From assembly GCA_004762155.1 (NCBI GenBank), contig SIHP01000004.1:1-64000 (forward strand): a stretch of 64,000 nucleotides of DNA, in the 5' to 3' direction. Both the position numbers and the translations under genes were made by a program. Numbering within the stretch: the first letter of the stretch is position 1; each line of letters opens with the position of its first letter. Below are positions 1 to 64,000 of the stretch, piece by piece. This stretch comes from Flavobacteriaceae bacterium (GTDB lineage: Bacteria > Bacteroidota > Bacteroidia > Flavobacteriales > Flavobacteriaceae). A model generated the notes under the pieces. That model did no database searches and was not told where the DNA came from. It worked only from the letters and a program-made list of their open reading frames with translations.

Positions 1-405
1 AAATTATGTTTTGATTGTCCATTAAAAAAGGATTGTTTAAAAACAGCAAAAGAAAAACGGATCACAGTAACGTATTATCGAGAAGAATATGAACGGAACA
101 ATGCACGAGTAAATAGTAAACGAGGGAGTTATATGAAAAAGCAACGTCAAAGCAGAGTAGAGCCTGTTTTTGGTGTGCTGACTCAATATTTAGGCTTACG
201 AAAAATAAACACTAAGGGATTATCGCAAGCAAATAAGGTAATGCATATGAGTGCAATTGCTTATAATTTGAAAAAATATCTGAAGTTTATCAATAAAAAA
301 GCAAAAAGTAATAGGAAAGCTATTGCTACTCAGTTTTCTTTAAATATCTCAATCATGTGTTTCAAAATAAAAACTTTTAAGCAACTGAAAAGTTGGTGTT
401 TTTAA
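1..405 (+). CDS. IS1182-type transposase, C-terminal part (5' end outside window)
   Basis: The reading frame is open from base 1, so only the C-terminal 134 residues are visible. They contain a CxxCPLKxxC cysteine cluster (residues 3-12) and, near residue 54, the motif RVEPVFG, whose glutamate fits the last acidic residue of the DDE catalytic triad. The tail AYNLKKYL is typical of IS1182/IS5-like DDE transposases. An internal ATG at 133 is not the true start, because homology-like sequence continues upstream of it. The gene would catalyse cut-and-paste movement of its own element. No clear terminal inverted repeat can be named from this side alone. It borders the accessory region up to about 5.9 kb and fits a mobile-DNA-rich neighbourhood. 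Family assignment is by motif recognition. Confidence 0.75.
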   Translation, partial: KLCFDCPLKKDCLKTAKEKRITVTYYREEYERNNARVNSKRGSYMKKQRQSRVEPVFGVLTQYLGLRKINTKGLSQANKVMHMSAIAYNLKKYLKFINKKAKSNRKAIATQFSLNISIMCFKIKTFKQLKSWCF

Positions 406-419
406 TTTATAGTATAAAA

Positions 420-445
420 AAATAAGCCCTTAAAAAGGCTTATTT
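420..445. terminator. Hairpin after transposase gene
   Basis: A perfect 9-bp stem (AAATAAGCC / GGCTTATTT) with an 8-nt loop starts 15 bases after the transposase stop. The outer stem is A/T-rich, so it could end transcription of the transposase; the trailing T tract is short. Confidence 0.5.
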
Positions 446-469
446 GAAGTGGTATCTTTTAGTTTTTTG

Positions 470-506
470 CACTTGTGCAACGGTTACCATTGTTGTTGCC
501 AGTTAT
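470..506. repeat. Short intergenic palindromic element (half-site like)
   Basis: The stretch contains TTGTGCAACGGTTACC followed by ATTGTTGTTGCC. GGTTACC and TGTTGCC are partly complementary to the CAAC-rich left side. It resembles the recurring intergenic elements at 2833-3029 and 4284-4346 in composition (more GC than the surroundings, CAAC/GTTG words), but it is shorter and the match is loose. It sits 3' of the NTF2-like gene. Confidence 0.3.
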
Positions 507-539
507 TTCTAGTTACATTCAATTAATTTGTTACAGTTT

Positions 540-929
540 TTACAGTTCTGGTTGAGCAACAACAACTTCTCTAGTTACTAACCAACTATCTCCTTTTTTG
601 ATTAAATCAATACTGAATACAAGCCTCTGCTCAACTCCAGTTAAATTAACCTTACGCGTTACAATTACATGACCTAAATCACCATTTGCTTGAATAAGAT
701 TAAATTCAACAGAATCATTCAATGGGCTATCTCCATTATCTTTTTTAGCTTGAAACATAGCTTTAACACTTTGCTTGTCTAATATTCCATTTAATCCATT
801 TTGACCCACCATGATAACTTGAAGGTTCTCATGATAAATATATTCTAGTTGTTCTATGTCAAAAGTTGTTCCTACTTTAATTACATTTTCAATTGCTTGT
901 TTTAATGCTTTTTCCGATTGTTCTATCAT
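540..929 (-). CDS. NTF2/SnoaL-like (DUF4440-type) small protein
   Basis: This 129-residue cytoplasmic protein has no signal peptide. Its length and pattern fit the NTF2-like cone fold of the SnoaL/DUF4440 group: an N-terminal helix pair with EQLEYIYHENLQVIMVGQ, then strands VIVTRKVNL and LVFSIDLIKKGDSWLVTREVVV near the C-terminus. Family members include ketosteroid isomerase-like enzymes and many stress or detoxification proteins of unknown substrate, so no reaction is assigned. The gene is on the minus strand downstream of the SDR gene, with 139 bases between that contain a hairpin, so co-transcription is uncertain. It may be a cassette-like accessory gene. Confidence 0.65.
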   Translation of the reverse strand: MIEQSEKALKQAIENVIKVGTTFDIEQLEYIYHENLQVIMVGQNGLNGILDKQSVKAMFQAKKDNGDSPLNDSVEFNLIQANGDLGHVIVTRKVNLTGVEQRLVFSIDLIKKGDSWLVTREVVVAQPEL

Positions 930-954
930 TTTATTATTTTTTTAGATTTGTTAT

Positions 955-988
955 GTCGTTTTATTCAAAATGAATAAAACGACTTTTT
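955..988 (+). terminator. Strong 12-bp stem hairpin with T tail on the plus strand
   Basis: GTCGTTTTATTC at 955-966 pairs perfectly with GAATAAAACGAC at 972-983, and TTTTT follows on the plus strand. Both neighbouring genes are on the minus strand, where the hairpin is followed by no T tract. It could be a bidirectional terminator or a remnant of a lost plus-strand gene. Confidence 0.4.
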
Positions 989-1068
989 GTATCTCTATTA
1001 ATGTTTAAGTAATTTGCTAAATCTTGTGTTTAGCTTTTAAATTCATAATCTTCTTTAAATCTAGAATA

Positions 1069-1827
1069 TTATCCTACTAATAATGGGTTAATATTGACAC
1101 CTCCATCTATATTGTATTCACTACCAGTGATAAAAGAAGCTTTGTCAGAAGCAAGGAAAGTTACCAATTCAGCAATTTCCTCAGGTTGACCATAGCGTTT
1201 AAGCGGAATTCTGTTTTGCATTGCTTCACCCATTCCTTTTAGTTGTTCCTCAGACATTCCTGTTTTACTAAAAATCGGAGTAGCAATTGGCCCAGGATTC
1301 ACAGCGTTTACCCTAATCTTACGTGGAGCCAGTTCAGTTGCTGCTGTTCGGGTATATGAATTTAATGCAGCTTTTGATGCACCATAAACAGCTGTATTGG
1401 GCATACCAGTATAAGCGTTAATAGAAGATAAGTTAATTATACTAGCTCCATCATTAAGGATTGGTGAAAATTTCTCAATTGTAAATACTGCGCCTTTGAA
1501 ATTAATATTCGTTAAGTTGTCAAACATATCTTCTGTAATTTGACCTACGGGTGCAGGAATGAAAACACCAGCGTTAACAAATAAGGTATCAATGTTTCCA
1601 AATTCACTTTTTATTTCATTAACAGCATTATCAATAGCAGATAAGCTGGAAACATCTGCAACTATACCTTTAACACCAAGTTCAGTTGCTGCTGTATTTA
1701 CTTTTTCTTTTGAACGACCTATAATTATTACAGTTGCTCCTTCTTCTTTAAATTTTTTGGCTGTTGAATAACCAATACCACTATTACCCCCAGTAATAAC
1801 AGCTATTTTACCTTTTAATTCACTCAT
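1069..1827 (-). CDS. SDR family NAD(P)-dependent oxidoreductase
   Basis: This 252-residue classical short-chain dehydrogenase has the cofactor motif TGGNSGIG at residues 12-19, NAG at 85-87, and the catalytic Ser135, Tyr148 and Lys152. The C-terminus carries the usual PG-x-x-x-T substrate loop and an IDGG motif. Gly and Arg after the second strand (IIIGRSKEK) favour NADP(H). The substrate cannot be read from sequence. The AraC-type regulator gene lies 116 bases upstream on the same strand, an arrangement common for stress- or redox-induced SDRs in this phylum, so AraC control is a reasonable inference. Confidence 0.85.
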   Translation of the reverse strand: MSELKGKIAVITGGNSGIGYSTAKKFKEEGATVIIIGRSKEKVNTAATELGVKGIVADVSSLSAIDNAVNEIKSEFGNIDTLFVNAGVFIPAPVGQITEDMFDNLTNINFKGAVFTIEKFSPILNDGASIINLSSINAYTGMPNTAVYGASKAALNSYTRTAATELAPRKIRVNAVNPGPIATPIFSKTGMSEEQLKGMGEAMQNRIPLKRYGQPEEIAELVTFLASDKASFITGSEYNIDGGVNINPLLVG

Positions 1828-1943
1828 TTTTTATGTCTTTAATTTATATCATTTATTAATTGATACAAATATCAGGAGGAATAGTCTTTGGTGAATTATC
1901 AATCTCTTTTTTTAGATAGTCAATCTCTAATCGAGTTAATTTT

Positions 1944-2807
1944 TCAAAGTTTTTCTTGAAACTGAATAGGGGTTAGCTGAGTGTGTTTTTTAAAAAAACG
2001 AATGAAGTTTGAAGGTTCTTTAAACCCCATTTTAAATCCAATTTCTTGAGAAGTGTATTTTTTTTCTGAAATATTTCGTTTTATTTCTAATAATAACCAG
2101 CTGTCAATAAAATCTTTAGCTGTTTTATTTGTAATTTCTTTACTTATTTCATTTAGATAATTGTAGGACACATTTAATCTTTTCGCATAATCTTTTGCGT
2201 TATGTATTTCACTATAGTGTTTAATAATTAACTCTTTAAATAGATAGAAGTTTTTTAATCTTTCACTATCAAAAAAAACATGTTCATTACATGCAAGTCT
2301 TTTTATTTGAAAGAGTAAAGTCATAAAAGTAGAATGAATAATTTCTAACTTTAAATTATCGTCTATATCTTTATTTAAGTTTCCTATTAATTGTAAAATA
2401 GGTTTTAAAGTATCAATACTTTTTTTTGCTATTTGAATATTAGATGTATTATAAATTTGTAAAAAATGGAATAAGTTTTTTTCATTAATATTCTGCGTAA
2501 TAAAACTTTCTTCAAATCCAATTACGTAACCATTTACGGTTATTTCTTTACTAAATGAATGAACTTGTCCCTTTGATATTGGTAAAATTGTTCCTAGAGT
2601 TAAAACTTCTTCTTTAAAGTCTACAAAGTGTTTACCTTCTCCCTCTAAAACTATAATTAACGCATGAAATTCAATTCTATGTGGTTTAGATAAATCAAAT
2701 TTACTTTCTGAAAGTGTTTCATATAATTCTTGTATTGTAACAAAATTAAAAGGGATTTTTTGTTTTACAAAACGAGAAAAAGTTATGTTTTCAATTTCAT
2801 TTTTCAT
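1944..2807 (-). CDS. AraC/XylS-family transcriptional regulator
   Basis: This 287-residue protein has an N-terminal cupin-like sensor half (HRIEFHALIIVLEGEGKHFV around residues 43-63) and a C-terminal double helix-turn-helix from about residue 190 on. The last helix pair shows the family signature: SQEIGFKMGFKEPSNFIRFFKK followed by TP-x-x-F. It should bind DNA upstream of a nearby target; the SDR gene directly downstream on the same strand is the obvious candidate. No effector can be named. The protein is full length for the family. Confidence 0.85.
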   Translation of the reverse strand: MKNEIENITFSRFVKQKIPFNFVTIQELYETLSESKFDLSKPHRIEFHALIIVLEGEGKHFVDFKEEVLTLGTILPISKGQVHSFSKEITVNGYVIGFEESFITQNINEKNLFHFLQIYNTSNIQIAKKSIDTLKPILQLIGNLNKDIDDNLKLEIIHSTFMTLLFQIKRLACNEHVFFDSERLKNFYLFKELIIKHYSEIHNAKDYAKRLNVSYNYLNEISKEITNKTAKDFIDSWLLLEIKRNISEKKYTSQEIGFKMGFKEPSNFIRFFKKHTQLTPIQFQEKL

Positions 2808-2832
2808 TAATTTCTTGAGTTTTTTTAAAATT

Positions 2833-3029
2833 GGCTACAACGGCTCGGCTAATGTTAGTACGGGATTAAATTAACATTTAATTTCGGATTAAGCGATTAG
2901 CCAAAACTTTTTATTTTGTTTTATTTTTCTGTTCTAAAGCCAAATCAAAAGATTTGGTGGACTTTATAAAAATACACTAAACTTTGGATTAAGCACTAAA
3001 ACCCGTATTAATTTTAGCCATTGTTAGCC
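2833..3029. repeat. Long imperfect palindrome with GGCT/AGCC arms (attC-like in layout)
   Basis: The left arm at 2833-2864 (GGCTACAACGGCT ... TTAGTACGGG) is an imperfect inverted copy of the right arm at 3002-3029 (CCCGTATTAA ... TTGTTAGCC). The interior has a GGATTAAGC word repeated exactly 100 bases apart (2886 and 2986) and no ORF. It fills the gap between the AraC gene and the serine hydrolase gene. Right-arm GTTAGCC resembles, but does not match, the integron core GTTRRRY. No integrase is visible. Confidence 0.5.
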
Positions 3030-3036
3030 ACAGTTA

Positions 3037-4215
3037 TTATTCCTTTGCATACTTTAGTAGTGTTCGGTATATATCTCTCACGTCTATTGTGCTATTTTCT
3101 GTATCAGATGTATTTACAAATACAATAATACCGATACTATTTTCCCTTAAAAAATAAGCGTGCGTTAATACACCCAAATCACTGCCGCTATGACCAATTT
3201 TTTCTGAATCCACTGTCCAAAAAACACCTTTTCTAAAATCAGAAGAAACAGGATCTTTCATCATTTCTTTATAACTTTCAGTAGTTAATAAATTATCTTC
3301 ACCTTCATATCCTCGAATCATCGTACTTAAAAACTTACCATAATCGATTACGTTTGACATCAAATCACCATCAGGATAAGTTATTAAATCACTATCTGGC
3401 ATTTGATACCCATACCAGTATAAAGATGAAGCATTTTTGGGTTCGTAATTTTTACCTCTCCAACCTGTATTATTCATCTGCAACGGGAGTAATATCTGTT
3501 CTTTTACAAACTCGGCATAATTTTCACCTGTTGTTTGTTCGATGATGTAGGCTGCAATATTTGCCCCCATATTACTGTACTTGTAAGTCCTTCCTGGGTG
3601 GTTGCTGGAGAAGTTCTTCCGTTTGTTATACCAAATTTGGTCTTCTACATATTGTCTTTTAATAAATTCGCCTAGCGGCATTATTTCATTTTCATTAAAC
3701 AATTCAACCCATGTTTTTACTTCTGTCTTTAACTCGTTATCTGCAAAATCGCTATAAAAGGGAGGTATTTTATTTTTAAATATATACGTTCGGTCATAAG
3801 TATCGCCATCAAGAATACTTGACGTATGATTAGCGAGTTGTTGTATGGTAATGTTTTCGTTTGGAAAATTAGGATTGTATATTTTAAAGGGTAAATAGTC
3901 ATTTATATTATCATTCAAATGTAATTTTCCCATTTCTTGTGCTTTCATTAATGCAACAGCAAGTAATGTTTTAGAAATAGAAGCAATGGGTTGGACTGTA
4001 TGAATAGTGTATGGTGTTTTGGTTTCTTTATCAGCATATCCAAAACCTTTTGCATAGACAATACTATCTTTATTTACAATAGCCACAGCAAAGCCAACAA
4101 GATTACTCTTCTTACTTAATTTAGACAACTCAATAGTAATTGAATCATTAATACTTTGTGCTCTGATTGATGTGTTTATCGCTAGTATTAAGACTAGCAT
4201 AATTATTTTTTTCAT
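3037..4215 (-). CDS. Secreted serine hydrolase, beta-lactamase (class C)/DD-peptidase-like
   Basis: This 392-residue protein begins with a signal peptide (about residues 1-20, ending RAQ). The penicillin-binding-protein fold is shown by SxxK (S79-I80-S81-K82), YxN (Y213-S214-N215) and a KTG-equivalent HSG at 342-344, the order of class C beta-lactamases, esterases and D-aminopeptidases. The nucleophile is Ser79. HSG instead of KTG is common in the esterase/peptidase members, so beta-lactam resistance should not be assumed. The product should act in the periplasm or outside. The gene stands alone between two palindromic elements (2833-3029 and 4284-4346), a single-gene cassette-like setting. 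Confidence 0.85.
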   Translation of the reverse strand: MKKIIMLVLILAINTSIRAQSINDSITIELSKLSKKSNLVGFAVAIVNKDSIVYAKGFGYADKETKTPYTIHTVQPIASISKTLLAVALMKAQEMGKLHLNDNINDYLPFKIYNPNFPNENITIQQLANHTSSILDGDTYDRTYIFKNKIPPFYSDFADNELKTEVKTWVELFNENEIMPLGEFIKRQYVEDQIWYNKRKNFSSNHPGRTYKYSNMGANIAAYIIEQTTGENYAEFVKEQILLPLQMNNTGWRGKNYEPKNASSLYWYGYQMPDSDLITYPDGDLMSNVIDYGKFLSTMIRGYEGEDNLLTTESYKEMMKDPVSSDFRKGVFWTVDSEKIGHSGSDLGVLTHAYFLRENSIGIIVFVNTSDTENSTIDVRDIYRTLLKYAKE

Positions 4216-4283
4216 AATGGTCTATTTTGTTTAAAAGAAGACGAGTAGAAGATTCTTTTGTTACGCTATTCTTTTTTAATTGT

Positions 4284-4346
4284 GGCTAACGTATGGCTAA
4301 CAGCAGTGCGACCGAATGGGAAGCATTGACTTTTAGCTGTTGTTGG
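4284..4346. repeat. GGCTAAC-containing palindromic element
   Basis: GGCTAAC occurs twice (4284-4290 and 4295-4301), followed by AGCAG and, after a GC-richer centre, TTAGCTGTTGTTGG at 4333-4346, which is partly complementary to the left end. It lies just upstream of the serine hydrolase gene and matches the style of the element on the gene's other side. Confidence 0.4.
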
Positions 4347-4878
4347 TTTTAGTCTTTGTAATATAAAGGTATGAAATTCCAATAGATCATAAAAGACGGA
4401 GTCCTAAAAATAAACCATAAATATGCAAGTCTAGCTGTTCCCTGAAACTTAAATTAGATAGCCTTTTATATTTGTATAACTGATGTCTGATTTAACAACA
4501 ATAAAAACACTTTTAAGTAATATTTAAACAAATCACTTGACTTTCTAAAAAATATTCCCGTAATTTATTAAGTTTTTATAACATTCACAATGTTTGAAAG
4601 AGCCTTCTTTCACAGTGTAACTGTAAAAACTTAAACATGAAACTTTTTAGAATCCCATATTTAAAGCTTACTTAAAAATCATATAATTAGATTTTAGGGA
4701 ATAGGTTTACAATTTTATTTTTTGGATTAAAACTAACGTATGTATATAAACACTTTTATTGCGGTATACATGCCAAATGGAGGTATATACACAATAGAAG
4801 CGTTTAAAATTACATTTTTTTTACTTACTATAATTACATCAAAGTACTTTTATTTTTAGCAATGCTTATAATTATAAG
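4347..4878. other. Gene-free AT-rich stretch
   Basis: I see no ORF of credible length, tRNA-like structure or strong hairpin here on either strand. Scattered short ORF fragments have no recognisable motif. It could hold decayed coding sequence or a long promoter region, but nothing shows this directly. Confidence 0.5.
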
Positions 4879-5389
4879 TTATTTTGAATAAGCACCAGAA
4901 GAATATGTTAATTCATAACTGTGTGTATAAATTTCAAAGACAATTCCAAACGAATCTTCAACATAACACATTTTAAAAGGTTTGTCATTGGGGTAATATT
5001 CTCTAATAGGCATTCTTTGTTTTCCTCCGTATGATACTATTTTATCAATAAGTTCTTCAATATTTGGATCTTGTACACAAAAGTGAAAAAGTCCAGTATT
5101 AAAAGGACTAAATTCGGAAGCTTTTTTATACCGTCTTGAAAAGAAAATAATTCAATTCCTATTCCGTCTGAAGTAGCTAAATGAGCAATTTCAAATTCTG
5201 TCCAATTATTTCCAAAAACATCAATACACATTTTACTAATAGCAGTTTCGGTTTCTTTTTTACTGTTGAGGGATGCATAATAACATAACAACCCATTACT
5301 TCTGAATAAAATTTAACAGCTTCTTTTATATTAGAAACTGTTAAACCCACATGAGAAAATGATTTAGGGTAATCTTTAATATTTGTCAT
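4879..5389 (-). pseudogene. VOC/glyoxalase-like protein gene with two frame breaks
   Basis: Read with two corrections, the gene encodes a 170-residue vicinal-oxygen-chelate (glyoxalase/bleomycin-resistance-type) protein: SFSHVGLTVSNIKEAVKFYSEVMG at the start, IGIELFSF in the middle, then GLFHFCVQDPNIEELIDKI and a C-terminal GIVFEIYTHSYE. As given, the frame breaks at an A6 run at 5256-5261 and again at an A6 run at 5122-5127 (plus-strand T runs). In both places the codons read A-AAA-AAG in phase, and one extra A or a -1 slip restores the family sequence. It is divergent from an HxlR regulator gene that is broken in the same way. True pseudogene, ribosomal or polymerase slippage, and homopolymer sequencing error are all possible. 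Confidence 0.75.
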
Positions 5390-5405
5390 AAGTTTTATTT
5401 TCCGA

Positions 5406-5428
5406 GGTAAAATAAATTTATATTTACC
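5406..5428. promoter_or_regulatory. Candidate HxlR operator palindrome
   Basis: A 23-bp near-perfect palindrome runs from GGTAAA to TTTACC with an A/T centre. It lies in the 111-bp divergent space between the VOC and HxlR genes, 17 bases upstream of the VOC start. HxlR-family regulators bind such sites in divergent promoters. The assignment is by position and symmetry. Confidence 0.45.
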
Positions 5429-5500
5429 TTATAATCAATAATTTACTAAAAAATACTATAGTTACTAAAAAGAGTATTTTGTTGTAAATGAATTAGTTAA

Positions 5501-5820
5501 ATGTATTTTTTTGAAAAAAATAATAAATGTCCTTTAGAATACACTATGAATTTAATAGGAACAAAATGGAAACCTTTAGTGCTATTTCATTTATTAGAAG
5601 GTGATTTATGTTCAGGTGTATTGAAAAAAAAACACTTAGCATTTCAAATAAAATGTTTACTCAGACAGTAAGAGAGTTAGAAAAAGACGGATTGGTTTTT
5701 AGAGAAGTGTATCCAGTAGTTCCTCCTAAAGTAGAATATGGATTAACTAAAAGAGGTAAATCTCTTGAAAACATTTTAAAAAGTCTAGATAAATGGGGTT
5801 TTAAAGATGATAAACTTTAA
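5501..5820 (+). pseudogene. HxlR-family regulator gene with one frame break
   Basis: Corrected, the product is about 106 residues. It starts MYFFEKNNKCPLEYTMNL, with the family's conserved Cys-Pro-Leu and GTKWKPLVLFHLLEG, then the winged-helix part FTQTVRELEKDGLVFREVY, PPKVEYGLT and SLDKWG at the end. The frame changes at an A9 run (5624-5632). Frame from ATG 5501 runs up to it, and the C-terminal two thirds are one base out, so one more A or a -1 shift joins them. The only uninterrupted ORF starts at 5608 and lacks the N-terminal helices, so it cannot be a whole regulator. HxlR proteins usually control the divergent neighbour, here the VOC gene, often in response to electrophiles or redox stress. 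Confidence 0.75.
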
Positions 5821-5892
5821 TTTTTTTTACTAATTTTTATATTGTTATTAAGGGGGGGTAAAAATAAGATAAATGTCAGGCTTTTAATAATC

Positions 5893-5926
5893 AAAAAAAA
5901 CCTGTTGTAAAAATCACAACAGGTTT
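5893..5926 (-). terminator. Terminator of pepT
   Basis: An 11-bp stem (AAACCTGTTGT / ACAACAGGTTT) begins nine bases past the pepT stop on the minus strand and ends in a run of eight T in that direction. This is a textbook factor-independent terminator. Confidence 0.8.
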
Positions 5927-5934
5927 GGTATATA

Positions 5935-7170
5935 TTATTTCTTTTCGGTTATTTTCTGGGCAATTCCTACAATAACTTCAGTTGCTTTAACTATAGATTC
6001 TAAAGGAACATATTCATAGCGTCCATGAAAATTATGCCCTCCAGCAAAAATATTCGGACAAGGTAATCCTTTATAAGAAAGCTGAGAACCATCTGTTCCT
6101 CCACGAATAGGTTTAATTAACGGAGTAATTCCCATATCTTTCATAACTTCTTCAACAATATCAACAATATGCATAACAGGAGTAACTTTTTCCTTCATGT
6201 TAAAATATTGATCTTTAATTTGAACCTTAATTAAATCACTACCTAATTTTTGGTTGATTTTTTTAGCAGTTTCTTCTACTAATTTTTTACGACCTTGGAA
6301 TAAATCCATATCATGATCGCGAATAATATATTTTAAAACTGTTTGTTCAACTTTTCCTTCCATAGTGTGTAAATGAAAGAAACCTTCATAATTTTCAGTT
6401 TGTTCAGGAACCTCGTTTGCAGGTAAAGCATTAATAAATTCACTAGCAATCGTCATAGAATTAATCATTTTTCCTTTGGCATAACCAGGGTGAACAATTT
6501 TTCCATTAATTGTAATTTCAGCTCCAGCAGCATTAAAATTCTCATATTCTAATTCGCCAATTTGACTTCCGTCCATGGTATACGCCCATTCGGCTCCAAA
6601 TTTTTCAACATCAAATAAATGTGCACCTTTACCAACTTCTTCATCAGGTGTAAAACAAATTCTTATTTTTCCGTGTTTAATTTCTGGGTTTTGAATTAAA
6701 TATTCCATAGCAGAAACTATTTCAGTAACTCCAGCTTTATCATCAGCACCTAATAAAGTAGTTCCGTCTGTAGTAATAATCGTTTGTCCTTTGTATTGTA
6801 ATAAATCATCAAAATAATCTGGAGATAAGACAATATTTTGTTCTGCATTTAAAACAATATCTTTTCCATTATAATTTTCATGAATTTGAGGTTTTACGTT
6901 TGCTCCTGTAAAATCAGGACTTGTATCTATATGAGAAACAAAACCAATTGTTGGCACTTCAAAATCTATATTACTAGGTAATGTTGCCATTAAATAACAA
7001 TTTTCATCTAGTTCAACATCTTTCATTCCAATTTCTTGTAATTCTTTTTCCAAAACACGTGCTAAATCCCATTGTTTTTCAGTACTTGGAAAAGCAGGGT
7101 TTTCAGGATCAGACTCAGTATCTATAGTTACGTATTTTATAAATCTATTAAGGATATGTTCTTTATTCAT
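5935..7170 (-). CDS. pepT: Peptidase T (tripeptide aminopeptidase)
   Basis: The protein has 411 residues from the ATG at 7170, close to the 408 of E. coli PepT. This start was preferred over an upstream in-frame ATG at 7260, whose 30 extra residues are hydrophobic and unlike the family. M20-family metal ligands and catalytic residues are visible: H80 and D82 (SHIDTSPD), D143 in GADDKAG, E177/E178 in PDEEVGKG, and a further His in AGGHNFHGRYE near the C-terminus. It removes the N-terminal residue of tripeptides in the cytoplasm with two zinc ions. It is monocistronic, with a promoter at 7191-7223 and a terminator at 5893. Confidence 0.93.
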   Translation of the reverse strand: MNKEHILNRFIKYVTIDTESDPENPAFPSTEKQWDLARVLEKELQEIGMKDVELDENCYLMATLPSNIDFEVPTIGFVSHIDTSPDFTGANVKPQIHENYNGKDIVLNAEQNIVLSPDYFDDLLQYKGQTIITTDGTTLLGADDKAGVTEIVSAMEYLIQNPEIKHGKIRICFTPDEEVGKGAHLFDVEKFGAEWAYTMDGSQIGELEYENFNAAGAEITINGKIVHPGYAKGKMINSMTIASEFINALPANEVPEQTENYEGFFHLHTMEGKVEQTVLKYIIRDHDMDLFQGRKKLVEETAKKINQKLGSDLIKVQIKDQYFNMKEKVTPVMHIVDIVEEVMKDMGITPLIKPIRGGTDGSQLSYKGLPCPNIFAGGHNFHGRYEYVPLESIVKATEVIVGIAQKITEKK

Positions 7171-7190
7171 TAAAAAGTGTTTTAAAAATT

Positions 7191-7223
7191 CAAAAATAAG
7201 GATTTCGTTAATCAGTTTTTCAA
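7191..7223 (-). promoter_or_regulatory. Promoter candidate for pepT
   Basis: On the minus strand TATTTTTG (7191-7198) fits the Bacteroidota -7 element TAnnTTTG, with TTG 22 bases further upstream (7221-7223). It sits 21 bases before the ATG at 7170, which also supports that start. Confidence 0.4.
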
Positions 7224-7335
7224 TTATCAATAAACATTTATCAGTTTTTTTAATGAACAATAATCAATTATCCGTGATCAATAATGATAACCGACAATTG
7301 ATAATTGGTAACTGATAACAGATCATTGAAAAAAA
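7199..7335. repeat. Degenerate GATAATTG/CAATTATC-rich spacer
   Basis: The spacer between the pepT and DUF3810 genes is built of many short variants of TGATAA, CAATTATC and GATAATTG on both strands, including the palindrome CAATTGATAATTG. It looks like a slippage- or shuffling-derived spacer. No gene is seen. Confidence 0.3.
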
Positions 7336-8409
7336 TCACAAACCAATTTTTAAATCATAAGCAATTAATAAATCCACAACATAACTATATGATTTTATTC
7401 CTTTTGTTTGATTATTAGCTTTTAAATACGAACTATATCCTTTTTTTAAATAAGGCTCAATAGGATTGTCATATTGACTCCAAAGTGCATAACTCGCTTT
7501 AAAATCCTTAGAAATCCCTTTATGAACTGTTTTCCATAGTTCTTTTGCTAAATCAGCATCACGTTTTTTAATGTCTCCAATTAAATAGTAAAAAGCCATT
7601 CGATACCCCGCATATTTAAAATAAATATCAGGATTTGAAATAGATGCCAAAAAACCAAGAAAATTAGCGTCATTTTCTGCAGACCAACCAATTTGATGCG
7701 CGATTTCATGACATGCAGTGGCAGGAAAACCAGTTTTTGGAATTCTACTATTTACTTGCGCTTCTCCAGTAATAGGGTTAAAATATCCAGACGTACCAGT
7801 ATACATATGCATTAAACTTACCAGTGAATTTTTTATAGAAGAATGTTGATAAGAAAATTGTGGATAGGTTTCAGCTAAAACAGCATATCCTTTAGATGTT
7901 TTTTTATAAATTTCTGATGTTGAATATATTGTTTTAACTTTTACAGTATCATTTTTGGTAATTTCAAATTGATAGAAATTAAGTGTTTTTATTATTTTTT
8001 TAGTAGTTAACACTAATTGTTCTGTAGTATATTTTGATTGTTGAATGCCAAGATTTTGAGCCAATGGATTTCGGAAATAATTTAAGCCCCAAAAACAATA
8101 AAAGCAAAAATATAAAGTTGATAATAAAGCAGTGAATGTTAATAATTTGGGGATAACATTTTTAAACTTATGTTTAATTAATTTATATATGGAGTATATT
8201 AGCATACTCGATAAAATTATTCCTAATACATCTCCAAAAGAGAAAGGAATCCTCCCGAATATTAATCGTAAAAATTTAGATACTACAGGGTAAAACCCTT
8301 TAGAATAGTAGGTTTCTATCCAATTAGGGTATTTGCTTATTATGCTTACAAATAGTATTTGAAAAGGAAACAAAACAGTAAGGTAAAGTGCTATTTTCTT
8401 TTGATTCAT
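7336..8409 (-). CDS. DUF3810-family membrane-anchored putative zinc protease
   Basis: From the ATG at 8409 the product has 357 residues. An ATG at 8481 would add 24 residues that do not fit the family. Three hydrophobic segments near residues 6-24, 59-76 and 89-109 anchor the protein, and the rest should be outside the cytoplasmic membrane. The soluble part carries HEIAHQ (residues 234-239), the zincin HExxH motif, with a downstream Glu in AENDANF (about 245) as possible third ligand. DUF3810 proteins are common in Bacteroidota, and the zincin motif predicts metalloprotease activity, but the substrate is unknown. The gene is divergent from dnaB with 126 bases between. Confidence 0.75.
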   Translation of the reverse strand: MNQKKIALYLTVLFPFQILFVSIISKYPNWIETYYSKGFYPVVSKFLRLIFGRIPFSFGDVLGIILSSMLIYSIYKLIKHKFKNVIPKLLTFTALLSTLYFCFYCFWGLNYFRNPLAQNLGIQQSKYTTEQLVLTTKKIIKTLNFYQFEITKNDTVKVKTIYSTSEIYKKTSKGYAVLAETYPQFSYQHSSIKNSLVSLMHMYTGTSGYFNPITGEAQVNSRIPKTGFPATACHEIAHQIGWSAENDANFLGFLASISNPDIYFKYAGYRMAFYYLIGDIKKRDADLAKELWKTVHKGISKDFKASYALWSQYDNPIEPYLKKGYSSYLKANNQTKGIKSYSYVVDLLIAYDLKIGL

Positions 8410-8522
8410 ATAATCAAAAATAAGAACATTAAACGTTATCAACAAGTTAGTAACAATTTTGTTTACAATTTTTGTGAACAAAGAAATGTATAAAATAACA
8501 ACACAAAATCAACCTAAAAAGA

Positions 8523-8530
8523 TACTTTTG
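8523..8530 (+). promoter_or_regulatory. Possible -7 element for dnaB
   Basis: TACTTTTG matches TAnnTTTG and ends five bases before the dnaB ATG, which would give a leaderless or nearly leaderless mRNA. No convincing TTTG is found at the usual -33 distance. Confidence 0.3.
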
Positions 8531-8535
8531 CAGTC

Positions 8536-10047
8536 ATGGAAAAAACGCAAAGTTTTACGGGAACAAGAGCTAACAAATCAAAACTTGTTAACTTAGAAAA
8601 AGGAAAGTTACCACCACAAGCTTTAGAATTAGAAGAAGCAGTGTTGGGAGCTATGATGATTGATAAAAAAGGTATTGATGACGTAATTGATATTTTACAT
8701 CCTGATACTTTTTATGATAAAAAACACCAAGAAATTTATAGTGCTATATACGCTTTATTTCAAAATTCTGAACCAATTGATTTAACTACGGTTTCTCATC
8801 AGTTAACTACAGAAGGAAAATTAGAAATAGCTGGAGGAAATTTTTATTTAATTCAATTAACACAAAAAGTAGCTTCATCTGCACATATTGAGTTTCACTC
8901 GAGAATTATTCTTCAAAAATACATTCAACGTAGGTTAATTACTATTTCATCAGAAATTATAGAAAATGCATATGATGAAACTACTGATGTTTTTGATTTA
9001 TTAGATGATGCCGAAGGAAAACTTTTTGAAGTTACACAAGGTAACTTAAAGAAAGGAGCAGAGGTAGCAGAAAATTTAGTACAAAAGGCAATTAATAAAA
9101 TACAAGAAATATCTAACCAAGAAGGGATGAGTGGTATGGCTACTGGTTTTACAAAGTTAGATGCGTTAACTTCTGGTTGGCAACCTTCCGATTTAATTAT
9201 TATTGCTGCTCGTCCAGGTATGGGAAAAACAGCATTTGTAATTTCTATGGCAAAAAACATGGCAATTACATTTCATCAACCTGTAGCTTTGTTTTCACTA
9301 GAGATGTCATCTGTACAGTTAATTACGCGTATGATTTCTTCCGAAACAGGATTAACTTCTGAAAAATTACGTAAAGGTAATTTGGAGCCGCATGAATGGG
9401 AACAACTTAATGTAAAGGTTAAAAAACTTTCTGACGCACCAATTTTTATTGATGATACTCCTGCATTATCTATTTTCGATTTAAGAGCAAAAGCACGTCG
9501 TTTAGTATCACAACATGGTATAAAAATTATAGTTATTGATTATTTACAGCTAATGACAGCTGGAGGTTCTAATGGAAATCGTGAGCAAGAAATATCAACT
9601 ATTTCGCGTAACCTAAAAGCATTAGCAAAAGAATTAAATATACCAGTAATTGCATTATCTCAATTATCACGTGCCGTAGAAACCCGTGGAGGAAGTAAAA
9701 GACCTTTATTATCTGATTTACGTGAATCTGGTGCGATTGAGCAAGATGCCGATATTGTATCGTTTATTTTTCGTCCAGAATATTATGGAATGACAGAATG
9801 GGATGATGATGATCATACACCATGCGAAGGACAGGGAGAGTTTATAGTAGCAAAACATCGTAATGGTGGTTTAGATAATATTAGATTAAAGTTTACAGGA
9901 CATTTAGCATTATTCTCTGATTTAGAGGAAGGAGCTAGTAGTGAATTTCAATCAAGTATGAACAATTTTTCTGATGATGTTTCACCAGATAATTTTACAT
10001 CTCCAGCAGATGCTTTTGGAAGTAATGACGATGATGTACCATTTTAA
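8536..10047 (+). CDS. dnaB: Replicative DNA helicase DnaB
   Basis: This 503-residue hexameric helicase unwinds DNA 5'-3' at the replication fork. The N-terminal primase-binding domain occupies about residues 22-170 (PPQALELEEAVLGAMM). The RecA-like motor follows, with Walker A ARPGMGKTA at 225-233 (Lys231), Walker B IIVIDYLQLM at 331-340 and the arginine-finger region in SQLSRAVE-x-R. There is no intein. The C-terminus is an acidic, Ser/Asp-rich tail ending DDDVPF, which resembles the acidic tip of SSB proteins and is unusual for proteobacterial DnaB. The gene is transcribed away from the DUF3810 gene. Confidence 0.95.
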   Translation: MEKTQSFTGTRANKSKLVNLEKGKLPPQALELEEAVLGAMMIDKKGIDDVIDILHPDTFYDKKHQEIYSAIYALFQNSEPIDLTTVSHQLTTEGKLEIAGGNFYLIQLTQKVASSAHIEFHSRIILQKYIQRRLITISSEIIENAYDETTDVFDLLDDAEGKLFEVTQGNLKKGAEVAENLVQKAINKIQEISNQEGMSGMATGFTKLDALTSGWQPSDLIIIAARPGMGKTAFVISMAKNMAITFHQPVALFSLEMSSVQLITRMISSETGLTSEKLRKGNLEPHEWEQLNVKVKKLSDAPIFIDDTPALSIFDLRAKARRLVSQHGIKIIVIDYLQLMTAGGSNGNREQEISTISRNLKALAKELNIPVIALSQLSRAVETRGGSKRPLLSDLRESGAIEQDADIVSFIFRPEYYGMTEWDDDDHTPCEGQGEFIVAKHRNGGLDNIRLKFTGHLALFSDLEEGASSEFQSSMNNFSDDVSPDNFTSPADAFGSNDDDVPF

Positions 10048-10070
10048 AAAATAAATAAATAAAAATAAAT

Positions 10071-10148
10071 ATGAATATTAAAGGGGAATTAGAAATTGAT
10101 ATTAATGAAATTTATGTTGACTTTACAGAGGTAATTGTAGAAAAATGA
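10071..10148 (+). CDS. 25-codon acidic ORF overlapping the next start (ATGA)
   Basis: A short ORF begins 23 bases after the dnaB stop and codes for 25 residues rich in Ile, Glu and Asp (MNIKGELEIDINEIYVDF, then TEVIVEK). Its TGA overlaps the ATG of the next gene as ATGA, the classic signature of translational coupling. I do not recognise the peptide. It could be a coupling leader peptide that delivers ribosomes to the start of the secreted protein, or a remnant of a longer gene. Coding status rests on the overlap and on the in-frame, stop-free sequence only. Confidence 0.4.
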   Translation: MNIKGELEIDINEIYVDFTEVIVEK

Positions 10149-11404
10149 AAAAAATAACATTCATAATTATAGCTTTATTAATTTCAAACACAATTCGTGC
10201 TTCTTTTGTTTATGTTCCTATGGATCATAATAATCAAAAAGATCATTTAAAGGCATACGGTATTGTTTATTACGCGCTCCAAAATGGATTAAAATCTAAA
10301 TGGTTGTTAAATTATGATGGAGGTGCATTTTTAATTGAAAATAATGAAGTTGTAGAAAATGAATGCAAAATTAGAGGAGTTTCTTATGAGGTTATTTCTG
10401 ATACTAAAGCAGCATTAATTTTAGAAGAAATATCTTCACCATCTAAAAATCAAGAAGCAGTAACATTAGAAAAAGCGCCAAAAATAGCTGTGTATTCACC
10501 TAAAGATAAAATGCCTTGGGATGATGCAGTTACTATGGTATTAACGTATGCAGAGATTCCTTTTGATGTTATTTATGATGAAGAAGTGTTAAATGAAAAG
10601 CTGCTGCTATATGAATGGTTGCATTTACATCATGAAGATTTCACAGGGCAATATGGTCGTTTTTATGGCCCTTATAGAACTGCTCCTTGGTATATACAAC
10701 AGAAAAAAGATGCTGAAGCAAGAGCAACAAAACTTGGATATACTAAGGTTTCGGAAGCTAAACGAGATGTAGCTAAAAAAATTAGAGATTATGTTATTGG
10801 TGGAGGGTTTATGTTTGCTATGTGTTCTGCAACTGACAGTTTTGATATTGCTTTAGCTGCAGATGGAGTAGACATTTGTGAAGCAATGTTTGATGGTGAT
10901 GCTTCAGATTCTAATTATCAAACTCAAATTGACTTTAATAAGACTTTAGCTTTTAAAGATTTTAAATTAATAAAAGATCCAACTGTTTATGAGTTTTCAT
11001 CTATTGATATGACTCGTAAAAGAAAAATTAAAAAAGAACTTGATTATTTTGTTTTAAAAGATTTTTCAGCAAAATGGGATCAGGTGCCAACTATGCTTTG
11101 TCAAAATCATACACAATTGGTTAAAGCATTTATGGGACAAACAACTTCATTTGATAGCAAACATATCAAATCTAATATTCTAATCCTTGGTGAGAATACT
11201 ACAAATGGAGAAGCTCGTTATATTCATGGTACAAAAGGTAAAGGAATGTTTACTTTTTATGGTGGTCATGATCCTGAAGATTATCAACATAGAGTTGGAG
11301 ATCCAAAAACAGAATTAGACTTACATCCTACATCTCCAGGTTATCGTTTAATATTGAACAATATTTTATTTCCTGCTGCAAAAAAGAAAAAAAAGAAAAC
11401 TTAA
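10145..11404 (+). CDS. Secreted protein of the family labelled 'asparagine synthetase B' in Bacteroidota
   Basis: The protein has 419 residues with a signal peptide of about 20 residues (KKITFIIIALLISNTIRA, then SFVYVPMD). It belongs to a conserved Bacteroidota family that databases often call asparagine synthetase B. I see none of that enzyme's landmarks: no N-terminal catalytic Cys and no PP-loop SGGxDS motif, and an exported protein could not use cytosolic ATP. The middle has VIGGGFMFAMCSATDSFD, which looks like the nucleophile elbow region of glutamine-amidotransferase/ThuA-like folds. FTFYGGHDPEDYQHRVGDP near the C-terminus is a strongly conserved block. The C-terminal KKKKKKT is encoded by a terminator arm. 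The real function is unknown. Confidence 0.7.
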   Translation: MKKITFIIIALLISNTIRASFVYVPMDHNNQKDHLKAYGIVYYALQNGLKSKWLLNYDGGAFLIENNEVVENECKIRGVSYEVISDTKAALILEEISSPSKNQEAVTLEKAPKIAVYSPKDKMPWDDAVTMVLTYAEIPFDVIYDEEVLNEKLLLYEWLHLHHEDFTGQYGRFYGPYRTAPWYIQQKKDAEARATKLGYTKVSEAKRDVAKKIRDYVIGGGFMFAMCSATDSFDIALAADGVDICEAMFDGDASDSNYQTQIDFNKTLAFKDFKLIKDPTVYEFSSIDMTRKRKIKKELDYFVLKDFSAKWDQVPTMLCQNHTQLVKAFMGQTTSFDSKHIKSNILILGENTTNGEARYIHGTKGKGMFTFYGGHDPEDYQHRVGDPKTELDLHPTSPGYRLILNNILFPAAKKKKKKT

Positions 11405-11418
11405 GATTTTCTTTTTTT
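11384..11418 (+). terminator. A/T hairpin overlapping the stop codon
   Basis: AAAAAAAGAAAA before and TTTTCTTTTTTT after the stop codon at 11402-11404 can pair, ending in seven T. The stem is almost all A-T, so it is weaker than usual, but the position suits the end of the dnaB-downstream transcript. Confidence 0.4.
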
Positions 11419-11748
11419 TATCCCTTCATTATTACTTTATAATTTTTAGCCTATAAATTATTACTTATAGCTATTTCTAATACTATTCATTAAAATATTA
11501 AAGGTGTTTTTAGTTTAATTGATTAATAGTGCGTGTTTTGTGTTTTTTGTTGTTTTAACTCGTTAAATGTGATTTAAATATTTTTTTTATTGTTTAATTG
11601 TGTATTATGATGTTGTTTAACAAAATAATATACATATTCTCTTAAACTATGTTAAAATATTTCTTATTTCCATATCTTTATCAGTGACATATCGCAATTA
11701 ATTGTGTCACAACTTAAAAATCAACTAAAATTAAAAGTCTCCCGAGTT
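11419..11748. other. AT-rich upstream region of the giant gene
   Basis: About 330 bases hold no recognisable gene. They are rich in TTGTTT, TTTTGTG and TGTTTAA words. A promoter for the giant adhesin gene must lie here, but I find no unambiguous TTTG-N19-22-TAnnTTTG pair. The long 5' region could carry regulation. Confidence 0.4.
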
Positions 11749-14700
11749 ATGAGTTTTAAGAGAAGAAGGAAGTATTTAACCAGGACAGTACTAAATATTT
11801 GTTTATGGTTGTTTTTTTTATTCGTATCAAATTTTAGCTATTCACAGCTAGATTATTTACATTATTTACCACCATTAAAACAAACTTCTGGTACTAATAA
11901 TAATGCTAATCATCAAAGTTCTGCAGCAATTCAGCAACAAGCTATTTATTTATCTACACCAGAAACTACAGCATTTTCAGTAGATGTATATAGAGGTAAT
12001 TCAGCAACTCCATGGTTAACTATTCCTAGTTTGGTTAATGGAACTCCATTTATTATTGATAATGTTGATGATTCTGCAGGAGCTTTTGTAGATGTTGTAT
12101 TAGCAAATAGTAATAATAATATTACACTAGTTACCAATGGAAATACGGGACAAATATTAGATACAGCAGGTTTACGTTTTGAATCTTCGGATCCTACAAA
12201 AAAATTCTATGTAAACTACCGAGGTAGATCTAGTGCTCAAGCAGGTTCTTTAACATGTAAAGGAACAAAAGCTTTAGGTAAAGAATTTAGATGGGGAGGA
12301 ATTCCTAATGAGCATAATAATGCCAATTCTAGTACTTCATTAGGAATGATGGCTACCGTTGACGGAACAATTATTACTATCTCTGGCTATGATGAGGATT
12401 GTGCTTTTAGAGATGGTACTGATCCAAACGGTATTACAGATAATGTTTTTACAAGAACTTTAAATTCTGGTCAAACTTTTGTTTTAGAAATGGTTAGGAA
12501 CCAAACTGGTATTACTACAGAAGAAAACGCAGCACATATAGATGGTTGGATAGGTGCTACTATTACTGCAACAGAACCGATAGCTATTGCAAATGGAGGT
12601 TTAAATACAGGTGTTAATTCTACTTCTCAAGGAAGAGATGTTGGTATTGATCAACCAGTACCAATTAATGTTTTAGGAAGAGAATATGTTTTTATTAGAG
12701 GAAATGGGGCAAATCAAACAGAATTTCCGATAATTGTGGCAACAAGTGATGATACAGAAGTATATGCAGGAACTACATTAATAGATACTATTGATGATGG
12801 AGAATATCTAGAAATACCAGGCTCTTATTATTCAGGTACATCTGCAGGAGCCAATATGTACGTTCGTACCACTAAAGAAGTATATGCCTACCAATGTTTG
12901 GGAGGGCAGGCTGCAATTCAAACAATTGGAATGAATTTTATAGCTCCAGTAAATTGTTTGTTACCAAGTACTTTGAATGAAATTCCACAAATACAAAGAA
13001 TAGCACTTACAGATTCCAACTCATCAGCACTTACTATTATAGCAGCTACATTAATTCCAGATGGAGATGTAGACATATATCAAGATGGAGTTCTAATTAC
13101 AACACCAGCTTCTAGTACGATTACAGGAACAACAGAATGGAAGACTTTTTTTGTGGATAATTTATCTGGGGAAATTTCGGTAGATACACCTGGCCCCATA
13201 GCCGTAGGTACTTTTATGTCTTTAGGTGCTAATGCTGGTTTAGCAGGTTATTTTTCTGGTTTTGATACAACACCTGTAGTTGAAATAGAACTTACAGGAG
13301 GTGGATGTCATCCAGGTTCTAATTTACAGGAAGTTACGGGTGGTTTCGCAAATTATGAATGGTATAAAGGATTTGATGAGATAAGTGGTACGTTATTGGC
13401 AAGTGGACCTACTTTACAAACATATGATCCAACATTGAATGGAATAGGAAACTATTTTGTTAGAGTAACAGATTTTGGAGGTTGCGAATACAATTCAGCT
13501 GTGGTCACTTTTTTTAGTTGTGATCCAGAATTACAAGTGATAAAAATAGATGATGCAGATCCAATAGATGCAGGTAGTAACGTTACTTTTACTATAACTG
13601 CTGAAAGTTTTTCTGTAGACCCAATAACAAATGTGACAATTGAAGATATATTTCCAGCCGAATTAGAATTTGTAAGTGCTAATCCAGAATCTGGAACTAC
13701 TTTTTCAACCACAGGGGCACCAACATGGAATATTGGAGGGATGAATCCAGGAGATAAGTTTGAATTAGAAATTGTAGCAAGAGCTCGTGACGATGCTTCT
13801 GGCACAGTAACTAATACGATTACTTATAATTATGATGAAATTGCTAGTGAAATAAATAGTTTAACAGATGATTTAGACGAGCCAGTAACCATTAACCCTT
13901 GTAATACTGCAACTGCTCCATCGAGTACACCAACTTTGTGTATGAATACTGGATTAATAGATATAACTCATACAACAACATTAGCAACAGGAATAGGAGT
14001 ACCAACAGGTTTACCTTCTGGTATTACCGCTAGTTGGGCATCAAATACAATAACAATAAGTGGAATACCAACAGTATCAGGAGTTTTTAATTATGATATT
14101 CCTCTAACGGGTGGATGTAATACGGTAAGTGCTACAGGAACAATTACAGTAAACGCTTTACCAATAGCATTGGATATAACTGGAGTAACTGAGGTTTGTG
14201 AAGCAAGTACCATAAATTTAACAGAAGGTACAAGTGGAACTATTGCTTGGACATCTTCAGATGTTTCAGTAGCAACAATTAATGCTAGTGGCGTTGTAAC
14301 TGGTGTTGATGCAGGAAGTACTAATATAACGTATACAGTTACAGATGCTAATGGATGTGTTTCTAATAGTTCATCTGCACATGTTGTTACCGTAAATCCA
14401 ATACCAGTTTTTAATTCATTAAACACTAATTCTCCAATTTGTGAAGGAGATGATGCAGAGTTTTATATCTCAGGTTCTTCTTCAGTAGTTTTAACATATA
14501 ATATTGATGGTAATATTAATCAGACCGTAACTTTAGACGGATCTGGTGATGCAACTATTACTAATTCTGGAGCAACTTCAAATACAACTATTAATTTAAT
14601 TTCATTAGAATATATAGCAACTGGTTGTTCAATAAGTTTAACGAATTCAGAAACGGTTACTGTAAATCCAAGTCCGACATTAACTACGGCAGTAGATATA

Positions 14701-17700
14701 ATAGAATGCATTGAAAGTCCAATCCAAACGTTAAATGCCAATGATGGAATTACTTTTGATGCCAATGTCTCAATAGAATGGTATGATGCTGCAACAGGAG
14801 GTAATGTTATTACAACACCTACACTTACATATTCAGATATCGCTTCTCATACAAACGATCCAGTATCCTATTTTGCTGAATTAACAAATACAACAACATC
14901 TTGTGTGAATCCAGTAAGAGTAGAAATTGTGTTACAAATTGTTTCTCCTCCATTTCCTAATTTCATGGAAGAAGTATGTTCAAACGAAGCATTAAATATC
15001 GCCGTAGGATCTTTTGCTACAACTTATACAGTGGTTTCTTCTGATGAAACAAATGTTCCAGCGGGTCCTGCACGAACATCAGCTTTAGCAGCAAATATTA
15101 CAGAAACGTATATAAATACAACAGGAACAGATGTTATAATTACTTACACAGTAACTGTTGACGATGGAAGTGCGTGTGATGGAGAAATATTTGATGTTGT
15201 TGTTACTGTAAATCCAGAACCTTTTAATGCTATACCACCAGCAGAGACTATTTGTTCAGGTGAACAATTAAATCATGATTTAACAAGTGATGTCAATGTT
15301 TCTGGTACTACTTTTAGCTGGACTGCTGCTAATAATACAAACATTACAGGGGAAACTATTTCTGGAGGAGTTACATCTAGTATAACCGATACATTAATCA
15401 ATACTAGTGTAACATCCCAAATAGTAGTTTATACAATAACTCCTACAAATCCAGATAGTTGTGAAGGGAGTCCATTCACATATACAGTTACAGTAAAACC
15501 AGAAATTTCATTTACTACGCAACCAATCATATCACAAACATTATGTATTGGAGCAATACTCACTGATTTATCGGTAACGCTAACGGGAGGAATTGATGGT
15601 TTAAGTTATCAATGGCAAAGGTCAAATACAAGCGGAAGTGGTTTTACAAATATTGCTTTAGCTACAAGTTTAACTTACACACCAGTGACGACTAGTTCAG
15701 TGACAACATATTATCGTGTTATAGTAAGTGATGATAGTGGAATTTGTGCTGATTTAATTTCGAAAGAATCAGAAGTAATTATTAATGCAGATCCGACAAT
15801 TACCAGTCAACCAACGACAACACAAACCTTATGTATTGGCGCAACACCAACAGATTTATCAGTTGTAGCCAATGGAGGCGTAAATGGATTAACATATCAA
15901 TGGGAATCCTCAGCTACAAGCGGATCAGGATTTACAGCAATTGGAGGTGCGATCAATGCAACATATACGCCACCAACGACAACCGTAGGAACTATTTATT
16001 ATCAAGTTGTCATAAGTGATACAGGAAGTGGATGTACAAGTGTAACCTCAACAGAATCGGAAGTAATCATCAATGCAGATCCAACAATCACCAGTCAACC
16101 AGAAACAACACAAACTTTATGTGAAGACGCAACACCAACAGACTTGGTAGTTGTAGTGAATGGAGGCGTTGATGGATTGACATATCAATGGGAAACCTCT
16201 GCTACAAGCGGATCAGGATTTACAGCAATTGGCGGAGCAACAAGTGCAACATATACACCACCAACGACAACCGTAGGAACTATTTATTATCAAGTTATCA
16301 TAAGTGATACAGGAAGTGGATGTACAAGTGTAACTTCAACAGAATCCGAAGTAATTATTAATGCAGATCCAACAATCACGAGTCAACCAACAGCTACTCA
16401 AACCTTATGTGAAGGTGCAACGCCAACAGATTTGGTAGTTTTAACGAATGGAGGCGTTGATGGATTAACATATCAATGGGAATCCTCAGCTACAAGCGGA
16501 TCAGGATTTACAGCAATATCAGGAGCCACCAATGCAACATATACGCCACCAACGACAACAGTAGGAACTATTTATTATCAAGCAGTGATTAGTGATACCG
16601 GAAGTGGATGTACGAGTGTAATCTCAACAGAATCTGAGGTAATTATCAATGCAGATCCAACAATCACGAGTCAACCAACGACAACACAAACTTTATGTGA
16701 AGGCGCAACACCAACAGATTTATCAGTTGTAGCCAATGGAGGCGTTGATGGATTAACATATCAATGGGAATCTTCTACTACAAGCGGATCAGGATTTACA
16801 GCAATTGGAGGAGCAACAAATTCAACATATACACCACCAACGACAACAGCAGGAACTATTTATTATCAAGTTGTCATAAGTGATACAGGAAGTGGATGTA
16901 CAAGTTTAATCTCAACAGAATCAGAAGTAATTATCAATGCAGATCCAACAATCACCAGTCAACCAACGACAACACAAACTTTATGTGAAGGCGCAACCCC
17001 AACAGATTTAGTAGTTGTAGCGAATGGCGGAGTAGATGGATTAACGTATCAATGGGAATCCTCTGCTACAAGCGGATCAGGATTTACAGCAATTTCAGGA
17101 GCAACCAATTCAACATATACGCCATTAACGACAACAGTAGGAACTATTTATTATGAAGTTGTCATTAGTGATACAGGAAGTGGATGTACAAGTATAACAT
17201 CTGCAGAGTCAGAAGTAATCATCAATGCAGATCCAACAATAACGAGTCAACCAACGACAACACAAACTTTATGTGAAGGCGCAACTCCAACAGATTTAGT
17301 AGTTATAGTAAATGGCGGAGTAGACGGATTAACATATCAATGGGAATCCTCAGCTACAAGCGGATCAGGATTTACAGCAATATCAGGAGCCACCAATGCA
17401 ACATATACGCCACCAACGACAGCAGTAGGAACTATTTATTATCAAGCAGTGATTAGTGATACCGGAAGTGGATGTACGAGTGTAATCTCAACAGAATCTG
17501 AAATAATCATAAATGCAGATCCAACAATTACGAGTCAACCAACGACAACACAAACCTTATGTGAAGGAGCTACACCAACAGATTTGGTAATTGTAGCGAA
17601 TGGAGGCGTTGATGGATTAACATATCAATGGGAATTCTCAGCTACAAGTGGCTCAGGATTTACAGTAATTGGTGGCGCAACCAATGCAACATATACACCA

Positions 17701-20700
17701 GTAACGACAACAGTAGGAACTATTTATTATCAAGTTGTCATTAGTGATACAGGAAGTGGATGTATGGGTGTAACCTCAACAGAATCAGAAGTAATTATAA
17801 ATGCAGATCCAACAATTACGAGTCAACCAACAACAACACAAACCTTATGTGAAGGTGCAACGCCAACAGATTTGGTAGTTGTAGCAAATGGCGGCGTTGA
17901 TGGATTGACATATCAGTGGGAATCCTCTGCTACAAGCGGATCAGGATTTACAGCAATTTCAGGAGCAACCAATGCAACATATACGCCACCAACGACAACC
18001 GTAGGAACTATTTATTATCAAGTAATTATAAGTGATACAGGAAGTGGATGTACAAGTGTAACCTCAACAGAATCGGAAGTAGTTATTAATCCTTTGCCAG
18101 TTTTTACATCTTTAACATCAAATACACCGATATGTGAAGGAGAAGATGCTCAGTTTTTCGTTGTGGGATCACCTTCAGCAGTATTAACTTATAATGTTGA
18201 TGGAAATGCAGATCAAACAATAACATTAAATGGTGCTGGAGAAGCAACAATTACAAATGCAGGATCAACATCTGATGTAACTATTAATTTAGTTTCGTTA
18301 GCATATACTGCAACCAGCTGTTCGATAGCACTTACAAATTCAACAATAGTAACCGTTAATTCTAATCCAGTTTTAACGACAGCTACTGATATTATTGAAT
18401 GTGTTGAATCTCCTGTACAAACCTTAGATGCAAATAACGGAATAACTTATGGAGCTAATGTATCGGTAGTTTGGTATGATGCTTTGACAGGCGGAAATAT
18501 TGTTATAAACCCTACATCGAATGCGGAAAATGCACCAATATCTTATTATGCAGAATTAACAGATACAACGAGTTCGTGCGTCAATCCTGTTAGAGAAGAG
18601 GTAGTTTTACATATTGTATCTCCACCATTTCCTAATTTTACGGAAGAAGTTTGTTCAAATGAAGCACTAAATATTGACATTGATTCATTTACAGCTACCT
18701 ATACTGTGGTTTCTTCAGATCCGACAAATGTGCCAGCGGCAGCAAATAGAACAACAGCAATAGCACAAAATATTACAGATACTTATGAGAACACATCTGG
18801 AGCTCCAGTTGTGGTAACATATACAGTAACAATAGATGATGGAACAGCTTGTGACGGAGAAACATTTGACGTAATTGTAACTGTAAATCCTCAACCAGAT
18901 AATGTTAGTCCTCCAGTTGAAACCATATGTAGTGGAGAAACTTTAGCTCACGATTTGATAACAGATGTAAATGTAGCAGGATCAACTTTTAATTGGGTAG
19001 CTATAGATAATACAAATGTAAGTGGAGAAACTATATCTGGAGGAATTACGGCTAGCATTTCAGATACATTGGTAAATACTAGTGGAAGTGTTCAAACGGT
19101 TGTATATCAAATTACACCAACAAGTTCAAATGGTTGTGATGGAGAAACGTATAATTATACTGTTACCGTTAAACCTGAAATTTCTTTTACAACACAACCA
19201 GAAGTTACACAAACATTATGTGTGGGCGCAACACCAACAGATTTAGAAGTTGTGGTTGCAGGAGCAGTTGACGGAGTGAGTTACCAATGGGAGTCTTCAA
19301 CAAGTAGTGGAGGTGGATTTACTGCTATTTCTGGTGAAAGGGCGATTAGTTTTACGCCGCCAACAACAACAGTAGGAACCATGTATTATCGCGTTGTAAT
19401 TAGTGATATAAGTGGAATTTGTTCTGATGTTATTTCAGAAGAAGCCATTGTTATTATCAATGCTGATCCAACGATAACAACACAGCCATTAACAACACAA
19501 ACAATTTGTGAAGGAGCAGCACCAACGGATTTAGAAGTAATTGCTAATGGAGGAGTAGACGGATTAATGTATCAATGGGAATCATCTGCTTCAAGTGGAA
19601 CAGGCTTTACAACAATTGCAGGAGCAACAAATGCAAACTATACGCCAATTACGACAGTAATAGGAACTACGTACTATAGAATTATAATAAGCGATGCAGG
19701 AAGTGGATGTACTTCAATAACATCAGATGAATCAGAAGTAATTATCAATGCAGATCCAGCTATTACGTCTCAACCATTAACAACACAAACGATTTGTGAA
19801 GGTGCAACACCGACAGATTTAGAAGTAATTGCAAATGGAGGAGTTGACGGATTGACCTATCAATGGGAATCATCAACAACTATTGGAACTGGTTTTATGA
19901 TAATTTCTGGCGCAATCAATGCCACATATACACCACAAACAACAACAGTAGGAACTACCTATTATAGAGTGGTAATTAATGATTCTGGAAGTGGATGTAA
20001 TTCAATAACATCAGATGAATCAGAAGTAATTATCAATGCAGATCCAGCAATTACAAGTCAACCAATTACAACACAAACAATTTGTGAAGGTGCAATACCA
20101 AACGATTTAGAAGTAATTGTAAATGGAGGAGTAGCAGGATTAACATATCAATGGGAATCTTCAATTACAAGTGGAACAGGATTTACAGTAATATCTGGAG
20201 CAACCAATGCAACGTATACGCCAATTACTGTTGCAACAGGAACTATTTATTATCGAGTAGTTATTAGTGATGCAGGAAGTGGATGTACTTCTGCAACATC
20301 TTTAGAATCAGAAGTAATAATTAATGCAGATCCAACGATTACAAGTCAACCAATAATTACGCAAACCATTTGTGAAGGTGCAACACCAACAGATTTAGAA
20401 GTAGTTGCAAATGGAGGAGTAGCTGGATTAACCTATCAATGGGAATCTTCGCCGACAAGTGGAACTGGTTTTACTCAAATATTAGGAGCAACGAATGCTA
20501 CTTATACGCCTTTAACTTCATCTGTAGGAACTATCTATTATAGAGTTGTAATTAATGATGCGGGAAGTGGCTGTACAACAGTAATTTCAGATGAATCAGA
20601 AGTAATTATTAATGCAGATCCTACCATAACAAGTCAACCAATTGTAACTCAAGAATTATGTGAAGGTGCAACACCAACAGATTTAGAAATAGTAGCGAAT

Positions 20701-23700
20701 GGAGGAGTATCAGGATTAACGTATCAATGGGAATCCTCATCAACAAGCGGAACAGGATTTACATCAATATCCGGAGCTACGAATGCAACCTATATCCCAA
20801 ATACTGTTGCAACAGGAACTATGTATTATCGAGTAGTTATTAATGATGCGGGAAGTGGATGTACAACAATAATTTCAGATGAATCGGAAGTAATTATTAA
20901 TGCAGATCCAACGATTACAAGTCAGCCAATAAGTACACAAACGTTGTGTGAGTTGGCTATTCCAACAAATTTAACAGTAATTGCCAATGGAGGCGTTGAC
21001 GGATTAACCTATCAATGGGAATCATCAACTACAAGTGGAATAGGATTTACTGCAATATCAGGAGCCACAAATGCAAGTTATACGCCACCAACTGCAACAG
21101 CAGGAACTACTTATTATAGAGTTGTCATTAGTGATTTAGGAAGTGGGTGTACATCGATAACTTCTGCGGAATCTGAATTAATTATAAATCCGTTACCAAT
21201 TTTTACTTCACTAACAACAAATACACCAATTTGTGAAGGAGAAGATGCTGAGTTTTATCTTTTAGGTTCACCATCAGCAATCATAACCTATAATATTGAT
21301 GGAAATGCAAATCAAACTGTAACCTTAGATGGTGCTGGAGAAGCAACTATTGTAAATACAGCTTCCACAGTTGATGTAACTATTAATTTAATATCGTTAG
21401 AATATAGTACTACAAATTGTATCATAAATCTTACAAATTCGGCAACAGTAATTGTAAACCCAAATCCATCCGCAACAACAGTTTCCGATATTAATCAATG
21501 TGTAGAAACACCAATTCAAACTTTAAATGCAAATGACGGAATTGTTTTAAGTACGAACGTAACTGTAGTTTGGTATGATGCCTTAGTAGGAGGAAATATA
21601 GTTGGTTCTCCAACCTTAAATACTGTAAATTCACCAATATCATATTATGCAGAACTAACGGATACGAATAGTTCATGTGTGAATCCAGTAAGAGAAGAAG
21701 TTAGCTTACATATTTTATCACCTCCATTTCCTAATTTTGTAGAAGAAGTTTGTTCAAATGAAGCTTTAAATGTTGCTATTAATTCTTTTACAGCTACATA
21801 TATGGTTATTTCTTCTGATCCAACTAATGTGCCAGCTGCTGCAAATAGAACAACAGCAATAGCGCAAAATATCACAGATTCTTATGAAAATACAACAGGC
21901 AACGATGTTACGATTACGTATACAGTAACCATTGATGATGGAACGGCTTGTGATGGAGAAACATTTGATGTTGTAGTAACTGTAAATCCACAACCGTTTA
22001 ATGCTTCAGTTCCAACAGATATTGTTTGTAGTGATGTTGCCTTGAACCACGATTTAAATACTGATGTTAATGTTACTGGTGGTACTTTTACTTGGGAAGC
22101 TGCAGATAACGTAAATGTAACAGGAGAAACAGTTTCAGGAGGAACTGCTTCAACAATAACTGATGTTTTAACAAATATTACAGGAAGCGTTCAAACCGTT
22201 ATATATACAGTTACCCCAACAAGTGCTAATGGATGTGAAGGTGATGCTTTTACGTATGAAGTTACTGTAAATCCAGAACCATTTAACACAACAGCACCAA
22301 CAGATATTGTTTGTAGTGATGTAGCCTTAAATCACGATTTAAATTTAGATGTAAATGTTGCAGGAGCTTCTTTTAGTTGGATAGCTACAGATAATGCAAA
22401 TGTTACAGGAGAAACATTAACTAGCAGTTCATCAACAAGTATTACAGATACACTAACAAATATAAGTGGAAGTGCACAAATAGTTGAATATACAATTATA
22501 GCAACAAGTTCAAACGGTTGTATTGGAGATGCTTTTACGTATGAAGTTACTGTAAATCCAGAACCTAATACTATAACAGAACCAACAGATATGATTTGTA
22601 GTGATGCAACTTTAAATCATGATTTGAATACTGATGTAAATATAGCTGGATCAACTTTTAGTTGGATTGCTACAGATAATACAAATGTAACAGGAGAAAC
22701 ATTAGCAACTAGTTCATCAACAAGTATTACAGACACATTAACAAATATAAGTGGAAGTGATCAAACAGTTGAATATACTATAACGGCAACGAGTCCGGAT
22801 GGATGTATTGGAGATTCATATACCTATGCGGTTACTGTAAACCCAGAACCATTTAATGTTACAGCACCTACAGAAGTTGTTTGTAGTGATATTGCACTGA
22901 ATCACGATTTAAATACCGATGTAAATGTAACAGGATCGACTTTTAGTTGGATTGCTACGGATAATGCAAATATTACCGGTGAAACACTAACGACTAATTC
23001 ATCAGCAATTATAACAGATACTTTAACAAACATAAGTGGAAGTGTTCAAAGAGTTGAATATACAATTACGGCAACAAGTCCTAATGGATGTATTGGAGAT
23101 TCATATACATATACTGTAACTGTAAATCCAGAACCAAATAACGCAATTGCTCCAACAGATATTGTTTGTAGTGATATTGCATTAAACCACGATTTAAATT
23201 CGAATGTAAATGTAACAGGATCAACTTTTAGTTGGATTGCTGCAGATAATACAAATATTACAGGCGAAACATTAACCACAAGTTCATCAACAAGTATTAC
23301 AGATACTTTAACGAATATAAGTGGAAGTGTTCAAACTGTTGTATACACAATTACGGCAACAAGCTCAGACGGATGTATTGGAGATCCTTACACATATACT
23401 GTAACGGTAAATCCAGAACCAAATAATGTTACAGCACCTACAGAAGTTGTTTGTAGTGATGTAGCCTTAAATCACAATTTATTAGTAGACGTTAATACAC
23501 CAAGTGGCGCAACTTTTAGCTGGATTGCTGCAGATAATACAAATATTACAGGCGAAACATTAACCACAAGTTCATCAACAAGTATTACAGATACGTTGAC
23601 GAATATTAGTGGAAGTGTTCAAACGGTTATATACACAATTATACCAACAAGTGTTGATGGATGTTTAGGAGATCCGTATACATACACTGTAACAGTAAAT

Positions 23701-26700
23701 CCAGAACCTAATACTATAATTGCACCAACAGATTTAGTTTGTAGCGATATTGCTTTAAATCACGACTTAAATACCGATGTAAATGTAACGGGAGCAACTT
23801 TTAATTGGTTTGCTGCTGATAATACAAATGTAAATGGTGAAACTACAATAACGAGTGCAACAACAAGCATTACAGATACACTAACAAATATAAGTGGAAG
23901 TGTTCAAACTGTTGAATATACAATTATACCAACAAGTTCAGATGGATGTATTGGCGATCCTTATATGTATACTGTAACGGTAAATCCAGAACCAAATAAT
24001 ATAACTGCACCAACCGATTTAGTATGTAGTGATGTAGTTTTAAATCATGATTTAAATACTGATGTAAATTTACCTGGCACTACTTTTAGTTGGTTAGCAA
24101 CAGATAATCCTGCTATTACAGGAGAAACAACTGTTGCAAATACATCAACAAGTATTACAGATACGTTAACGAATATAAGCGGAAGTGTTCAAACTATTGT
24201 ATACACAATTACACCTACAAGTTCGGATGGATGTATTGGAGATGCTTACACATATACAGTAACCGTAAATCCAGAACCATTTAATGTAACAGCACCAACA
24301 ACAGATGTAGTATGTAGTGATATTGCTTTAAATCACGATTTAACTTCCGATATTGATTTAGCAGGAACAACATTTACTTGGGTCGCAACATCAAATATTA
24401 ATGTTTCTGGGGAAACGCTTTCTACAAGTTCAGCAACAATTATAACCGATACATTAACGAATTTAAGCGGAAGCGTTCAAACTGTAGTATATACAATTAC
24501 ACCAACGAGTGCAGATGGATGTTTAGGTGATCCATTTGTATATACTGTAACCGTAAATCCAGAGCCTTATAATTCAGTAGCGCCAACAAATACAATATGT
24601 AGTGATATAGCCTTAAATCATGATTTAAATACCGATGTAAATGTAGCTGGATCAACTTTTAGTTGGATTGCTTTAGATAATCCTGCTATTACAGGAGAAA
24701 CGCTTTCCACAAGTTCAGCAACTAGTATTACCGATACATTAACAAATATTAGTGGAGTAGCACAAACTGTTGAATATATAATTACGGCAACAAGTCCAGA
24801 TGGATGTATTGGTGATCCGTATACTTATACTGTAATTGTAAATCCAGAGCCAAATATTATAACCGCGCCAACAGATACTACTTGTAGCAATGTTGCTATA
24901 AATCACGATTTAACTGCTGATGTAGATTTAACAGGAACAACATTCACTTGGGTTGCAACTGATAATACAAATGTAAGTGGAGAAACAACAACAGTATCAA
25001 CAAATACAAATATTACAGATACCTTAATAAATGTGTCAGGAGCAGTACAAATAGTAGTTTATACAATTACACCAAGTTCTGCAGATGGATGTGTGGGCGA
25101 TCCGTACACATATACGGTAACTGTAAGTCCAGCAGGAGCATTTGTAGTTGAAAAATCTTCATTACCAGCAGCAGACGGAAGTTATAATTCTGTAGGAGAA
25201 GTTATTCAATATGAAATAACTGTAGAAAATAGTAACGATGTTGAAATGACCAATGTGAGTATTACAGATATGAATGCAGATATTGGTAGTATTTCGCCAA
25301 CAAATGTAACTTCGATTCCTGCATTTGGTTCGGTAACATTTACTGCCGCTCATACGATTACTCAAAACGATTTAGATGCCGGCGAGGTAATTAATAGTGC
25401 TATGGCTTCAGGAACAGATCCTTGTGGAAATGTGGTTACAGCGACTTCAGATGATCCTGATACTACAGATCCTAATGATGATACGATTGTGAGTTTAGAA
25501 CAAACACCAGCAATTTCTTTATTAAAAACAGCAACCTTTAATGATGAGGATGGTGATGGATTTCCGCAAGAAGGAGAAACAATAACCTATAATTTCACTA
25601 TAGAAAATACAGGAAATACTACTATAACAGGCATTGAAGTAAGTGATCCATTAATTACAGTAAATGGAGGTCCAATAGATTTAGCGCCATCTAATACAGA
25701 TTCGACTACATTTTTTGGAACTTTTACTATTTCTCAAGCGAATATAGATGCTGGAAGTCTTACCAATTCTGCAACAGTTTCAGGAGATGATCCAAATGGA
25801 GATCCTGTAATTGATACTTCTGATGATCCAAATGATACAACAGATAATGATTCAAATGGAGATGGTGATCCAGATGATGTAACTCTATTTGAGTTTGACG
25901 AAGCGCCAGAATTAACAATTTTTAAAACAGGAGTTTTTATAGATGCGAATAACGACGGATTTGCTCAAGTAGGTGAAACGATTGCTTATACTTTTGATAT
26001 CACGAATACAGGAAATGTAACTATTTCTGGTATTACAATTTCAGATGCTTTAGTTTCAGTTTCAGGAAGTGCAATTACTTTAGCTCCAAATGAAACAGAT
26101 GCAACTACCTTTACAGCAACATATACATTAACACAAGATGACGTAGATGCAGGTAATGTCACGAACACAGCAACAGCTTCTGGAACCACACCAAGTGGAG
26201 CAACTGTAACTGATGATTCAGACGATCCAACGACTACAGATAATAATGATGCTACAGTAACTACATTGTCTCAAGATCCTCAGTTAACATTGTTAAAAAC
26301 ATCAGTATTTAATGATGAAGACGGAGATGGATTTCCGCAAGAAGGAGAAACAATCACCTATATTTTTGATGTAAGAAATACAGGAAATGTGGTAATTACA
26401 AATATTTCTATAACAGATGCTTTGGTAACTGTAAATGGTGGACCCATAGATTTAGTTCCAAATCAAACCGATGCAACTACATTTACAGCCACGTATGTAT
26501 TAACTCAAAATGATATAAATACAGGAAGTGTAACCAATACCGCAACAGTAACTGGAGAAGATCCAAATGGAGATCCTGTAACGGATATTTCAGATGATCC
26601 AACAAATTCGGATGATAATGATGCCAATGGAGATGGAAATCCAGATGACTCAACAGTTACAACTCTAGGAAGTAACCCACAAATGAGTGTTGAAAAAGTT

Positions 26701-29700
26701 GGTGTTTTTGCTGATGAAAATGGAGATGGAATAACACAAGTGGGCGAAACAATCAGTTATACTTTTAATGTAATAAATACAGGAAATGTTACGATTAGTA
26801 ATATTATAATTACAGATGCCTTAGTTACCGTTTCTGGAAGTGCAATTAGTTTAGACCCAACAGAAAATGATAATACAACTTTTACAGCAACGTATACGTT
26901 AACTCAAGATGATATAGACTCAGGAAGTATTACAAACACCGCGACTGTTAACGGTGAAGATCCTTCAGGAGATTCAGTAACCGATACTTCTGATGATCCA
27001 AATAATCCAGATGATAATGATCCAAATGGAGATGGAGAACCAGATGATAATACAATTACAGAATTTCCTCTTTTTGGAGAAATTAGTTTAACTAAAGCAA
27101 CGTTACCAGCATCAGATGGGAGTTACGATACTTTAGGTGAGCAAATTATGTATGAGTTAATCATAACAAATACTGGAAATGTAACGTTAACGGATGTTGA
27201 GGTTACAGATGCCAATGCAGATAGTGGAAGTATAACACCAGCAAGTATAGCTTCAATTTCGCCAGGCGTGAGTGTAACAGTAAATGCTACACATACGATT
27301 ACGCAAGATGATTTAAATGCAGGATTTGTAACCAATACAGCTTCTGTTGCAGGTGAAGACCCATTTGGAAACATGGTTACAGATGATTCTGATGATCCAA
27401 ATAATCCAGCAGATAATGATACGAATGGAGATGGAGATCCAGATGATATTACAAATACAACTATTGATCAAAAACCTTCAATGGAACTAGAAAAGGTTGC
27501 TGTGTTTAATGACGAAAATGGTGATGGAATTCCACAATTAGGGGAAACATTGACGTATAATTTCTCAGTAGAAAATACAGGAAATGTTACGTTAACTAAT
27601 ATCTCTATTACAGATCCTTTAGTAACTGTTAATGGCGGTCCTATAACTTTGGCTCCTACAGAAGTTAATAATTCAACATTTTATGCAGAGTATACAATAA
27701 CGCAATTAGATATTGATAACGGAAGTGTTACCAATTCAGCTTCAGTAAATGGAGAAGATCCAATAGGAGGAAACGTAACAGATACTTCAGATGACCCAAA
27801 TGATACCACCAATAATGATATAAATGGAGATGGAGATCCAGATGATAGTACAGTAACAACATTACCAAGTAATCCTGAATTAATACTTTCTAAAACAGGT
27901 ACGTTTATAGATGCAAATAATGACGGACTAGCACAAGCTGGAGAAACGATTCAATATGTTTTTGATATTTTTAACTCTGGAAATGTTACTATTTCAGGTA
28001 TTATAATTACTGATCCAATTGTAACCGTTTCAGGAAGTCCAATTACTTTAATTCCTGGTCAAAGAGATAGCAGTACTTTTACAGCAACTTATACATTAAC
28101 ACAAACGGATGTTGATAATGGAGTTGTTGAAAATACCGCCTCAGTTTCAGGAAACGATCCTTCTGGCAATACAATTACAGATGATTCTGATGATCCAACT
28201 ACGACAGCTGATAATGATGCTACAATTACAACTTTAGCAAGAGATCCACAATTATCATTATTTAAAATAGGAATCTTTAATGATGAAAATGGAGATGGAA
28301 TTCCACAAGAAGGAGAAACAATATCTTATGTTTTTGATGTAAGAAATACGGGTAATGTTACCATTTTTGATGTAATTATTACAGATCCAATTGTAACCGT
28401 AAGTGGAGCAGCAATAGACTTAATACCAGGTCAAATAGATAATACAACGTTTACAGCTGAATATACAATTCAGCAAACTGATATTGACGCAGGAAGTTTA
28501 TCTAATACAGCTTTAGCAGTTGGTGAAGACAATAATGGTGGAACGATTACAGATGTTAGTGATTATTCTGATGATCCTGATAATCCAATTAATGAGGATT
28601 TAGATGGAGATGGAGATCCAGATGATCCAACAGTGACGACGTTAACAGGAAATCCTGAATTGAATTTAGATAAAATAGGAACGTTTAATGATGAAGATGG
28701 AAATGGTGTTGCTAATGTAGGTGAAACAATTACTTATGTTTTTGAAGTTGAAAATATAGGTAACGTAACGATTACAAATATTACAGTCTCAGATCCTTTA
28801 GTAACTGTAAACGGTAGTTCAATTGATTTAATTCCAGGACAAATAGATACAACTACTTTTACAGCAACGCACACAATTACTCAGTTTGATATTGATGCAG
28901 GTGGAATAACGAATGCAGCTGTTGTTTCAGGTCAAGATCCTAATGGTGATGTAATAAGTGATAATTCAGATGATCCAAATAATGCATCAAATGTAGATGA
29001 TAATAATGATGGAAATCCTGATGATGATACGGTAACAACTATACCAGTGCAAGGAAGCATTAGTATTCTTAAAGAAGCAATAGTTGCAACTGATGGAAAT
29101 TACGATACTTTAGGTGAAGTGATTACGTATACAATTGTGGTTACGAATACTGGAAATATAACATTATCAAATATAGAGATAACAGATGCTAATGCAGATG
29201 TAGGTAGTATATCACCTTCAAATATCTTATTGTTAGCTCCAAATGAAAGCATTACAGTTGTGGCACAGCACACAATAACGCAAGCTGATTTAGACGCGGG
29301 AGAAGTAAATAACACAGCTAATGTAACAGCAGAAGATCCATTTGGAAATACTGTAACAGATGATTCTGATGATCCAAATAATACAACTGATAATGATACG
29401 AATGGAGATGGAGATCCAGATGATGTTACCAATACTTTAATAGATCAAAATCCTTCGTTATCATTACTAAAAACTTCAGATATTGCTCCAGATGGGTTAT
29501 GGGATACTGTTGGTGAAGTAATCACCTATAGTTTAACAGTTACAAATACAGGAAATGTAACGATAACAAATCTTGTAATAACAGATGCAAATGCAGATGT
29601 TGGAAGTATATCACCAGCAAATATTGCTTCATTAGCACCAGGAGAAACTGTAAATATTGTAGCAAGTCATACAATTACTCAAAATGATTTAGATACAGGT

Positions 29701-30891
29701 TCAGTAAGTAATACAGCAACAGTAACAGGTGAAGATCCAAATGGAGGAATAGTTATAGATGATTCTGATGATCCAAATAATACAACTGATAATGATACGA
29801 ATGGAGATGGAGATCCAGATGATATCACAATAACAACAACTCCACAAACTGGAATTCTAGACATTGTTAAAGAGGTAGATGTTTTAACATATGAAAATAT
29901 TGGAGATCTATTAACGTACACAATTACTATAACTAATACAGGTAATGTAACTTTGTTAAATATAATAGTAACTGATCCAAATGCAACACTTACAGGGGTT
30001 ACAACAGTTGCATCTTTAGCACCTAATGAATCATTTGTTACAACAGCAGAACATGTTGTTACAGCAGAAGATATAGATACAGGTTTTGTAGAAAACACAG
30101 CCTTTGCAGCAGCTACAATAATTAATTCAACAACATCTATTATAGAAGATTCAGACGATCCAACAATTGATACTAATATTGATATTGATAATGATGGAGA
30201 TTTTGAAGATCCAACAGTGAGTATTTTTGATGGAATATCAGACATTAGTATAACCAAAGAAGTAAGTAATTTAAACCCAGTAGTTGGTGATGAAATTACA
30301 TTTACAATTACGGTAACCAATGAAGGTTCAGTATCAACATCTAATATTAGTGTAGAAGAACTTTTACCAAGTGGATATGAATTTATTTCATATGTTACTA
30401 CAGTTGGTGATTATTCTAATACCACAGGATTATGGGTTATTGACACATTAGAAGCAAATGATATTGAAACATTAGAAGTTACTGTTAGGGTTATAGGTTT
30501 TGGAGATTATTTAAATACAGCTAGTATTACAAGTATAGAAGGAGCCACTGATATGAATACATCTAATGACATAGATACAGCAACAATAACCCCAGAATGT
30601 TTGGGTGTTTACAATGAATTTAGTCCAAATGGAGATGGTATAAATGAATACCTTCATATTAATTGTATTGAAAACTATACAGAAAATGTGTTAGAAATTT
30701 TCAATAGATGGGGTAATACAGTCTATAAAGTTGAAGGTTATAATAACGGAACAAAAAGTTTTGTTGGAGAATCTAATGGTAGAGCAACAATAACAACTTC
30801 AAAACAATTACCAGTAGGAACCTATTTTTATGTTTTAGATTTAGGTGATGGAAGTGATGTAATTAAAGGTTGGATATATATAAATAGATAA
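11749..30891 (+). CDS. Giant modular T9SS-secreted adhesin, about 6,380 residues
   Basis: I choose the ATG at 11749 over a GTG at 11704 because it gives a normal signal peptide: MSFKRRRKYL, a hydrophobic core, then YSQ. Domains in order are: an IgGFc-binding-protein-like N-terminal region (about residues 40-500), a DUF11-type domain (about 590-715), Ig/Big_2-like domains to 883, nine 96-aa Ig-like units (1251-2114), seven more (2476-3147), eleven 95-aa PKD-like units (3414-4460), thirteen acidic ~131-aa DUF11/DUF7507-like units (4461-6162), a last DUF11 domain, and a CHU_C gliding-motility-type T9SS domain (about 6284-6380, with NEFSPNGDGINE). Size and layout resemble surface adhesins such as SprB, but orthology is not claimed. 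It should be exported by Sec then T9SS and displayed on the cell surface. It is flanked by unrelated genes, so it appears to be a single-gene unit. Confidence 0.9.
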   Translation: MSFKRRRKYLTRTVLNICLWLFFLFVSNFSYSQLDYLHYLPPLKQTSGTNNNANHQSSAAIQQQAIYLSTPETTAFSVDVYRGNSATPWLTIPSLVNGTPFIIDNVDDSAGAFVDVVLANSNNNITLVTNGNTGQILDTAGLRFESSDPTKKFYVNYRGRSSAQAGSLTCKGTKALGKEFRWGGIPNEHNNANSSTSLGMMATVDGTIITISGYDEDCAFRDGTDPNGITDNVFTRTLNSGQTFVLEMVRNQTGITTEENAAHIDGWIGATITATEPIAIANGGLNTGVNSTSQGRDVGIDQPVPINVLGREYVFIRGNGANQTEFPIIVATSDDTEVYAGTTLIDTIDDGEYLEIPGSYYSGTSAGANMYVRTTKEVYAYQCLGGQAAIQTIGMNFIAPVNCLLPSTLNEIPQIQRIALTDSNSSALTIIAATLIPDGDVDIYQDGVLITTPASSTITGTTEWKTFFVDNLSGEISVDTPGPIAVGTFMSLGANAGLAGYFSGFDTTPVVEIELTGGGCHPGSNLQEVTGGFANYEWYKGFDEISGTLLASGPTLQTYDPTLNGIGNYFVRVTDFGGCEYNSAVVTFFSCDPELQVIKIDDADPIDAGSNVTFTITAESFSVDPITNVTIEDIFPAELEFVSANPESGTTFSTTGAPTWNIGGMNPGDKFELEIVARARDDASGTVTNTITYNYDEIASEINSLTDDLDEPVTINPCNTATAPSSTPTLCMNTGLIDITHTTTLATGIGVPTGLPSGITASWASNTITISGIPTVSGVFNYDIPLTGGCNTVSATGTITVNALPIALDITGVTEVCEASTINLTEGTSGTIAWTSSDVSVATINASGVVTGVDAGSTNITYTVTDANGCVSNSSSAHVVTVNPIPVFNSLNTNSPICEGDDAEFYISGSSSVVLTYNIDGNINQTVTLDGSGDATITNSGATSNTTINLISLEYIATGCSISLTNSETVTVNPSPTLTTAVDIIECIESPIQTLNANDGITFDANVSIEWYDAATGGNVITTPTLTYSDIASHTNDPVSYFAELTNTTTSCVNPVRVEIVLQIVSPPFPNFMEEVCSNEALNIAVGSFATTYTVVSSDETNVPAGPARTSALAANITETYINTTGTDVIITYTVTVDDGSACDGEIFDVVVTVNPEPFNAIPPAETICSGEQLNHDLTSDVNVSGTTFSWTAANNTNITGETISGGVTSSITDTLINTSVTSQIVVYTITPTNPDSCEGSPFTYTVTVKPEISFTTQPIISQTLCIGAILTDLSVTLTGGIDGLSYQWQRSNTSGSGFTNIALATSLTYTPVTTSSVTTYYRVIVSDDSGICADLISKESEVIINADPTITSQPTTTQTLCIGATPTDLSVVANGGVNGLTYQWESSATSGSGFTAIGGAINATYTPPTTTVGTIYYQVVISDTGSGCTSVTSTESEVIINADPTITSQPETTQTLCEDATPTDLVVVVNGGVDGLTYQWETSATSGSGFTAIGGATSATYTPPTTTVGTIYYQVIISDTGSGCTSVTSTESEVIINADPTITSQPTATQTLCEGATPTDLVVLTNGGVDGLTYQWESSATSGSGFTAISGATNATYTPPTTTVGTIYYQAVISDTGSGCTSVISTESEVIINADPTITSQPTTTQTLCEGATPTDLSVVANGGVDGLTYQWESSTTSGSGFTAIGGATNSTYTPPTTTAGTIYYQVVISDTGSGCTSLISTESEVIINADPTITSQPTTTQTLCEGATPTDLVVVANGGVDGLTYQWESSATSGSGFTAISGATNSTYTPLTTTVGTIYYEVVISDTGSGCTSITSAESEVIINADPTITSQPTTTQTLCEGATPTDLVVIVNGGVDGLTYQWESSATSGSGFTAISGATNATYTPPTTAVGTIYYQAVISDTGSGCTSVISTESEIIINADPTITSQPTTTQTLCEGATPTDLVIVANGGVDGLTYQWEFSATSGSGFTVIGGATNATYTPVTTTVGTIYYQVVISDTGSGCMGVTSTESEVIINADPTITSQPTTTQTLCEGATPTDLVVVANGGVDGLTYQWESSATSGSGFTAISGATNATYTPPTTTVGTIYYQVIISDTGSGCTSVTSTESEVVINPLPVFTSLTSNTPICEGEDAQFFVVGSPSAVLTYNVDGNADQTITLNGAGEATITNAGSTSDVTINLVSLAYTATSCSIALTNSTIVTVNSNPVLTTATDIIECVESPVQTLDANNGITYGANVSVVWYDALTGGNIVINPTSNAENAPISYYAELTDTTSSCVNPVREEVVLHIVSPPFPNFTEEVCSNEALNIDIDSFTATYTVVSSDPTNVPAAANRTTAIAQNITDTYENTSGAPVVVTYTVTIDDGTACDGETFDVIVTVNPQPDNVSPPVETICSGETLAHDLITDVNVAGSTFNWVAIDNTNVSGETISGGITASISDTLVNTSGSVQTVVYQITPTSSNGCDGETYNYTVTVKPEISFTTQPEVTQTLCVGATPTDLEVVVAGAVDGVSYQWESSTSSGGGFTAISGERAISFTPPTTTVGTMYYRVVISDISGICSDVISEEAIVIINADPTITTQPLTTQTICEGAAPTDLEVIANGGVDGLMYQWESSASSGTGFTTIAGATNANYTPITTVIGTTYYRIIISDAGSGCTSITSDESEVIINADPAITSQPLTTQTICEGATPTDLEVIANGGVDGLTYQWESSTTIGTGFMIISGAINATYTPQTTTVGTTYYRVVINDSGSGCNSITSDESEVIINADPAITSQPITTQTICEGAIPNDLEVIVNGGVAGLTYQWESSITSGTGFTVISGATNATYTPITVATGTIYYRVVISDAGSGCTSATSLESEVIINADPTITSQPIITQTICEGATPTDLEVVANGGVAGLTYQWESSPTSGTGFTQILGATNATYTPLTSSVGTIYYRVVINDAGSGCTTVISDESEVIINADPTITSQPIVTQELCEGATPTDLEIVANGGVSGLTYQWESSSTSGTGFTSISGATNATYIPNTVATGTMYYRVVINDAGSGCTTIISDESEVIINADPTITSQPISTQTLCELAIPTNLTVIANGGVDGLTYQWESSTTSGIGFTAISGATNASYTPPTATAGTTYYRVVISDLGSGCTSITSAESELIINPLPIFTSLTTNTPICEGEDAEFYLLGSPSAIITYNIDGNANQTVTLDGAGEATIVNTASTVDVTINLISLEYSTTNCIINLTNSATVIVNPNPSATTVSDINQCVETPIQTLNANDGIVLSTNVTVVWYDALVGGNIVGSPTLNTVNSPISYYAELTDTNSSCVNPVREEVSLHILSPPFPNFVEEVCSNEALNVAINSFTATYMVISSDPTNVPAAANRTTAIAQNITDSYENTTGNDVTITYTVTIDDGTACDGETFDVVVTVNPQPFNASVPTDIVCSDVALNHDLNTDVNVTGGTFTWEAADNVNVTGETVSGGTASTITDVLTNITGSVQTVIYTVTPTSANGCEGDAFTYEVTVNPEPFNTTAPTDIVCSDVALNHDLNLDVNVAGASFSWIATDNANVTGETLTSSSSTSITDTLTNISGSAQIVEYTIIATSSNGCIGDAFTYEVTVNPEPNTITEPTDMICSDATLNHDLNTDVNIAGSTFSWIATDNTNVTGETLATSSSTSITDTLTNISGSDQTVEYTITATSPDGCIGDSYTYAVTVNPEPFNVTAPTEVVCSDIALNHDLNTDVNVTGSTFSWIATDNANITGETLTTNSSAIITDTLTNISGSVQRVEYTITATSPNGCIGDSYTYTVTVNPEPNNAIAPTDIVCSDIALNHDLNSNVNVTGSTFSWIAADNTNITGETLTTSSSTSITDTLTNISGSVQTVVYTITATSSDGCIGDPYTYTVTVNPEPNNVTAPTEVVCSDVALNHNLLVDVNTPSGATFSWIAADNTNITGETLTTSSSTSITDTLTNISGSVQTVIYTIIPTSVDGCLGDPYTYTVTVNPEPNTIIAPTDLVCSDIALNHDLNTDVNVTGATFNWFAADNTNVNGETTITSATTSITDTLTNISGSVQTVEYTIIPTSSDGCIGDPYMYTVTVNPEPNNITAPTDLVCSDVVLNHDLNTDVNLPGTTFSWLATDNPAITGETTVANTSTSITDTLTNISGSVQTIVYTITPTSSDGCIGDAYTYTVTVNPEPFNVTAPTTDVVCSDIALNHDLTSDIDLAGTTFTWVATSNINVSGETLSTSSATIITDTLTNLSGSVQTVVYTITPTSADGCLGDPFVYTVTVNPEPYNSVAPTNTICSDIALNHDLNTDVNVAGSTFSWIALDNPAITGETLSTSSATSITDTLTNISGVAQTVEYIITATSPDGCIGDPYTYTVIVNPEPNIITAPTDTTCSNVAINHDLTADVDLTGTTFTWVATDNTNVSGETTTVSTNTNITDTLINVSGAVQIVVYTITPSSADGCVGDPYTYTVTVSPAGAFVVEKSSLPAADGSYNSVGEVIQYEITVENSNDVEMTNVSITDMNADIGSISPTNVTSIPAFGSVTFTAAHTITQNDLDAGEVINSAMASGTDPCGNVVTATSDDPDTTDPNDDTIVSLEQTPAISLLKTATFNDEDGDGFPQEGETITYNFTIENTGNTTITGIEVSDPLITVNGGPIDLAPSNTDSTTFFGTFTISQANIDAGSLTNSATVSGDDPNGDPVIDTSDDPNDTTDNDSNGDGDPDDVTLFEFDEAPELTIFKTGVFIDANNDGFAQVGETIAYTFDITNTGNVTISGITISDALVSVSGSAITLAPNETDATTFTATYTLTQDDVDAGNVTNTATASGTTPSGATVTDDSDDPTTTDNNDATVTTLSQDPQLTLLKTSVFNDEDGDGFPQEGETITYIFDVRNTGNVVITNISITDALVTVNGGPIDLVPNQTDATTFTATYVLTQNDINTGSVTNTATVTGEDPNGDPVTDISDDPTNSDDNDANGDGNPDDSTVTTLGSNPQMSVEKVGVFADENGDGITQVGETISYTFNVINTGNVTISNIIITDALVTVSGSAISLDPTENDNTTFTATYTLTQDDIDSGSITNTATVNGEDPSGDSVTDTSDDPNNPDDNDPNGDGEPDDNTITEFPLFGEISLTKATLPASDGSYDTLGEQIMYELIITNTGNVTLTDVEVTDANADSGSITPASIASISPGVSVTVNATHTITQDDLNAGFVTNTASVAGEDPFGNMVTDDSDDPNNPADNDTNGDGDPDDITNTTIDQKPSMELEKVAVFNDENGDGIPQLGETLTYNFSVENTGNVTLTNISITDPLVTVNGGPITLAPTEVNNSTFYAEYTITQLDIDNGSVTNSASVNGEDPIGGNVTDTSDDPNDTTNNDINGDGDPDDSTVTTLPSNPELILSKTGTFIDANNDGLAQAGETIQYVFDIFNSGNVTISGIIITDPIVTVSGSPITLIPGQRDSSTFTATYTLTQTDVDNGVVENTASVSGNDPSGNTITDDSDDPTTTADNDATITTLARDPQLSLFKIGIFNDENGDGIPQEGETISYVFDVRNTGNVTIFDVIITDPIVTVSGAAIDLIPGQIDNTTFTAEYTIQQTDIDAGSLSNTALAVGEDNNGGTITDVSDYSDDPDNPINEDLDGDGDPDDPTVTTLTGNPELNLDKIGTFNDEDGNGVANVGETITYVFEVENIGNVTITNITVSDPLVTVNGSSIDLIPGQIDTTTFTATHTITQFDIDAGGITNAAVVSGQDPNGDVISDNSDDPNNASNVDDNNDGNPDDDTVTTIPVQGSISILKEAIVATDGNYDTLGEVITYTIVVTNTGNITLSNIEITDANADVGSISPSNILLLAPNESITVVAQHTITQADLDAGEVNNTANVTAEDPFGNTVTDDSDDPNNTTDNDTNGDGDPDDVTNTLIDQNPSLSLLKTSDIAPDGLWDTVGEVITYSLTVTNTGNVTITNLVITDANADVGSISPANIASLAPGETVNIVASHTITQNDLDTGSVSNTATVTGEDPNGGIVIDDSDDPNNTTDNDTNGDGDPDDITITTTPQTGILDIVKEVDVLTYENIGDLLTYTITITNTGNVTLLNIIVTDPNATLTGVTTVASLAPNESFVTTAEHVVTAEDIDTGFVENTAFAAATIINSTTSIIEDSDDPTIDTNIDIDNDGDFEDPTVSIFDGISDISITKEVSNLNPVVGDEITFTITVTNEGSVSTSNISVEELLPSGYEFISYVTTVGDYSNTTGLWVIDTLEANDIETLEVTVRVIGFGDYLNTASITSIEGATDMNTSNDIDTATITPECLGVYNEFSPNGDGINEYLHINCIENYTENVLEIFNRWGNTVYKVEGYNNGTKSFVGESNGRATITTSKQLPVGTYFYVLDLGDGSDVIKGWIYINR
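13522..13896 (+). repeat. Isolated DUF11-type domain near the N-terminus of the adhesin
   Basis: The coding segment starting DPELQVIKIDDADPIDAGSN and continuing through VTIEDIFPAELEFVSA has the DUF11 pattern also found in the long 3' array. It marks the switch from the IgGFc-binding-like head to the Ig/PKD stalk. Confidence 0.6.
15499..18090 (+). repeat. Ig-like array 1: nine in-frame units of exactly 288 bp
   Basis: Boundaries fall at 15499, 15787, 16075, 16363, 16651, 16939, 17227, 17515 and 17803, all 288 bp (96 codons) apart. The first unit (KPEISFTTQP) is diverged; the next eight are nearly identical in protein (ADPTITSQP ... TLCEGATPTDL ... GLTYQWES ... YYQ ... SGCTS). Each has two conserved Cys that probably form a disulfide. 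Units are also very similar at DNA level, which suggests gene conversion or recent duplication. Confidence 0.95.
19174..21189 (+). repeat. Ig-like array 2: seven in-frame units of exactly 288 bp
   Basis: Units start at 19174, 19462, 19750, 20038, 20326, 20614 and 20902. They share the consensus of array 1, but typically have TICEGATPTDLEV and YYRVV, so they contain Arg and are more diverged at DNA level. The first unit again begins KPEISFTTQP, as in array 1, so the two arrays arose by duplication of a larger block. Confidence 0.95.
21988..25128 (+). repeat. PKD-like array: eleven units of 285 bp (two of 288)
   Basis: Starts are 21988, 22273, 22558, 22843, 23128, 23413, 23701, 23986, 24271, 24559 and 24844. 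The consensus is NPEPxN ... APTDIVCSD-ALNHDLNTDVNV ... TFSWIA-DN-N-TGET ... SITDTLTNISGSVQTV-YTI ... DGCIGD. Two units (23413 and 24271) have one extra codon. Single copies of the same domain precede each Ig array, at 15214-15498 and 18889-19173. Confidence 0.92.
25129..30234 (+). repeat. Array of thirteen acidic DUF11/DUF7507-like units (~131 residues)
   Basis: Each unit opens with a lysine-bearing strand (for example ISLLKTATF), then often an acidic DEDGDG or DENGDG loop, ITYxFxVxNTGNVTIxNIxITD, and ends in a second acidic loop (DDPN ... NGDGDPDD). The loops look like calcium-binding DxDxDG sites. Units 1, 6, 11 and 12 use a shorter ADGSYDTLGE-type opening without the first acidic loop, which makes a patterned higher-order series. 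Confidence 0.85.
30598..30888 (+). other. CHU_C / gliding-motility-associated T9SS C-terminal domain
   Basis: The last 97 residues contain the family marks EFSPNGDGINEYLHI, VLEIFNRWGNTVYK, LPVGTYFYVLDLGDG and a KGWIYINR end. This is the type B T9SS sorting domain. Confidence 0.9.
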
Positions 30892-30973
30892 AAAAATAAA
30901 TGTCATTTTGTATTAAATTATAAAGTGATATTTATTTTTTCAAAAAAAAAAGACGAAACTTTTCAAGTTCTAT

Positions 30974-30981
30974 TATATTTG
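30974..30981 (+). promoter_or_regulatory. Possible -7 element for fabG
   Basis: TATATTTG matches TAnnTTTG, 23 bases before the fabG ATG. The -33 region is A-rich without a clear TTTG. Confidence 0.35.
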
Positions 30982-31004
30982 TTGGCAAGTAAAACAACTA
31001 ATAA

Positions 31005-31751
31005 ATGAAACTTTTAGAAAATAAAACAGCAATTATTACTGGTGCAACAAGAGGAATTGGACACGGAATTGCTTTAGAATTTGCAAAACAAGGTTGTAAT
31101 GTAGCTTTTACCTATAGTTCATCTGTAGATGCAGCAAAAGCTTTGGAACAAGAACTACTAGCTTTAGGAGTAAAAGCAAAAGGGTACCAATCAAATGCAG
31201 CTGATTTTGATGCCGCGCAAGCATTAGCTAAAGATGTTTTAGAAGAATTTAAAACAATTGATGTGCTAATTAATAATGCAGGAATTACAAAAGATAATTT
31301 GTTAATGCGTATTTCTGAAGATGATTTTGATAAAGTAATTGAAATCAATTTAAAATCAGTTTTTAATTTAACAAAAGCGGTTATTCGTCCAATGATGAAA
31401 CAACGTAAAGGTTCTATTATAAACATGAGTTCTGTAGTTGGATTAAAAGGTAACGCGGGTCAAGCTAATTATGCAGCATCAAAAGCAGGTATTATTGGTT
31501 TTTCTAAATCTGTAGCTTTAGAATTAGGATCTCGTAATATTAGAAGTAACGTAGTTGCTCCTGGTTTTATAGAAACAGAAATGACAGCGAAACTAGATGA
31601 AAAAGTAGTGGAAGCTTGGCGTAGTGAAATCCCTTTAAAAAGAGGTGGATCTCCAAAAGACATTGCAGACGCTTGTGTATTCTTAGCATCTGATATGAGT
31701 TCTTATATCACAGGTCAAACATTATCTGTTGATGGAGGAATGTTAACCTAA
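31005..31751 (+). CDS. fabG: 3-oxoacyl-[acyl-carrier-protein] reductase
   Basis: This 248-residue SDR has TGATRGIG at residues 12-19, NNAG at 90-93, Ser143, Tyr156 and Lys160 in SSVVGLKGNAGQANYAASK, and VAPGFIETEMT, a block typical of FabG. It reduces 3-oxoacyl-ACP with NADPH in fatty acid elongation in the cytoplasm. Length and motifs match FabG better than general SDRs. It stands alone between the giant adhesin gene and a strong terminator, away from other fab genes, so a specialised paralogue cannot be ruled out. Confidence 0.9.
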   Translation: MKLLENKTAIITGATRGIGHGIALEFAKQGCNVAFTYSSSVDAAKALEQELLALGVKAKGYQSNAADFDAAQALAKDVLEEFKTIDVLINNAGITKDNLLMRISEDDFDKVIEINLKSVFNLTKAVIRPMMKQRKGSIINMSSVVGLKGNAGQANYAASKAGIIGFSKSVALELGSRNIRSNVVAPGFIETEMTAKLDEKVVEAWRSEIPLKRGGSPKDIADACVFLASDMSSYITGQTLSVDGGMLT

Positions 31752-31770
31752 AACATACTATTTTAGTAAA

Positions 31771-31806
31771 AAAGCAGTAATGATTTTAATCATTACTGCT
31801 TTTTTT
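31771..31806 (+). terminator. Terminator of fabG
   Basis: A perfect 15-bp stem (AAAGCAGTAATGATT / AATCATTACTGCTTT) with a 3-nt loop continues into a T run. It ends the fabG transcript and may also serve the opposing ankyrin gene, whose 3' end is 38 bases away. Confidence 0.85.
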
Positions 31807-31843
31807 ATGCATAATTTATGTGTTTATTTAGTCTTGAGTTTTC

Positions 31844-33133
31844 TTAATTATTAAGAATTCTTCGCATTTGGTCTGCTTTACTTTCTACAAACTTTTTTGT
31901 CTGTTTAATACCTATTTCCTTTAAGTAATTTGCAACCTCATGATTAAAAGATGCATCGGCATAATACAAAGCATTTTCTCCTGATTTATTTTTAAACTGT
32001 AAATCAGCTTTTTTTGTAATTAAGTACTTAACAGCTTCCATACTGTTTTGTTTATTTTTATCAGCACTTTTACCTAGCATGTCGTAAAACATTGCGTTTA
32101 TATTAATATTTAATTTTTTAGTTTTTTTATTTAGATTATTTATTTCTCCGTTTAATTGAGCAGCATACATAAGAGGAGAAACGGTTCTTTCTTTTGAAAG
32201 TTGATTAATATTTGCTCCATTTTTTAATAAAAAGTCCAACATAATCGTATCTCCACGTATTGCAGCGTAATGAATAGCTCCGTAATCATATCTAGAGTGA
32301 AGTTTTTTAATAGATGCACCTTTATCTAATAATGCTTTTGAAGTAATAGTATCTTTTGCAAAAACAAATAAATCATTAATTTGTTTTTTAGAAACCCATT
32401 TTTCATCAAGTAGCTTGGTTAAAAAATCAATGTCTCCAGAATTTCTAACAGTATTTACTAATAATTTTTCTTTTTCTTCTTGACTCATTTTGTCATAGAA
32501 TAGTTTTATTATATTAGGATTTGTAGATCTTGATGAAAGATCAATTACAGTATGATCATTAACATCCTTTATAGTGTCTGTAGCACCATTATCTATCAAT
32601 AATTTGGCAATTACTGCATTTTCTTTTTCTATTGCAATGTGCAATGGAGTAGAACTCATAATTGATTCATTCTTTAAGTTTACATTAACATTTTTAGAAA
32701 CTAGTTTTTTTGTTAAGTCAATATCATTATTGTAAACAGCATAATGTATAGAAGAAAATCCATTATAAGATTCAATATCATTTAAAGAAATATCTTTTTC
32801 TAAAAGTTTATTTATAATTTCTTTTTTATCTGTATGTACTGCATACAATAAAGGAGTAAAGTTTAGTGAATCGGTTTCATTCAACATAAAATTATCATCA
32901 ATAAGTTTGTTTAATATTTTTGTTGAATTTAATTGTAATGCATAATGAAGTGCATTTCTACCTTCACCAAACTTACAAGTATCTAAATTTATTTTTGAGG
33001 ATAATTTTTCAAACCTAACGATATTGTCTTTCTCTATAGCTAAAGCGATTTTGTTAGTGTCAATTTTGGTTTTACAAGAAATTGTAAGTAATGCAATAAA
33101 AATTAAAAAAGTTAATAGTCTCATTCTTTTCAT
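31844..33133 (-). CDS. Ankyrin-repeat lipoprotein
   Basis: The 429-residue product starts with a lipoprotein signal: MKRMRLLTFLIFIALL, then TISC with Cys20 as lipid anchor. About ten ankyrin repeats follow from around residue 55 to 400 (for example GRNALHYALQLNSTKILNKL, TPLHIAIEKENAVIAKLLID, GAIHYAAIRGDTIMLDFLLK and GENALYYADASFN), some degenerate. Ankyrin repeats bind proteins, so a periplasmic or outer-membrane scaffold or inhibitor role is inferred. The partner is unknown, and no enzymatic domain is visible. The gene is separated from the GNAT gene upstream by a terminator, so it has its own promoter. Confidence 0.85.
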   Translation of the reverse strand: MKRMRLLTFLIFIALLTISCKTKIDTNKIALAIEKDNIVRFEKLSSKINLDTCKFGEGRNALHYALQLNSTKILNKLIDDNFMLNETDSLNFTPLLYAVHTDKKEIINKLLEKDISLNDIESYNGFSSIHYAVYNNDIDLTKKLVSKNVNVNLKNESIMSSTPLHIAIEKENAVIAKLLIDNGATDTIKDVNDHTVIDLSSRSTNPNIIKLFYDKMSQEEKEKLLVNTVRNSGDIDFLTKLLDEKWVSKKQINDLFVFAKDTITSKALLDKGASIKKLHSRYDYGAIHYAAIRGDTIMLDFLLKNGANINQLSKERTVSPLMYAAQLNGEINNLNKKTKKLNININAMFYDMLGKSADKNKQNSMEAVKYLITKKADLQFKNKSGENALYYADASFNHEVANYLKEIGIKQTKKFVESKADQMRRILNN

Positions 33134-33171
33134 ATTATAGTCAATAGTTAGTTTTAAACTTACCCAATCAT

Positions 33172-33201
33172 AAAAGTAACTAGCTTTTTTAAGCTAGTTA
33201 C
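33172..33201 (-). terminator. Terminator after the GNAT gene
   Basis: An 11-bp perfect stem (GTAACTAGCTT / AAGCTAGTTAC) with a 4-nt loop and a short T tail on the minus strand lies 25 bases past the GNAT stop. Confidence 0.65.
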
Positions 33202-33226
33202 TGATTTTTGTGTATAAATCTTCCGA

Positions 33227-33676
33227 TTAAATAAGAAGGTTGAAGTAGAAACGTTCCTTTGTTTTAGATATTGCTCCAATTTTTTGATAAAATTGAATAG
33301 CTTTTGTATTAAAATCTGGTGTTTGCCATTGAATTTCTTTACAATTCTGTTCTTTAGCATATATTTTTATTTCATTCATAAGTAAAGTTCCTAAACCTTT
33401 TCCTCTTACGTTTTCAATAAAGAACAAACAGTCTAAGTAGATATAAAAATCAGCATCCCAAGTAGAGAATTGTTTCATAAAAGTAGCATAACCTACTATT
33501 TCTTCTTTACTCTCTACAACCAAACATTTTAAAACAGCTTTTTCATCAAAAAGGTATTTAGTTAATAAAGTTGTTTTATTTTTAATATCATAAGTTGCCT
33601 TCTCATAAATAGCGTGTAATTCACACAGTTTTACGAGTTGTTCAATATCTTTTTTTTCAGCAAATCTAATTTTCAT
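33227..33676 (-). CDS. GNAT-family N-acetyltransferase
   Basis: This 149-residue cytoplasmic protein has the GNAT fold: a start MKIRFAEKKDIEQLVKLCE, the acetyl-CoA-binding loop RGKGLGTLLMNEI (motif A, Q/RxxGxG/A, residues about 90-102) and the C-terminal TPDFNTKAIQFYQKIGA of motif B. It transfers an acetyl group from acetyl-CoA to an amine; the substrate is not predictable. It is 9 bases downstream of the rhodanese gene and probably translated from the same mRNA, facing a divergent LysR regulator. Confidence 0.85.
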   Translation of the reverse strand: MKIRFAEKKDIEQLVKLCELHAIYEKATYDIKNKTTLLTKYLFDEKAVLKCLVVESKEEIVGYATFMKQFSTWDADFYIYLDCLFFIENVRGKGLGTLLMNEIKIYAKEQNCKEIQWQTPDFNTKAIQFYQKIGAISKTKERFYFNLLI

Positions 33677-33685
33677 AGTTGTATG

Positions 33686-34081
33686 TTAACAAGCACATTC
33701 AAATGTAGCACCTTTTGTTGGTTTAGTTCCTTCTGTAGCATATCCATCTAATTTCCACCATTCAATTCCACCAATTAATTCTTTCACTTTAAAACCTAAT
33801 TTAGTCATTTTTAAGGCTCCTTTTGTAGATGCATTACAACCAATACCATCACAATAACAAACATAGGTTTTAGACTTGTCTAAGTGTTTTGTTGTTGTTG
33901 CTGTCATTTCTCTATGCGGTAAATTTATTGCTGTAGGAATATGTTCTTTTTCAAATCCAAATGCTTTTCTAGTATCAAGAGCAATATATTCGGTAGTACT
34001 TTCAAAACCATCATATAAATCAGAAGGATCCATTTCAAAGGCTAACTTGTTTTCGTAATGTTCAATTTGTTTTTGCATCAT
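33686..34081 (-). CDS. Rhodanese-like domain protein
   Basis: This single-domain rhodanese of 131 residues has the start-of-fold acidic block YIALDTRKAFGFEKEHIPTAINLPHRE and the active loop YCDGIGCNAS, in which the first Cys is the expected persulfide-carrying residue. The second Cys in the loop and two more at the C-terminus (ECAC) are unusual and may form a redox pair. Such proteins move sulfane sulfur in the cytoplasm. It heads a two-gene unit with the GNAT gene and is divergent from the LysR gene (130 bases between), which probably controls it. Confidence 0.85.
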   Translation of the reverse strand: MMQKQIEHYENKLAFEMDPSDLYDGFESTTEYIALDTRKAFGFEKEHIPTAINLPHREMTATTTKHLDKSKTYVCYCDGIGCNASTKGALKMTKLGFKVKELIGGIEWWKLDGYATEGTKPTKGATFECAC

Positions 34082-34198
34082 AATAGAATTTAATTTTTAT
34101 CAAAGCTATTCAAATCATCAAAATACAACTAATTTTAAAAATGAATTAAATTAATCTTCAATTGAAAAAAAATCAATTAGCAATAAAAAGCATTATTG

Positions 34199-34206
34199 TA
34201 ACTTTG
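34199..34206 (+). promoter_or_regulatory. Possible -7 element for the LysR gene
   Basis: TAACTTTG fits TAnnTTTG and ends five bases before the ATG, again suggesting a very short leader. No clear -33 box. Confidence 0.3.
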
Positions 34207-34211
34207 ATTTT

Positions 34212-35102
34212 ATGGAGCTTAAATATTTCAGATTAATTAAAACTATTGCAGAAGAAGGAAGTATTGCAAATTCTTCTGAAAAATTGTTTTTAACGCAATC
34301 GGCTATTAGTCATCAGCTAAAAGATTTAGAAAATCAATTAGGACTTAAAGTTTTTTATAGAAAAAGAAATCAATGGGAATTGACCGAAGAAGGTACAGCA
34401 TTGTATAAGCTTGGAAATACTATTATTACTACTATTGATGATGGTTTTAAAAACATTAAAAAAATTCAAAACGGCTCTGTTGGTACGATAAGAGTAAGTA
34501 CAGAATGTTATTCTTTTTATCAAGGTTTACCTAGTTTTATTCAAAAAATGGCAGTTTTATATCCTAAAATAAATGTTGATTTAACTCTTGAAGCTACGCA
34601 TAAACCTGTAGAAAAAGTATTGTCAAATGAATTAGATATTGCTATTGTTACTAGTGAACCCGAAAGTAAATTACTGAAAAGTATTCCTTTTTTTAATGAT
34701 GAAATCTTTGCGATAATTCACAAACAAAACATATTAAACAAACTAGACTTTATAGATGCGAAATCCTTAGCAGCTGCACATTTAATAATACATTCCTATC
34801 CGTTAGAAACGGTTTCGGTTTACGAGCAGTTTTTAAAACCAAATAAAGCAGCTCCATTTAAAATATCGGCAGTTCCATTAACAGAAGTGGCCTTAGAAAT
34901 GGTTGAAGCTAATTTTGGAATATTATGCATGCCAAAATGGACCTTAAAATCGTTTAAATTATCTAAAGATATAGTGTTTAAAAAATTAGGAAAACAAGGT
35001 TTAAAAAGACAACATTATTTAGTGATTCGTAAAGAAGATGAAAGCAAAAAATACATAAATGATTTCATCACTAATTTTATTGATGAGGTTGTTAGTGTAT
35101 AG
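34212..35102 (+). CDS. LysR-family transcriptional regulator
   Basis: The 296-residue protein has the LysR winged helix-turn-helix at residues 1-62 (MELKYFRLIKTIAEEGSIAN, FLTQSAISHQLKDLENQLG) and a periplasmic-binding-protein-like effector domain from about residue 90. It is a typical full-length member. Its divergent orientation to the rhodanese-GNAT pair is the classic LysR arrangement in which the regulator controls the neighbour and itself. The effector cannot be read from sequence; the rhodanese target hints at sulfur or redox metabolism. Confidence 0.9.
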   Translation: MELKYFRLIKTIAEEGSIANSSEKLFLTQSAISHQLKDLENQLGLKVFYRKRNQWELTEEGTALYKLGNTIITTIDDGFKNIKKIQNGSVGTIRVSTECYSFYQGLPSFIQKMAVLYPKINVDLTLEATHKPVEKVLSNELDIAIVTSEPESKLLKSIPFFNDEIFAIIHKQNILNKLDFIDAKSLAAAHLIIHSYPLETVSVYEQFLKPNKAAPFKISAVPLTEVALEMVEANFGILCMPKWTLKSFKLSKDIVFKKLGKQGLKRQHYLVIRKEDESKKYINDFITNFIDEVVSV

Positions 35103-35110
35103 TTTTGTTA

Positions 35111-35839
35111 TTAAACAAAGTCTCTAAGATCAACAGTTTCACCATTTATTAATTTTTCCTCACGATCTAATTTATAAATAGTATTCGCAACAAATTCTGA
35201 ACTAAATAATTCGTTTTTATCCTTTAAATCAATAAAACGTTGTAGGTTTTTAAAATCAGTTTCTTTGGTATTTCTAATCTGATTTTGCATTTCAGTATCT
35301 ACAACACCAGGTCTTATTCCAAATGATAAAACACCGTTTTTAACTTCTTTTTGTTCTTCAGCAATGTTTTTAGTCATCATGTCTAAAGCAGCTTTAGAAG
35401 TACAATAAATACTCCAACCTGCATAAGGTTTTATGGCTGCGCCAGATGAAATATTTATAATTTGTTTTTTAACATGTAACCTCTTTGTAAGCTTTATAAA
35501 TAAACTAGCTAATATAAGTGGAGTAGTGGTGTTTAATTGAATACTTTTAAAAATGTCTTTAGTAGTAATATTTTCTAGATTACTTATTTTACCTAATCTA
35601 CCAGCATTATTTATTAAAGAAATAGAAGATATTTTGTTATTATTAATTTCATCAAATAATCTCAAAAAAGTTTTTTCAAGTTGTTCAATTATAGATAAAT
35701 CTACAGAAATTTGAGTGATATTTTGTAAATCAGTAATACTTCTAGCCAAAGAATATACTTTGTAATTTTGGGAAGCATATTTTTCTGCTAAAGCTTTACC
35801 AATACCTTTGCTACCACCAGTGATAATAAGGATATTCAT
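35111..35839 (-). CDS. SDR family oxidoreductase (sepiapterin-reductase-like)
   Basis: This 242-residue short-chain dehydrogenase has TGGSKGIG at residues 7-14, NNAG, and the catalytic Ser/Tyr/Lys in NISSGAAIKPYAGWSIYCTSKAALD. The SSGAA and the helix after Tyr, with a Trp three before Tyr, resemble the sepiapterin/benzil reductase subgroup. Substrate is unassigned. It lies 6 bases after the mazG stop on the same strand, so it is the last gene of the ruvX-def-DUF5606-mazG cluster and probably co-transcribed. Confidence 0.8.
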   Translation of the reverse strand: MNILIITGGSKGIGKALAEKYASQNYKVYSLARSITDLQNITQISVDLSIIEQLEKTFLRLFDEINNNKISSISLINNAGRLGKISNLENITTKDIFKSIQLNTTTPLILASLFIKLTKRLHVKKQIINISSGAAIKPYAGWSIYCTSKAALDMMTKNIAEEQKEVKNGVLSFGIRPGVVDTEMQNQIRNTKETDFKNLQRFIDLKDKNELFSSEFVANTIYKLDREEKLINGETVDLRDFV

Positions 35840-35845
35840 TGTGTT

Positions 35846-36631
35846 TTATTTAAAAAAATGTTTAGATTCTTCCCAAAAAACATCCATTTCAGTTAAACTC
35901 ATATCTGAAAGATCTTTTCCGTTTTCGCGTGCTTTTTCTTCTAAATACTGAAAACGATTGATGAATTTTTTATTGGTTTTTTCTAAAGCATTTTCAGGAT
36001 TTACTTTAATAAAACGTGCATAATTAATCATAGAAAAAAGAACATCACCAAATTCTTTTTCCATGTTTTCTTTGTTTCCAGCTTTAACTTCTTCGTTAAA
36101 TTCTGTAAGTTCTTCTTGTACTTTTTCCCAAACTTGTTGTGGTTCTTCCCAGTCAAAACCAACACCAGCAACTTTATCTTGAATTCTATTGGCTTTTACC
36201 AAGGCAGGTAAACTTTTAGGAACACCTTCTAAAACAGATTTTCGCCCTTTGCCTTCTTGTAGTTTTATTTTTTCCCAATTTTGTTTTACCTCTTCTTCAT
36301 TTTCAACAGTAACATCACCATAAATATGAGGATGCCTGTGTATTAATTTATCAGAAATACTATTGGCAATATCGGCAATGTCAAAAGCTTTCTTTTCACT
36401 ACCTATTTTTGCATAAAAAACGATGTGCAAAAGCACATCGCCTAATTCTTTTTTTAATTCTTCTAGGTCATTATCTAAAATAGCATCACCTAATTCGTAA
36501 ACTTCTTCAATCGTTAAATGACGAAGACTTTCTAAAGTTTGTTTTTTATCCCACGGACATTGCTCACGCAACTCATTCATAATGGTTAATAAACGATCAA
36601 AAGCTTCTAGTTGTTGTTTACGAGTATTCAA
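35846..36631 (-). CDS. mazG: Nucleoside triphosphate pyrophosphohydrolase MazG
   Basis: The 261-residue protein has two tandem MazG domains. The first begins LRxxCPWDKKQTLESLRHLTIEEVYELGDAI, with the ExxE...ExxD metal site EELKKELGDVLLHIV; the second has EEVKAGNKENMEKEFGDVLFSMINYAR. It hydrolyses NTPs to NMP and pyrophosphate with Mg2+ and limits damaged or non-canonical nucleotides. Length and two-domain form match E. coli MazG (263 residues). It sits 3 bases after the DUF5606 gene. Confidence 0.93.
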   Translation of the reverse strand: MNTRKQQLEAFDRLLTIMNELREQCPWDKKQTLESLRHLTIEEVYELGDAILDNDLEELKKELGDVLLHIVFYAKIGSEKKAFDIADIANSISDKLIHRHPHIYGDVTVENEEEVKQNWEKIKLQEGKGRKSVLEGVPKSLPALVKANRIQDKVAGVGFDWEEPQQVWEKVQEELTEFNEEVKAGNKENMEKEFGDVLFSMINYARFIKVNPENALEKTNKKFINRFQYLEEKARENGKDLSDMSLTEMDVFWEESKHFFK

Positions 36632-36634
36632 AAT

Positions 36635-37051
36635 TTATTCTTCTTCGTTAGATTCAACTTCAGATAAAGAAGCAAAATCAAAGTCAGATTTTGCTAAGAT
36701 ATTATACCATTGTACCACTTTTTTAATGTTAGAAGTATATACACGTTCATCATCATAATCAGGTAAAACTTCAGAAAAATAAGAAGTTAATACCTTATTA
36801 CTTTCTTTATGAGAAATAGCCTCTTTTCCTTCTTCTTTATCAGCAATATTCTTTAAAACTTTACCTAAAGGAACTTCCTCTTCATAGGTGTAAATTGCAA
36901 TATTTTCTAATAAACTTACATTATTGGTTGCTGTAATTGGCATACGCTTTCCGTCAATTATTGATTGTACGATAACGCCTGTTTTAGTTTGTGATAAAAT
37001 TTCAAATAAACCTGGTTTACCAGAAATTGCCATAATTTTACTAAAATCCAT
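36635..37051 (-). CDS. DUF5606-family protein
   Basis: This 138-residue acidic cytoplasmic protein is of a family conserved next to def and mazG in Flavobacteriia. Its N-terminal half (MDFSKIMAISGKPGLFEI, then TGVIVQSIIDGKR) forms a small beta-rich domain, and the C-terminal part is helical and acidic, ending EVESNEEE. Function is unknown. Tight spacing (5 bases from def, 3 from mazG) indicates one operon and perhaps a link to translation or nucleotide housekeeping, which is only inference. Confidence 0.75.
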   Translation of the reverse strand: MDFSKIMAISGKPGLFEILSQTKTGVIVQSIIDGKRMPITATNNVSLLENIAIYTYEEEVPLGKVLKNIADKEEGKEAISHKESNKVLTSYFSEVLPDYDDERVYTSNIKKVVQWYNILAKSDFDFASLSEVESNEEE

Positions 37052-37056
37052 AAATA

Positions 37057-37641
37057 TTATTTTTTAAATTTAGGAAAACGCATTCTATAATCTGCTTTTA
37101 TTTTTCCTTTAGATATATTTTCTAATTTTTTCTTGATTAATCTTTTCTTTAATGAAGATAATTTATCGGTAAATAAAATACCTTCAATATGATCGTATTC
37201 ATGTTGAAAAACGCGTGCTGCAAGTCCTGATAAAACTTCAGTATGTTTTTCAAAATTCTCATCTTGATATTCAATAGTAATTTTTTCTTGACGAAAAACA
37301 TCTTCTCTAACATCAGGTATACTTAAACAACCTTCCGCAAAAGACCATTCTTCACCTTCTTCTTTAACAATTCTTGCATTGATAAAAACATGATTAAAGT
37401 TTTTTAATGTATTTCTATCGTCTTCATCTAGATCTTCATCCTCAGCAAATGGAGAAGCATCAATTAAAAATAAACGAATGTCTTTACCTATTTGAGGTGC
37501 AGCTAAACCAACACCAGAGGCATTATACATTGTTTCTTTCATGTTTGCGATTAATTTATCCAATTCTGGATAGTCCGCATCTATTTCTTTTCCTACTTTC
37601 CTTAAAACAGGATCGCCATAAGCAACGATTGGTAAAATCAT
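37057..37641 (-). CDS. def: Peptide deformylase
   Basis: This 194-residue metalloenzyme removes the formyl group from the start Met of new proteins. All three motifs are present: GVGLAAPQ (43-50), EGCLS (103-107) and QHEYDH (146-151), with Cys105, His147 and His151 as metal ligands. The ATG at 37641 is preferred over one at 37665 because MILPIVAYGDPVLRKV is the family's usual beginning and two promoter-like elements lie just upstream. It is the probable first gene of a four-gene operon. Confidence 0.95.
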   Translation of the reverse strand: MILPIVAYGDPVLRKVGKEIDADYPELDKLIANMKETMYNASGVGLAAPQIGKDIRLFLIDASPFAEDEDLDEDDRNTLKNFNHVFINARIVKEEGEEWSFAEGCLSIPDVREDVFRQEKITIEYQDENFEKHTEVLSGLAARVFQHEYDHIEGILFTDKLSSLKKRLIKKKLENISKGKIKADYRMRFPKFKK

Positions 37642-37662
37642 AAAGATTAAATTTTGAGAACG

Positions 37663-37678
37663 CAAAAATACAAAGTTA
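37663..37678 (-). promoter_or_regulatory. Promoter candidates for the def operon
   Basis: On the minus strand TAACTTTG (37671-37678) and TATTTTTG (37663-37670) both match TAnnTTTG, lying back to back 22-37 bases upstream of the def ATG. A clear -33 TTTG is not visible. Confidence 0.4.
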
Positions 37679-37695
37679 GATTCTATTACTAAAAG

Positions 37696-38106
37696 TTATT
37701 TATTATATAAATACGATTGTAATATAATTGTTGCACTAATTTCGTCAACTAAAGCTTTGTTTCTGCGTTGTTTTTTTTTCAAGCCACTATCTATCATTGT
37801 CTGAAAAGCCATTTTAGAAGTAAAACGCTCATCAACTCTATATATTGGAATATCAGCAATTTGTTTGGTTAGTTTTTTTAAAAAAGGAATAATTAATGCT
37901 TCACTTTCACTATCTGTATTGTCTAACTGTTTAGGTTTTCCTATAACAAAAAGTTCAACATTTTCTTTTAAAATATAATTTTTTAAAAAAGGGATTAATT
38001 CCTCTGTAGCAATCGTTGTTAAGCCAGATGCAATTATTTGTAATTCATCTGTAACAGCAATTCCTGTTCTTTTTTTTCCAAAATCAATAGCGAGTATTCT
38101 AGCCAA
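37696..38106 (-). CDS. ruvX: Putative pre-16S rRNA nuclease / Holliday junction resolvase YqgF
   Basis: This 136-residue RNase H-like nuclease begins ARILAIDFGKKRTGIAVTD, whose Asp is the first catalytic acid. It has FVIGKPKQLD in the middle and YRVDERFTSKMA with the second acidic site, then ALVDEISATIILQSYL at the end. The start is a TTG at 38106, chosen because the family starts within a residue or two of ARILAIDFG; upstream in-frame ATGs (38133, 38193) add residues unlike the family. It processes the 5' end of 16S rRNA in E. coli. Confidence 0.88.
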   Translation of the reverse strand: MARILAIDFGKKRTGIAVTDELQIIASGLTTIATEELIPFLKNYILKENVELFVIGKPKQLDNTDSESEALIIPFLKKLTKQIADIPIYRVDERFTSKMAFQTMIDSGLKKKQRRNKALVDEISATIILQSYLYNK

Positions 38107-38200
38107 TATATATGTGTTTCTGCAAAAGTACATAAATTTAACTACGTTTCTTTTTCTGTTTAAAAAATGTATTTTTTTAAACAGAAATAACAATAGAAGT

Positions 38201-38208
38201 TATATTTG
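38201..38208 (+). promoter_or_regulatory. Possible -7 element for dapD
   Basis: TATATTTG matches TAnnTTTG, 15 bases before the dapD ATG. The region upstream is T-rich but lacks a clear TTTG at the usual spacing. Confidence 0.35.
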
Positions 38209-38223
38209 TAAAAAAATATTAAG

Positions 38224-39039
38224 ATGACAGAATTACGTTCTATAATAGAAAATGCTTGGGATAACCGAGATTTATTAAAAGAAGAGAAGACAATAAACAC
38301 TATTAGAAAAGTAGTTGATTTATTAGATGCAGGAGAATTACGTGTTGCAGAACCAGTAGCAAATGGTTGGCAAGTTAATGAATGGGTAAAGAAAGCAGTT
38401 GTTTTATATTTTCCGATTCAAAAAATGGAAACTTTAGAAGCTGGTATATTTGAATATCATGATAAAATTCCATTGAAAAGAAATTTTGCAGAAAGAGGAA
38501 TTAGAGTTGTACCAAATGCAGTAGCACGTCATGGAGCATATATATCTGCAGGAACTATTTTAATGCCAAGTTATGTAAATATAGGTGCTTATGTAGATGA
38601 AGGAACAATGGTTGACACATGGGCAACAGTTGGATCTTGTGCACAAATAGGTAAAAATGTACATTTATCTGGTGGAGTAGGAATTGGTGGAGTTTTAGAA
38701 CCATTACAAGCAGCACCAGTTATTATAGAAGACGGAGCATTTATAGGTTCTCGTTGTATTGTTGTTGAAGGAGTTAAAGTAGAAAAAGAAGCTGTTTTAG
38801 GAGCAAATGTTGTATTAACAATGAGTACAAAAATTATAGATGTTACTGGAGACGAACCTGTAGAAATGAAAGGTGTTGTACCAGCTCGTTCTGTAGTAAT
38901 TCCAGGAAGTTATACCAAAAAATTTGCAGCTGGTGAGTTTCAAGTTCCTTGTGCATTAATTATAGGAAAACGTAAAGAAAGTACAAACAAAAAAACATCT
39001 TTAAACGATGCACTTCGTGAGTATGATGTTGCTGTTTAG
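38224..39039 (+). CDS. dapD: Tetrahydrodipicolinate N-succinyltransferase
   Basis: This 271-residue enzyme transfers succinyl from succinyl-CoA to tetrahydrodipicolinate in lysine and diaminopimelate synthesis in the cytoplasm. The helical N-terminal domain (residues 1-100) precedes a left-handed parallel beta helix made of hexapeptides from about residue 100 to 230 (VVPNAVARHGAYISAGTILM, VNIGAYVDEGTMVDTWATVG, SGGVGIGGVLEP). Length and the block GGVLEPLQAAPVIIED match DapD. It is transcribed alone and followed by a terminator. Confidence 0.95.
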   Translation: MTELRSIIENAWDNRDLLKEEKTINTIRKVVDLLDAGELRVAEPVANGWQVNEWVKKAVVLYFPIQKMETLEAGIFEYHDKIPLKRNFAERGIRVVPNAVARHGAYISAGTILMPSYVNIGAYVDEGTMVDTWATVGSCAQIGKNVHLSGGVGIGGVLEPLQAAPVIIEDGAFIGSRCIVVEGVKVEKEAVLGANVVLTMSTKIIDVTGDEPVEMKGVVPARSVVIPGSYTKKFAAGEFQVPCALIIGKRKESTNKKTSLNDALREYDVAV

Positions 39040-39060
39040 AAGATAAAACATACAATTTGG

Positions 39061-39090
39061 AAAACGCACAAAGAAATTTGTGCGTTTTTT
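39061..39090 (+). terminator. Terminator of dapD
   Basis: A perfect 12-bp stem (AAAACGCACAAA / TTTGTGCGTTTT) with a 4-nt loop and T tail lies 22 bases after the dapD stop. Confidence 0.85.
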
Positions 39091-39102
39091 GTTGTAGTGT
39101 AT

Positions 39103-39110
39103 TATATTTG
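39103..39110 (+). promoter_or_regulatory. Promoter candidate for the glycan operon
   Basis: TATATTTG fits TAnnTTTG, with TTTG 22 bases further upstream (39077-39080, inside the dapD terminator stem). It lies 13 bases before the TTG start of the glycosyltransferase gene, so the operon has its own promoter directly behind the terminator. Confidence 0.4.
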
Positions 39111-39123
39111 AAAAAAACTTTTT

Positions 39124-39891
39124 TTGGAAAAACTAACCGCAATAATCCCTACATACAATGAAGAAGGCAATATAAGAGAAGCTATTCGTTCTGTTTCGTT
39201 TGCCGATGAAATTATTGTAATAGATTCTTTTAGTACAGATGATACTGTAAATATTATAAAAGAGTTTTCTAATATAATATTGTTACAACGTAAATTTGAT
39301 GATTTTTCTTCTCAAAAAAATTATGCAATAGATGCTGCCAAAAATAATTGGATTTATATTTTGGACGCAGATGAAAGAATTAGTGATGCATTAGAAGAAG
39401 AAATTTCTATTATTTTAAATACATCACATGATAAGGTTGGTTTTTATGCAAGACGAACATTCTATTTTTCTAATAAGAAAATTAATTATGCTGGTTACCA
39501 GAGAGATAAAGTAATACGATTATTTAATAAAGAATATTGTAGGTATAATGGAAATCTTGTACATGAAGTTATTAAAACAGATAAGAAAATAGGTTTTTTT
39601 AAAAATAAATTAGATCATTATTCGTACAAGAATTTAAATCATTTTCTTCAAAAATTAAATCATTATGCTGTTTTACAGGCATTAGAGCTTTTTAAAGAAA
39701 ATAAAAAAATATCTATTTATCACTTTACAGTTAAACCTGTTGCACGTTTTTTTATTCACTATTTTTTTAGATTAGGTTTTTTAGATGGATTACCCGGTTT
39801 AATTCTATCATACCTTAATAGTTACGCAGTTTTTATGCGTTACACTAATTTATTAGAACTAAAAGAAAAATCATTAAAAAACAACAATTAA
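39124..39891 (+). CDS. Glycosyltransferase family 2 (WaaE/LgtF-like)
   Basis: This 255-residue GT-A enzyme has the opening EKLTAIIPTYNEEGNIREAI and IIVIDSFSTDDT, a DAD motif in YILDADERI for the metal-nucleotide sugar, and RDKVIRLFNKE, as in WaaE/LgtF lipopolysaccharide glucosyltransferases. A hydrophobic tail (HYFFRLGFLDGLPGLILSYL) suggests membrane association at the cytoplasmic face. The start is TTG: no in-frame ATG exists upstream, and the family motif begins three residues in. It heads a three-gene surface-glycan operon. Confidence 0.85.
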   Translation: MEKLTAIIPTYNEEGNIREAIRSVSFADEIIVIDSFSTDDTVNIIKEFSNIILLQRKFDDFSSQKNYAIDAAKNNWIYILDADERISDALEEEISIILNTSHDKVGFYARRTFYFSNKKINYAGYQRDKVIRLFNKEYCRYNGNLVHEVIKTDKKIGFFKNKLDHYSYKNLNHFLQKLNHYAVLQALELFKENKKISIYHFTVKPVARFFIHYFFRLGFLDGLPGLILSYLNSYAVFMRYTNLLELKEKSLKNNN

Positions 39892-39913
39892 AAAAGTATT
39901 AGAAAACTAAATT

Positions 39914-40828
39914 ATGATGAAATCAATTCATAGGTTTAAATTGAGAATGTTAAAAAAAATGACATTCTTACCGGCAAAAATATATGTAACATACATGTAT
40001 GAGTATTTTACAGGTAAAAAACTTAATTTAAAAGATCCTAAAGAATTTAATGAGAAAATTCAATGGTATAAGGTTTTTTATCAACCAGATATTTTAACTG
40101 ATTTGGTAGATAAGTATACCGTTAGAGAATATGTAAAAAAGAAAATAGGAGAGCAATATTTAAATGAATTGTTTGGAGTTTATGACAGCGTCTCTGAAGT
40201 AGATTATGAAAAGTTGCCTAATGAATTTATAATGAAAGCAACACATGGTTGTAGTTACAATTTAATCGTTCATGATAAGTCCAAAATTAATAAATTTAAA
40301 ACAAGATTATTGTTTCATAAATGGTTAAATACAAGTCAATATTATAGAACAGGTAAAGAGTGGGCTTATAAAAATATTAAAAAAAGATTAATAGCAGAAA
40401 AACTCCTAAGAGAAGAAGGTCAACCTTCATTAATTGATTATAAGTTTTATTGCTTTAATGGTAAAGCAAAATTTATTGCATTGCATTTAGATAGAGCTCA
40501 AAATCATAAAAAAGTATTTTATGATACAAGTTTTAATAAGTTACCATACACAAATACAACAAGAGAAAAGACCGTTGGCGATGATTTAGAAAAACCTTCA
40601 ACATTATCAGAAATGGTTATATTATCTGAAAAATTGGCAGATAAATTTCCATTTGTTAGGGTAGATTTTTATTCAATAAAAGGAAAAATTGTTTTTGGTG
40701 AAATGACTTTTTACCCTGGTGATGGAAGAAATGATTTTAAACCTGATGAATATAATAGAATTATTGGAGATTATTTAACTTTACCAGTGATACCAAAAGG
40801 AAAAAAACGAATTACTGAATATAATTAG
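39914..40828 (+). CDS. TupA-like ATP-grasp protein (polysaccharide biosynthesis)
   Basis: The 304-residue protein belongs to the TupA-like ATP-grasp family often found in exopolysaccharide and teichuronopeptide loci. Landmarks are KDPKEFNEKIQWYKVF, DKYTVREYVKKKIGEQYLN, NEFIMKATHGCSYN, a lysine-rich stretch, DYKFYCFNGKAKFI and the C-terminal FGEMTFYPGDG with acidic metal ligands. Members are thought to ligate an amino acid or acidic group to a glycan using ATP. The substrate is not known. It lies 22 bases after the GT2 gene and 6 before the Stealth gene, so it is in the middle of an operon. Confidence 0.85.
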   Translation: MMKSIHRFKLRMLKKMTFLPAKIYVTYMYEYFTGKKLNLKDPKEFNEKIQWYKVFYQPDILTDLVDKYTVREYVKKKIGEQYLNELFGVYDSVSEVDYEKLPNEFIMKATHGCSYNLIVHDKSKINKFKTRLLFHKWLNTSQYYRTGKEWAYKNIKKRLIAEKLLREEGQPSLIDYKFYCFNGKAKFIALHLDRAQNHKKVFYDTSFNKLPYTNTTREKTVGDDLEKPSTLSEMVILSEKLADKFPFVRVDFYSIKGKIVFGEMTFYPGDGRNDFKPDEYNRIIGDYLTLPVIPKGKKRITEYN

Positions 40829-40834
40829 AAACTA

Positions 40835-41800
40835 TTGAAAGAAAATATTTCAAAATTTCCTGTAGATGCTGTAATTACCTGGGTGAATGGTAATGATGAA
40901 AAGCATAGAAATAAAATGAGCGAATATCTTGAAGATAAAATAACATTATCTTCAAGAAGTATTAGGATGCGTTATGATCAAGTGGATGAAATAGAGTTTT
41001 CTGTAAAATCAATTATAAAAAATGCACCGTTCATAAGAAATATTTTTATTGTAACAGACAATCAAACACCAATTTTCTTTAAAGAAAATCCAACATTGTA
41101 TCCTAATGTAAAAATTATAGACCATAAAGAAATTTTTAAAGGAAACGAAAAATATTTACCTACTTTTAACTCTAGATCAATAGAAACAAAATTATATAAG
41201 ATACCTGATTTAGCTGAACATTACATATATTTTAATGATGATTTTTTCTTATTAAAACAAATTGAAAGAGAAGATTTTTTTATAAACGGATATCCTATAT
41301 TAAGAGGAAAATGGTTTAAATTGGATAAAGATGTTTACTATAAAAAAATTAAATTGTTTTTTAAAAAATCAAAAAAAAACAGTCGAGTAGGTCATAAAAT
41401 AGCACAGCAAAAGGGTGCAGAAATTTTAGGATTTGATAAATATTTTAAATTTCACCATATACCGCAATCATTTAGAAAATCAACATTTGAAAATTATTTT
41501 AATGAGAATAAATCAGTTGAAATAAAAAATATATCCTCAAGGTTTAGGAGTAATACTCAGTTTATCTCTCAAAGCTTAGCTAATCATATAGAAATTAAAA
41601 ATGGGACTTGTGTTTTAAAGTTAGATTATCAGATGGTTTATATACAAAATTATAAAAAACCATTTTTTTGGTTAAAATTTAAATTGAATGTGCTTAGCAA
41701 AAAAAAAAATAAATTGTTTTTGTGTATGCAAAGTTTAGATCAAGCTCCAGAATATAAACAGAAATTTATTTTAGATTGGTTAGACAAGAAGTATCAATAA
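40835..41800 (+). CDS. Stealth-family sugar-phosphate transferase
   Basis: This 321-residue enzyme shows the Stealth conserved regions: CR1 VDAVITWVNGNDEKHRNKM near the start, CR2 DEIEFSVKSIIKNAPFIRNIFIVTDNQTP and CR3 YIYFNDDFFLLKQIEREDFF, with catalytic acidic residues in the NDD motif. Stealth proteins join hexose-1-phosphates to build phosphodiester-linked capsules (as in meningococcal SacB) and are related to GlcNAc-1-phosphotransferase. A TTG start is required, because the first internal Met lies after CR1. It is the last gene of the small glycan operon. Confidence 0.88.
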   Translation: MKENISKFPVDAVITWVNGNDEKHRNKMSEYLEDKITLSSRSIRMRYDQVDEIEFSVKSIIKNAPFIRNIFIVTDNQTPIFFKENPTLYPNVKIIDHKEIFKGNEKYLPTFNSRSIETKLYKIPDLAEHYIYFNDDFFLLKQIEREDFFINGYPILRGKWFKLDKDVYYKKIKLFFKKSKKNSRVGHKIAQQKGAEILGFDKYFKFHHIPQSFRKSTFENYFNENKSVEIKNISSRFRSNTQFISQSLANHIEIKNGTCVLKLDYQMVYIQNYKKPFFWLKFKLNVLSKKKNKLFLCMQSLDQAPEYKQKFILDWLDKKYQ

Positions 41801-41841
41801 CCTTTTAAAATTATAAATCCCGAAGAAATAAGCAATCCAAT

Positions 41842-41872
41842 TTTGGATGGCGTATATTATATACTAAATTTG
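41842..41872 (+). promoter_or_regulatory. Promoter of the CCA-adding enzyme gene
   Basis: TTTG at 41842-41845 is followed after 19 bases by TAAATTTG at 41865-41872. This fits the Bacteroidota sigma consensus TTTG-N19-21-TAnnTTTG. The predicted transcript starts near 41878, leaving about 77 bases of leader. Confidence 0.55.
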
Positions 41873-41954
41873 CACCAAGAAAGAAAAACAATAAAATTTC
41901 CTTAAATAACAAACATAAAAGGAAATATATTAGTTGTTTTACGAGAGTAGTTTT

Positions 41955-43382
41955 ATGCAAGATCAATTTTATAAAGAGGCATTATCAGCCGAAGTTTTTA
42001 GTTATATCACAAAAGCGACAGAAGAATTACAGTTAGAAAGCTATGTAATTGGAGGTTTCGTTCGTGATTTTATTTTAAAAAGAGGAAACGCAAAAGATAT
42101 AGATGTAGTTACTGTTGGTAGCGGTATTGAATTAGCCCAAAAAGTAGCAAACTTATTACCTACAAAGCCCAAAGTTCAAATTTTTAAAACTTACGGAACT
42201 GCAATGTTACGTTATAAAGAAATAGAAGTTGAATTTGTTGGAGCAAGAAAAGAATCTTATACAGAAGATAGTAGAAATCCGCAAGTAGAGGAAGGTAGTT
42301 TACAAGACGATCAAAATAGAAGAGATTTTACAATTAATGCGTTAGCATTAAGTTTAAATGAAAAAAGCTTTGGAAAATTGTTAGATCCATTTAATGGAAT
42401 TGAAGATTTATCAAATAAAATTATACGAACTCCTTTAGATCCAGATATTACGTATTCAGATGATCCTTTGCGTATGATGCGTGCTATTCGATTTGCAACA
42501 CAATTAAATTTTACTATTGAAGAAAATTCTTTAAATTCTATAGCAAAAAATGCCAAAAGAATTGATATTATTACCAAAGAGCGTATTGTAGTTGAATTAA
42601 ATAAAATTTTATCAGCTCCAAAGCCTTCTATAGGTTTTTTACATCTAGAAAAAACAGAATTATTAAAAAGGTTAATACCAGAATTAATAGCTTTAAAAGG
42701 AGTAGAGGAAGTAGAAGGCCAAATGCATAAAGATAATTTTTATCATACCTTAGAAGTTGTAGATAATATTTCAGTAAATACTGAAGACGTTTGGTTACGT
42801 TGGGCAGCGTTATTACATGATATTGGTAAGGCACCTACAAAACGATTTCATAAAAAAATTGGCTGGACATTTCATTCACATGAGTTTGTGGGGTCTAAAA
42901 TGGTTTATAAATTATTCAAGAGGTTAAAATTACCTTTAAATAATAAAATGAAATTTGTACAGAAAATGGTATTATTGAGTTCAAGACCAATAGTTTTGGC
43001 TTCAGAAGTAACAGATTCAGCAGTACGGAGATTGGTTTTTGATACAGGTGATGACATTGATAGTTTAATGACGCTTTGTGAAGCAGATATTACTACAAAA
43101 AATCCAAAGAAATTTAAAAGATATCACAGTAACTTTAAGTTGGTTAGAACTAAAATAAAAGAAGTTGAAGAACGTGATAGAGTTCGTAATTTTCAACCAC
43201 CAATTTCAGGCGAAGAAATTATGAAAACTTTTAATTTAGAGCCTTGTAGAGAAATAGGACAACTAAAAGAAGCCATTAAAGAAGCTATTTTAGATGGTAA
43301 AATACCAAATGAGTATGATGCTTGTTATCAATTCATGATAGAAAAAGCAGCGACTTTGGGTTTAAAAAATAATGCAATTTAG
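41955..43382 (+). CDS. cca: CCA tRNA nucleotidyltransferase with HD domain
   Basis: From the ATG at 41955 the protein has 475 residues; a TTG at 41934 is in frame but not needed. The nucleotidyltransferase head shows [14 protein letters not shown] and the DxD pair in KDIDVVTVG, with [11 protein letters not shown] and [17 protein letters not shown] (RNA-binding block). An HD phosphohydrolase domain follows ([13 protein letters not shown]). It adds or repairs the 3' CCA of tRNAs. The HD half is usual in this phylum. It is monocistronic with its own promoter and terminator. Confidence 0.92.
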
Positions 43383-43407
43383 TAAGTAGATATACTTGTA
43401 AGTATTT

Positions 43408-43452
43408 AAAAAGTGTCAGCTTTAATTCATATTAAACTTGACGCTTTTTTTA
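43408..43452 (+). terminator. Terminator of cca
   Basis: AAAAAGTGTCA and TTTAAT pair with ATTAAA and TGACGCTTTTT across a short loop with small mismatches, ending in seven T. Confidence 0.65.
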
Positions 43453-43534
43453 TTATCAGTTAAATCTTCTTTTTAAAAGAAATTTCTTAACATTAATTAA
43501 CAACTTCTTATAATTTCAAAAAGTATAAAATAAG

Positions 43535-43542
43535 TACATTTG
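43535..43542 (+). promoter_or_regulatory. Possible -7 element for the PIG-L gene
   Basis: TACATTTG fits TAnnTTTG, 54 bases before the ATG. No strong -33 element is seen. Confidence 0.35.
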
Positions 43543-43596
43543 TTCGTATTCAAATTCACCAATTTTATTTAAAATAAAATTAACTTCAACAAACAA

Positions 43597-46089
43597 ATGA
43601 GAAAACAATTATATGTAAGCTGCTTTTTTTTATTGATTTCTTTATCAATAACAGCTCAAAAACCTTCAAAGTTAACAACGAATCAAATTTACGAAAAGGT
43701 ACAAAAGTTAAATTTCTTAGGAACAGCTTTGTATATCGCAGCGCATCCAGATGATGAAAATACTCGATTAATTGCTTATTTAGCGAATAATGTAAAGGCA
43801 AGAACAGCATATTTGTCGTTAACTAGAGGTGATGGAGGACAAAATTTAATTGGATCAGAAATGCGAGAATTATTAGGTGTTATTCGTACTCAAGAATTAT
43901 TAGCAGCAAGAGGTGTTGATGGAGGAAAACAATTATTTTCTCGTGCCAATGATTTTGGATATTCTAAACATCCAGATGAAACTTTAGAAATTTGGCAAAA
44001 AGATAAAGTCTTAGCAGATGTTGTTTGGGCTATTAGAAATTTTAAACCTGATGTAATTATAAACAGATTTAATCATAAAACACCAGGAACAACGCATGGT
44101 CATCATACATCATCGGCAATGCTAAGTGTAGAAGCGTTTGATTTGGCGGGTGATAAAACAAAATATCCTGAACAATTAAAACTTACTGATGTTTGGAAAC
44201 CAAATAGATTATTTTACAATACATCTTGGTGGTTTTACGGAAGTAGAGAAAACTTTGAAAAGGCCGATAAAAGTAAGATGTTAAGCTTTGATGTTGGAGT
44301 GTATTATCCTTTAAAAGGATTATCCAACAATGAAGTTGCATCAATGGCAAGAAGTCAACATTTATGTCAAGGATTTGGAACATTAACAACTCGTGGAAGT
44401 CAAACTGAATATGTTGAGTTTTTAAAAGGAGATTTTCCAAAAGATAAAGAAGATATCTTCTCAGGAATTAATACAACTTGGAATAGAATTGTAGATGGTG
44501 GAGAAATAGGAGATATTTTATATGATGTTGAAAAGAATTTCGATTTTGTAAATCCTTCTAAACATCTTCCTGCTTTGTTAAAAGCATATCAAAAAATACA
44601 GAATTTAGAAGATAAACATTGGAAAGAAATTAAATTAAAAGAAATTAAAACAATTATTGAAGCTTGTGCTGGTTTGTATCTAGAAGCATCAGCGAATAGT
44701 AATAGTGCTGTTCCAAATGCATCAATAGAATTAAATTTTGAAGTGTTAAATAGAAGCACTGTTTCTATGGAATTAGAAGCGATTAAAATTCTTCCAGAAG
44801 GAAAAGGACTTCAAAAAAATATAGATTTATCAACGAATAAAAAATCAACTTTTAAAGAAGTTATCACTATAAAAAATAAAGAGTTTTCTGCACCGTATTG
44901 GTTAAATCAACCTTGGGATTTAGGAATGTATACTGTAGAAAATCAAGAATTAATTGGTAAGCCAGAAACGCCAAGACCAATTGAAATTCAATACGATTTA
45001 ATGATAAATAATGTGAAAATTTCTTTTACAAAACCTATCGTTTATCGCTATTCTCAAAGAGATAAAGGAGAAATTTATGAACCTTTTGAGGTGTTGCCAA
45101 AAGTAACGACACAATTAAAAGATAAAGTATTGTTATTTGCTGAAAATAAACCGCAAAAAGTGTCTGTAATTGTTCGTTCTGGTGAAAAAAATGTATCTGG
45201 TAAAACAAGTTTGATTGTACCAAATGGATGGAATGTAAGTCCAAAAGAAATTGATTTTTCAATTGCACAGAAAAACGATATTCAAGTAGTTGACTTTATG
45301 GTTTCTCCAACTGATAAGGAATCAGAAGGAAAATTAAAAGCAATTGCTGTTATTGATGGAAAAGAATATACTCAAGAATTAGTAGAAATTAATTATAATC
45401 ACATTCCAAAACAATCAGTATTACTATCATCAGAAGCAAAAGTCGTTCGATTAAATATTAAAAAGGAAGGAAAGTTAATTGGTTATATTCAAGGTTCTGG
45501 AGATGCTGTTCCAGAAAGTTTACGTCAAATTGGGTATGAAGTAAAAGAATTAGATATTAATACAATTAATGCTAAAAACCTGAATCAATTTGATGCTGTT
45601 GTAATTGGTATTAGAGCTTACAACACCAAAAAAGCACTTCAATTTAAACAAAAATATATTTTAGAGTATGTAAAGAATGGAGGAAATGTTATTGTACAAT
45701 ATAATACCAATAGAAGAGTTGATATAAAAGCACCTTTTGAATTAACATTATCTAGAGATAGAGTTACAGATGAAAATGCAACGGTTCGTATTTTAGCAAA
45801 AGAACATTCCTTGCTAAATTATCCGAATAAAATTTCTGAATCAGATTTTAACGGTTGGGTTCAAGAACGTGGATTGTATTTCCCAAACAAATGGAGTAAA
45901 GAATACACTCCAATTTTAGCTATGAATGATAAAAATGAAAGTTCTAAAGAAGGAAGTTTATTAATAGCAAAGTACGGAAAAGGAAATTATATATATACTG
46001 GTATAAGTTTCTTTAGAGAGTTACCAGCAGGAGTTTCTGGTGCATATAAATTATTTGCAAATATGCTATCTGTTGAAAAAGAGAAATAA
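43597..46089 (+). CDS. Secreted PIG-L family deacetylase with C-terminal Rossmann-like domain
   Basis: The 830-residue protein starts with a signal peptide (CFFLLISLSITAQ, about residues 9-21). The PIG-L/LmbE domain (about 40-300) carries the zinc motif HPDDE at 50-54 and HGHH at 166-169, so a GlcNAc-type or other N-deacetylase activity outside the cytoplasm is expected. The middle is beta-rich (NEW3/Ig-like strands about 360-610). The C-terminal region (about 620-830) has LIGYIQGSGDAVPESLRQIGYEV, VVIGIRAY and GGNVIVQYN, a glutamine-amidotransferase/ThuA-like fold without an obvious catalytic Cys. Substrate is unknown; polysaccharide or glycan processing is likely. Confidence 0.85.
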   Translation: MRKQLYVSCFFLLISLSITAQKPSKLTTNQIYEKVQKLNFLGTALYIAAHPDDENTRLIAYLANNVKARTAYLSLTRGDGGQNLIGSEMRELLGVIRTQELLAARGVDGGKQLFSRANDFGYSKHPDETLEIWQKDKVLADVVWAIRNFKPDVIINRFNHKTPGTTHGHHTSSAMLSVEAFDLAGDKTKYPEQLKLTDVWKPNRLFYNTSWWFYGSRENFEKADKSKMLSFDVGVYYPLKGLSNNEVASMARSQHLCQGFGTLTTRGSQTEYVEFLKGDFPKDKEDIFSGINTTWNRIVDGGEIGDILYDVEKNFDFVNPSKHLPALLKAYQKIQNLEDKHWKEIKLKEIKTIIEACAGLYLEASANSNSAVPNASIELNFEVLNRSTVSMELEAIKILPEGKGLQKNIDLSTNKKSTFKEVITIKNKEFSAPYWLNQPWDLGMYTVENQELIGKPETPRPIEIQYDLMINNVKISFTKPIVYRYSQRDKGEIYEPFEVLPKVTTQLKDKVLLFAENKPQKVSVIVRSGEKNVSGKTSLIVPNGWNVSPKEIDFSIAQKNDIQVVDFMVSPTDKESEGKLKAIAVIDGKEYTQELVEINYNHIPKQSVLLSSEAKVVRLNIKKEGKLIGYIQGSGDAVPESLRQIGYEVKELDINTINAKNLNQFDAVVIGIRAYNTKKALQFKQKYILEYVKNGGNVIVQYNTNRRVDIKAPFELTLSRDRVTDENATVRILAKEHSLLNYPNKISESDFNGWVQERGLYFPNKWSKEYTPILAMNDKNESSKEGSLLIAKYGKGNYIYTGISFFRELPAGVSGAYKLFANMLSVEKEK

Positions 46090-46212
46090 TAAGATATTTC
46101 TTTTTTGATATTATAAAAACAGCATCCTGAATTTAGTTTCAGGATGTTATTTTTTTAAAAGGTTTTTTATTAATAAAAACCATGGTTTATAGTAGTAATT
46201 AATTACCTATTT

Positions 46213-46842
46213 ATGAAGATTATTTACCTTTTTATATTTTTATTTTGTTGGATCAAATTAGTGGGGCAAACAAGCGAAGTAGTAATAAAAGATGCTAAAT
46301 TTAAGTTTGTTACCACAAAACTTAATGATACGCTGCAAAAAGATTTTATTGTTGTTTATAAAGCTAAAAAAAAGGTATTAGAACATATTATTTATCATTC
46401 AGACGGAGATTGTAGTAGTGAAAACTTACAATTGGGAACTTATGAAATTAAAGGAGCAAAAATTATATTGTATTCGTATTGGGCTGGAGCAGACAGAATG
46501 GGAAAAAATATGTATCCTTTTGGTTATAAAAAACAAACATATATCGTGAATTCTAACGGTACTATTGCTCTTGAAAAATCAATTATTTATGTTGAAGATT
46601 ATGTTGATAGTTATGAAAAACCAAAAGCAATAAACTATTTATATCAAACACCTAAAAATGCTAAAGAACGCAACGAATTAAAAAGGTATGTTGCTGAAAT
46701 AGAAAAAATATATGAAGGAAATTTTGTTACTGGAAAAGAATTAGATAAGTTAGCAAAAGAAGTTAACACAAAGTTAAAATCTGAAATTAAAGAACATACA
46801 AGTTCTTGGAAAGAAATTTATGAAGTAAACTGTAAATTATAA
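46213..46842 (+). CDS. Secreted protein of unknown function
   Basis: The 209-residue product has a signal peptide (MKIIYLFIFLFCWIKLVGQ) and then a mature part that begins with beta strands (EVVIKDAKFKFV) and ends in a charged helical region (NELKRYVAEIEKIYEG, LDKLAKEVNTKLK). A DGDCSSENLQLGTYEI block with one Cys lies near residue 62. I do not recognise the family. The gene is 16 bases upstream of the CapA-like gene and so probably co-transcribed with it. Confidence 0.6.
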   Translation: MKIIYLFIFLFCWIKLVGQTSEVVIKDAKFKFVTTKLNDTLQKDFIVVYKAKKKVLEHIIYHSDGDCSSENLQLGTYEIKGAKIILYSYWAGADRMGKNMYPFGYKKQTYIVNSNGTIALEKSIIYVEDYVDSYEKPKAINYLYQTPKNAKERNELKRYVAEIEKIYEGNFVTGKELDKLAKEVNTKLKSEIKEHTSSWKEIYEVNCKL

Positions 46843-46858
46843 GAATAGCGAAAGAATT

Positions 46859-48031
46859 ATGAAGCATATAAAAAATATAATTTGTTGCGTAGCAATAGGA
46901 GCATTTTTAGTTTCTTGTGGATCTAAAATAAAAAAAGATGATGAGAAAGTATATTTAGCTACTGTTAATGAAAAAGAAGTAGTGAAAAAGCCAGATGAAA
47001 TAAGTTTATTATTTATTGGTGATTTTATGGGACACATGGACCAAATTAATGCTGCTTATAACAAAGAAACTAAAACATATGAATATGACAGTTGTTTCTC
47101 TAAAATTAAGCCAATTTTAAGTGATGCTGATGTTACTATTGGTAATATAGAAGTAACTTTAGGAGTAAAACCGTATTCTGGTTATCCACAATTTAGTTCT
47201 CCACCTTCATATGCAGCAGCTATAAAAAGGGCAGGAGTAGATGCATTAACAACCTCTAATAATCATTCTTGTGATAAAGGAAAAAAAGGAGTAGAAAGAA
47301 CTATTAAAATATTAGATTCTTTAGTAATTCCGCATACTGGTACTTTTATAAATCCTGTAGAAAAAACAAAAAACCCTGCGTATGTTATTAATCAAAATAA
47401 TTTTAAAATTGCAGTAATTAACTATACATATGGTACAAACTCTATAGATCCAACGCCACCAAATGTTGTAAACTATCTAGAGAAAGAAGTTATTAAAAAA
47501 GATATTACGTTTATAAAAAACGGAATTCAACCAGATGAAATAATTGCTTTTTTACATTGGGGAGATCAATATAAAGATTTACCAAATACAGCTCAAAAAG
47601 ATATGTTTTCTTATTTTAAATCGTTGGGTGTAAATATTGTTATAGGTGCACATCCGCATGTATTACAACCAATGAAGTGGAATAAAAAAGATTCTGTAAA
47701 TACTAAAGAGAATTTGGTTGTATATTCTTTAGGAAATTTTGTTTCTCATCAACGAACTTTCCCTAGAGATGGAGGAGCTGTTTTTAAGCTTTCATTGATT
47801 AAAGATGAAGTAAATAAAGTAAAAATAAAAGATGCAAAATATTGTTTGACTTGGGTTTATGAACCAATAATTAACGATAAAAAAGAATATTATGTGTTAC
47901 CTGCTGATGAATATTCTAAAAAACCTGATTTCTTCACCAAAAAGAAAGATTATGATAAAATGATGCGTTTTATAAAACACGCAAGAACTTTATTAGGAAA
48001 ACACAATGTTAATATTCCAGAATATTATTAA
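46859..48031 (+). CDS. CapA-family lipoprotein (PGA_cap metallophosphatase-like)
   Basis: The 390-residue product has a lipoprotein signal (GAFLVSC, Cys20) and the CapA domain of poly-gamma-glutamate capsule proteins. Conserved metal-site blocks are LLFIGDFMGH, NIEVTLG, TTSNNHSCDKGKKG, FLHWGDQY, VIGAHPHVLQP and VYSLGNFVSHQ. The fold is a calcineurin-like phosphoesterase. In Bacillus, CapA takes part in capsule assembly, but there is no capBC here, so the role may be in envelope glycan or peptidoglycan metabolism. The lipid anchor places it in the periplasm or outer membrane. Confidence 0.88.
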   Translation: MKHIKNIICCVAIGAFLVSCGSKIKKDDEKVYLATVNEKEVVKKPDEISLLFIGDFMGHMDQINAAYNKETKTYEYDSCFSKIKPILSDADVTIGNIEVTLGVKPYSGYPQFSSPPSYAAAIKRAGVDALTTSNNHSCDKGKKGVERTIKILDSLVIPHTGTFINPVEKTKNPAYVINQNNFKIAVINYTYGTNSIDPTPPNVVNYLEKEVIKKDITFIKNGIQPDEIIAFLHWGDQYKDLPNTAQKDMFSYFKSLGVNIVIGAHPHVLQPMKWNKKDSVNTKENLVVYSLGNFVSHQRTFPRDGGAVFKLSLIKDEVNKVKIKDAKYCLTWVYEPIINDKKEYYVLPADEYSKKPDFFTKKKDYDKMMRFIKHARTLLGKHNVNIPEYY

Positions 48032-48060
48032 TTATATATTCTTTAAATCATTAAAAATTC

Positions 48061-48092
48061 AAAAACAGTTGGCTTTAAGTCAACTGTTTTTG
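48061..48092 (+). terminator. Terminator of the CapA unit
   Basis: An 11-bp stem (AAAAACAGTTG / CAACTGTTTTT) with a 9-nt loop stands 29 bases after the stop. Confidence 0.75.
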
Positions 48093-48202
48093 GTTTACCA
48101 TAAATATTAAAATAGGTTATTATATTAATTTATAAAAGAATAAGTTTGTAGCCTCTTTAAATGGCTAGTATTAACAAATACTACTAATAAAATATATAAA
48201 AA

Positions 48203-49042
48203 TTGAAGAAAGCAATTTATCTTATGCTGTTGAGTACAGCTTGTTTTACAGTAATGAATGTTTTTGTAAAATATCTAGCACATTTTTCTACACCACAGAA
48301 AGTTTTTTTTAGAGCTGTTGGTTCTTTAATTTTTACAATGTCGTATTTAATGTATTATAAAATACCAATACTTGGTAATCAAAAAAAGTTATTAATTTTA
48401 AGAGGTTTGGTTGGTGTCACATCAATGGGACTTTTCTTTGCTTCTGTTTCTTATTTGTCTATTGGTACAGCAGTGTCTTTACGATATACTTCACCAATTT
48501 TTGCTGCAATTTTAGCGGTAATTTTTCTAAAAGAAAAAATATTTAAAATGCAATGGTTGTATTTTGTATTGGCTTTTATAGGAGTATTATTAATTAAAGG
48601 TTTCTCTAGCGAAATTGATATTACTGGATTAGTTTTAGTATTAGTTTCAGCTTTTTTTAGTGGTTTGGTATATGTAGTAATAACTAAAATTGGAAATAAA
48701 GATCATCCTGTTGTAATTGTAAATTATTTTATGTGGATTTCTACTATTTTAGGAGGTATATTCTCAATTAATAATTGGATTAGTCCAATTGGATCAGATT
48801 GGATTTTTTTATTAAGCTTAGGTGTTTTTGGTTATTTTGGACAATTATTTATGACCAAAGCTTATCAATTAGGATCAGCAAACAAAATAGTTCCTTTAAA
48901 ATATATAGAAGTTGTTTTTACAATGATTTTAGGAATGATTTGGTTTGGAGATAGCTATCCTTTATTAAGTGTTTTAGGTATTGTTTTAGTTGTTATATCA
49001 CTTTTATTAAACGTTATGTATAAACAAAAAATAAAAGCTTAA
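48203..49042 (+). CDS. EamA/DMT-family permease
   Basis: This 279-residue inner-membrane protein has about ten hydrophobic segments in two EamA halves (residues about 1-135 and 145-275). The end of the first half shows RYTSPIFAAILAVIFLKEKI, and the second repeats it as PLKYIEVVFTMILGMIWFGD. Members export or import metabolites such as amino acids, nucleosides or carboxylates; the substrate is unknown. The ORF begins at a TTG (48203); an ATG at residue 8 would cut the first membrane helix. It faces the alanine dehydrogenase gene across a bidirectional terminator. Confidence 0.85.
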   Translation: MKKAIYLMLLSTACFTVMNVFVKYLAHFSTPQKVFFRAVGSLIFTMSYLMYYKIPILGNQKKLLILRGLVGVTSMGLFFASVSYLSIGTAVSLRYTSPIFAAILAVIFLKEKIFKMQWLYFVLAFIGVLLIKGFSSEIDITGLVLVLVSAFFSGLVYVVITKIGNKDHPVVIVNYFMWISTILGGIFSINNWISPIGSDWIFLLSLGVFGYFGQLFMTKAYQLGSANKIVPLKYIEVVFTMILGMIWFGDSYPLLSVLGIVLVVISLLLNVMYKQKIKA

Positions 49043-49063
49043 AAAAGTAATAAAAAAAGGTAT

Positions 49064-49109
49064 AAAATTAAAAAGCTCAAAAACAATTGTTTTTGAGCTT
49101 TTTAATTTT
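49064..49109. terminator. Perfect 46-bp palindrome, bidirectional terminator
   Basis: Two 23-bp arms (AAAATTAAAAAGCTCAAAAA then CAA, and the exact complement) meet without a spacer. It lies between the converging EamA and ald genes, with T runs in both directions. Confidence 0.85.
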
Positions 49110-49126
49110 ATAAAACTATTTGTTTT

Positions 49127-50242
49127 TTAGTTTAAATAATCTTCTACATTTTCTAAAGGAAGATTAAATGCTTCTGAAATTGCTGGATAAACAACATCCC
49201 CATTAATAACATTTAAACCTAAACGTAAAGATTTATTATCTGTACAAGCTTTTTTCCAACCTTTATTTGCTAGTTGTAAAGCATAAGATAAAGTAACATT
49301 TGTTAATCCCATAGTTGAAGTAAAAGGAACAGCACCAGGCATGTTTGCAACTGAATAATGTACAATATCATCAATTATATAAATAGGATCTTCATGAGTT
49401 GTTGGTTTTGTAGTCTCAAAACAACCACCTTGATCAACAGCAACATCAACTAAAACAGTACCTGATCTCATGTCTTTTAACATATCACGAGTAATTAATT
49501 TAGGTGCTTTTGCTCCAGGAATTAAAACTCCACCAATAATTAAATCGGAATTTGCAATGTGTTTACGGATTGCATATTCGTTAGAAAATTCTGTTTTAAC
49601 ATTTGCAGCCATCGTATCATCTAAATAACGAAGTCTTTTTAAGTTGATATCTAAAATAGTAACATCTGCACCTAAACCAGCAGCCATTTTTGCTGCTTGT
49701 GTACCTACAACACCACCACCAAGAACTAAAACTTTAGCAGGTGCAACTCCAGGAATTCCTCCTAAAAGAATACCTCTACCTTTTAACGGCTTCTCTAAGT
49801 ATTTAGCACCTTGTTGAATAGACATTCGTCCAGCAACTTCACTCATTGGAGTTAATAAAGGTAAACTTCTATCTGAATCTTCAACAGTTTCGTAAGAAAT
49901 ACAAATAGATTTATTTTTAATCATTGCATGTGTAAGAGGTTTGCTTGATGCAAAATGGAAATAAGTAAAAACAACCTGATCTTCGCGTATTAAATCATAT
50001 TCAACGGCAATAGGTTCTTTTACCTTAATAATCATTTCAGCAATAGCATAAATTTCTTCTATAGTAGAAAGTATTTTAGCACCAGCTTTTATATATTCAT
50101 CATCTTCAAAACCACTTTGTAAACCTGCATTATTTTGCACATAAACTGTATGACCATGTTTTACAAACTCCATTATTCCTGCTGGAGTAGCTCCAACACG
50201 GTTTTCGTTGTTTTTGATTTCCTTAGGAACACCGATTATCAT
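49127..50242 (-). CDS. ald: Alanine dehydrogenase
   Basis: The 371-residue enzyme interconverts L-alanine with pyruvate and ammonia using NAD+. Known active residues are in place: Arg15 (NENRVG), Lys75 (KVKEP) and His96 (FTYFHFAS). The Rossmann motif is VLVLGGGVVGTQAA, and VDVAVDQGGCFETT lies after it with the catalytic Asp. Size matches Ald. The gene is monocistronic on the minus strand. It supports alanine catabolism or ammonia assimilation in the cytoplasm. Confidence 0.95.
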   Translation of the reverse strand: MIIGVPKEIKNNENRVGATPAGIMEFVKHGHTVYVQNNAGLQSGFEDDEYIKAGAKILSTIEEIYAIAEMIIKVKEPIAVEYDLIREDQVVFTYFHFASSKPLTHAMIKNKSICISYETVEDSDRSLPLLTPMSEVAGRMSIQQGAKYLEKPLKGRGILLGGIPGVAPAKVLVLGGGVVGTQAAKMAAGLGADVTILDINLKRLRYLDDTMAANVKTEFSNEYAIRKHIANSDLIIGGVLIPGAKAPKLITRDMLKDMRSGTVLVDVAVDQGGCFETTKPTTHEDPIYIIDDIVHYSVANMPGAVPFTSTMGLTNVTLSYALQLANKGWKKACTDNKSLRLGLNVINGDVVYPAISEAFNLPLENVEDYLN

Positions 50243-50286
50243 ATTGTTATTTTTTTTACGAAATTAAAAGATTTATTGAAATAAAT

Positions 50287-50294
50287 CAAAAATA
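50287..50294 (-). promoter_or_regulatory. Possible -7 element for ald
   Basis: TATTTTTG on the minus strand, 44 bases upstream of the ald ATG, fits TAnnTTTG. No clear -33 TTTG. Confidence 0.3.
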
Positions 50295-50345
50295 AAGATG
50301 AAAAATGTAAGATATTAATAATTTAAATATAGATTGATTTCGTTA

Positions 50346-50891
50346 TCAATTATTCAATATATTTAAAATTTTATTATAAACTGTGCAATAATAATCATGA
50401 AACCTTGGTAGTAATATGTTTTTAAGTTTTCTTGTTTGAGTTAAAGTATCCAAAGGATATAATTTTATAGCAGAAATTTCACTTTTTTGTATTGTTAATT
50501 CGTTTAGATTTGAAGTTAATTCAACAACAAAGACATGATGAAATTCGTTATCTTGTATTCCATTTTCATGTGAAATTTTATGTTTACGATTTCCTATTTT
50601 TATTAACTGGTCTTCTTTTATTATAAAACCTATTTCTTCTTCAATTTCTCTTATCGCAGCAGTTTCTATCTTTTCTCCAGCTCCAATATGACCAGCTACA
50701 GAAATATCCCATAAATTAGGAAATACTTTTTTTGTTGGTGCACGTTTTTGAAGTAGTATTTTTTTATCCTTTGTAAAAATCCAAATATGAACAGTAGCAT
50801 GGAATAAACCTTTTTTATGTGCTTCTGATTTTAAGCAAGTTTTTCCAGTATAATTTCCTTGTTCATCAAGAATGTCTATTAATTCATCCAT
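50346..50891 (-). CDS. Nudix hydrolase (YfcD/IDI-like)
   Basis: The 181-residue protein has a complete Nudix box, GHIGAGEKIETAAIREIEEEIGF, at about residues 67-89, matching Gx5Ex7REUxEExGU. N-terminal features (VHIWIFTKDKKILLQKRAPTKKVFPNLWD) are those of the YfcD/isopentenyl-diphosphate isomerase-like Nudix group. It hydrolyses a nucleoside diphosphate-linked or diphosphate substrate with Mg2+; the exact one is unknown. A terminator of the upstream peptidase gene lies directly before the start, so its transcription is either read-through or from a nearby promoter. Confidence 0.85.
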   Translation of the reverse strand: MDELIDILDEQGNYTGKTCLKSEAHKKGLFHATVHIWIFTKDKKILLQKRAPTKKVFPNLWDISVAGHIGAGEKIETAAIREIEEEIGFIIKEDQLIKIGNRKHKISHENGIQDNEFHHVFVVELTSNLNELTIQKSEISAIKLYPLDTLTQTRKLKNILLPRFHDYYCTVYNKILNILNN

Positions 50892-50897
50892 AGTAAT

Positions 50898-50919
50898 AAA
50901 AAACCCCGCAAATAGCGGG
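50898..50919 (-). terminator. Terminator of the M42 peptidase gene
   Basis: A GC-rich 5-bp stem (CCCGC / GCGGG) with a 5-nt loop and a six-T tail on the minus strand lies 10 bases after the peptidase stop, just upstream of the Nudix ATG at 50891. Confidence 0.7.
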
Positions 50920-50929
50920 ATTGTAGTTT

Positions 50930-52018
50930 TTATTTAAAATAAGAAAACGTTTCACCGTTTTCAATTTTTAGTAGTGTTTCGTAGATCATTTTAATAACAT
51001 TTTCAACATCATCTCTATGCACCATTTCTACAGTAGTGTGCATATAACGAAGTGGTAAGGATATTAAAGCAGATGCAACTCCACCATTACTATATGCAAA
51101 AGCATCAGTATCAGTTCCGGTTGCTCTTGATAATGCAGAACGTTGAAAAGGAATTTCTTTAGCTTCAGCAGTTTCAGTAATTAAATCTCTTAATTTTTGT
51201 TGAACAGCAGGAGCATAAGCGACTACAGGTCCTTTACCTATTTCTAAATGACCTGCTTTTTTAGCATCAATCATTGGAGTAGTAGTATCATGTGTAACAT
51301 CAGTAACAATTGCTACATTTGGTTTTATAGTGTGGGTTATCATTTCTGCTCCACGTAAACCAATTTCTTCTTGTACAGAATTGGTAACATATAAACCAAA
51401 AGGTAATTCTTTTTTATTCTCTTTTAACAAACGTGCAACTTCTGCAATCATAAATCCTCCCATACGATTGTCTAGGGCTCTACAAACAAACTTATCACCA
51501 TTTAAAATATGAAATTCATCAGGGTAAGTAATAACACAACCAACATGAACACCCAATGCTTCAACTTCTTCTTTAGTAGCACAACCTGTATCTATAAAAA
51601 TATTGTCAGGTTTTGGAGCTTCTTCTTTTGCTTTGTTACGAGTATGTATCGCTGGCCAACCAAAAACACCTTTTACTATTCCGTTTTTAGTGTGAATATT
51701 TACAACTTTACTAGGTGCAATTTGATGATCACTTCCTCCGTTACGAATAACATATATTAAACCGTTATCTGAAATATAATTAACATACCAAGAAATTTCA
51801 TCAGCATGTCCTTCTATAACAACTTTGTATTTTGCATCAGGATTAATAACACCAACTGCAGTACCATATGTATCTGTAATAAATTCATCTACATAAGGTT
51901 TTAAATAGTCCATCCAAATTTTTTGTCCTTCCCATTCATATCCAGTAGGAGCAGCATTATTTAAATACTTTTCTAAAAAATCTAATGATTTTTTATTTAA
52001 AATCGATTTTGAAGCCAT
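50930..52018 (-). CDS. M42-family metallopeptidase (glutamyl/deblocking aminopeptidase-like)
   Basis: The 362-residue enzyme has the M42 ligand set: GHADEIS (about 71-77), RALDNRMGG (bridging Asp, about 183), VQEEIGLRGA (Glu pair, about 215), VTDVTHD (Asp, about 238) and PLRYMHTTVE (His, about 327). M42 enzymes form tetrahedral dodecamers in the cytoplasm that trim peptides and remove N-terminal residues. Length is typical. It is downstream of the PlsC-like acyltransferase on the same strand (44 bases between). Confidence 0.9.
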   Translation of the reverse strand: MASKSILNKKSLDFLEKYLNNAAPTGYEWEGQKIWMDYLKPYVDEFITDTYGTAVGVINPDAKYKVVIEGHADEISWYVNYISDNGLIYVIRNGGSDHQIAPSKVVNIHTKNGIVKGVFGWPAIHTRNKAKEEAPKPDNIFIDTGCATKEEVEALGVHVGCVITYPDEFHILNGDKFVCRALDNRMGGFMIAEVARLLKENKKELPFGLYVTNSVQEEIGLRGAEMITHTIKPNVAIVTDVTHDTTTPMIDAKKAGHLEIGKGPVVAYAPAVQQKLRDLITETAEAKEIPFQRSALSRATGTDTDAFAYSNGGVASALISLPLRYMHTTVEMVHRDDVENVIKMIYETLLKIENGETFSYFK

Positions 52019-52062
52019 TTTTTATATTTTTTAAGGTGAATGATAACGTAAGAATTAAATAA

Positions 52063-52866
52063 TTAACTCCAGAATTTACGTTTTTCATTTAATTCTTCTA
52101 TTTCCTTTAGTTCTTTTGTAGATAAAACTTTTAAAAATGAAGGATGTTGCTCAATAGCATATTCTATTTTTTCAATTATACTAGCTATATCTTCATTTTC
52201 ATAATCTATTTCAAGTGGTTCTTTAATAACCATAGATTGTAATACATTACGTTTTTTAATTTGCAATCCTTTTTTATCAAAAGAACGTCTAAAGCCATCA
52301 ATAACAACAGGAACAACTACTGGTTTAAATGTTTTTATAATATGGGCAGTTCCTCTTCTAATAGGTTTAAAAGCTGTTGTAGTACCTTGAGGAAAGGTAA
52401 TAACCCAACCATCATCTAAAGCTTTACCAATATTAGAAATATCAGACATTTTTACTTGTCTTTTTATGTCCTTACCTTTATTTCTCCAAGTTCTTTCTAC
52501 AGATACAGATCCTGTGTAAGCAAAAATCTTTGGCAAAATACCAGATCGCATTGTTTCCCCAGCAGCAATAAAATAAAAATTAAGTTTTGGGTGCCAAATG
52601 TATCCAACATTTTTTATGTTATCAACTCTTCCTTTTAAAGAGGCGTTAAAAACATGAAACATTGCTGTTACATCTGCAAAATAAGTTTGATGGTTAGAAA
52701 TAAATAAAACGTTTTTATCTGGTAAGTTTCTAATTATTTCAGAACCTTCTATTTGTAAGTTGTTAAATCTTCTATATCTACCGTGAGAAATTATTCCAAG
52801 AATTCTAATAATCCATTTCTTAATCCATAAAATATGTCCGAAAGGATTTCTTTTAAAAAGAGGCAT
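52063..52866 (-). CDS. PlsC-like acyltransferase
   Basis: The 267-residue membrane-associated acyltransferase has LFISNHQTYFADVTAMF at about residues 54-70 and the second block VITFPQGTTTAFKPIRRGTAHI. Two features differ from textbook PlsC: His59 and Asp65 are spaced HX5D instead of HX4D, and FPEGTR is replaced by FPQGTTT. The phospholipid role (acylation of lysophosphatidate) is therefore probable, but an ornithine- or glycine-lipid type substrate is possible. It lies between the two minus-strand genes for a Nudix hydrolase and the M42 peptidase. Confidence 0.8.
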   Translation of the reverse strand: MPLFKRNPFGHILWIKKWIIRILGIISHGRYRRFNNLQIEGSEIIRNLPDKNVLFISNHQTYFADVTAMFHVFNASLKGRVDNIKNVGYIWHPKLNFYFIAAGETMRSGILPKIFAYTGSVSVERTWRNKGKDIKRQVKMSDISNIGKALDDGWVITFPQGTTTAFKPIRRGTAHIIKTFKPVVVPVVIDGFRRSFDKKGLQIKKRNVLQSMVIKEPLEIDYENEDIASIIEKIEYAIEQHPSFLKVLSTKELKEIEELNEKRKFWS

Positions 52867-52919
52867 CTACTATAATAATTTTGTTATTACAAGCTAAATT
52901 ACAAAAGAAAAACAGACAA

Positions 52920-53549
52920 TTATAACTTTATTAAGTCTTTAATTTCTGAAAGAATCATTGCTGTTGCTCCCCAAACAACGTAATTGTTTAGTTTAAAGCA
53001 TGGTACTTCTATGTTTTTCATGTATGAAGTGTTCATTATTTTAGAGCTAATATTTTTATCATTTAGCAAATCCTCTAGTAAAACTTCTATTGTGTTTGCA
53101 ACTTCATAATTAATTTTAAAAGTAGGTTTTTCATTTAAAACACCAAAAAATGGAGTAACCATAAAATTACTTGGAGGAATATAAGTAGGAGATAATTCTC
53201 TTATAATTTTAATAGAATTTTGTAAAATACCTACTTCTTCATTAGCTTCTCTTAAAGCAGTATTTTTAATATTAATGTCAGAAATATCTGTTTTTCCTCC
53301 AGGAAAGCTAATTTGAGCAGAATGAGTTCCTTTATAACTAGCTCTTTCTGTTAGTAAAAATCGTGTTTGATTGTTTTCATCAGGATAAAATAAAGCTAAA
53401 ACTGCAGCTATTTTTGGGTTACTTTTTTTTATTTTATCCTCAGAAAAATCTAGACGTAATTTAGGAACAAGTTTAAATTGAGATTTTTGACCACCTAATT
53501 CTTTTAACTTAAAAGTGTCAATTTTGTCAGTAAAATTATTGAAATCCAT
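52920..53549 (-). CDS. Nudix hydrolase, CoA pyrophosphatase (NudL/NUDT7-like)
   Basis: The 209-residue protein has LLTERASYKGTHSAQISFPGGK, the CoA-pyrophosphatase signature, running into a Nudix box with TALREANEEVGI (about residues 110-121). These enzymes cleave coenzyme A and its thioesters to 4'-phosphopantetheine and 3',5'-ADP. The C-terminal VPCFKLNNYVVWGATAMILSE is also conserved in the group. It is upstream of the acyltransferase gene on the same strand, 53 bases away. Confidence 0.85.
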   Translation of the reverse strand: MDFNNFTDKIDTFKLKELGGQKSQFKLVPKLRLDFSEDKIKKSNPKIAAVLALFYPDENNQTRFLLTERASYKGTHSAQISFPGGKTDISDINIKNTALREANEEVGILQNSIKIIRELSPTYIPPSNFMVTPFFGVLNEKPTFKINYEVANTIEVLLEDLLNDKNISSKIMNTSYMKNIEVPCFKLNNYVVWGATAMILSEIKDLIKL

Positions 53550-53648
53550 TTAAATGCTTAAGTTTAAACAAACTTATAGATTAAAAAGTAAAGATTTTGG
53601 GTTTTGGCTTGAATTTTGAGTTTTTTAAATTGTATTAAAATAAAATGA

Positions 53649-53951
53649 ATGAAAACAGAAAATAAATTTCAAAAACTTTTTTTAAGCTTATTGTTTGATG
53701 CTATTGGTTATGTTTCTTTTATAATACCAGGTTTCGCTGAGTTTACTGATATTATTTGGGCACCCGCATCAGCTTATTTAATGACAAAAATGTATAAAGG
53801 GAACAAAGGTAAAATAGCAGCAGCTGTAGTTTTTATAGAAGAAGCTATGCCATGGATGGATGTAATTCCTACATTTACTTTAATGTGGTTGTACACTTAT
53901 GTTTTCTCAAAAAAAGAGAATGAGAACACAAGTAGAACAATAGAGGTTTAA
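53649..53951 (+). CDS. Small membrane protein of unknown function
   Basis: The 100-residue product has two hydrophobic segments, about residues 10-30 (LFLSLLFDAIGYVSFIIPGF) and 56-86 (IAAAVVFIEEAMPWMDVIPT and on), with a charged C-terminus. It is conserved-looking (PASAYLMTKMYKGNKGK), but I do not recognise a named family. It converges on the DUF6787 gene downstream. Confidence 0.6.
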   Translation: MKTENKFQKLFLSLLFDAIGYVSFIIPGFAEFTDIIWAPASAYLMTKMYKGNKGKIAAAVVFIEEAMPWMDVIPTFTLMWLYTYVFSKKENENTSRTIEV

Positions 53952-53966
53952 TTAGAATAGATTATT

Positions 53967-54272
53967 TTATTTCTTAAAGAGAAACCCTAAACCTAATCTG
54001 CTTAAAAATTTCTTTTCAAATTCCCAGAAGAAATTAAATTTACCAAAAAGCCATCCAACTATAGGTAGTGTAGCTTGGTATATAGGAAAAATCAATAAAA
54101 TTCTTAAAGGATAATATAACCATGGACTTAATGTTTCTGGAGATAAACCTAAAAATTGAGTTACTGGTTTAGCAACCCAAGAAGAGAAGGTACCATTAAT
54201 TGCAAAAACAATTAAAACTGCAATAATATCCCAATTTGTATCGAAACCCCAACGTTGTTTTAATTTTTCCAT
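53967..54272 (-). CDS. DUF6787-family small membrane protein
   Basis: The 101-residue protein has two transmembrane stretches (about residues 14-34 and 52-74) and the conserved WGFDTNWDIIAVLIVFAING, LSPWLYYPLRILLIFPIYQ and FWEFEKKFLSRLGLGF. This matches a flavobacterial family I know as DUF6787. No function is known. Its 3' end faces the small membrane protein gene at 53649, 15 bases apart. Confidence 0.7.
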   Translation of the reverse strand: MEKLKQRWGFDTNWDIIAVLIVFAINGTFSSWVAKPVTQFLGLSPETLSPWLYYPLRILLIFPIYQATLPIVGWLFGKFNFFWEFEKKFLSRLGLGFLFKK

Positions 54273-54290
54273 TGGGCAAAAATATATAAT

Positions 54291-54322
54291 AAAAAAGGCT
54301 AAACAAAATGTTTAGCCTTTTT
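54291..54322 (-). terminator. Terminator of the DUF937 gene
   Basis: A 13-bp A/T-flanked stem (AAAAAGGCTAAAC ... GTTTAGCCTTTTT) starts 23 bases past the DUF937 stop and has T runs in both directions. Confidence 0.75.
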
Positions 54323-54344
54323 ATAGTATTAAAAATACTATTTA

Positions 54345-54998
54345 TTATTTACCGAAAAGCCCACCTAATAGTCCGCCTAACAATCCGCCAGATTTTTTCT
54401 GAGAAGCTCCTCCTAAAACCATTCCAGCAACATCATCAACAATACTACCATCGCCATCAGCATCTAACATTTGTTCTAAGAAGTTTTGTTCTTTAGTTAC
54501 TGCACCGCTGTTACTAGCGCCACCTAAAAGACCACCTATAAGACCAGTTAAACCACTAGCATCACTAACACCATTTTGTTGAGATTGTTTACCTAACATT
54601 CCCATTAAAAGTGGAGCAGCAGTTTTTAATATATTTCCTACAGAACCAGCGTCTACACCAGATTTTTGGCTAATTACTTGTTCTACACCACTTGTTTTAT
54701 TTCCTAAAATATGACCTAAAATTTTACTACCTTCATTAGTAACAGATTCATCAACACCTCCACCAAATAAACCACTAAGATTGTCTAAGATACCACCATC
54801 GTGCTTATTTAAAGCTCCCATTAATCCTTGTGCTCCTTCAGGAGTAGAAGCATTACGTTCCATTGCTTTCATTAAAACTGGTAAAGCCATTGTTAAAACA
54901 CTACTTGTTTTATTTGAGTCTTGACCTGTAGATCCAGCCACACCATTAATAATTGTTTGTCCAATAGGACCGCTTAATAAATCTAAAATTCCTGCCAT
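54345..54998 (-). CDS. DUF937-domain protein
   Basis: The 217-residue protein is rich in Gly, Leu and Ser. The DUF937 core has LLSGPIGQTIINGVAG, SSVLTMALPVLMKAMERNA and LLMGMLGKQ. Two Gly-rich segments follow (LTGLIGGLLGGAS and a C-terminal GGLLGGLLGGLFGK), with an acidic DADGDGSIVDD loop that could bind calcium in between. There is no signal peptide. DUF937 proteins (YidB-like) are of unknown function. The gene is monocistronic and divergent from the symporter gene. Confidence 0.85.
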   Translation of the reverse strand: MAGILDLLSGPIGQTIINGVAGSTGQDSNKTSSVLTMALPVLMKAMERNASTPEGAQGLMGALNKHDGGILDNLSGLFGGGVDESVTNEGSKILGHILGNKTSGVEQVISQKSGVDAGSVGNILKTAAPLLMGMLGKQSQQNGVSDASGLTGLIGGLLGGASNSGAVTKEQNFLEQMLDADGDGSIVDDVAGMVLGGASQKKSGGLLGGLLGGLFGK

Positions 54999-55136
54999 TT
55001 TTTTGTATTTAATTTTTTACATTAATATGACACAATATACGAAATAAAGTCACAATATTATTGGTTTTATGTTCACCAAAACACTAAGTCTATTTTTATA
55101 TCTTTACAAGATTATTTCAAATATTAAATTTACAAA

Positions 55137-56462
55137 ATGAAAAAACTAGCACTACACTGGAAAATTATTATAGGAATGATCCTAGGAATAATTTTCGGTT
55201 TTATTATGAATTCTATTGATGGAGGAAAAGGTTTTGTTGCCGATTGGATTGCTCCTTTCGGGAAAATTTTTATAAACCTACTTAAATTAATTGCAGTTCC
55301 TTTAATATTAGCCTCTTTAATAAAAGGAGTAGCAGATTTAAAAGATATATCAAAAATAAAATCAATGGGGTTACGTACCATAAGTATTTATATAGGTACT
55401 ACGTTAATAGCTATTATTATTGGTTTAAGTATTGTTAATTTGGTGAAGCCAGGAGATGGAATGTCAAAAGAAACGATAGAAAAAATTAAATTAAAATATG
55501 CTGATGATGCTGGTGTTGTTGATAAATTAACCAAAGCAAGTAATCAAAAAAGTGCAGGGCCTTTACAAGCTTTAGTAGATATTTTTCCAAGTAATATATT
55601 TAAGTCTTTTGTAAATGCGTCTATGCTACAAGTTATCTTTTTTGCTTTGTTTGTTGGTATTTGTTTGTTATTGATAGAAGAAAAAAAGGCATCACCTTTA
55701 ATCAATTTTTTTGACTCCCTTAATGAAGTCGTTATGAAAATGGTAGATTTAATAATGCTTTTTGCTCCTTATGCTGTATTTGCGTTATTGGCAAACGTAA
55801 TTATTGCTTTTGATGATACGGAGATTCTATTAAAATTAGTACAATATGCACTTTGTGTTGTTTTTGGTTTGGCACTAATGATAGGTTTTTATCTTGTTTT
55901 AATAAATAGTTACACAAAAAAATCACCTTTATGGTTTTTAAAACAAATTAGTCCAGCTCAATTATTAGCTTTTTCAACAAGTTCAAGTGCAGCAACTTTA
56001 CCTGTAACAATGGAACGTGTAGAGGAACATTTAGGAGTTGATAAAGAGGTTTCTGGATTTGTGTTACCAGTTGGAGCAACAGTGAATATGGATGGAACTA
56101 GTTTATATCAAGGAATTGCTGCTGTTTTTATTATGCAGGTTATTTGGCCAGAAGGATTAACGTTTACGAATCAATTAGTTATCGTAGCAACAGCATTATT
56201 AGCTTCTATTGGAAGTGCTGCTGTACCTAGTGCAGGAATGGTTATGTTGGTAATTGTATTAGAATCTATAGGTTTTCCCGAAGAATTATTACCAATTGGT
56301 TTAGCACTTATTTTTGCAGTTGATAGACCATTAGATATGTGTAGAACGGTTGTTAATGTAACTGGAGACGCTACAGTTTCTATGTTAGTTGCTAAATCTT
56401 TAGGGAAATTAAACGAGCCAAATCCTAAAAACTGGGATGATAATTACGAAGAAGTAAAATAA
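55137..56462 (+). CDS. Dicarboxylate/amino acid:cation symporter
   Basis: This 441-residue SDF (DAACS) family transporter has about eight membrane segments and two re-entrant loops. The serine-rich loop FSTSSSAATLP, the NMDGTSLYQG motif (TM7) and DRPLDMCRTVVNVTGD (TM8, substrate-coordinating Asp, Arg and Asn) are all present. It should carry glutamate, aspartate or C4-dicarboxylates with Na+ or H+ into the cell. Arg in the DMCRT motif favours acidic amino acids. A sulfurtransferase gene begins 5 bases after its stop, so they form an operon. Confidence 0.92.
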   Translation: MKKLALHWKIIIGMILGIIFGFIMNSIDGGKGFVADWIAPFGKIFINLLKLIAVPLILASLIKGVADLKDISKIKSMGLRTISIYIGTTLIAIIIGLSIVNLVKPGDGMSKETIEKIKLKYADDAGVVDKLTKASNQKSAGPLQALVDIFPSNIFKSFVNASMLQVIFFALFVGICLLLIEEKKASPLINFFDSLNEVVMKMVDLIMLFAPYAVFALLANVIIAFDDTEILLKLVQYALCVVFGLALMIGFYLVLINSYTKKSPLWFLKQISPAQLLAFSTSSSAATLPVTMERVEEHLGVDKEVSGFVLPVGATVNMDGTSLYQGIAAVFIMQVIWPEGLTFTNQLVIVATALLASIGSAAVPSAGMVMLVIVLESIGFPEELLPIGLALIFAVDRPLDMCRTVVNVTGDATVSMLVAKSLGKLNEPNPKNWDDNYEEVK

Positions 56463-56467
56463 AAAAA

Positions 56468-57316
56468 ATGAATCTTAAAGTAACAACTCCTGTAGTTTCG
56501 GTAGCTTGGCTAAAAGAAAATTTAGAGGCTGAAAATTTGATTGTTTTAGATGGAACAATACCAAAAGTAGGAAAACAAAAAGAAAATTTAATTGTAGAAA
56601 AACAGCAAATTAAAGGCGCTCGTTTTTTTGACATTAAAAAAGTATTTTCCGATCAAAAGGCAACATATCCAAATACAATCTTATCAGCAGAAGCTTTTCA
56701 AGAAAAAGCACAGGATTTAGGAATAAATAAAGACAGTTGTATTGTTGTTTATGATACACATGGAATTTATTCTGCACCAAGAGTTTGGTGGTTGTTTAAA
56801 ACTTTTGGATTTACAAATATTGCTGTTTTAAATGGTGGATTTCCTGAGTGGATAGCAAAAGGATATCCAGTAGAAAAATCTTCAAAAGAACTATATAAAA
56901 AAGGAGATTTTGTTTCGAATTATCAATCAGAAAGAGTTTGTTTTACTGATGATGTTTTACAATTTATTAATGAAAAAGATAAATGTTTAACAGATGCTCG
57001 TGCAAAATCTCGTTTTTATCCAACTGAACCTGAACCAAGACCAGAGGTTAGAAGTGGGCATATTCCTAGTTCTAAAAATTTACCATATACTATTTTACAG
57101 GAAAATGGTAAAATGAAAGATGAAGAAGAATTGATAAAATTATTTTCAGATGTTAATACAGAAAACAAACAATTTGTTTTTAGTTGTGGCTCAGGAGTAA
57201 CCGCCTGTATTTTAGCTTTAGGATTAGAGTTAACAGGAAATACCAATTATATTTTATACGATGGTTCATGGTCTGAATGGGGAAGAAGAAGTGAGTTGCC
57301 TATTGAAATTGAATAG
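56468..57316 (+). CDS. sseA: Sulfurtransferase, 3-mercaptopyruvate type
   Basis: The 282-residue protein has two rhodanese domains. The active loop CGSGVTA at residues 240-246, with Cys240, is the motif of 3-mercaptopyruvate sulfurtransferase (rhodanese proper has CRKGVTA). The N-terminal domain is inactive. HIPSSKNLPY precedes the loop, as in SseA. It transfers sulfur from mercaptopyruvate to thiols or cyanide in the cytoplasm. Coupling to an acidic-amino-acid symporter suggests a link with cysteine or cysteine-derivative catabolism, which is inference. Confidence 0.88.
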   Translation: MNLKVTTPVVSVAWLKENLEAENLIVLDGTIPKVGKQKENLIVEKQQIKGARFFDIKKVFSDQKATYPNTILSAEAFQEKAQDLGINKDSCIVVYDTHGIYSAPRVWWLFKTFGFTNIAVLNGGFPEWIAKGYPVEKSSKELYKKGDFVSNYQSERVCFTDDVLQFINEKDKCLTDARAKSRFYPTEPEPRPEVRSGHIPSSKNLPYTILQENGKMKDEEELIKLFSDVNTENKQFVFSCGSGVTACILALGLELTGNTNYILYDGSWSEWGRRSELPIEIE

Positions 57317-57320
57317 AAAA

Positions 57321-57395
57321 AAAATACTTTAATCGCAGGGCGACAGCCAAAGGTTCAATTCTCCGATGCTTGCATCGAAAATAAAATACTTTAAT
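57321..57395. repeat. 13-bp direct repeats around a GC-richer hairpin segment
   Basis: AAAATACTTTAAT occurs at 57321-57333 and 57383-57395, right before the next ATG. The 49 bases between are richer in GC and contain the hairpin CGATGCTTGCATCG (57364-57377). The layout looks like a small insertion that duplicated its target. Confidence 0.5.
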
Positions 57396-58502
57396 ATGAA
57401 TTTTATAAAAAAGATTTTATTTGTTGTTTTTGTAATACTAATTTTAGTTACAAGTATCATTTATTGCACGCTAGCCGATGTTACAAATAAACATGATCGT
57501 ATTAAATACAATGTATCTGGTGTTATAAAGGATACTTCAGGAGAAGATTTAAGAATGGTTTATATTAAGTATAGTAGCCCAAAAATAATAACAAAAACAG
57601 ATTCATTAGGGAATTATTCAATTCATAAACAGAATGTATTGTTTTTAGAATTTGAGAAAGAAGGTTATCAAAATATAATAACAAAAATAAACGATTATTC
57701 TGATTTAGGAAATTATGAGTTTAAGCCTTTTGAACTTATAAAATCAACTGATAGTTCTTTTATTTATAGAGATCTGATATATGATAAAGAAAAAGTAATT
57801 CCCAATCAGATAAATTTTACAGGGCAGATTAAAGATGTTTTTGGAAGAACGATAGAAGATGTTACAGTTACCTTAACAGATCATAAGAATACAGATGTTG
57901 CGTTTGGTGGAACTTTTGAATTTAATAAACAATCATATCTTCTTAATTTTGAGAAAAAGGGATACGAAAAATTATCATTTTTCATACATGAAGAAATAGA
58001 TAATTCACATAATAAAAATGATATTGTACTAGTAAAAAAAAGAGAAAAAAAAGGAGTATACCTTGTTCAGAAAGATAAACTTTTGGCATTACCTAGAATA
58101 AATTTAAAGTATCATTCTGAAAAAAAATATAACAGTATACTTTGGGGAGGAAGATATGGATATAATGTAAATACCTTCTATTTTCCTAGGAATAAGAACA
58201 AGTTTAAAATAGGTAATAAAGGAGAAACACTTCGTTTTATTGTTTTTAATGAATCTTACAAGTATTTATTTCCAGTAGATGATAACCTTGAAGTTCCTAT
58301 TTGTATTTCAGATCATAAGTATTCTTATTCTTCTTATCCAACAGGTCCTGACTTGAAAGATAAAGTAATAATATATCCTAATAAAAATAATCGTTCTGAT
58401 ACCAATTATACAATAATTGATTTTATAGATAATTCTGATGTAGAGAAACAGTATACCTTTGTGAGTTCTAAAACTAAGAAAGGATATTACTTTTCTTATT
58501 AG
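57396..58502 (+). CDS. Membrane-anchored protein with two carboxypeptidase-regulatory-like domains
   Basis: From the ATG at 57396 (right after the second direct repeat) the protein has 368 residues; an ATG at 57366 lies inside the inserted segment and is less likely. A hydrophobic N-terminal segment (about residues 4-24) anchors it or is removed. Two beta-sandwich domains of the CarboxypepD_reg kind follow: YNVSGVIKDTSGEDL ... SLGNYSI ... FEKEGYQ and INFTGQIKDVFGRTI ... GTFEF ... FEKKGYE. The rest has no recognised domain. Function is unknown; such domains are common in surface proteins of Bacteroidota. Confidence 0.7.
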   Translation: MNFIKKILFVVFVILILVTSIIYCTLADVTNKHDRIKYNVSGVIKDTSGEDLRMVYIKYSSPKIITKTDSLGNYSIHKQNVLFLEFEKEGYQNIITKINDYSDLGNYEFKPFELIKSTDSSFIYRDLIYDKEKVIPNQINFTGQIKDVFGRTIEDVTVTLTDHKNTDVAFGGTFEFNKQSYLLNFEKKGYEKLSFFIHEEIDNSHNKNDIVLVKKREKKGVYLVQKDKLLALPRINLKYHSEKKYNSILWGGRYGYNVNTFYFPRNKNKFKIGNKGETLRFIVFNESYKYLFPVDDNLEVPICISDHKYSYSSYPTGPDLKDKVIIYPNKNNRSDTNYTIIDFIDNSDVEKQYTFVSSKTKKGYYFSY

Positions 58503-58512
58503 TATTAACAAT

Positions 58513-58550
58513 AAAAAGAGTCAGAAATTGTAAAGTTTTTGACTCTTTTT
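58513..58550. terminator. Bidirectional terminator
   Basis: An 11-bp stem (AAAAAGAGTCA / TGACTCTTTTT) separates the converging carboxypeptidase-regulatory-like and ThuA genes, with T or A runs on both sides. Confidence 0.8.
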
Positions 58551-58566
58551 ATATAGAAAGTATAAT

Positions 58567-59598
58567 TTAATTTTTAATAATTTTAAATGCATTACTTTTT
58601 TTACCTGAAGTAATACTACCAATATATAAACCCTCGGATAAGTGGGCTACATTAAATGCAATATTGGATTCTGTAGAAGGAATTTTCTCTGTAAATATTT
58701 CTTGACCATTTAGCGTATAAATAGTTAATTCTTTATCGGTTCCATCTAATTCTGTGTTTACTTGTATAATATTATTTACAGGGTTTGGACTGATATTAAA
58801 TGATAATTCTATATCTGGTTGATTAATACTTAATGTATTACCAATAACATATTTTATACCTTCTTCTATATGACGCATGAAATTTTCATCATCTTGATAA
58901 TCATCATCATTATGGCCAAGAGCAGTATAAAAAGATCGCCCTCCCATATATTCTTTATACCAAGACATAGGTCTAGCTTGATCATAATCATTTGAACCTG
59001 TAGCTTCAACAACTAAAAGATTTATGTTATTAGAATATAAATATCCACCAGCGTTTAGCCAATAGTAATATTCTTCGGTTTTATTCCAGGTATCACCAAT
59101 ATCTCCAATGAACTGTACAGAAGAATGTGAATCTACAATAGTCATGTTAGCATTATGATTTTTTGAAGTATGATTAGGAAAAGTTGGAGGATCTGATTGC
59201 ACAATACCACCTACCAATTCATTATAAAATGGCCAACTACCATCTCGGTATGTATCTGTAGCAGCATGAATACCTAAAAAACCTCCACCATTAGCAATAA
59301 AATTTTCAAAAGCATTTTTTTGTGAATCATTTAATAAATTATTACCACTTGTATTACACCAAATAACAGCTTTGTATTGTGATAAGTTAGTTGTTGTAAA
59401 ATCATCAGCATCATTTGTGGTATCTGTGATCCAAATACCATTAGTAATACCTAAGTTCGTAATTAAAGCAACACCATCATCAATAGAAGAATGCGCAAAA
59501 CCATTTGTTTTAGTAAATACAAGCACTTTATCTTGAGCTGATAAAGTAAATGAGGTTATTGTAAAAAGAATAGATATTAGAAGAGTATTTGTTTTCAT
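58567..59598 (-). CDS. ThuA-domain protein with T9SS type A sorting domain
   Basis: The 343-residue protein has a signal peptide (LLISILFTITSFTLSA, to about residue 21), a ThuA-like domain (about 24-250, with VLVFTKTNGFAHSSI, VIWCNTSGNNLL, GGGFLGIHAATDT and GHNDDDYQ) and a C-terminal T9SS type A domain from about residue 265 (LSFNISPNPVNNIIQV ... LSEGLYIGSI ... KSNAFKIIKN). ThuA-like proteins have a glutamine-amidotransferase fold and are linked to sugar (trehalose, 3-keto-glycoside) use. The product should be displayed or released outside the cell. Confidence 0.9.
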   Translation of the reverse strand: MKTNTLLISILFTITSFTLSAQDKVLVFTKTNGFAHSSIDDGVALITNLGITNGIWITDTTNDADDFTTTNLSQYKAVIWCNTSGNNLLNDSQKNAFENFIANGGGFLGIHAATDTYRDGSWPFYNELVGGIVQSDPPTFPNHTSKNHNANMTIVDSHSSVQFIGDIGDTWNKTEEYYYWLNAGGYLYSNNINLLVVEATGSNDYDQARPMSWYKEYMGGRSFYTALGHNDDDYQDDENFMRHIEEGIKYVIGNTLSINQPDIELSFNISPNPVNNIIQVNTELDGTDKELTIYTLNGQEIFTEKIPSTESNIAFNVAHLSEGLYIGSITSGKKSNAFKIIKN

Positions 59599-59684
59599 GA
59601 GGATTATTTTATGAATAAATAAACGTTAAAAAAGTATATATAGTATAACATACTTACCTCTTTTAAAACAATATATAGTATAAA

Positions 59685-59712
59685 AAACCCTCTTATTTTT
59701 TAATAAGAGGGT
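59685..59712 (-). terminator. Terminator of the thr operon
   Basis: A 12-bp stem (AACCCTCTTATT / AATAAGAGGGTT) with a 4-nt T loop and flanking A run (T tail on the minus strand) stands 25 bases past the thrC stop. Confidence 0.85.
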
Positions 59713-59737
59713 TATAATTTAAATGTGATACTATTTA

Positions 59738-61021
59738 TTACTTATTCAAATAAGACTTTAGTTCATCATAAGTAGTAATATTAGTGGCTATTTTTTCTTT
59801 ATGCATAATAGCTTCTATTTGCGGTGGAAGTGGCACTTTAATATCCAAGGTTTCTTCTACTGTTGGTAAAAATTTAACAGGATGCGCTGTTTCTAAGAAA
59901 ACACCATATTCACCAGCTTTTAAACCATGTTTTTGCAAACCTAAATATCCAACAGCTCCATGTGGGTCAGCAACATAATTAGATTCTTTATGGATAGCTT
60001 TCATTGCTTCTCTTGTTTGTGTATCGTTAAATGAATATGAAGAGAATTTAGTTTTTAAATCATCAATACTGTTTCCAAACAATTGTTGCACACGAATAAA
60101 GTTACTCGGGTTACTAACATCCATTGCATTAGAAATAGTAGCTTTAGATGGGTTAGGAGCATAATCTCCAGAATCCATATATCTTGGCACTGTATCATTT
60201 ACATTAGTAGCAGCAACAAAATGTTTAATAGGTAAGCCTAATTTTTGAGCAACAATACCTGCACAAATATTTCCGAAGTTTCCACTTGGTACAGAGAATA
60301 CAATATCTTTATGTTGTTTGTGTAGTTGCTTATAAGCAAAGAAATAATATAACATTTGTGGTAGCCAACGTGCTATATTAATAGAATTTGCAGAAGTTAA
60401 GTTTTTAGTAATTTCCTCATCTAAGAAAGCGGTTTTTACCATTTCTTGACAATCATCAAAAACACCATTAACTTCTAAAGCACTAATATTTTGACCTAAA
60501 GTTGTTAATTGCTTTTCTTGTACTTCACTTACTTTTCCTTTTGGATATAAAATAACAACATCAACACCTTTAACGCCTAAGAAACCGTTTGCCACAGCAC
60601 CACCAGTATCACCAGAAGTTGCTACTAAAACAGTAACATTTGTTGTTTCGTTTTTGTTAAAATATCCTAAACAACGTGCCATAAAACAAGCACCAACGTC
60701 TTTAAAAGCCATTGTTGGTCCGTGGAATAGTTCTAATGTACCAATGTTTTTTTCAACACCAACTACAGGAAAATCAAAAGAAATAGTTTCTTCAATAATT
60801 TTTTTTAGAGCGTCCGCTGGAATCTCATCACCAACAAATTGTTTAACAGCTTCAAAAGCGATTTCTTCTTTAGAATAGTTTCCAATATTATCGATAAAAT
60901 CTTTAGATAATGGTGTAATACTTTCTGGAAAGTATAAACCTCTATCTGGTGCTAATCCTTTTATAACAGCTTCTTTAAAAGAAACATTAGGTGATTTTTT
61001 ATTTAAACTAAAATAATTCAT
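59738..61021 (-). CDS. thrC: Threonine synthase
   Basis: The 427-residue PLP enzyme converts O-phosphohomoserine to threonine in the cytoplasm. The PLP lysine is Lys107 in HGPTMAFKDVGACFMARCL. The phosphate-binding loop ATSGDTGGAVANGF and the SVPSGNFGNICAG block are conserved. It is the last gene of the thrA-thrB-thrC run. Its start is 165 bases after the thrB stop, an interval that holds a REP-like element, so mRNA processing or weaker coupling is possible there. Confidence 0.95.
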   Translation of the reverse strand: MNYFSLNKKSPNVSFKEAVIKGLAPDRGLYFPESITPLSKDFIDNIGNYSKEEIAFEAVKQFVGDEIPADALKKIIEETISFDFPVVGVEKNIGTLELFHGPTMAFKDVGACFMARCLGYFNKNETTNVTVLVATSGDTGGAVANGFLGVKGVDVVILYPKGKVSEVQEKQLTTLGQNISALEVNGVFDDCQEMVKTAFLDEEITKNLTSANSINIARWLPQMLYYFFAYKQLHKQHKDIVFSVPSGNFGNICAGIVAQKLGLPIKHFVAATNVNDTVPRYMDSGDYAPNPSKATISNAMDVSNPSNFIRVQQLFGNSIDDLKTKFSSYSFNDTQTREAMKAIHKESNYVADPHGAVGYLGLQKHGLKAGEYGVFLETAHPVKFLPTVEETLDIKVPLPPQIEAIMHKEKIATNITTYDELKSYLNK

Positions 61022-61051
61022 TATAATATCTAGTTATGTGTTGTTGTTTTG

Positions 61052-61172
61052 GTCATTCCGAATTTACTTGTGCTAAATTTAGTTCAGTATTTCGGAAATA
61101 CATCCTGATGTTTAATATAGGATGAGAACCTGAACACACTTCGACTTCGCTCAGTGTCCGTTCAGGTTGACA
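61052..61172. repeat. REP-like palindromic element between thrB and thrC
   Basis: Two hairpin-forming parts lie in 121 bases. The first has CCGAA near 61058 and TTCGG near 61091. The second has AACCTGAAC (61127-61135) paired with GTTCAGGTT (61160-61168) around ACACTTCGACTTCGCTCAGTG. The TTCGACTTCGCTCAGTGTCC word recurs widely in flavobacterial genomes in my memory, so it is probably a dispersed repeat. Confidence 0.6.
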
Positions 61173-61186
61173 GCTTAATTTATTTT

Positions 61187-62113
61187 TTAATCTATTATTT
61201 TATTTCCTTCAGGATTTAGTTTAGATACATACGTATCAAATTCTATATCCAAGTTTTCATATGCTTTAGCCATTGCTATGGCTACTTTCTCAGCAGTTTC
61301 TTTTCCTTTAGATAATGCAAAAATTGATGGGCCAGAACCAGAAATACTTCCTCCTAAAGCACCAGCTTCTTTTGCAAATTCTTTTACTTTATCAAAATTA
61401 GGAATTAAAACTGAGCGTAAAGGTTCTACAATTACATCTTGTAAAGATCTACCAATTAAATTGTAATCTTCACTATATAATCCGCTTATTAAACCTCCTA
61501 AATTACCCAATTGAGTAACTGTTTGTTTTAAAGAAACCGTGTCTTTTAGTACTGCTCTAGAGTCTGCTGTTTTTATTTCTATCTTCGGATGAATTACAGT
61601 AGCGTATAACTCACTTGGAGAATGCAATTTAATTACATCTAAAGGGTCGTAACTTCTTACCAAAGTAAACCCGCCTAATAATGCAGGAGCTACATTATCC
61701 GCATGTGCATTACCACTTGCTAAACGTTCTCCTTCCATTGCAAACGGGATTAATTCCGATAGAGTAAAAGGTTCTCCTAATAATTTATTTACTCCATAAA
61801 CTGCACCTGCAGAACTTGCTGCAGAACTTCCAATTCCACTTCCTGGTTTAATTTTTTTGTAGATTTCAATATCAAATCCACAATCAACTTCACCATATTT
61901 TTCTAATAAAGCCAATACAGCAACACCAGCAACATTGTTTTCTGTTTCTAAAGGTAAATTTTGACCAACAATTTTACTGATTTTAACTCCTTTTTCAGCA
62001 GTTTTACTAATAATCATTTCGTCACCAACAGCATCTAAACATAATCCAAGTACATCAAAACCACAAGAAACATTAGCTATAGTTGCAGGAGCAAATATTT
62101 TTATAGCATCCAT
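61187..62113 (-). CDS. thrB: Homoserine kinase
   Basis: The 308-residue GHMP kinase has the ATP-binding motif PGSGIGSSAASSAGAV (about residues 91-106) and the C-terminal GALGGSISGSGPSIFAL. It phosphorylates homoserine to O-phosphohomoserine. The ATG at 62113 is 2 bases after the thrA stop codon, so translation is coupled. The gene is full length and cytoplasmic. Confidence 0.95.
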   Translation of the reverse strand: MDAIKIFAPATIANVSCGFDVLGLCLDAVGDEMIISKTAEKGVKISKIVGQNLPLETENNVAGVAVLALLEKYGEVDCGFDIEIYKKIKPGSGIGSSAASSAGAVYGVNKLLGEPFTLSELIPFAMEGERLASGNAHADNVAPALLGGFTLVRSYDPLDVIKLHSPSELYATVIHPKIEIKTADSRAVLKDTVSLKQTVTQLGNLGGLISGLYSEDYNLIGRSLQDVIVEPLRSVLIPNFDKVKEFAKEAGALGGSISGSGPSIFALSKGKETAEKVAIAMAKAYENLDIEFDTYVSKLNPEGNKIID

Positions 62114-62115
62114 AA

Positions 62116-64000
62116 TTAACTATTTACAGTTCTTATAACATCTGCAAAAATACCAGAAGCAGTAACATCTGCACCAGCACCAGCACCTTTAATTAATAAT
62201 GGGTTTTCTGGATATCTATTCGTAAAAAATAAAACAATATTATCACTTCCTTCTAGGTTATAGAATGGATGATCAACAGGAATAAGTTGTAATCCAACTT
62301 TAGCTTTTCCATTAGAGAATTCACCAACGTATTTTAATCTACAACCTTTATCATTTGCTTCTTTGTATATCTTTTGGAAATCAGCTTCATACTTGACTAA
62401 AGAAGTATAAAAATCATCATTATTTGTTGTATCTAAGCTTTCTTTAGATAAGAAAGAATTATTTTCTATATCTGCTAATTCAACATCATAACCAGCTTCA
62501 CGAGCTAAGATTAATACTTTACGAGCTACATCAATTCCACTTAAATCAATTTTTGGATCAGGTTCTGTATATCCTTCAGCAGCAGCTTGTTTTACTACAT
62601 TTTCAAAAGTAGTATTCTCATCAAAATTGTTAAAAACAAAATTTAAACTACCTGATAATACACCTTGTATTTTATTTACTTGATCACCAGAAGCAATTAA
62701 GTTTTTTAAAGTATCTATAATTGGTAAACCTGCACCAACGTTTGTTTCAAATAAGAAAGAAGCGTTGTATTTACGGGCAACTCTTTTTAATGTTTTGTAA
62801 TTTTCTAAGCTAGAAGCACAAGCAATTTTATTACAAGTAACAACACTTATACTACTTCTTAAATATCCTTCATAAACTTCAGAAACTTTTTGGTTTGCAG
62901 TATTATCTACAAAAACACTGTTACGTAAGTTTAATTCTTTGGTACGATTATAAAATGATTCCAAAGTAGCAGCTTCGCCATCTTTTAATTGTTCTTCCCA
63001 AGTGTTTAAATCAATACCAGATTGATTGAATACCATTTTTCTAGAATTTGCAATTCCAACAACACGAACATTTATTTTTAAATTCTTTAATAAATACTCT
63101 TTTTGTTGATTGATTTGCGCTAGAAAACGATTCCCTACATTACCAACACCAGTAACAAATAAGTTTAATTGTTTTACTTCTTCTTCAAAGAATTGTTCGT
63201 GTAATGTATTTAATGCTTTCTTAGCATTTGAACTATTTATTACAGCCGAAATGTTTTTCTCCGAAGCTCCTTGAGCAATAGCTCTAATATTTACATTATT
63301 TCTACCCAAAGCACTAAACATTTGACCGCTTAAACTTTGGTGATTTTTCATTTGGTCTCCAACTAAAGCAATAATGCTTAAGTTTTGTTCTAAAATAACA
63401 GGTTGTATTTTATGCTGATTTATCTCTGATGAAAATTTCTTATTTATTTTCTTTACAGCCTTTTCAGCATCAGCATCATAAATACCAACACAAATTGAAT
63501 GCTCAGAAGAAGCCTGAGTAATCATAACTACATTAATATCTTGGTCTGCTAATACTTCAAATAAACGTTTTGAAATACCTGGAACTCCTACCATACCAAT
63601 ACCTTCTATAGTTAATAATGAAATATCTTCTATATAACTAATTCCTTTTACAGAACCATTTTTACTAGTTTCTTCAGCAATTAAAGTACCTGCATGGTTT
63701 GGTTCATAAGTGTTTTTAATTACAATTGGAATTTTACTTTCCATTACAGGCTGGATAGTAGGAGGATAGATAACTTTTGCTCCAAAATGAGACATTTCCA
63801 TAGCCTCTTGATAAGAAATTTGTGTTATTGGAAATGCTTGTTTTACAACACTAGGGTTTGCGGTAAACATTCCACTAACATCTGTCCAAATTTGTAATTC
63901 ATCAGCATTTAAAGCTGCTGCATAAATTGATGCAGAATAATCAGAACCACCACGCCCTAAAGTAGTTGCTTTGTTTTTTTCTGATTTAGATATAAATCCA
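62116..64000 (-). CDS. thrA: Bifunctional aspartate kinase/homoserine dehydrogenase (5' part outside window)
   Basis: The reading frame is open to the right edge, so at least 627 residues are visible and the N-terminal part is missing; the Met at 63870 is internal. The visible start includes the kinase block TTLGRGGSDYSASIYAAAL and LQIWTDVSG. Two ACT domains follow, the first near LLTIEGIGMVGVPGISKRLFEVL and the second near LSIIALVGDQMKNHQSLSGQ, for feedback control by threonine. The homoserine dehydrogenase part has the Rossmann motif LFVTGVGNVGNRFL and EPDPKIDLSGIDVARK. The enzyme acts in the first and third steps of the threonine branch. It is followed directly by thrB. Confidence 0.95.
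   Translation of the reverse strand, partial: GFISKSEKNKATTLGRGGSDYSASIYAAALNADELQIWTDVSGMFTANPSVVKQAFPITQISYQEAMEMSHFGAKVIYPPTIQPVMESKIPIVIKNTYEPNHAGTLIAEETSKNGSVKGISYIEDISLLTIEGIGMVGVPGISKRLFEVLADQDINVVMITQASSEHSICVGIYDADAEKAVKKINKKFSSEINQHKIQPVILEQNLSIIALVGDQMKNHQSLSGQMFSALGRNNVNIRAIAQGASEKNISAVINSSNAKKALNTLHEQFFEEEVKQLNLFVTGVGNVGNRFLAQINQQKEYLLKNLKINVRVVGIANSRKMVFNQSGIDLNTWEEQLKDGEAATLESFYNRTKELNLRNSVFVDNTANQKVSEVYEGYLRSSISVVTCNKIACASSLENYKTLKRVARKYNASFLFETNVGAGLPIIDTLKNLIASGDQVNKIQGVLSGSLNFVFNNFDENTTFENVVKQAAAEGYTEPDPKIDLSGIDVARKVLILAREAGYDVELADIENNSFLSKESLDTTNNDDFYTSLVKYEADFQKIYKEANDKGCRLKYVGEFSNGKAKVGLQLIPVDHPFYNLEGSDNIVLFFTNRYPENPLLIKGAGAGADVTASGIFADVIRTVNS

Follow-up and report, generated by a model that had tools for sequence, protein, structure and literature searches.

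The stalks of the Periscope class consist of repeats with high mutual identity and variable number, according to excerpts of PMC8201768 and PMC9704523. The domain families DUF11 and DUF7507 have been renamed CLIPPER and CLIPPER_2 (PMC12617251, in excerpt). That source shows an isopeptide bond in the CLIPPER crystal 9IFR, predicts one for the DUF7507 reference triad Lys72/Asp112/Asn152, and gives disulfides in 34.9% of CLIPPER_2 domains. For type B T9SS tails of Flavobacterium johnsoniae, the excerpts of PMC12618676 report that the shuttle of a 68%-identical tail secreted a non-cognate tail, whereas those of tails 43% or 26% identical did not, and that a single shuttle serves three orphan type B tails in trans. 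The giant protein described here has points in common with all of these systems. We read it as a periscope-like, T9SS-exported surface adhesin in which a variable arm would stand on a base of fixed length, and give this reading a probability of about 0.6.

Gene and domain layout

The window, meaning the whole stretch of DNA that was analysed, comprises 64 kb (positions 1-64000 of contig C42) of a draft genome of 47 contigs. An uninterrupted frame extends from 11704 to 30891 on the + strand, and its ATG at 11749 yields 6,380 residues that are identical to database record P0002, which bears out the single 19-kb gene of the preliminary description. Collapsed assembly is not expected in this gene, because its longest exact repeat has 96 bases and no 100-mer is present twice. 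At least four other adhesin-like frames of the genome run off contig ends (the starts of C46, C47 and C21 and the end of C5); the draft therefore understates the number of its giant adhesins and leaves these frames incomplete. Upstream of the gene lie a DnaB helicase and a protein of 419 residues with no Pfam match. The gene downstream encodes a FabG-like reductase and adjoins that of an ankyrin-repeat protein of 429 residues (31844-33133, - strand).

A Pfam search, which the preliminary description had recommended, was run on the protein in four pieces and matched all of IgGFc_binding (117.9 bits, cut-off 25.6), Ig_7 (205 bits), PKD_5 (250.8 and 1251.4 bits in two pieces), DUF7507 (917.6 bits), DUF11 (63.8 and 166.5 bits) and CHU_C (88.0 bits, cut-off 27); the NCBIfam type B T9SS sorting domain TIGR04131 scored 41.7 bits (cut-off 35). 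Both the IgGFc-binding-like head and the CHU_C T9SS tail had thus been named correctly. IgGFc_binding is absent from the precomputed Pfam list of P0002, yet direct scans match it (117.9 and 121.6 bits). The name (PF17517) serves here as a Pfam family label only and not as evidence of IgG Fc binding. Unit order was parsed with profiles made from the protein's own units, and gave the following features.

11749..11847, +, signal peptide region, residues 1-33: charged start, then a hydrophobic stretch (read from the translation)
11839..13341, +, head, residues 31-531, IgGFc_binding family, five cysteines (Pfam, profile parse, AF2)
13522..13893, +, first DUF11 domain, residues 592-715 (Pfam, profile parse)
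13894..14403, +, Ig-like stretch, residues 716-885: Big_2 and a weak He_PIG match (domain scan)
14404..15492, +, node 1, IgA-IgB-PKDc-PKD5, residues 886-1248 (profile parse)
15505..18084, +, array 1, nine Ig_7 units, residues 1253-2112, 288-bp period (repeats, profile parse)
18097..19167, +, node 2, IgA-IgB-PKDc-PKD5, residues 2117-2473 (profile parse)
19180..21183, +, array 2, seven Ig_7 units, residues 2478-3145 (repeats, profile parse)
21196..22266, +, node 3, IgA-IgB-PKDc-PKD5, residues 3150-3506 (profile parse)
22267..25122, +, array 3, ten further PKD_5 units, residues 3507-4458 (repeats, profile parse)
25168..30183, +, base, 13 DUF7507 units, profile residues 4474-6145, with the first triad Lys at 4469 (Pfam, profile parse, triads)
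30241..30588, +, last DUF11 domain (111.2 bits)
30607..30891, +, CHU_C / type B T9SS C-terminal domain, residues 6287-6380, and stop (Pfam, NCBIfam, parse)

The arm totals 38 units, namely the three nodes with 9 Ig_7, 7 Ig_7 and 10 PKD_5 units. The five-zone layout proposed earlier is confirmed by Pfam as regards its domains, but not as regards the division between head and base: the two Ig arrays and the PKD array exist, but belong to three node-plus-array blocks that share one four-domain node. The acidic DUF11/DUF7507 array was also recognised rightly; its DUF7507 part comprises 13 units, with 17.5% Asp+Glu against 10.1% in the arm. With its head far out, a long stalk of repeats and a tail for surface anchoring, the protein probably follows the plan of a fibrillar adhesin, as judged from the domains. 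The description of a giant type B T9SS substrate of SprB-like size, with an N-terminal, far head and repeats as its stalk, is thereby supported.

Arm and base among relatives

Repeats of the arm differ in how alike they are. DNA identity averages 89% in Ig_7 array 1 (eight full-length units) and is 79% in array 2 (six units), 77% between the two arrays, 78% among PKD_5 units (seven of equal length) and 71-76% between nodes, while main-type base units average 0.669 (seven units). Array 1, being the most alike at the DNA level, therefore bears the marks of the most recent tandem growth, and the base bears none. Its mean protein identity of 0.898 (eight 96-residue units) lies above the Periscope criterion of at least 80% identity in repeats over 50 residues; array 2, at 0.775 and less uniform, falls below it. 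Between species, the Ig_7 number changes from 9+7 in the window protein to 13 and 25 in P0003 and P0004 of Tenacibaculum, which have the same node plan and a head 73% identical, but no DUF7507 base.

Relatives were collected by a head search (883 candidates scored, 207 matches, 120 listed) and a base search (898 scored, 582 matches, 120 listed), with candidates eligible in both if they had 0.55 to 1.75 times the length. Base units were defined as DUF7507 units of the C-terminal array, starting beyond 45% of the chain. According to the precomputed lists, PKD_5 and DUF7507 occur together in 17 proteins among the listed matches, the window protein included, and 16 of these have exactly 13 base units; P0017 has 3. 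In 11 of the 16, three or four extra DUF7507 matches directly follow the head; these lie apart from the base and were not counted with it. The common number is in part shared descent, because the 17 proteins had been selected for their similarity to the window head or base. Named genera among the 16 are Neotamlana, Postechiella, Flavobacterium, Tenacibaculum and Aquimarina, and the 13-unit length is thus kept in at least five named genera besides that of the window.

The length of the base is almost constant, and that of the arm is not. The head was found by its own profile in 14 of the 16 proteins (not in P0133 and P0140), where it lies 1,234 to 3,942 residues from the base. The base itself spans 1,667-1,676 residues in 15 of the 16 and 1,634 in P0133. 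All 12 unit-to-unit distances are identical in 12 proteins; P0005 and P0006 deviate at one distance, P0155 at three (by one or two residues) and P0133 at five. Units of the window base match best the same-numbered unit of a relative in 153 of 195 comparisons. Across the 91 pairs of 14 proteins, which are not independent because they share one tree, the head has 4.24 indel events per 100 substitutions and the base 0.12. Mean difference is similar in the two (0.350 and 0.359), and 630 events fall in the head against 63 in the base, although the base is 3.4 times longer.

Outside this group other numbers are found. The longest DUF7507 run in the other proteins listed in the base search has 11 to 66 units, with none in P0199. 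P0029, which appears in both listings, has a head of the window's family and 45 DUF7507 units but no PKD_5. The 12 actinobacterial-type proteins looked at have 47 or 48 units, and their unit spacings are nearly constant too. As a separate observation, base units five apart are more alike (mean 0.579) than those at other distances (0.44-0.55), likewise in four relatives tested, which suggests a likely old duplication of a five-unit block within the base (residues 4474-6145).

The preliminary description had not recognised the domain order from described adhesins. Database relatives speak against an unknown order: a 13-unit base recurs in 15 other proteins, in 13 of which the profile also finds a head of this family, and P0155 comes close to the whole order, though its arm is shorter. 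A description of such a protein was not found in the literature, searched by topic words rather than protein names. Recent joining of head and base in the window gene was rejected, as the head tree and the base tree of 14 proteins both group the window protein with P0005 and P0006 (support 100/99 in each), which have other arm domains. P0131 and P0132 are placed differently in the two trees, their place in the base tree being weakly supported.

Head, predicted locks and export

The AF2 model of the head consists mostly of strands (mean pLDDT 83.9, pTM 0.86). It gave no convincing match to solved structures, a sequence search for a solved relative found none up to E 1, and no enzyme family in Pfam or NCBIfam matched the head piece. 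With identities going down to about 30%, heads of this family occur in 76 of 298 sampled genomes of Flavobacteriaceae. In Maribacter, Zobellia and Cellulophaga, heads about 50% identical are paired with SprB repeats in the precomputed Pfam lists.

Other arrangements of the head were also encountered. Proteins of about 800 residues with head and DUF11, but without T9SS tail, are encoded in the same-genus genomes G013, G043, G021, G001, G053, G078 and G026 (L027-L032, L034). The eight ends examined share one closing motif inside a DUF11-like domain. A programmed frameshift at this common end was rejected, because no other frame continues the domain at nine ends (eight of head proteins and one of a neighbouring gene). 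A tenth end is that of the repeat-rich giant L026, in which the frame is broken. Fourteen genomes (G104, G253, G319, G273, G363, G359, G265, G260, G385, G223, G242, G097, G244 and G366) contain a further head frame, 685 to 1,044 residues long, on the same strand and 12.4-12.9 kb from the head of a giant of 4.1-4.3 thousand residues. This places it directly behind the giant gene, a frequent position of shuttle genes; four junctions of this kind, L062-L065 (including G232), were read.

Arm and base differ in the residues that may lock their domains. Two cysteines at near-constant positions are present in all 38 arm units, and one cysteine in the 1,672 residues of the base. The same division holds in the 14 head-bearing proteins, the window protein included, with 1.64-3.7 cysteines per 100 residues between head and base and one in each base. 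Given the disulfides of CLIPPER_2 domains cited above, the near-lack of cysteine in the window base is no family rule. A Lys-Asp-Asn triad is found in all 13 base units of the window protein and in 208 of 208 base units from 16 proteins, in an alignment with 8 of 132 columns fully invariant. Its spacing is 40/40 in eight window units, equal to that of the published DUF7507 reference triad (PMC12617251, in excerpt), 38/42 in four and 35/40 in the last. The triad is a trait of the DUF7507 family, present in 2,019 of 2,127 control units from other proteins listed in the base search, and therefore does not single out the window base.

The base is best read, on these residues, as predicted to be isopeptide-locked. 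Calcium may act as well: of the DxDxDG-like motifs of the protein, 17 fall within the base and 1 outside it. Of the earlier idea of calcium-stiffened units near the cell-side end, a contribution of calcium thus stands as a possibility, but the isopeptide lock is preferred. The AF2 model of a DUF7507 pair was unreliable (mean pLDDT 51.8).

Concerning export, a PorP_SprF match lies close 3' of 8 of the 16 CHU_C places in the genome; there is none on C42, and hence none adjacent to the adhesin gene. The window tail was compared by local alignment with those of 11 of the 15 other CHU_C places (the C5 tail was left out). It is 77% identical to the tail on C46 and 72% to that on C47, both with PorP genes. 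Identities elsewhere are 50% and 43% (C8 and C21, no PorP), 40-42% (five tails with PorP) and 33% and 32% (C11). Together with the outcome in F. johnsoniae at 68% and 43% identity, these values make the C46 and C47 PorPs the predicted shuttles. The two PorP genes (G000:C47:902-1843 and G000:C46:3601-4551) are 93% identical to each other, and the tails of the cut-off adhesin genes adjoining them 74%; the two loci are likely a duplicated substrate-shuttle pair, to judge by these identities.

Related loci vary in this respect. The head giant of same-genus genome G081 is directly followed by a PorP that is 62% identical over its full length to the C46 PorP, and a PorP match stands directly 3' of the type B tail in L024 and L066. 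Searched with one query at E 1e-6, the 3.2, 2.8 and 4.3 kb 3' of the tail in L060, L061 and L067 gave no PorP match; the frame of L061 and L067 is perhaps not whole from head to tail. In the same-genus genomes G035 and G002, the PorPs that best match that of C46 reach 77% and 72% identity.

Proposed reading and comparison with known systems

In the periscope-like reading, the chain would leave by Sec export and then through the T9SS, its type B tail being picked up in trans by a PorP/SprF-like shuttle from the PorP genes of C46 and C47. The base, being C-terminal, would lie closest to the cell, with the head at the outer end. The reach of the arm would change as near-identical units are gained or lost by recombination, each arm domain being stapled by one disulfide, and the base would stay as a fixed spacer with one isopeptide bond per domain. 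We infer adhesion, the bonds, a rod shape, the use of a shuttle and selection on base length from these features taken together. A more specific proposal, which we offer tentatively, is a segmented periscope: the base might act as a 13-domain isopeptide-locked ruler that clears a fixed distance from the surface, while the disulfide-stapled arm, at liberty to vary in length and domain type, tunes the reach of a conserved head. The lock chemistry would then be split by segment, isopeptide where length is fixed and disulfide where it is variable. Our caution about the ruler has two reasons: the base units could have become fixed in number through divergence, with no selection involved, and P0017 and P0029 show that other numbers exist.

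Such freezing is itself an explanation to be weighed: the base may be constant merely because its units differ too much in DNA (identity 0.669, against 0.89 in array 1) to recombine, its length being without function. Other DUF7507 arrays also hold their number within groups, as the 47 or 48 units of the 12 actinobacterial-type proteins illustrate. Missing recombination does not explain, however, why small indels are rare within base units and linkers, when the head has 35 times more per substitution. Compact repeat domains may admittedly tolerate indels less than a head does, and we regard a functionless length as less likely than not. That calcium, and not isopeptide bonds, is the main lock of a stiffened rod appears unlikely. 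The acidic composition of the base and its 17 motifs speak for it, but motif counts vary from 11 to 18 among the bases of 14 proteins, with 6 to 9 outside the base in nine of these and one in the other five; the triad, unlike the motifs, is complete in all 208 units, and calcium and bonds may act together.

Two further alternatives concern the function of the whole protein. The head could be an enzyme or a receptor that the stalk merely places, and it has neither a known binding partner nor a solved relative in the sequence search up to E 1; we consider this improbable in view of the missing enzyme family match and the occurrence of the same head family on different long stalks, as is seen with adhesive domains. 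Still less probable is a role in gliding like that of SprB, in which the protein would be carried along a helical track and pull the cell. The protein approaches SprB in size (6,497 residues; PMC9870892, in excerpt) and has a type B tail, GldJ is encoded in the genome and scores above its cut-off, and some type B tails go to the gliding machinery, though the same source states that not every such tail goes to the track (PMC12618676, in excerpt). The Pfam scan found no SprB repeats (PF13573) in the protein, and none of the 83 listed genome matches to them lies on C42 (150 of 169 candidates scored); other long frames of the genome do contain them. As C42 has no PorP/SprF gene either, the gene downstream being FabG-like, identity with SprB was rejected.

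Adhesins of variable length are known; new would be a single chain in which variable and almost indel-free stalk segments have different predicted covalent locks. This raises the question of why a bacterium fixes the length of one part of a fibre and not of another, and with heads in 76 of the 298 sampled family genomes, an answer would reach beyond the window genome. The analysis also yields a sequence-based shuttle prediction for an orphan type B T9SS substrate.

Among known systems, the Periscope Proteins SasG, Rib, Sgo_0707 and CdrA resemble the window protein in being single chains with an N-terminal functional domain, arrays of near-identical folded domains of variable number, and C-terminal anchoring (PMC8201768 and PMC9704523, in excerpt). 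It differs from what those excerpts describe in that only the arm varies and a second stalk segment is fixed nearly to the residue, in ending in a T9SS type B tail where those proteins have sortase or autotransporter anchoring, and in that the variation was here seen between species only. The base corresponds to CLIPPER_2 in its DUF7507 stalk units with a Lys-Asp-Asn triad at published spacing; a fixed 13-unit base below a variable two-cysteine arm is not described in the excerpts of PMC12617251, and its single cysteine contrasts with the disulfide frequency given there. Size, a type B T9SS tail and a predicted surface fibre are shared with SprB of F. johnsoniae, whereas SprB repeats and an adjacent SprF are not. 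The F. johnsoniae orphans Fjoh_1123, Fjoh_1720 and Fjoh_4934 likewise have a type B tail without neighbouring shuttle gene, but there one orphan shuttle serves all three (PMC12618676, in excerpt), while the shuttles predicted here are PorPs tied to other substrates. Also close are the giants with a head of the same family in Tenacibaculum, Neotamlana, Postechiella, Flavobacterium and Aquimarina (P0003-P0006, P0009-P0011, P0013, P0015, P0131, P0132, P0135 and P0139). Their arm domains and lengths differ from those of the window protein, and all share its 13-unit base except P0003 and P0004, which share instead its plan of nodes and Ig_7 units.
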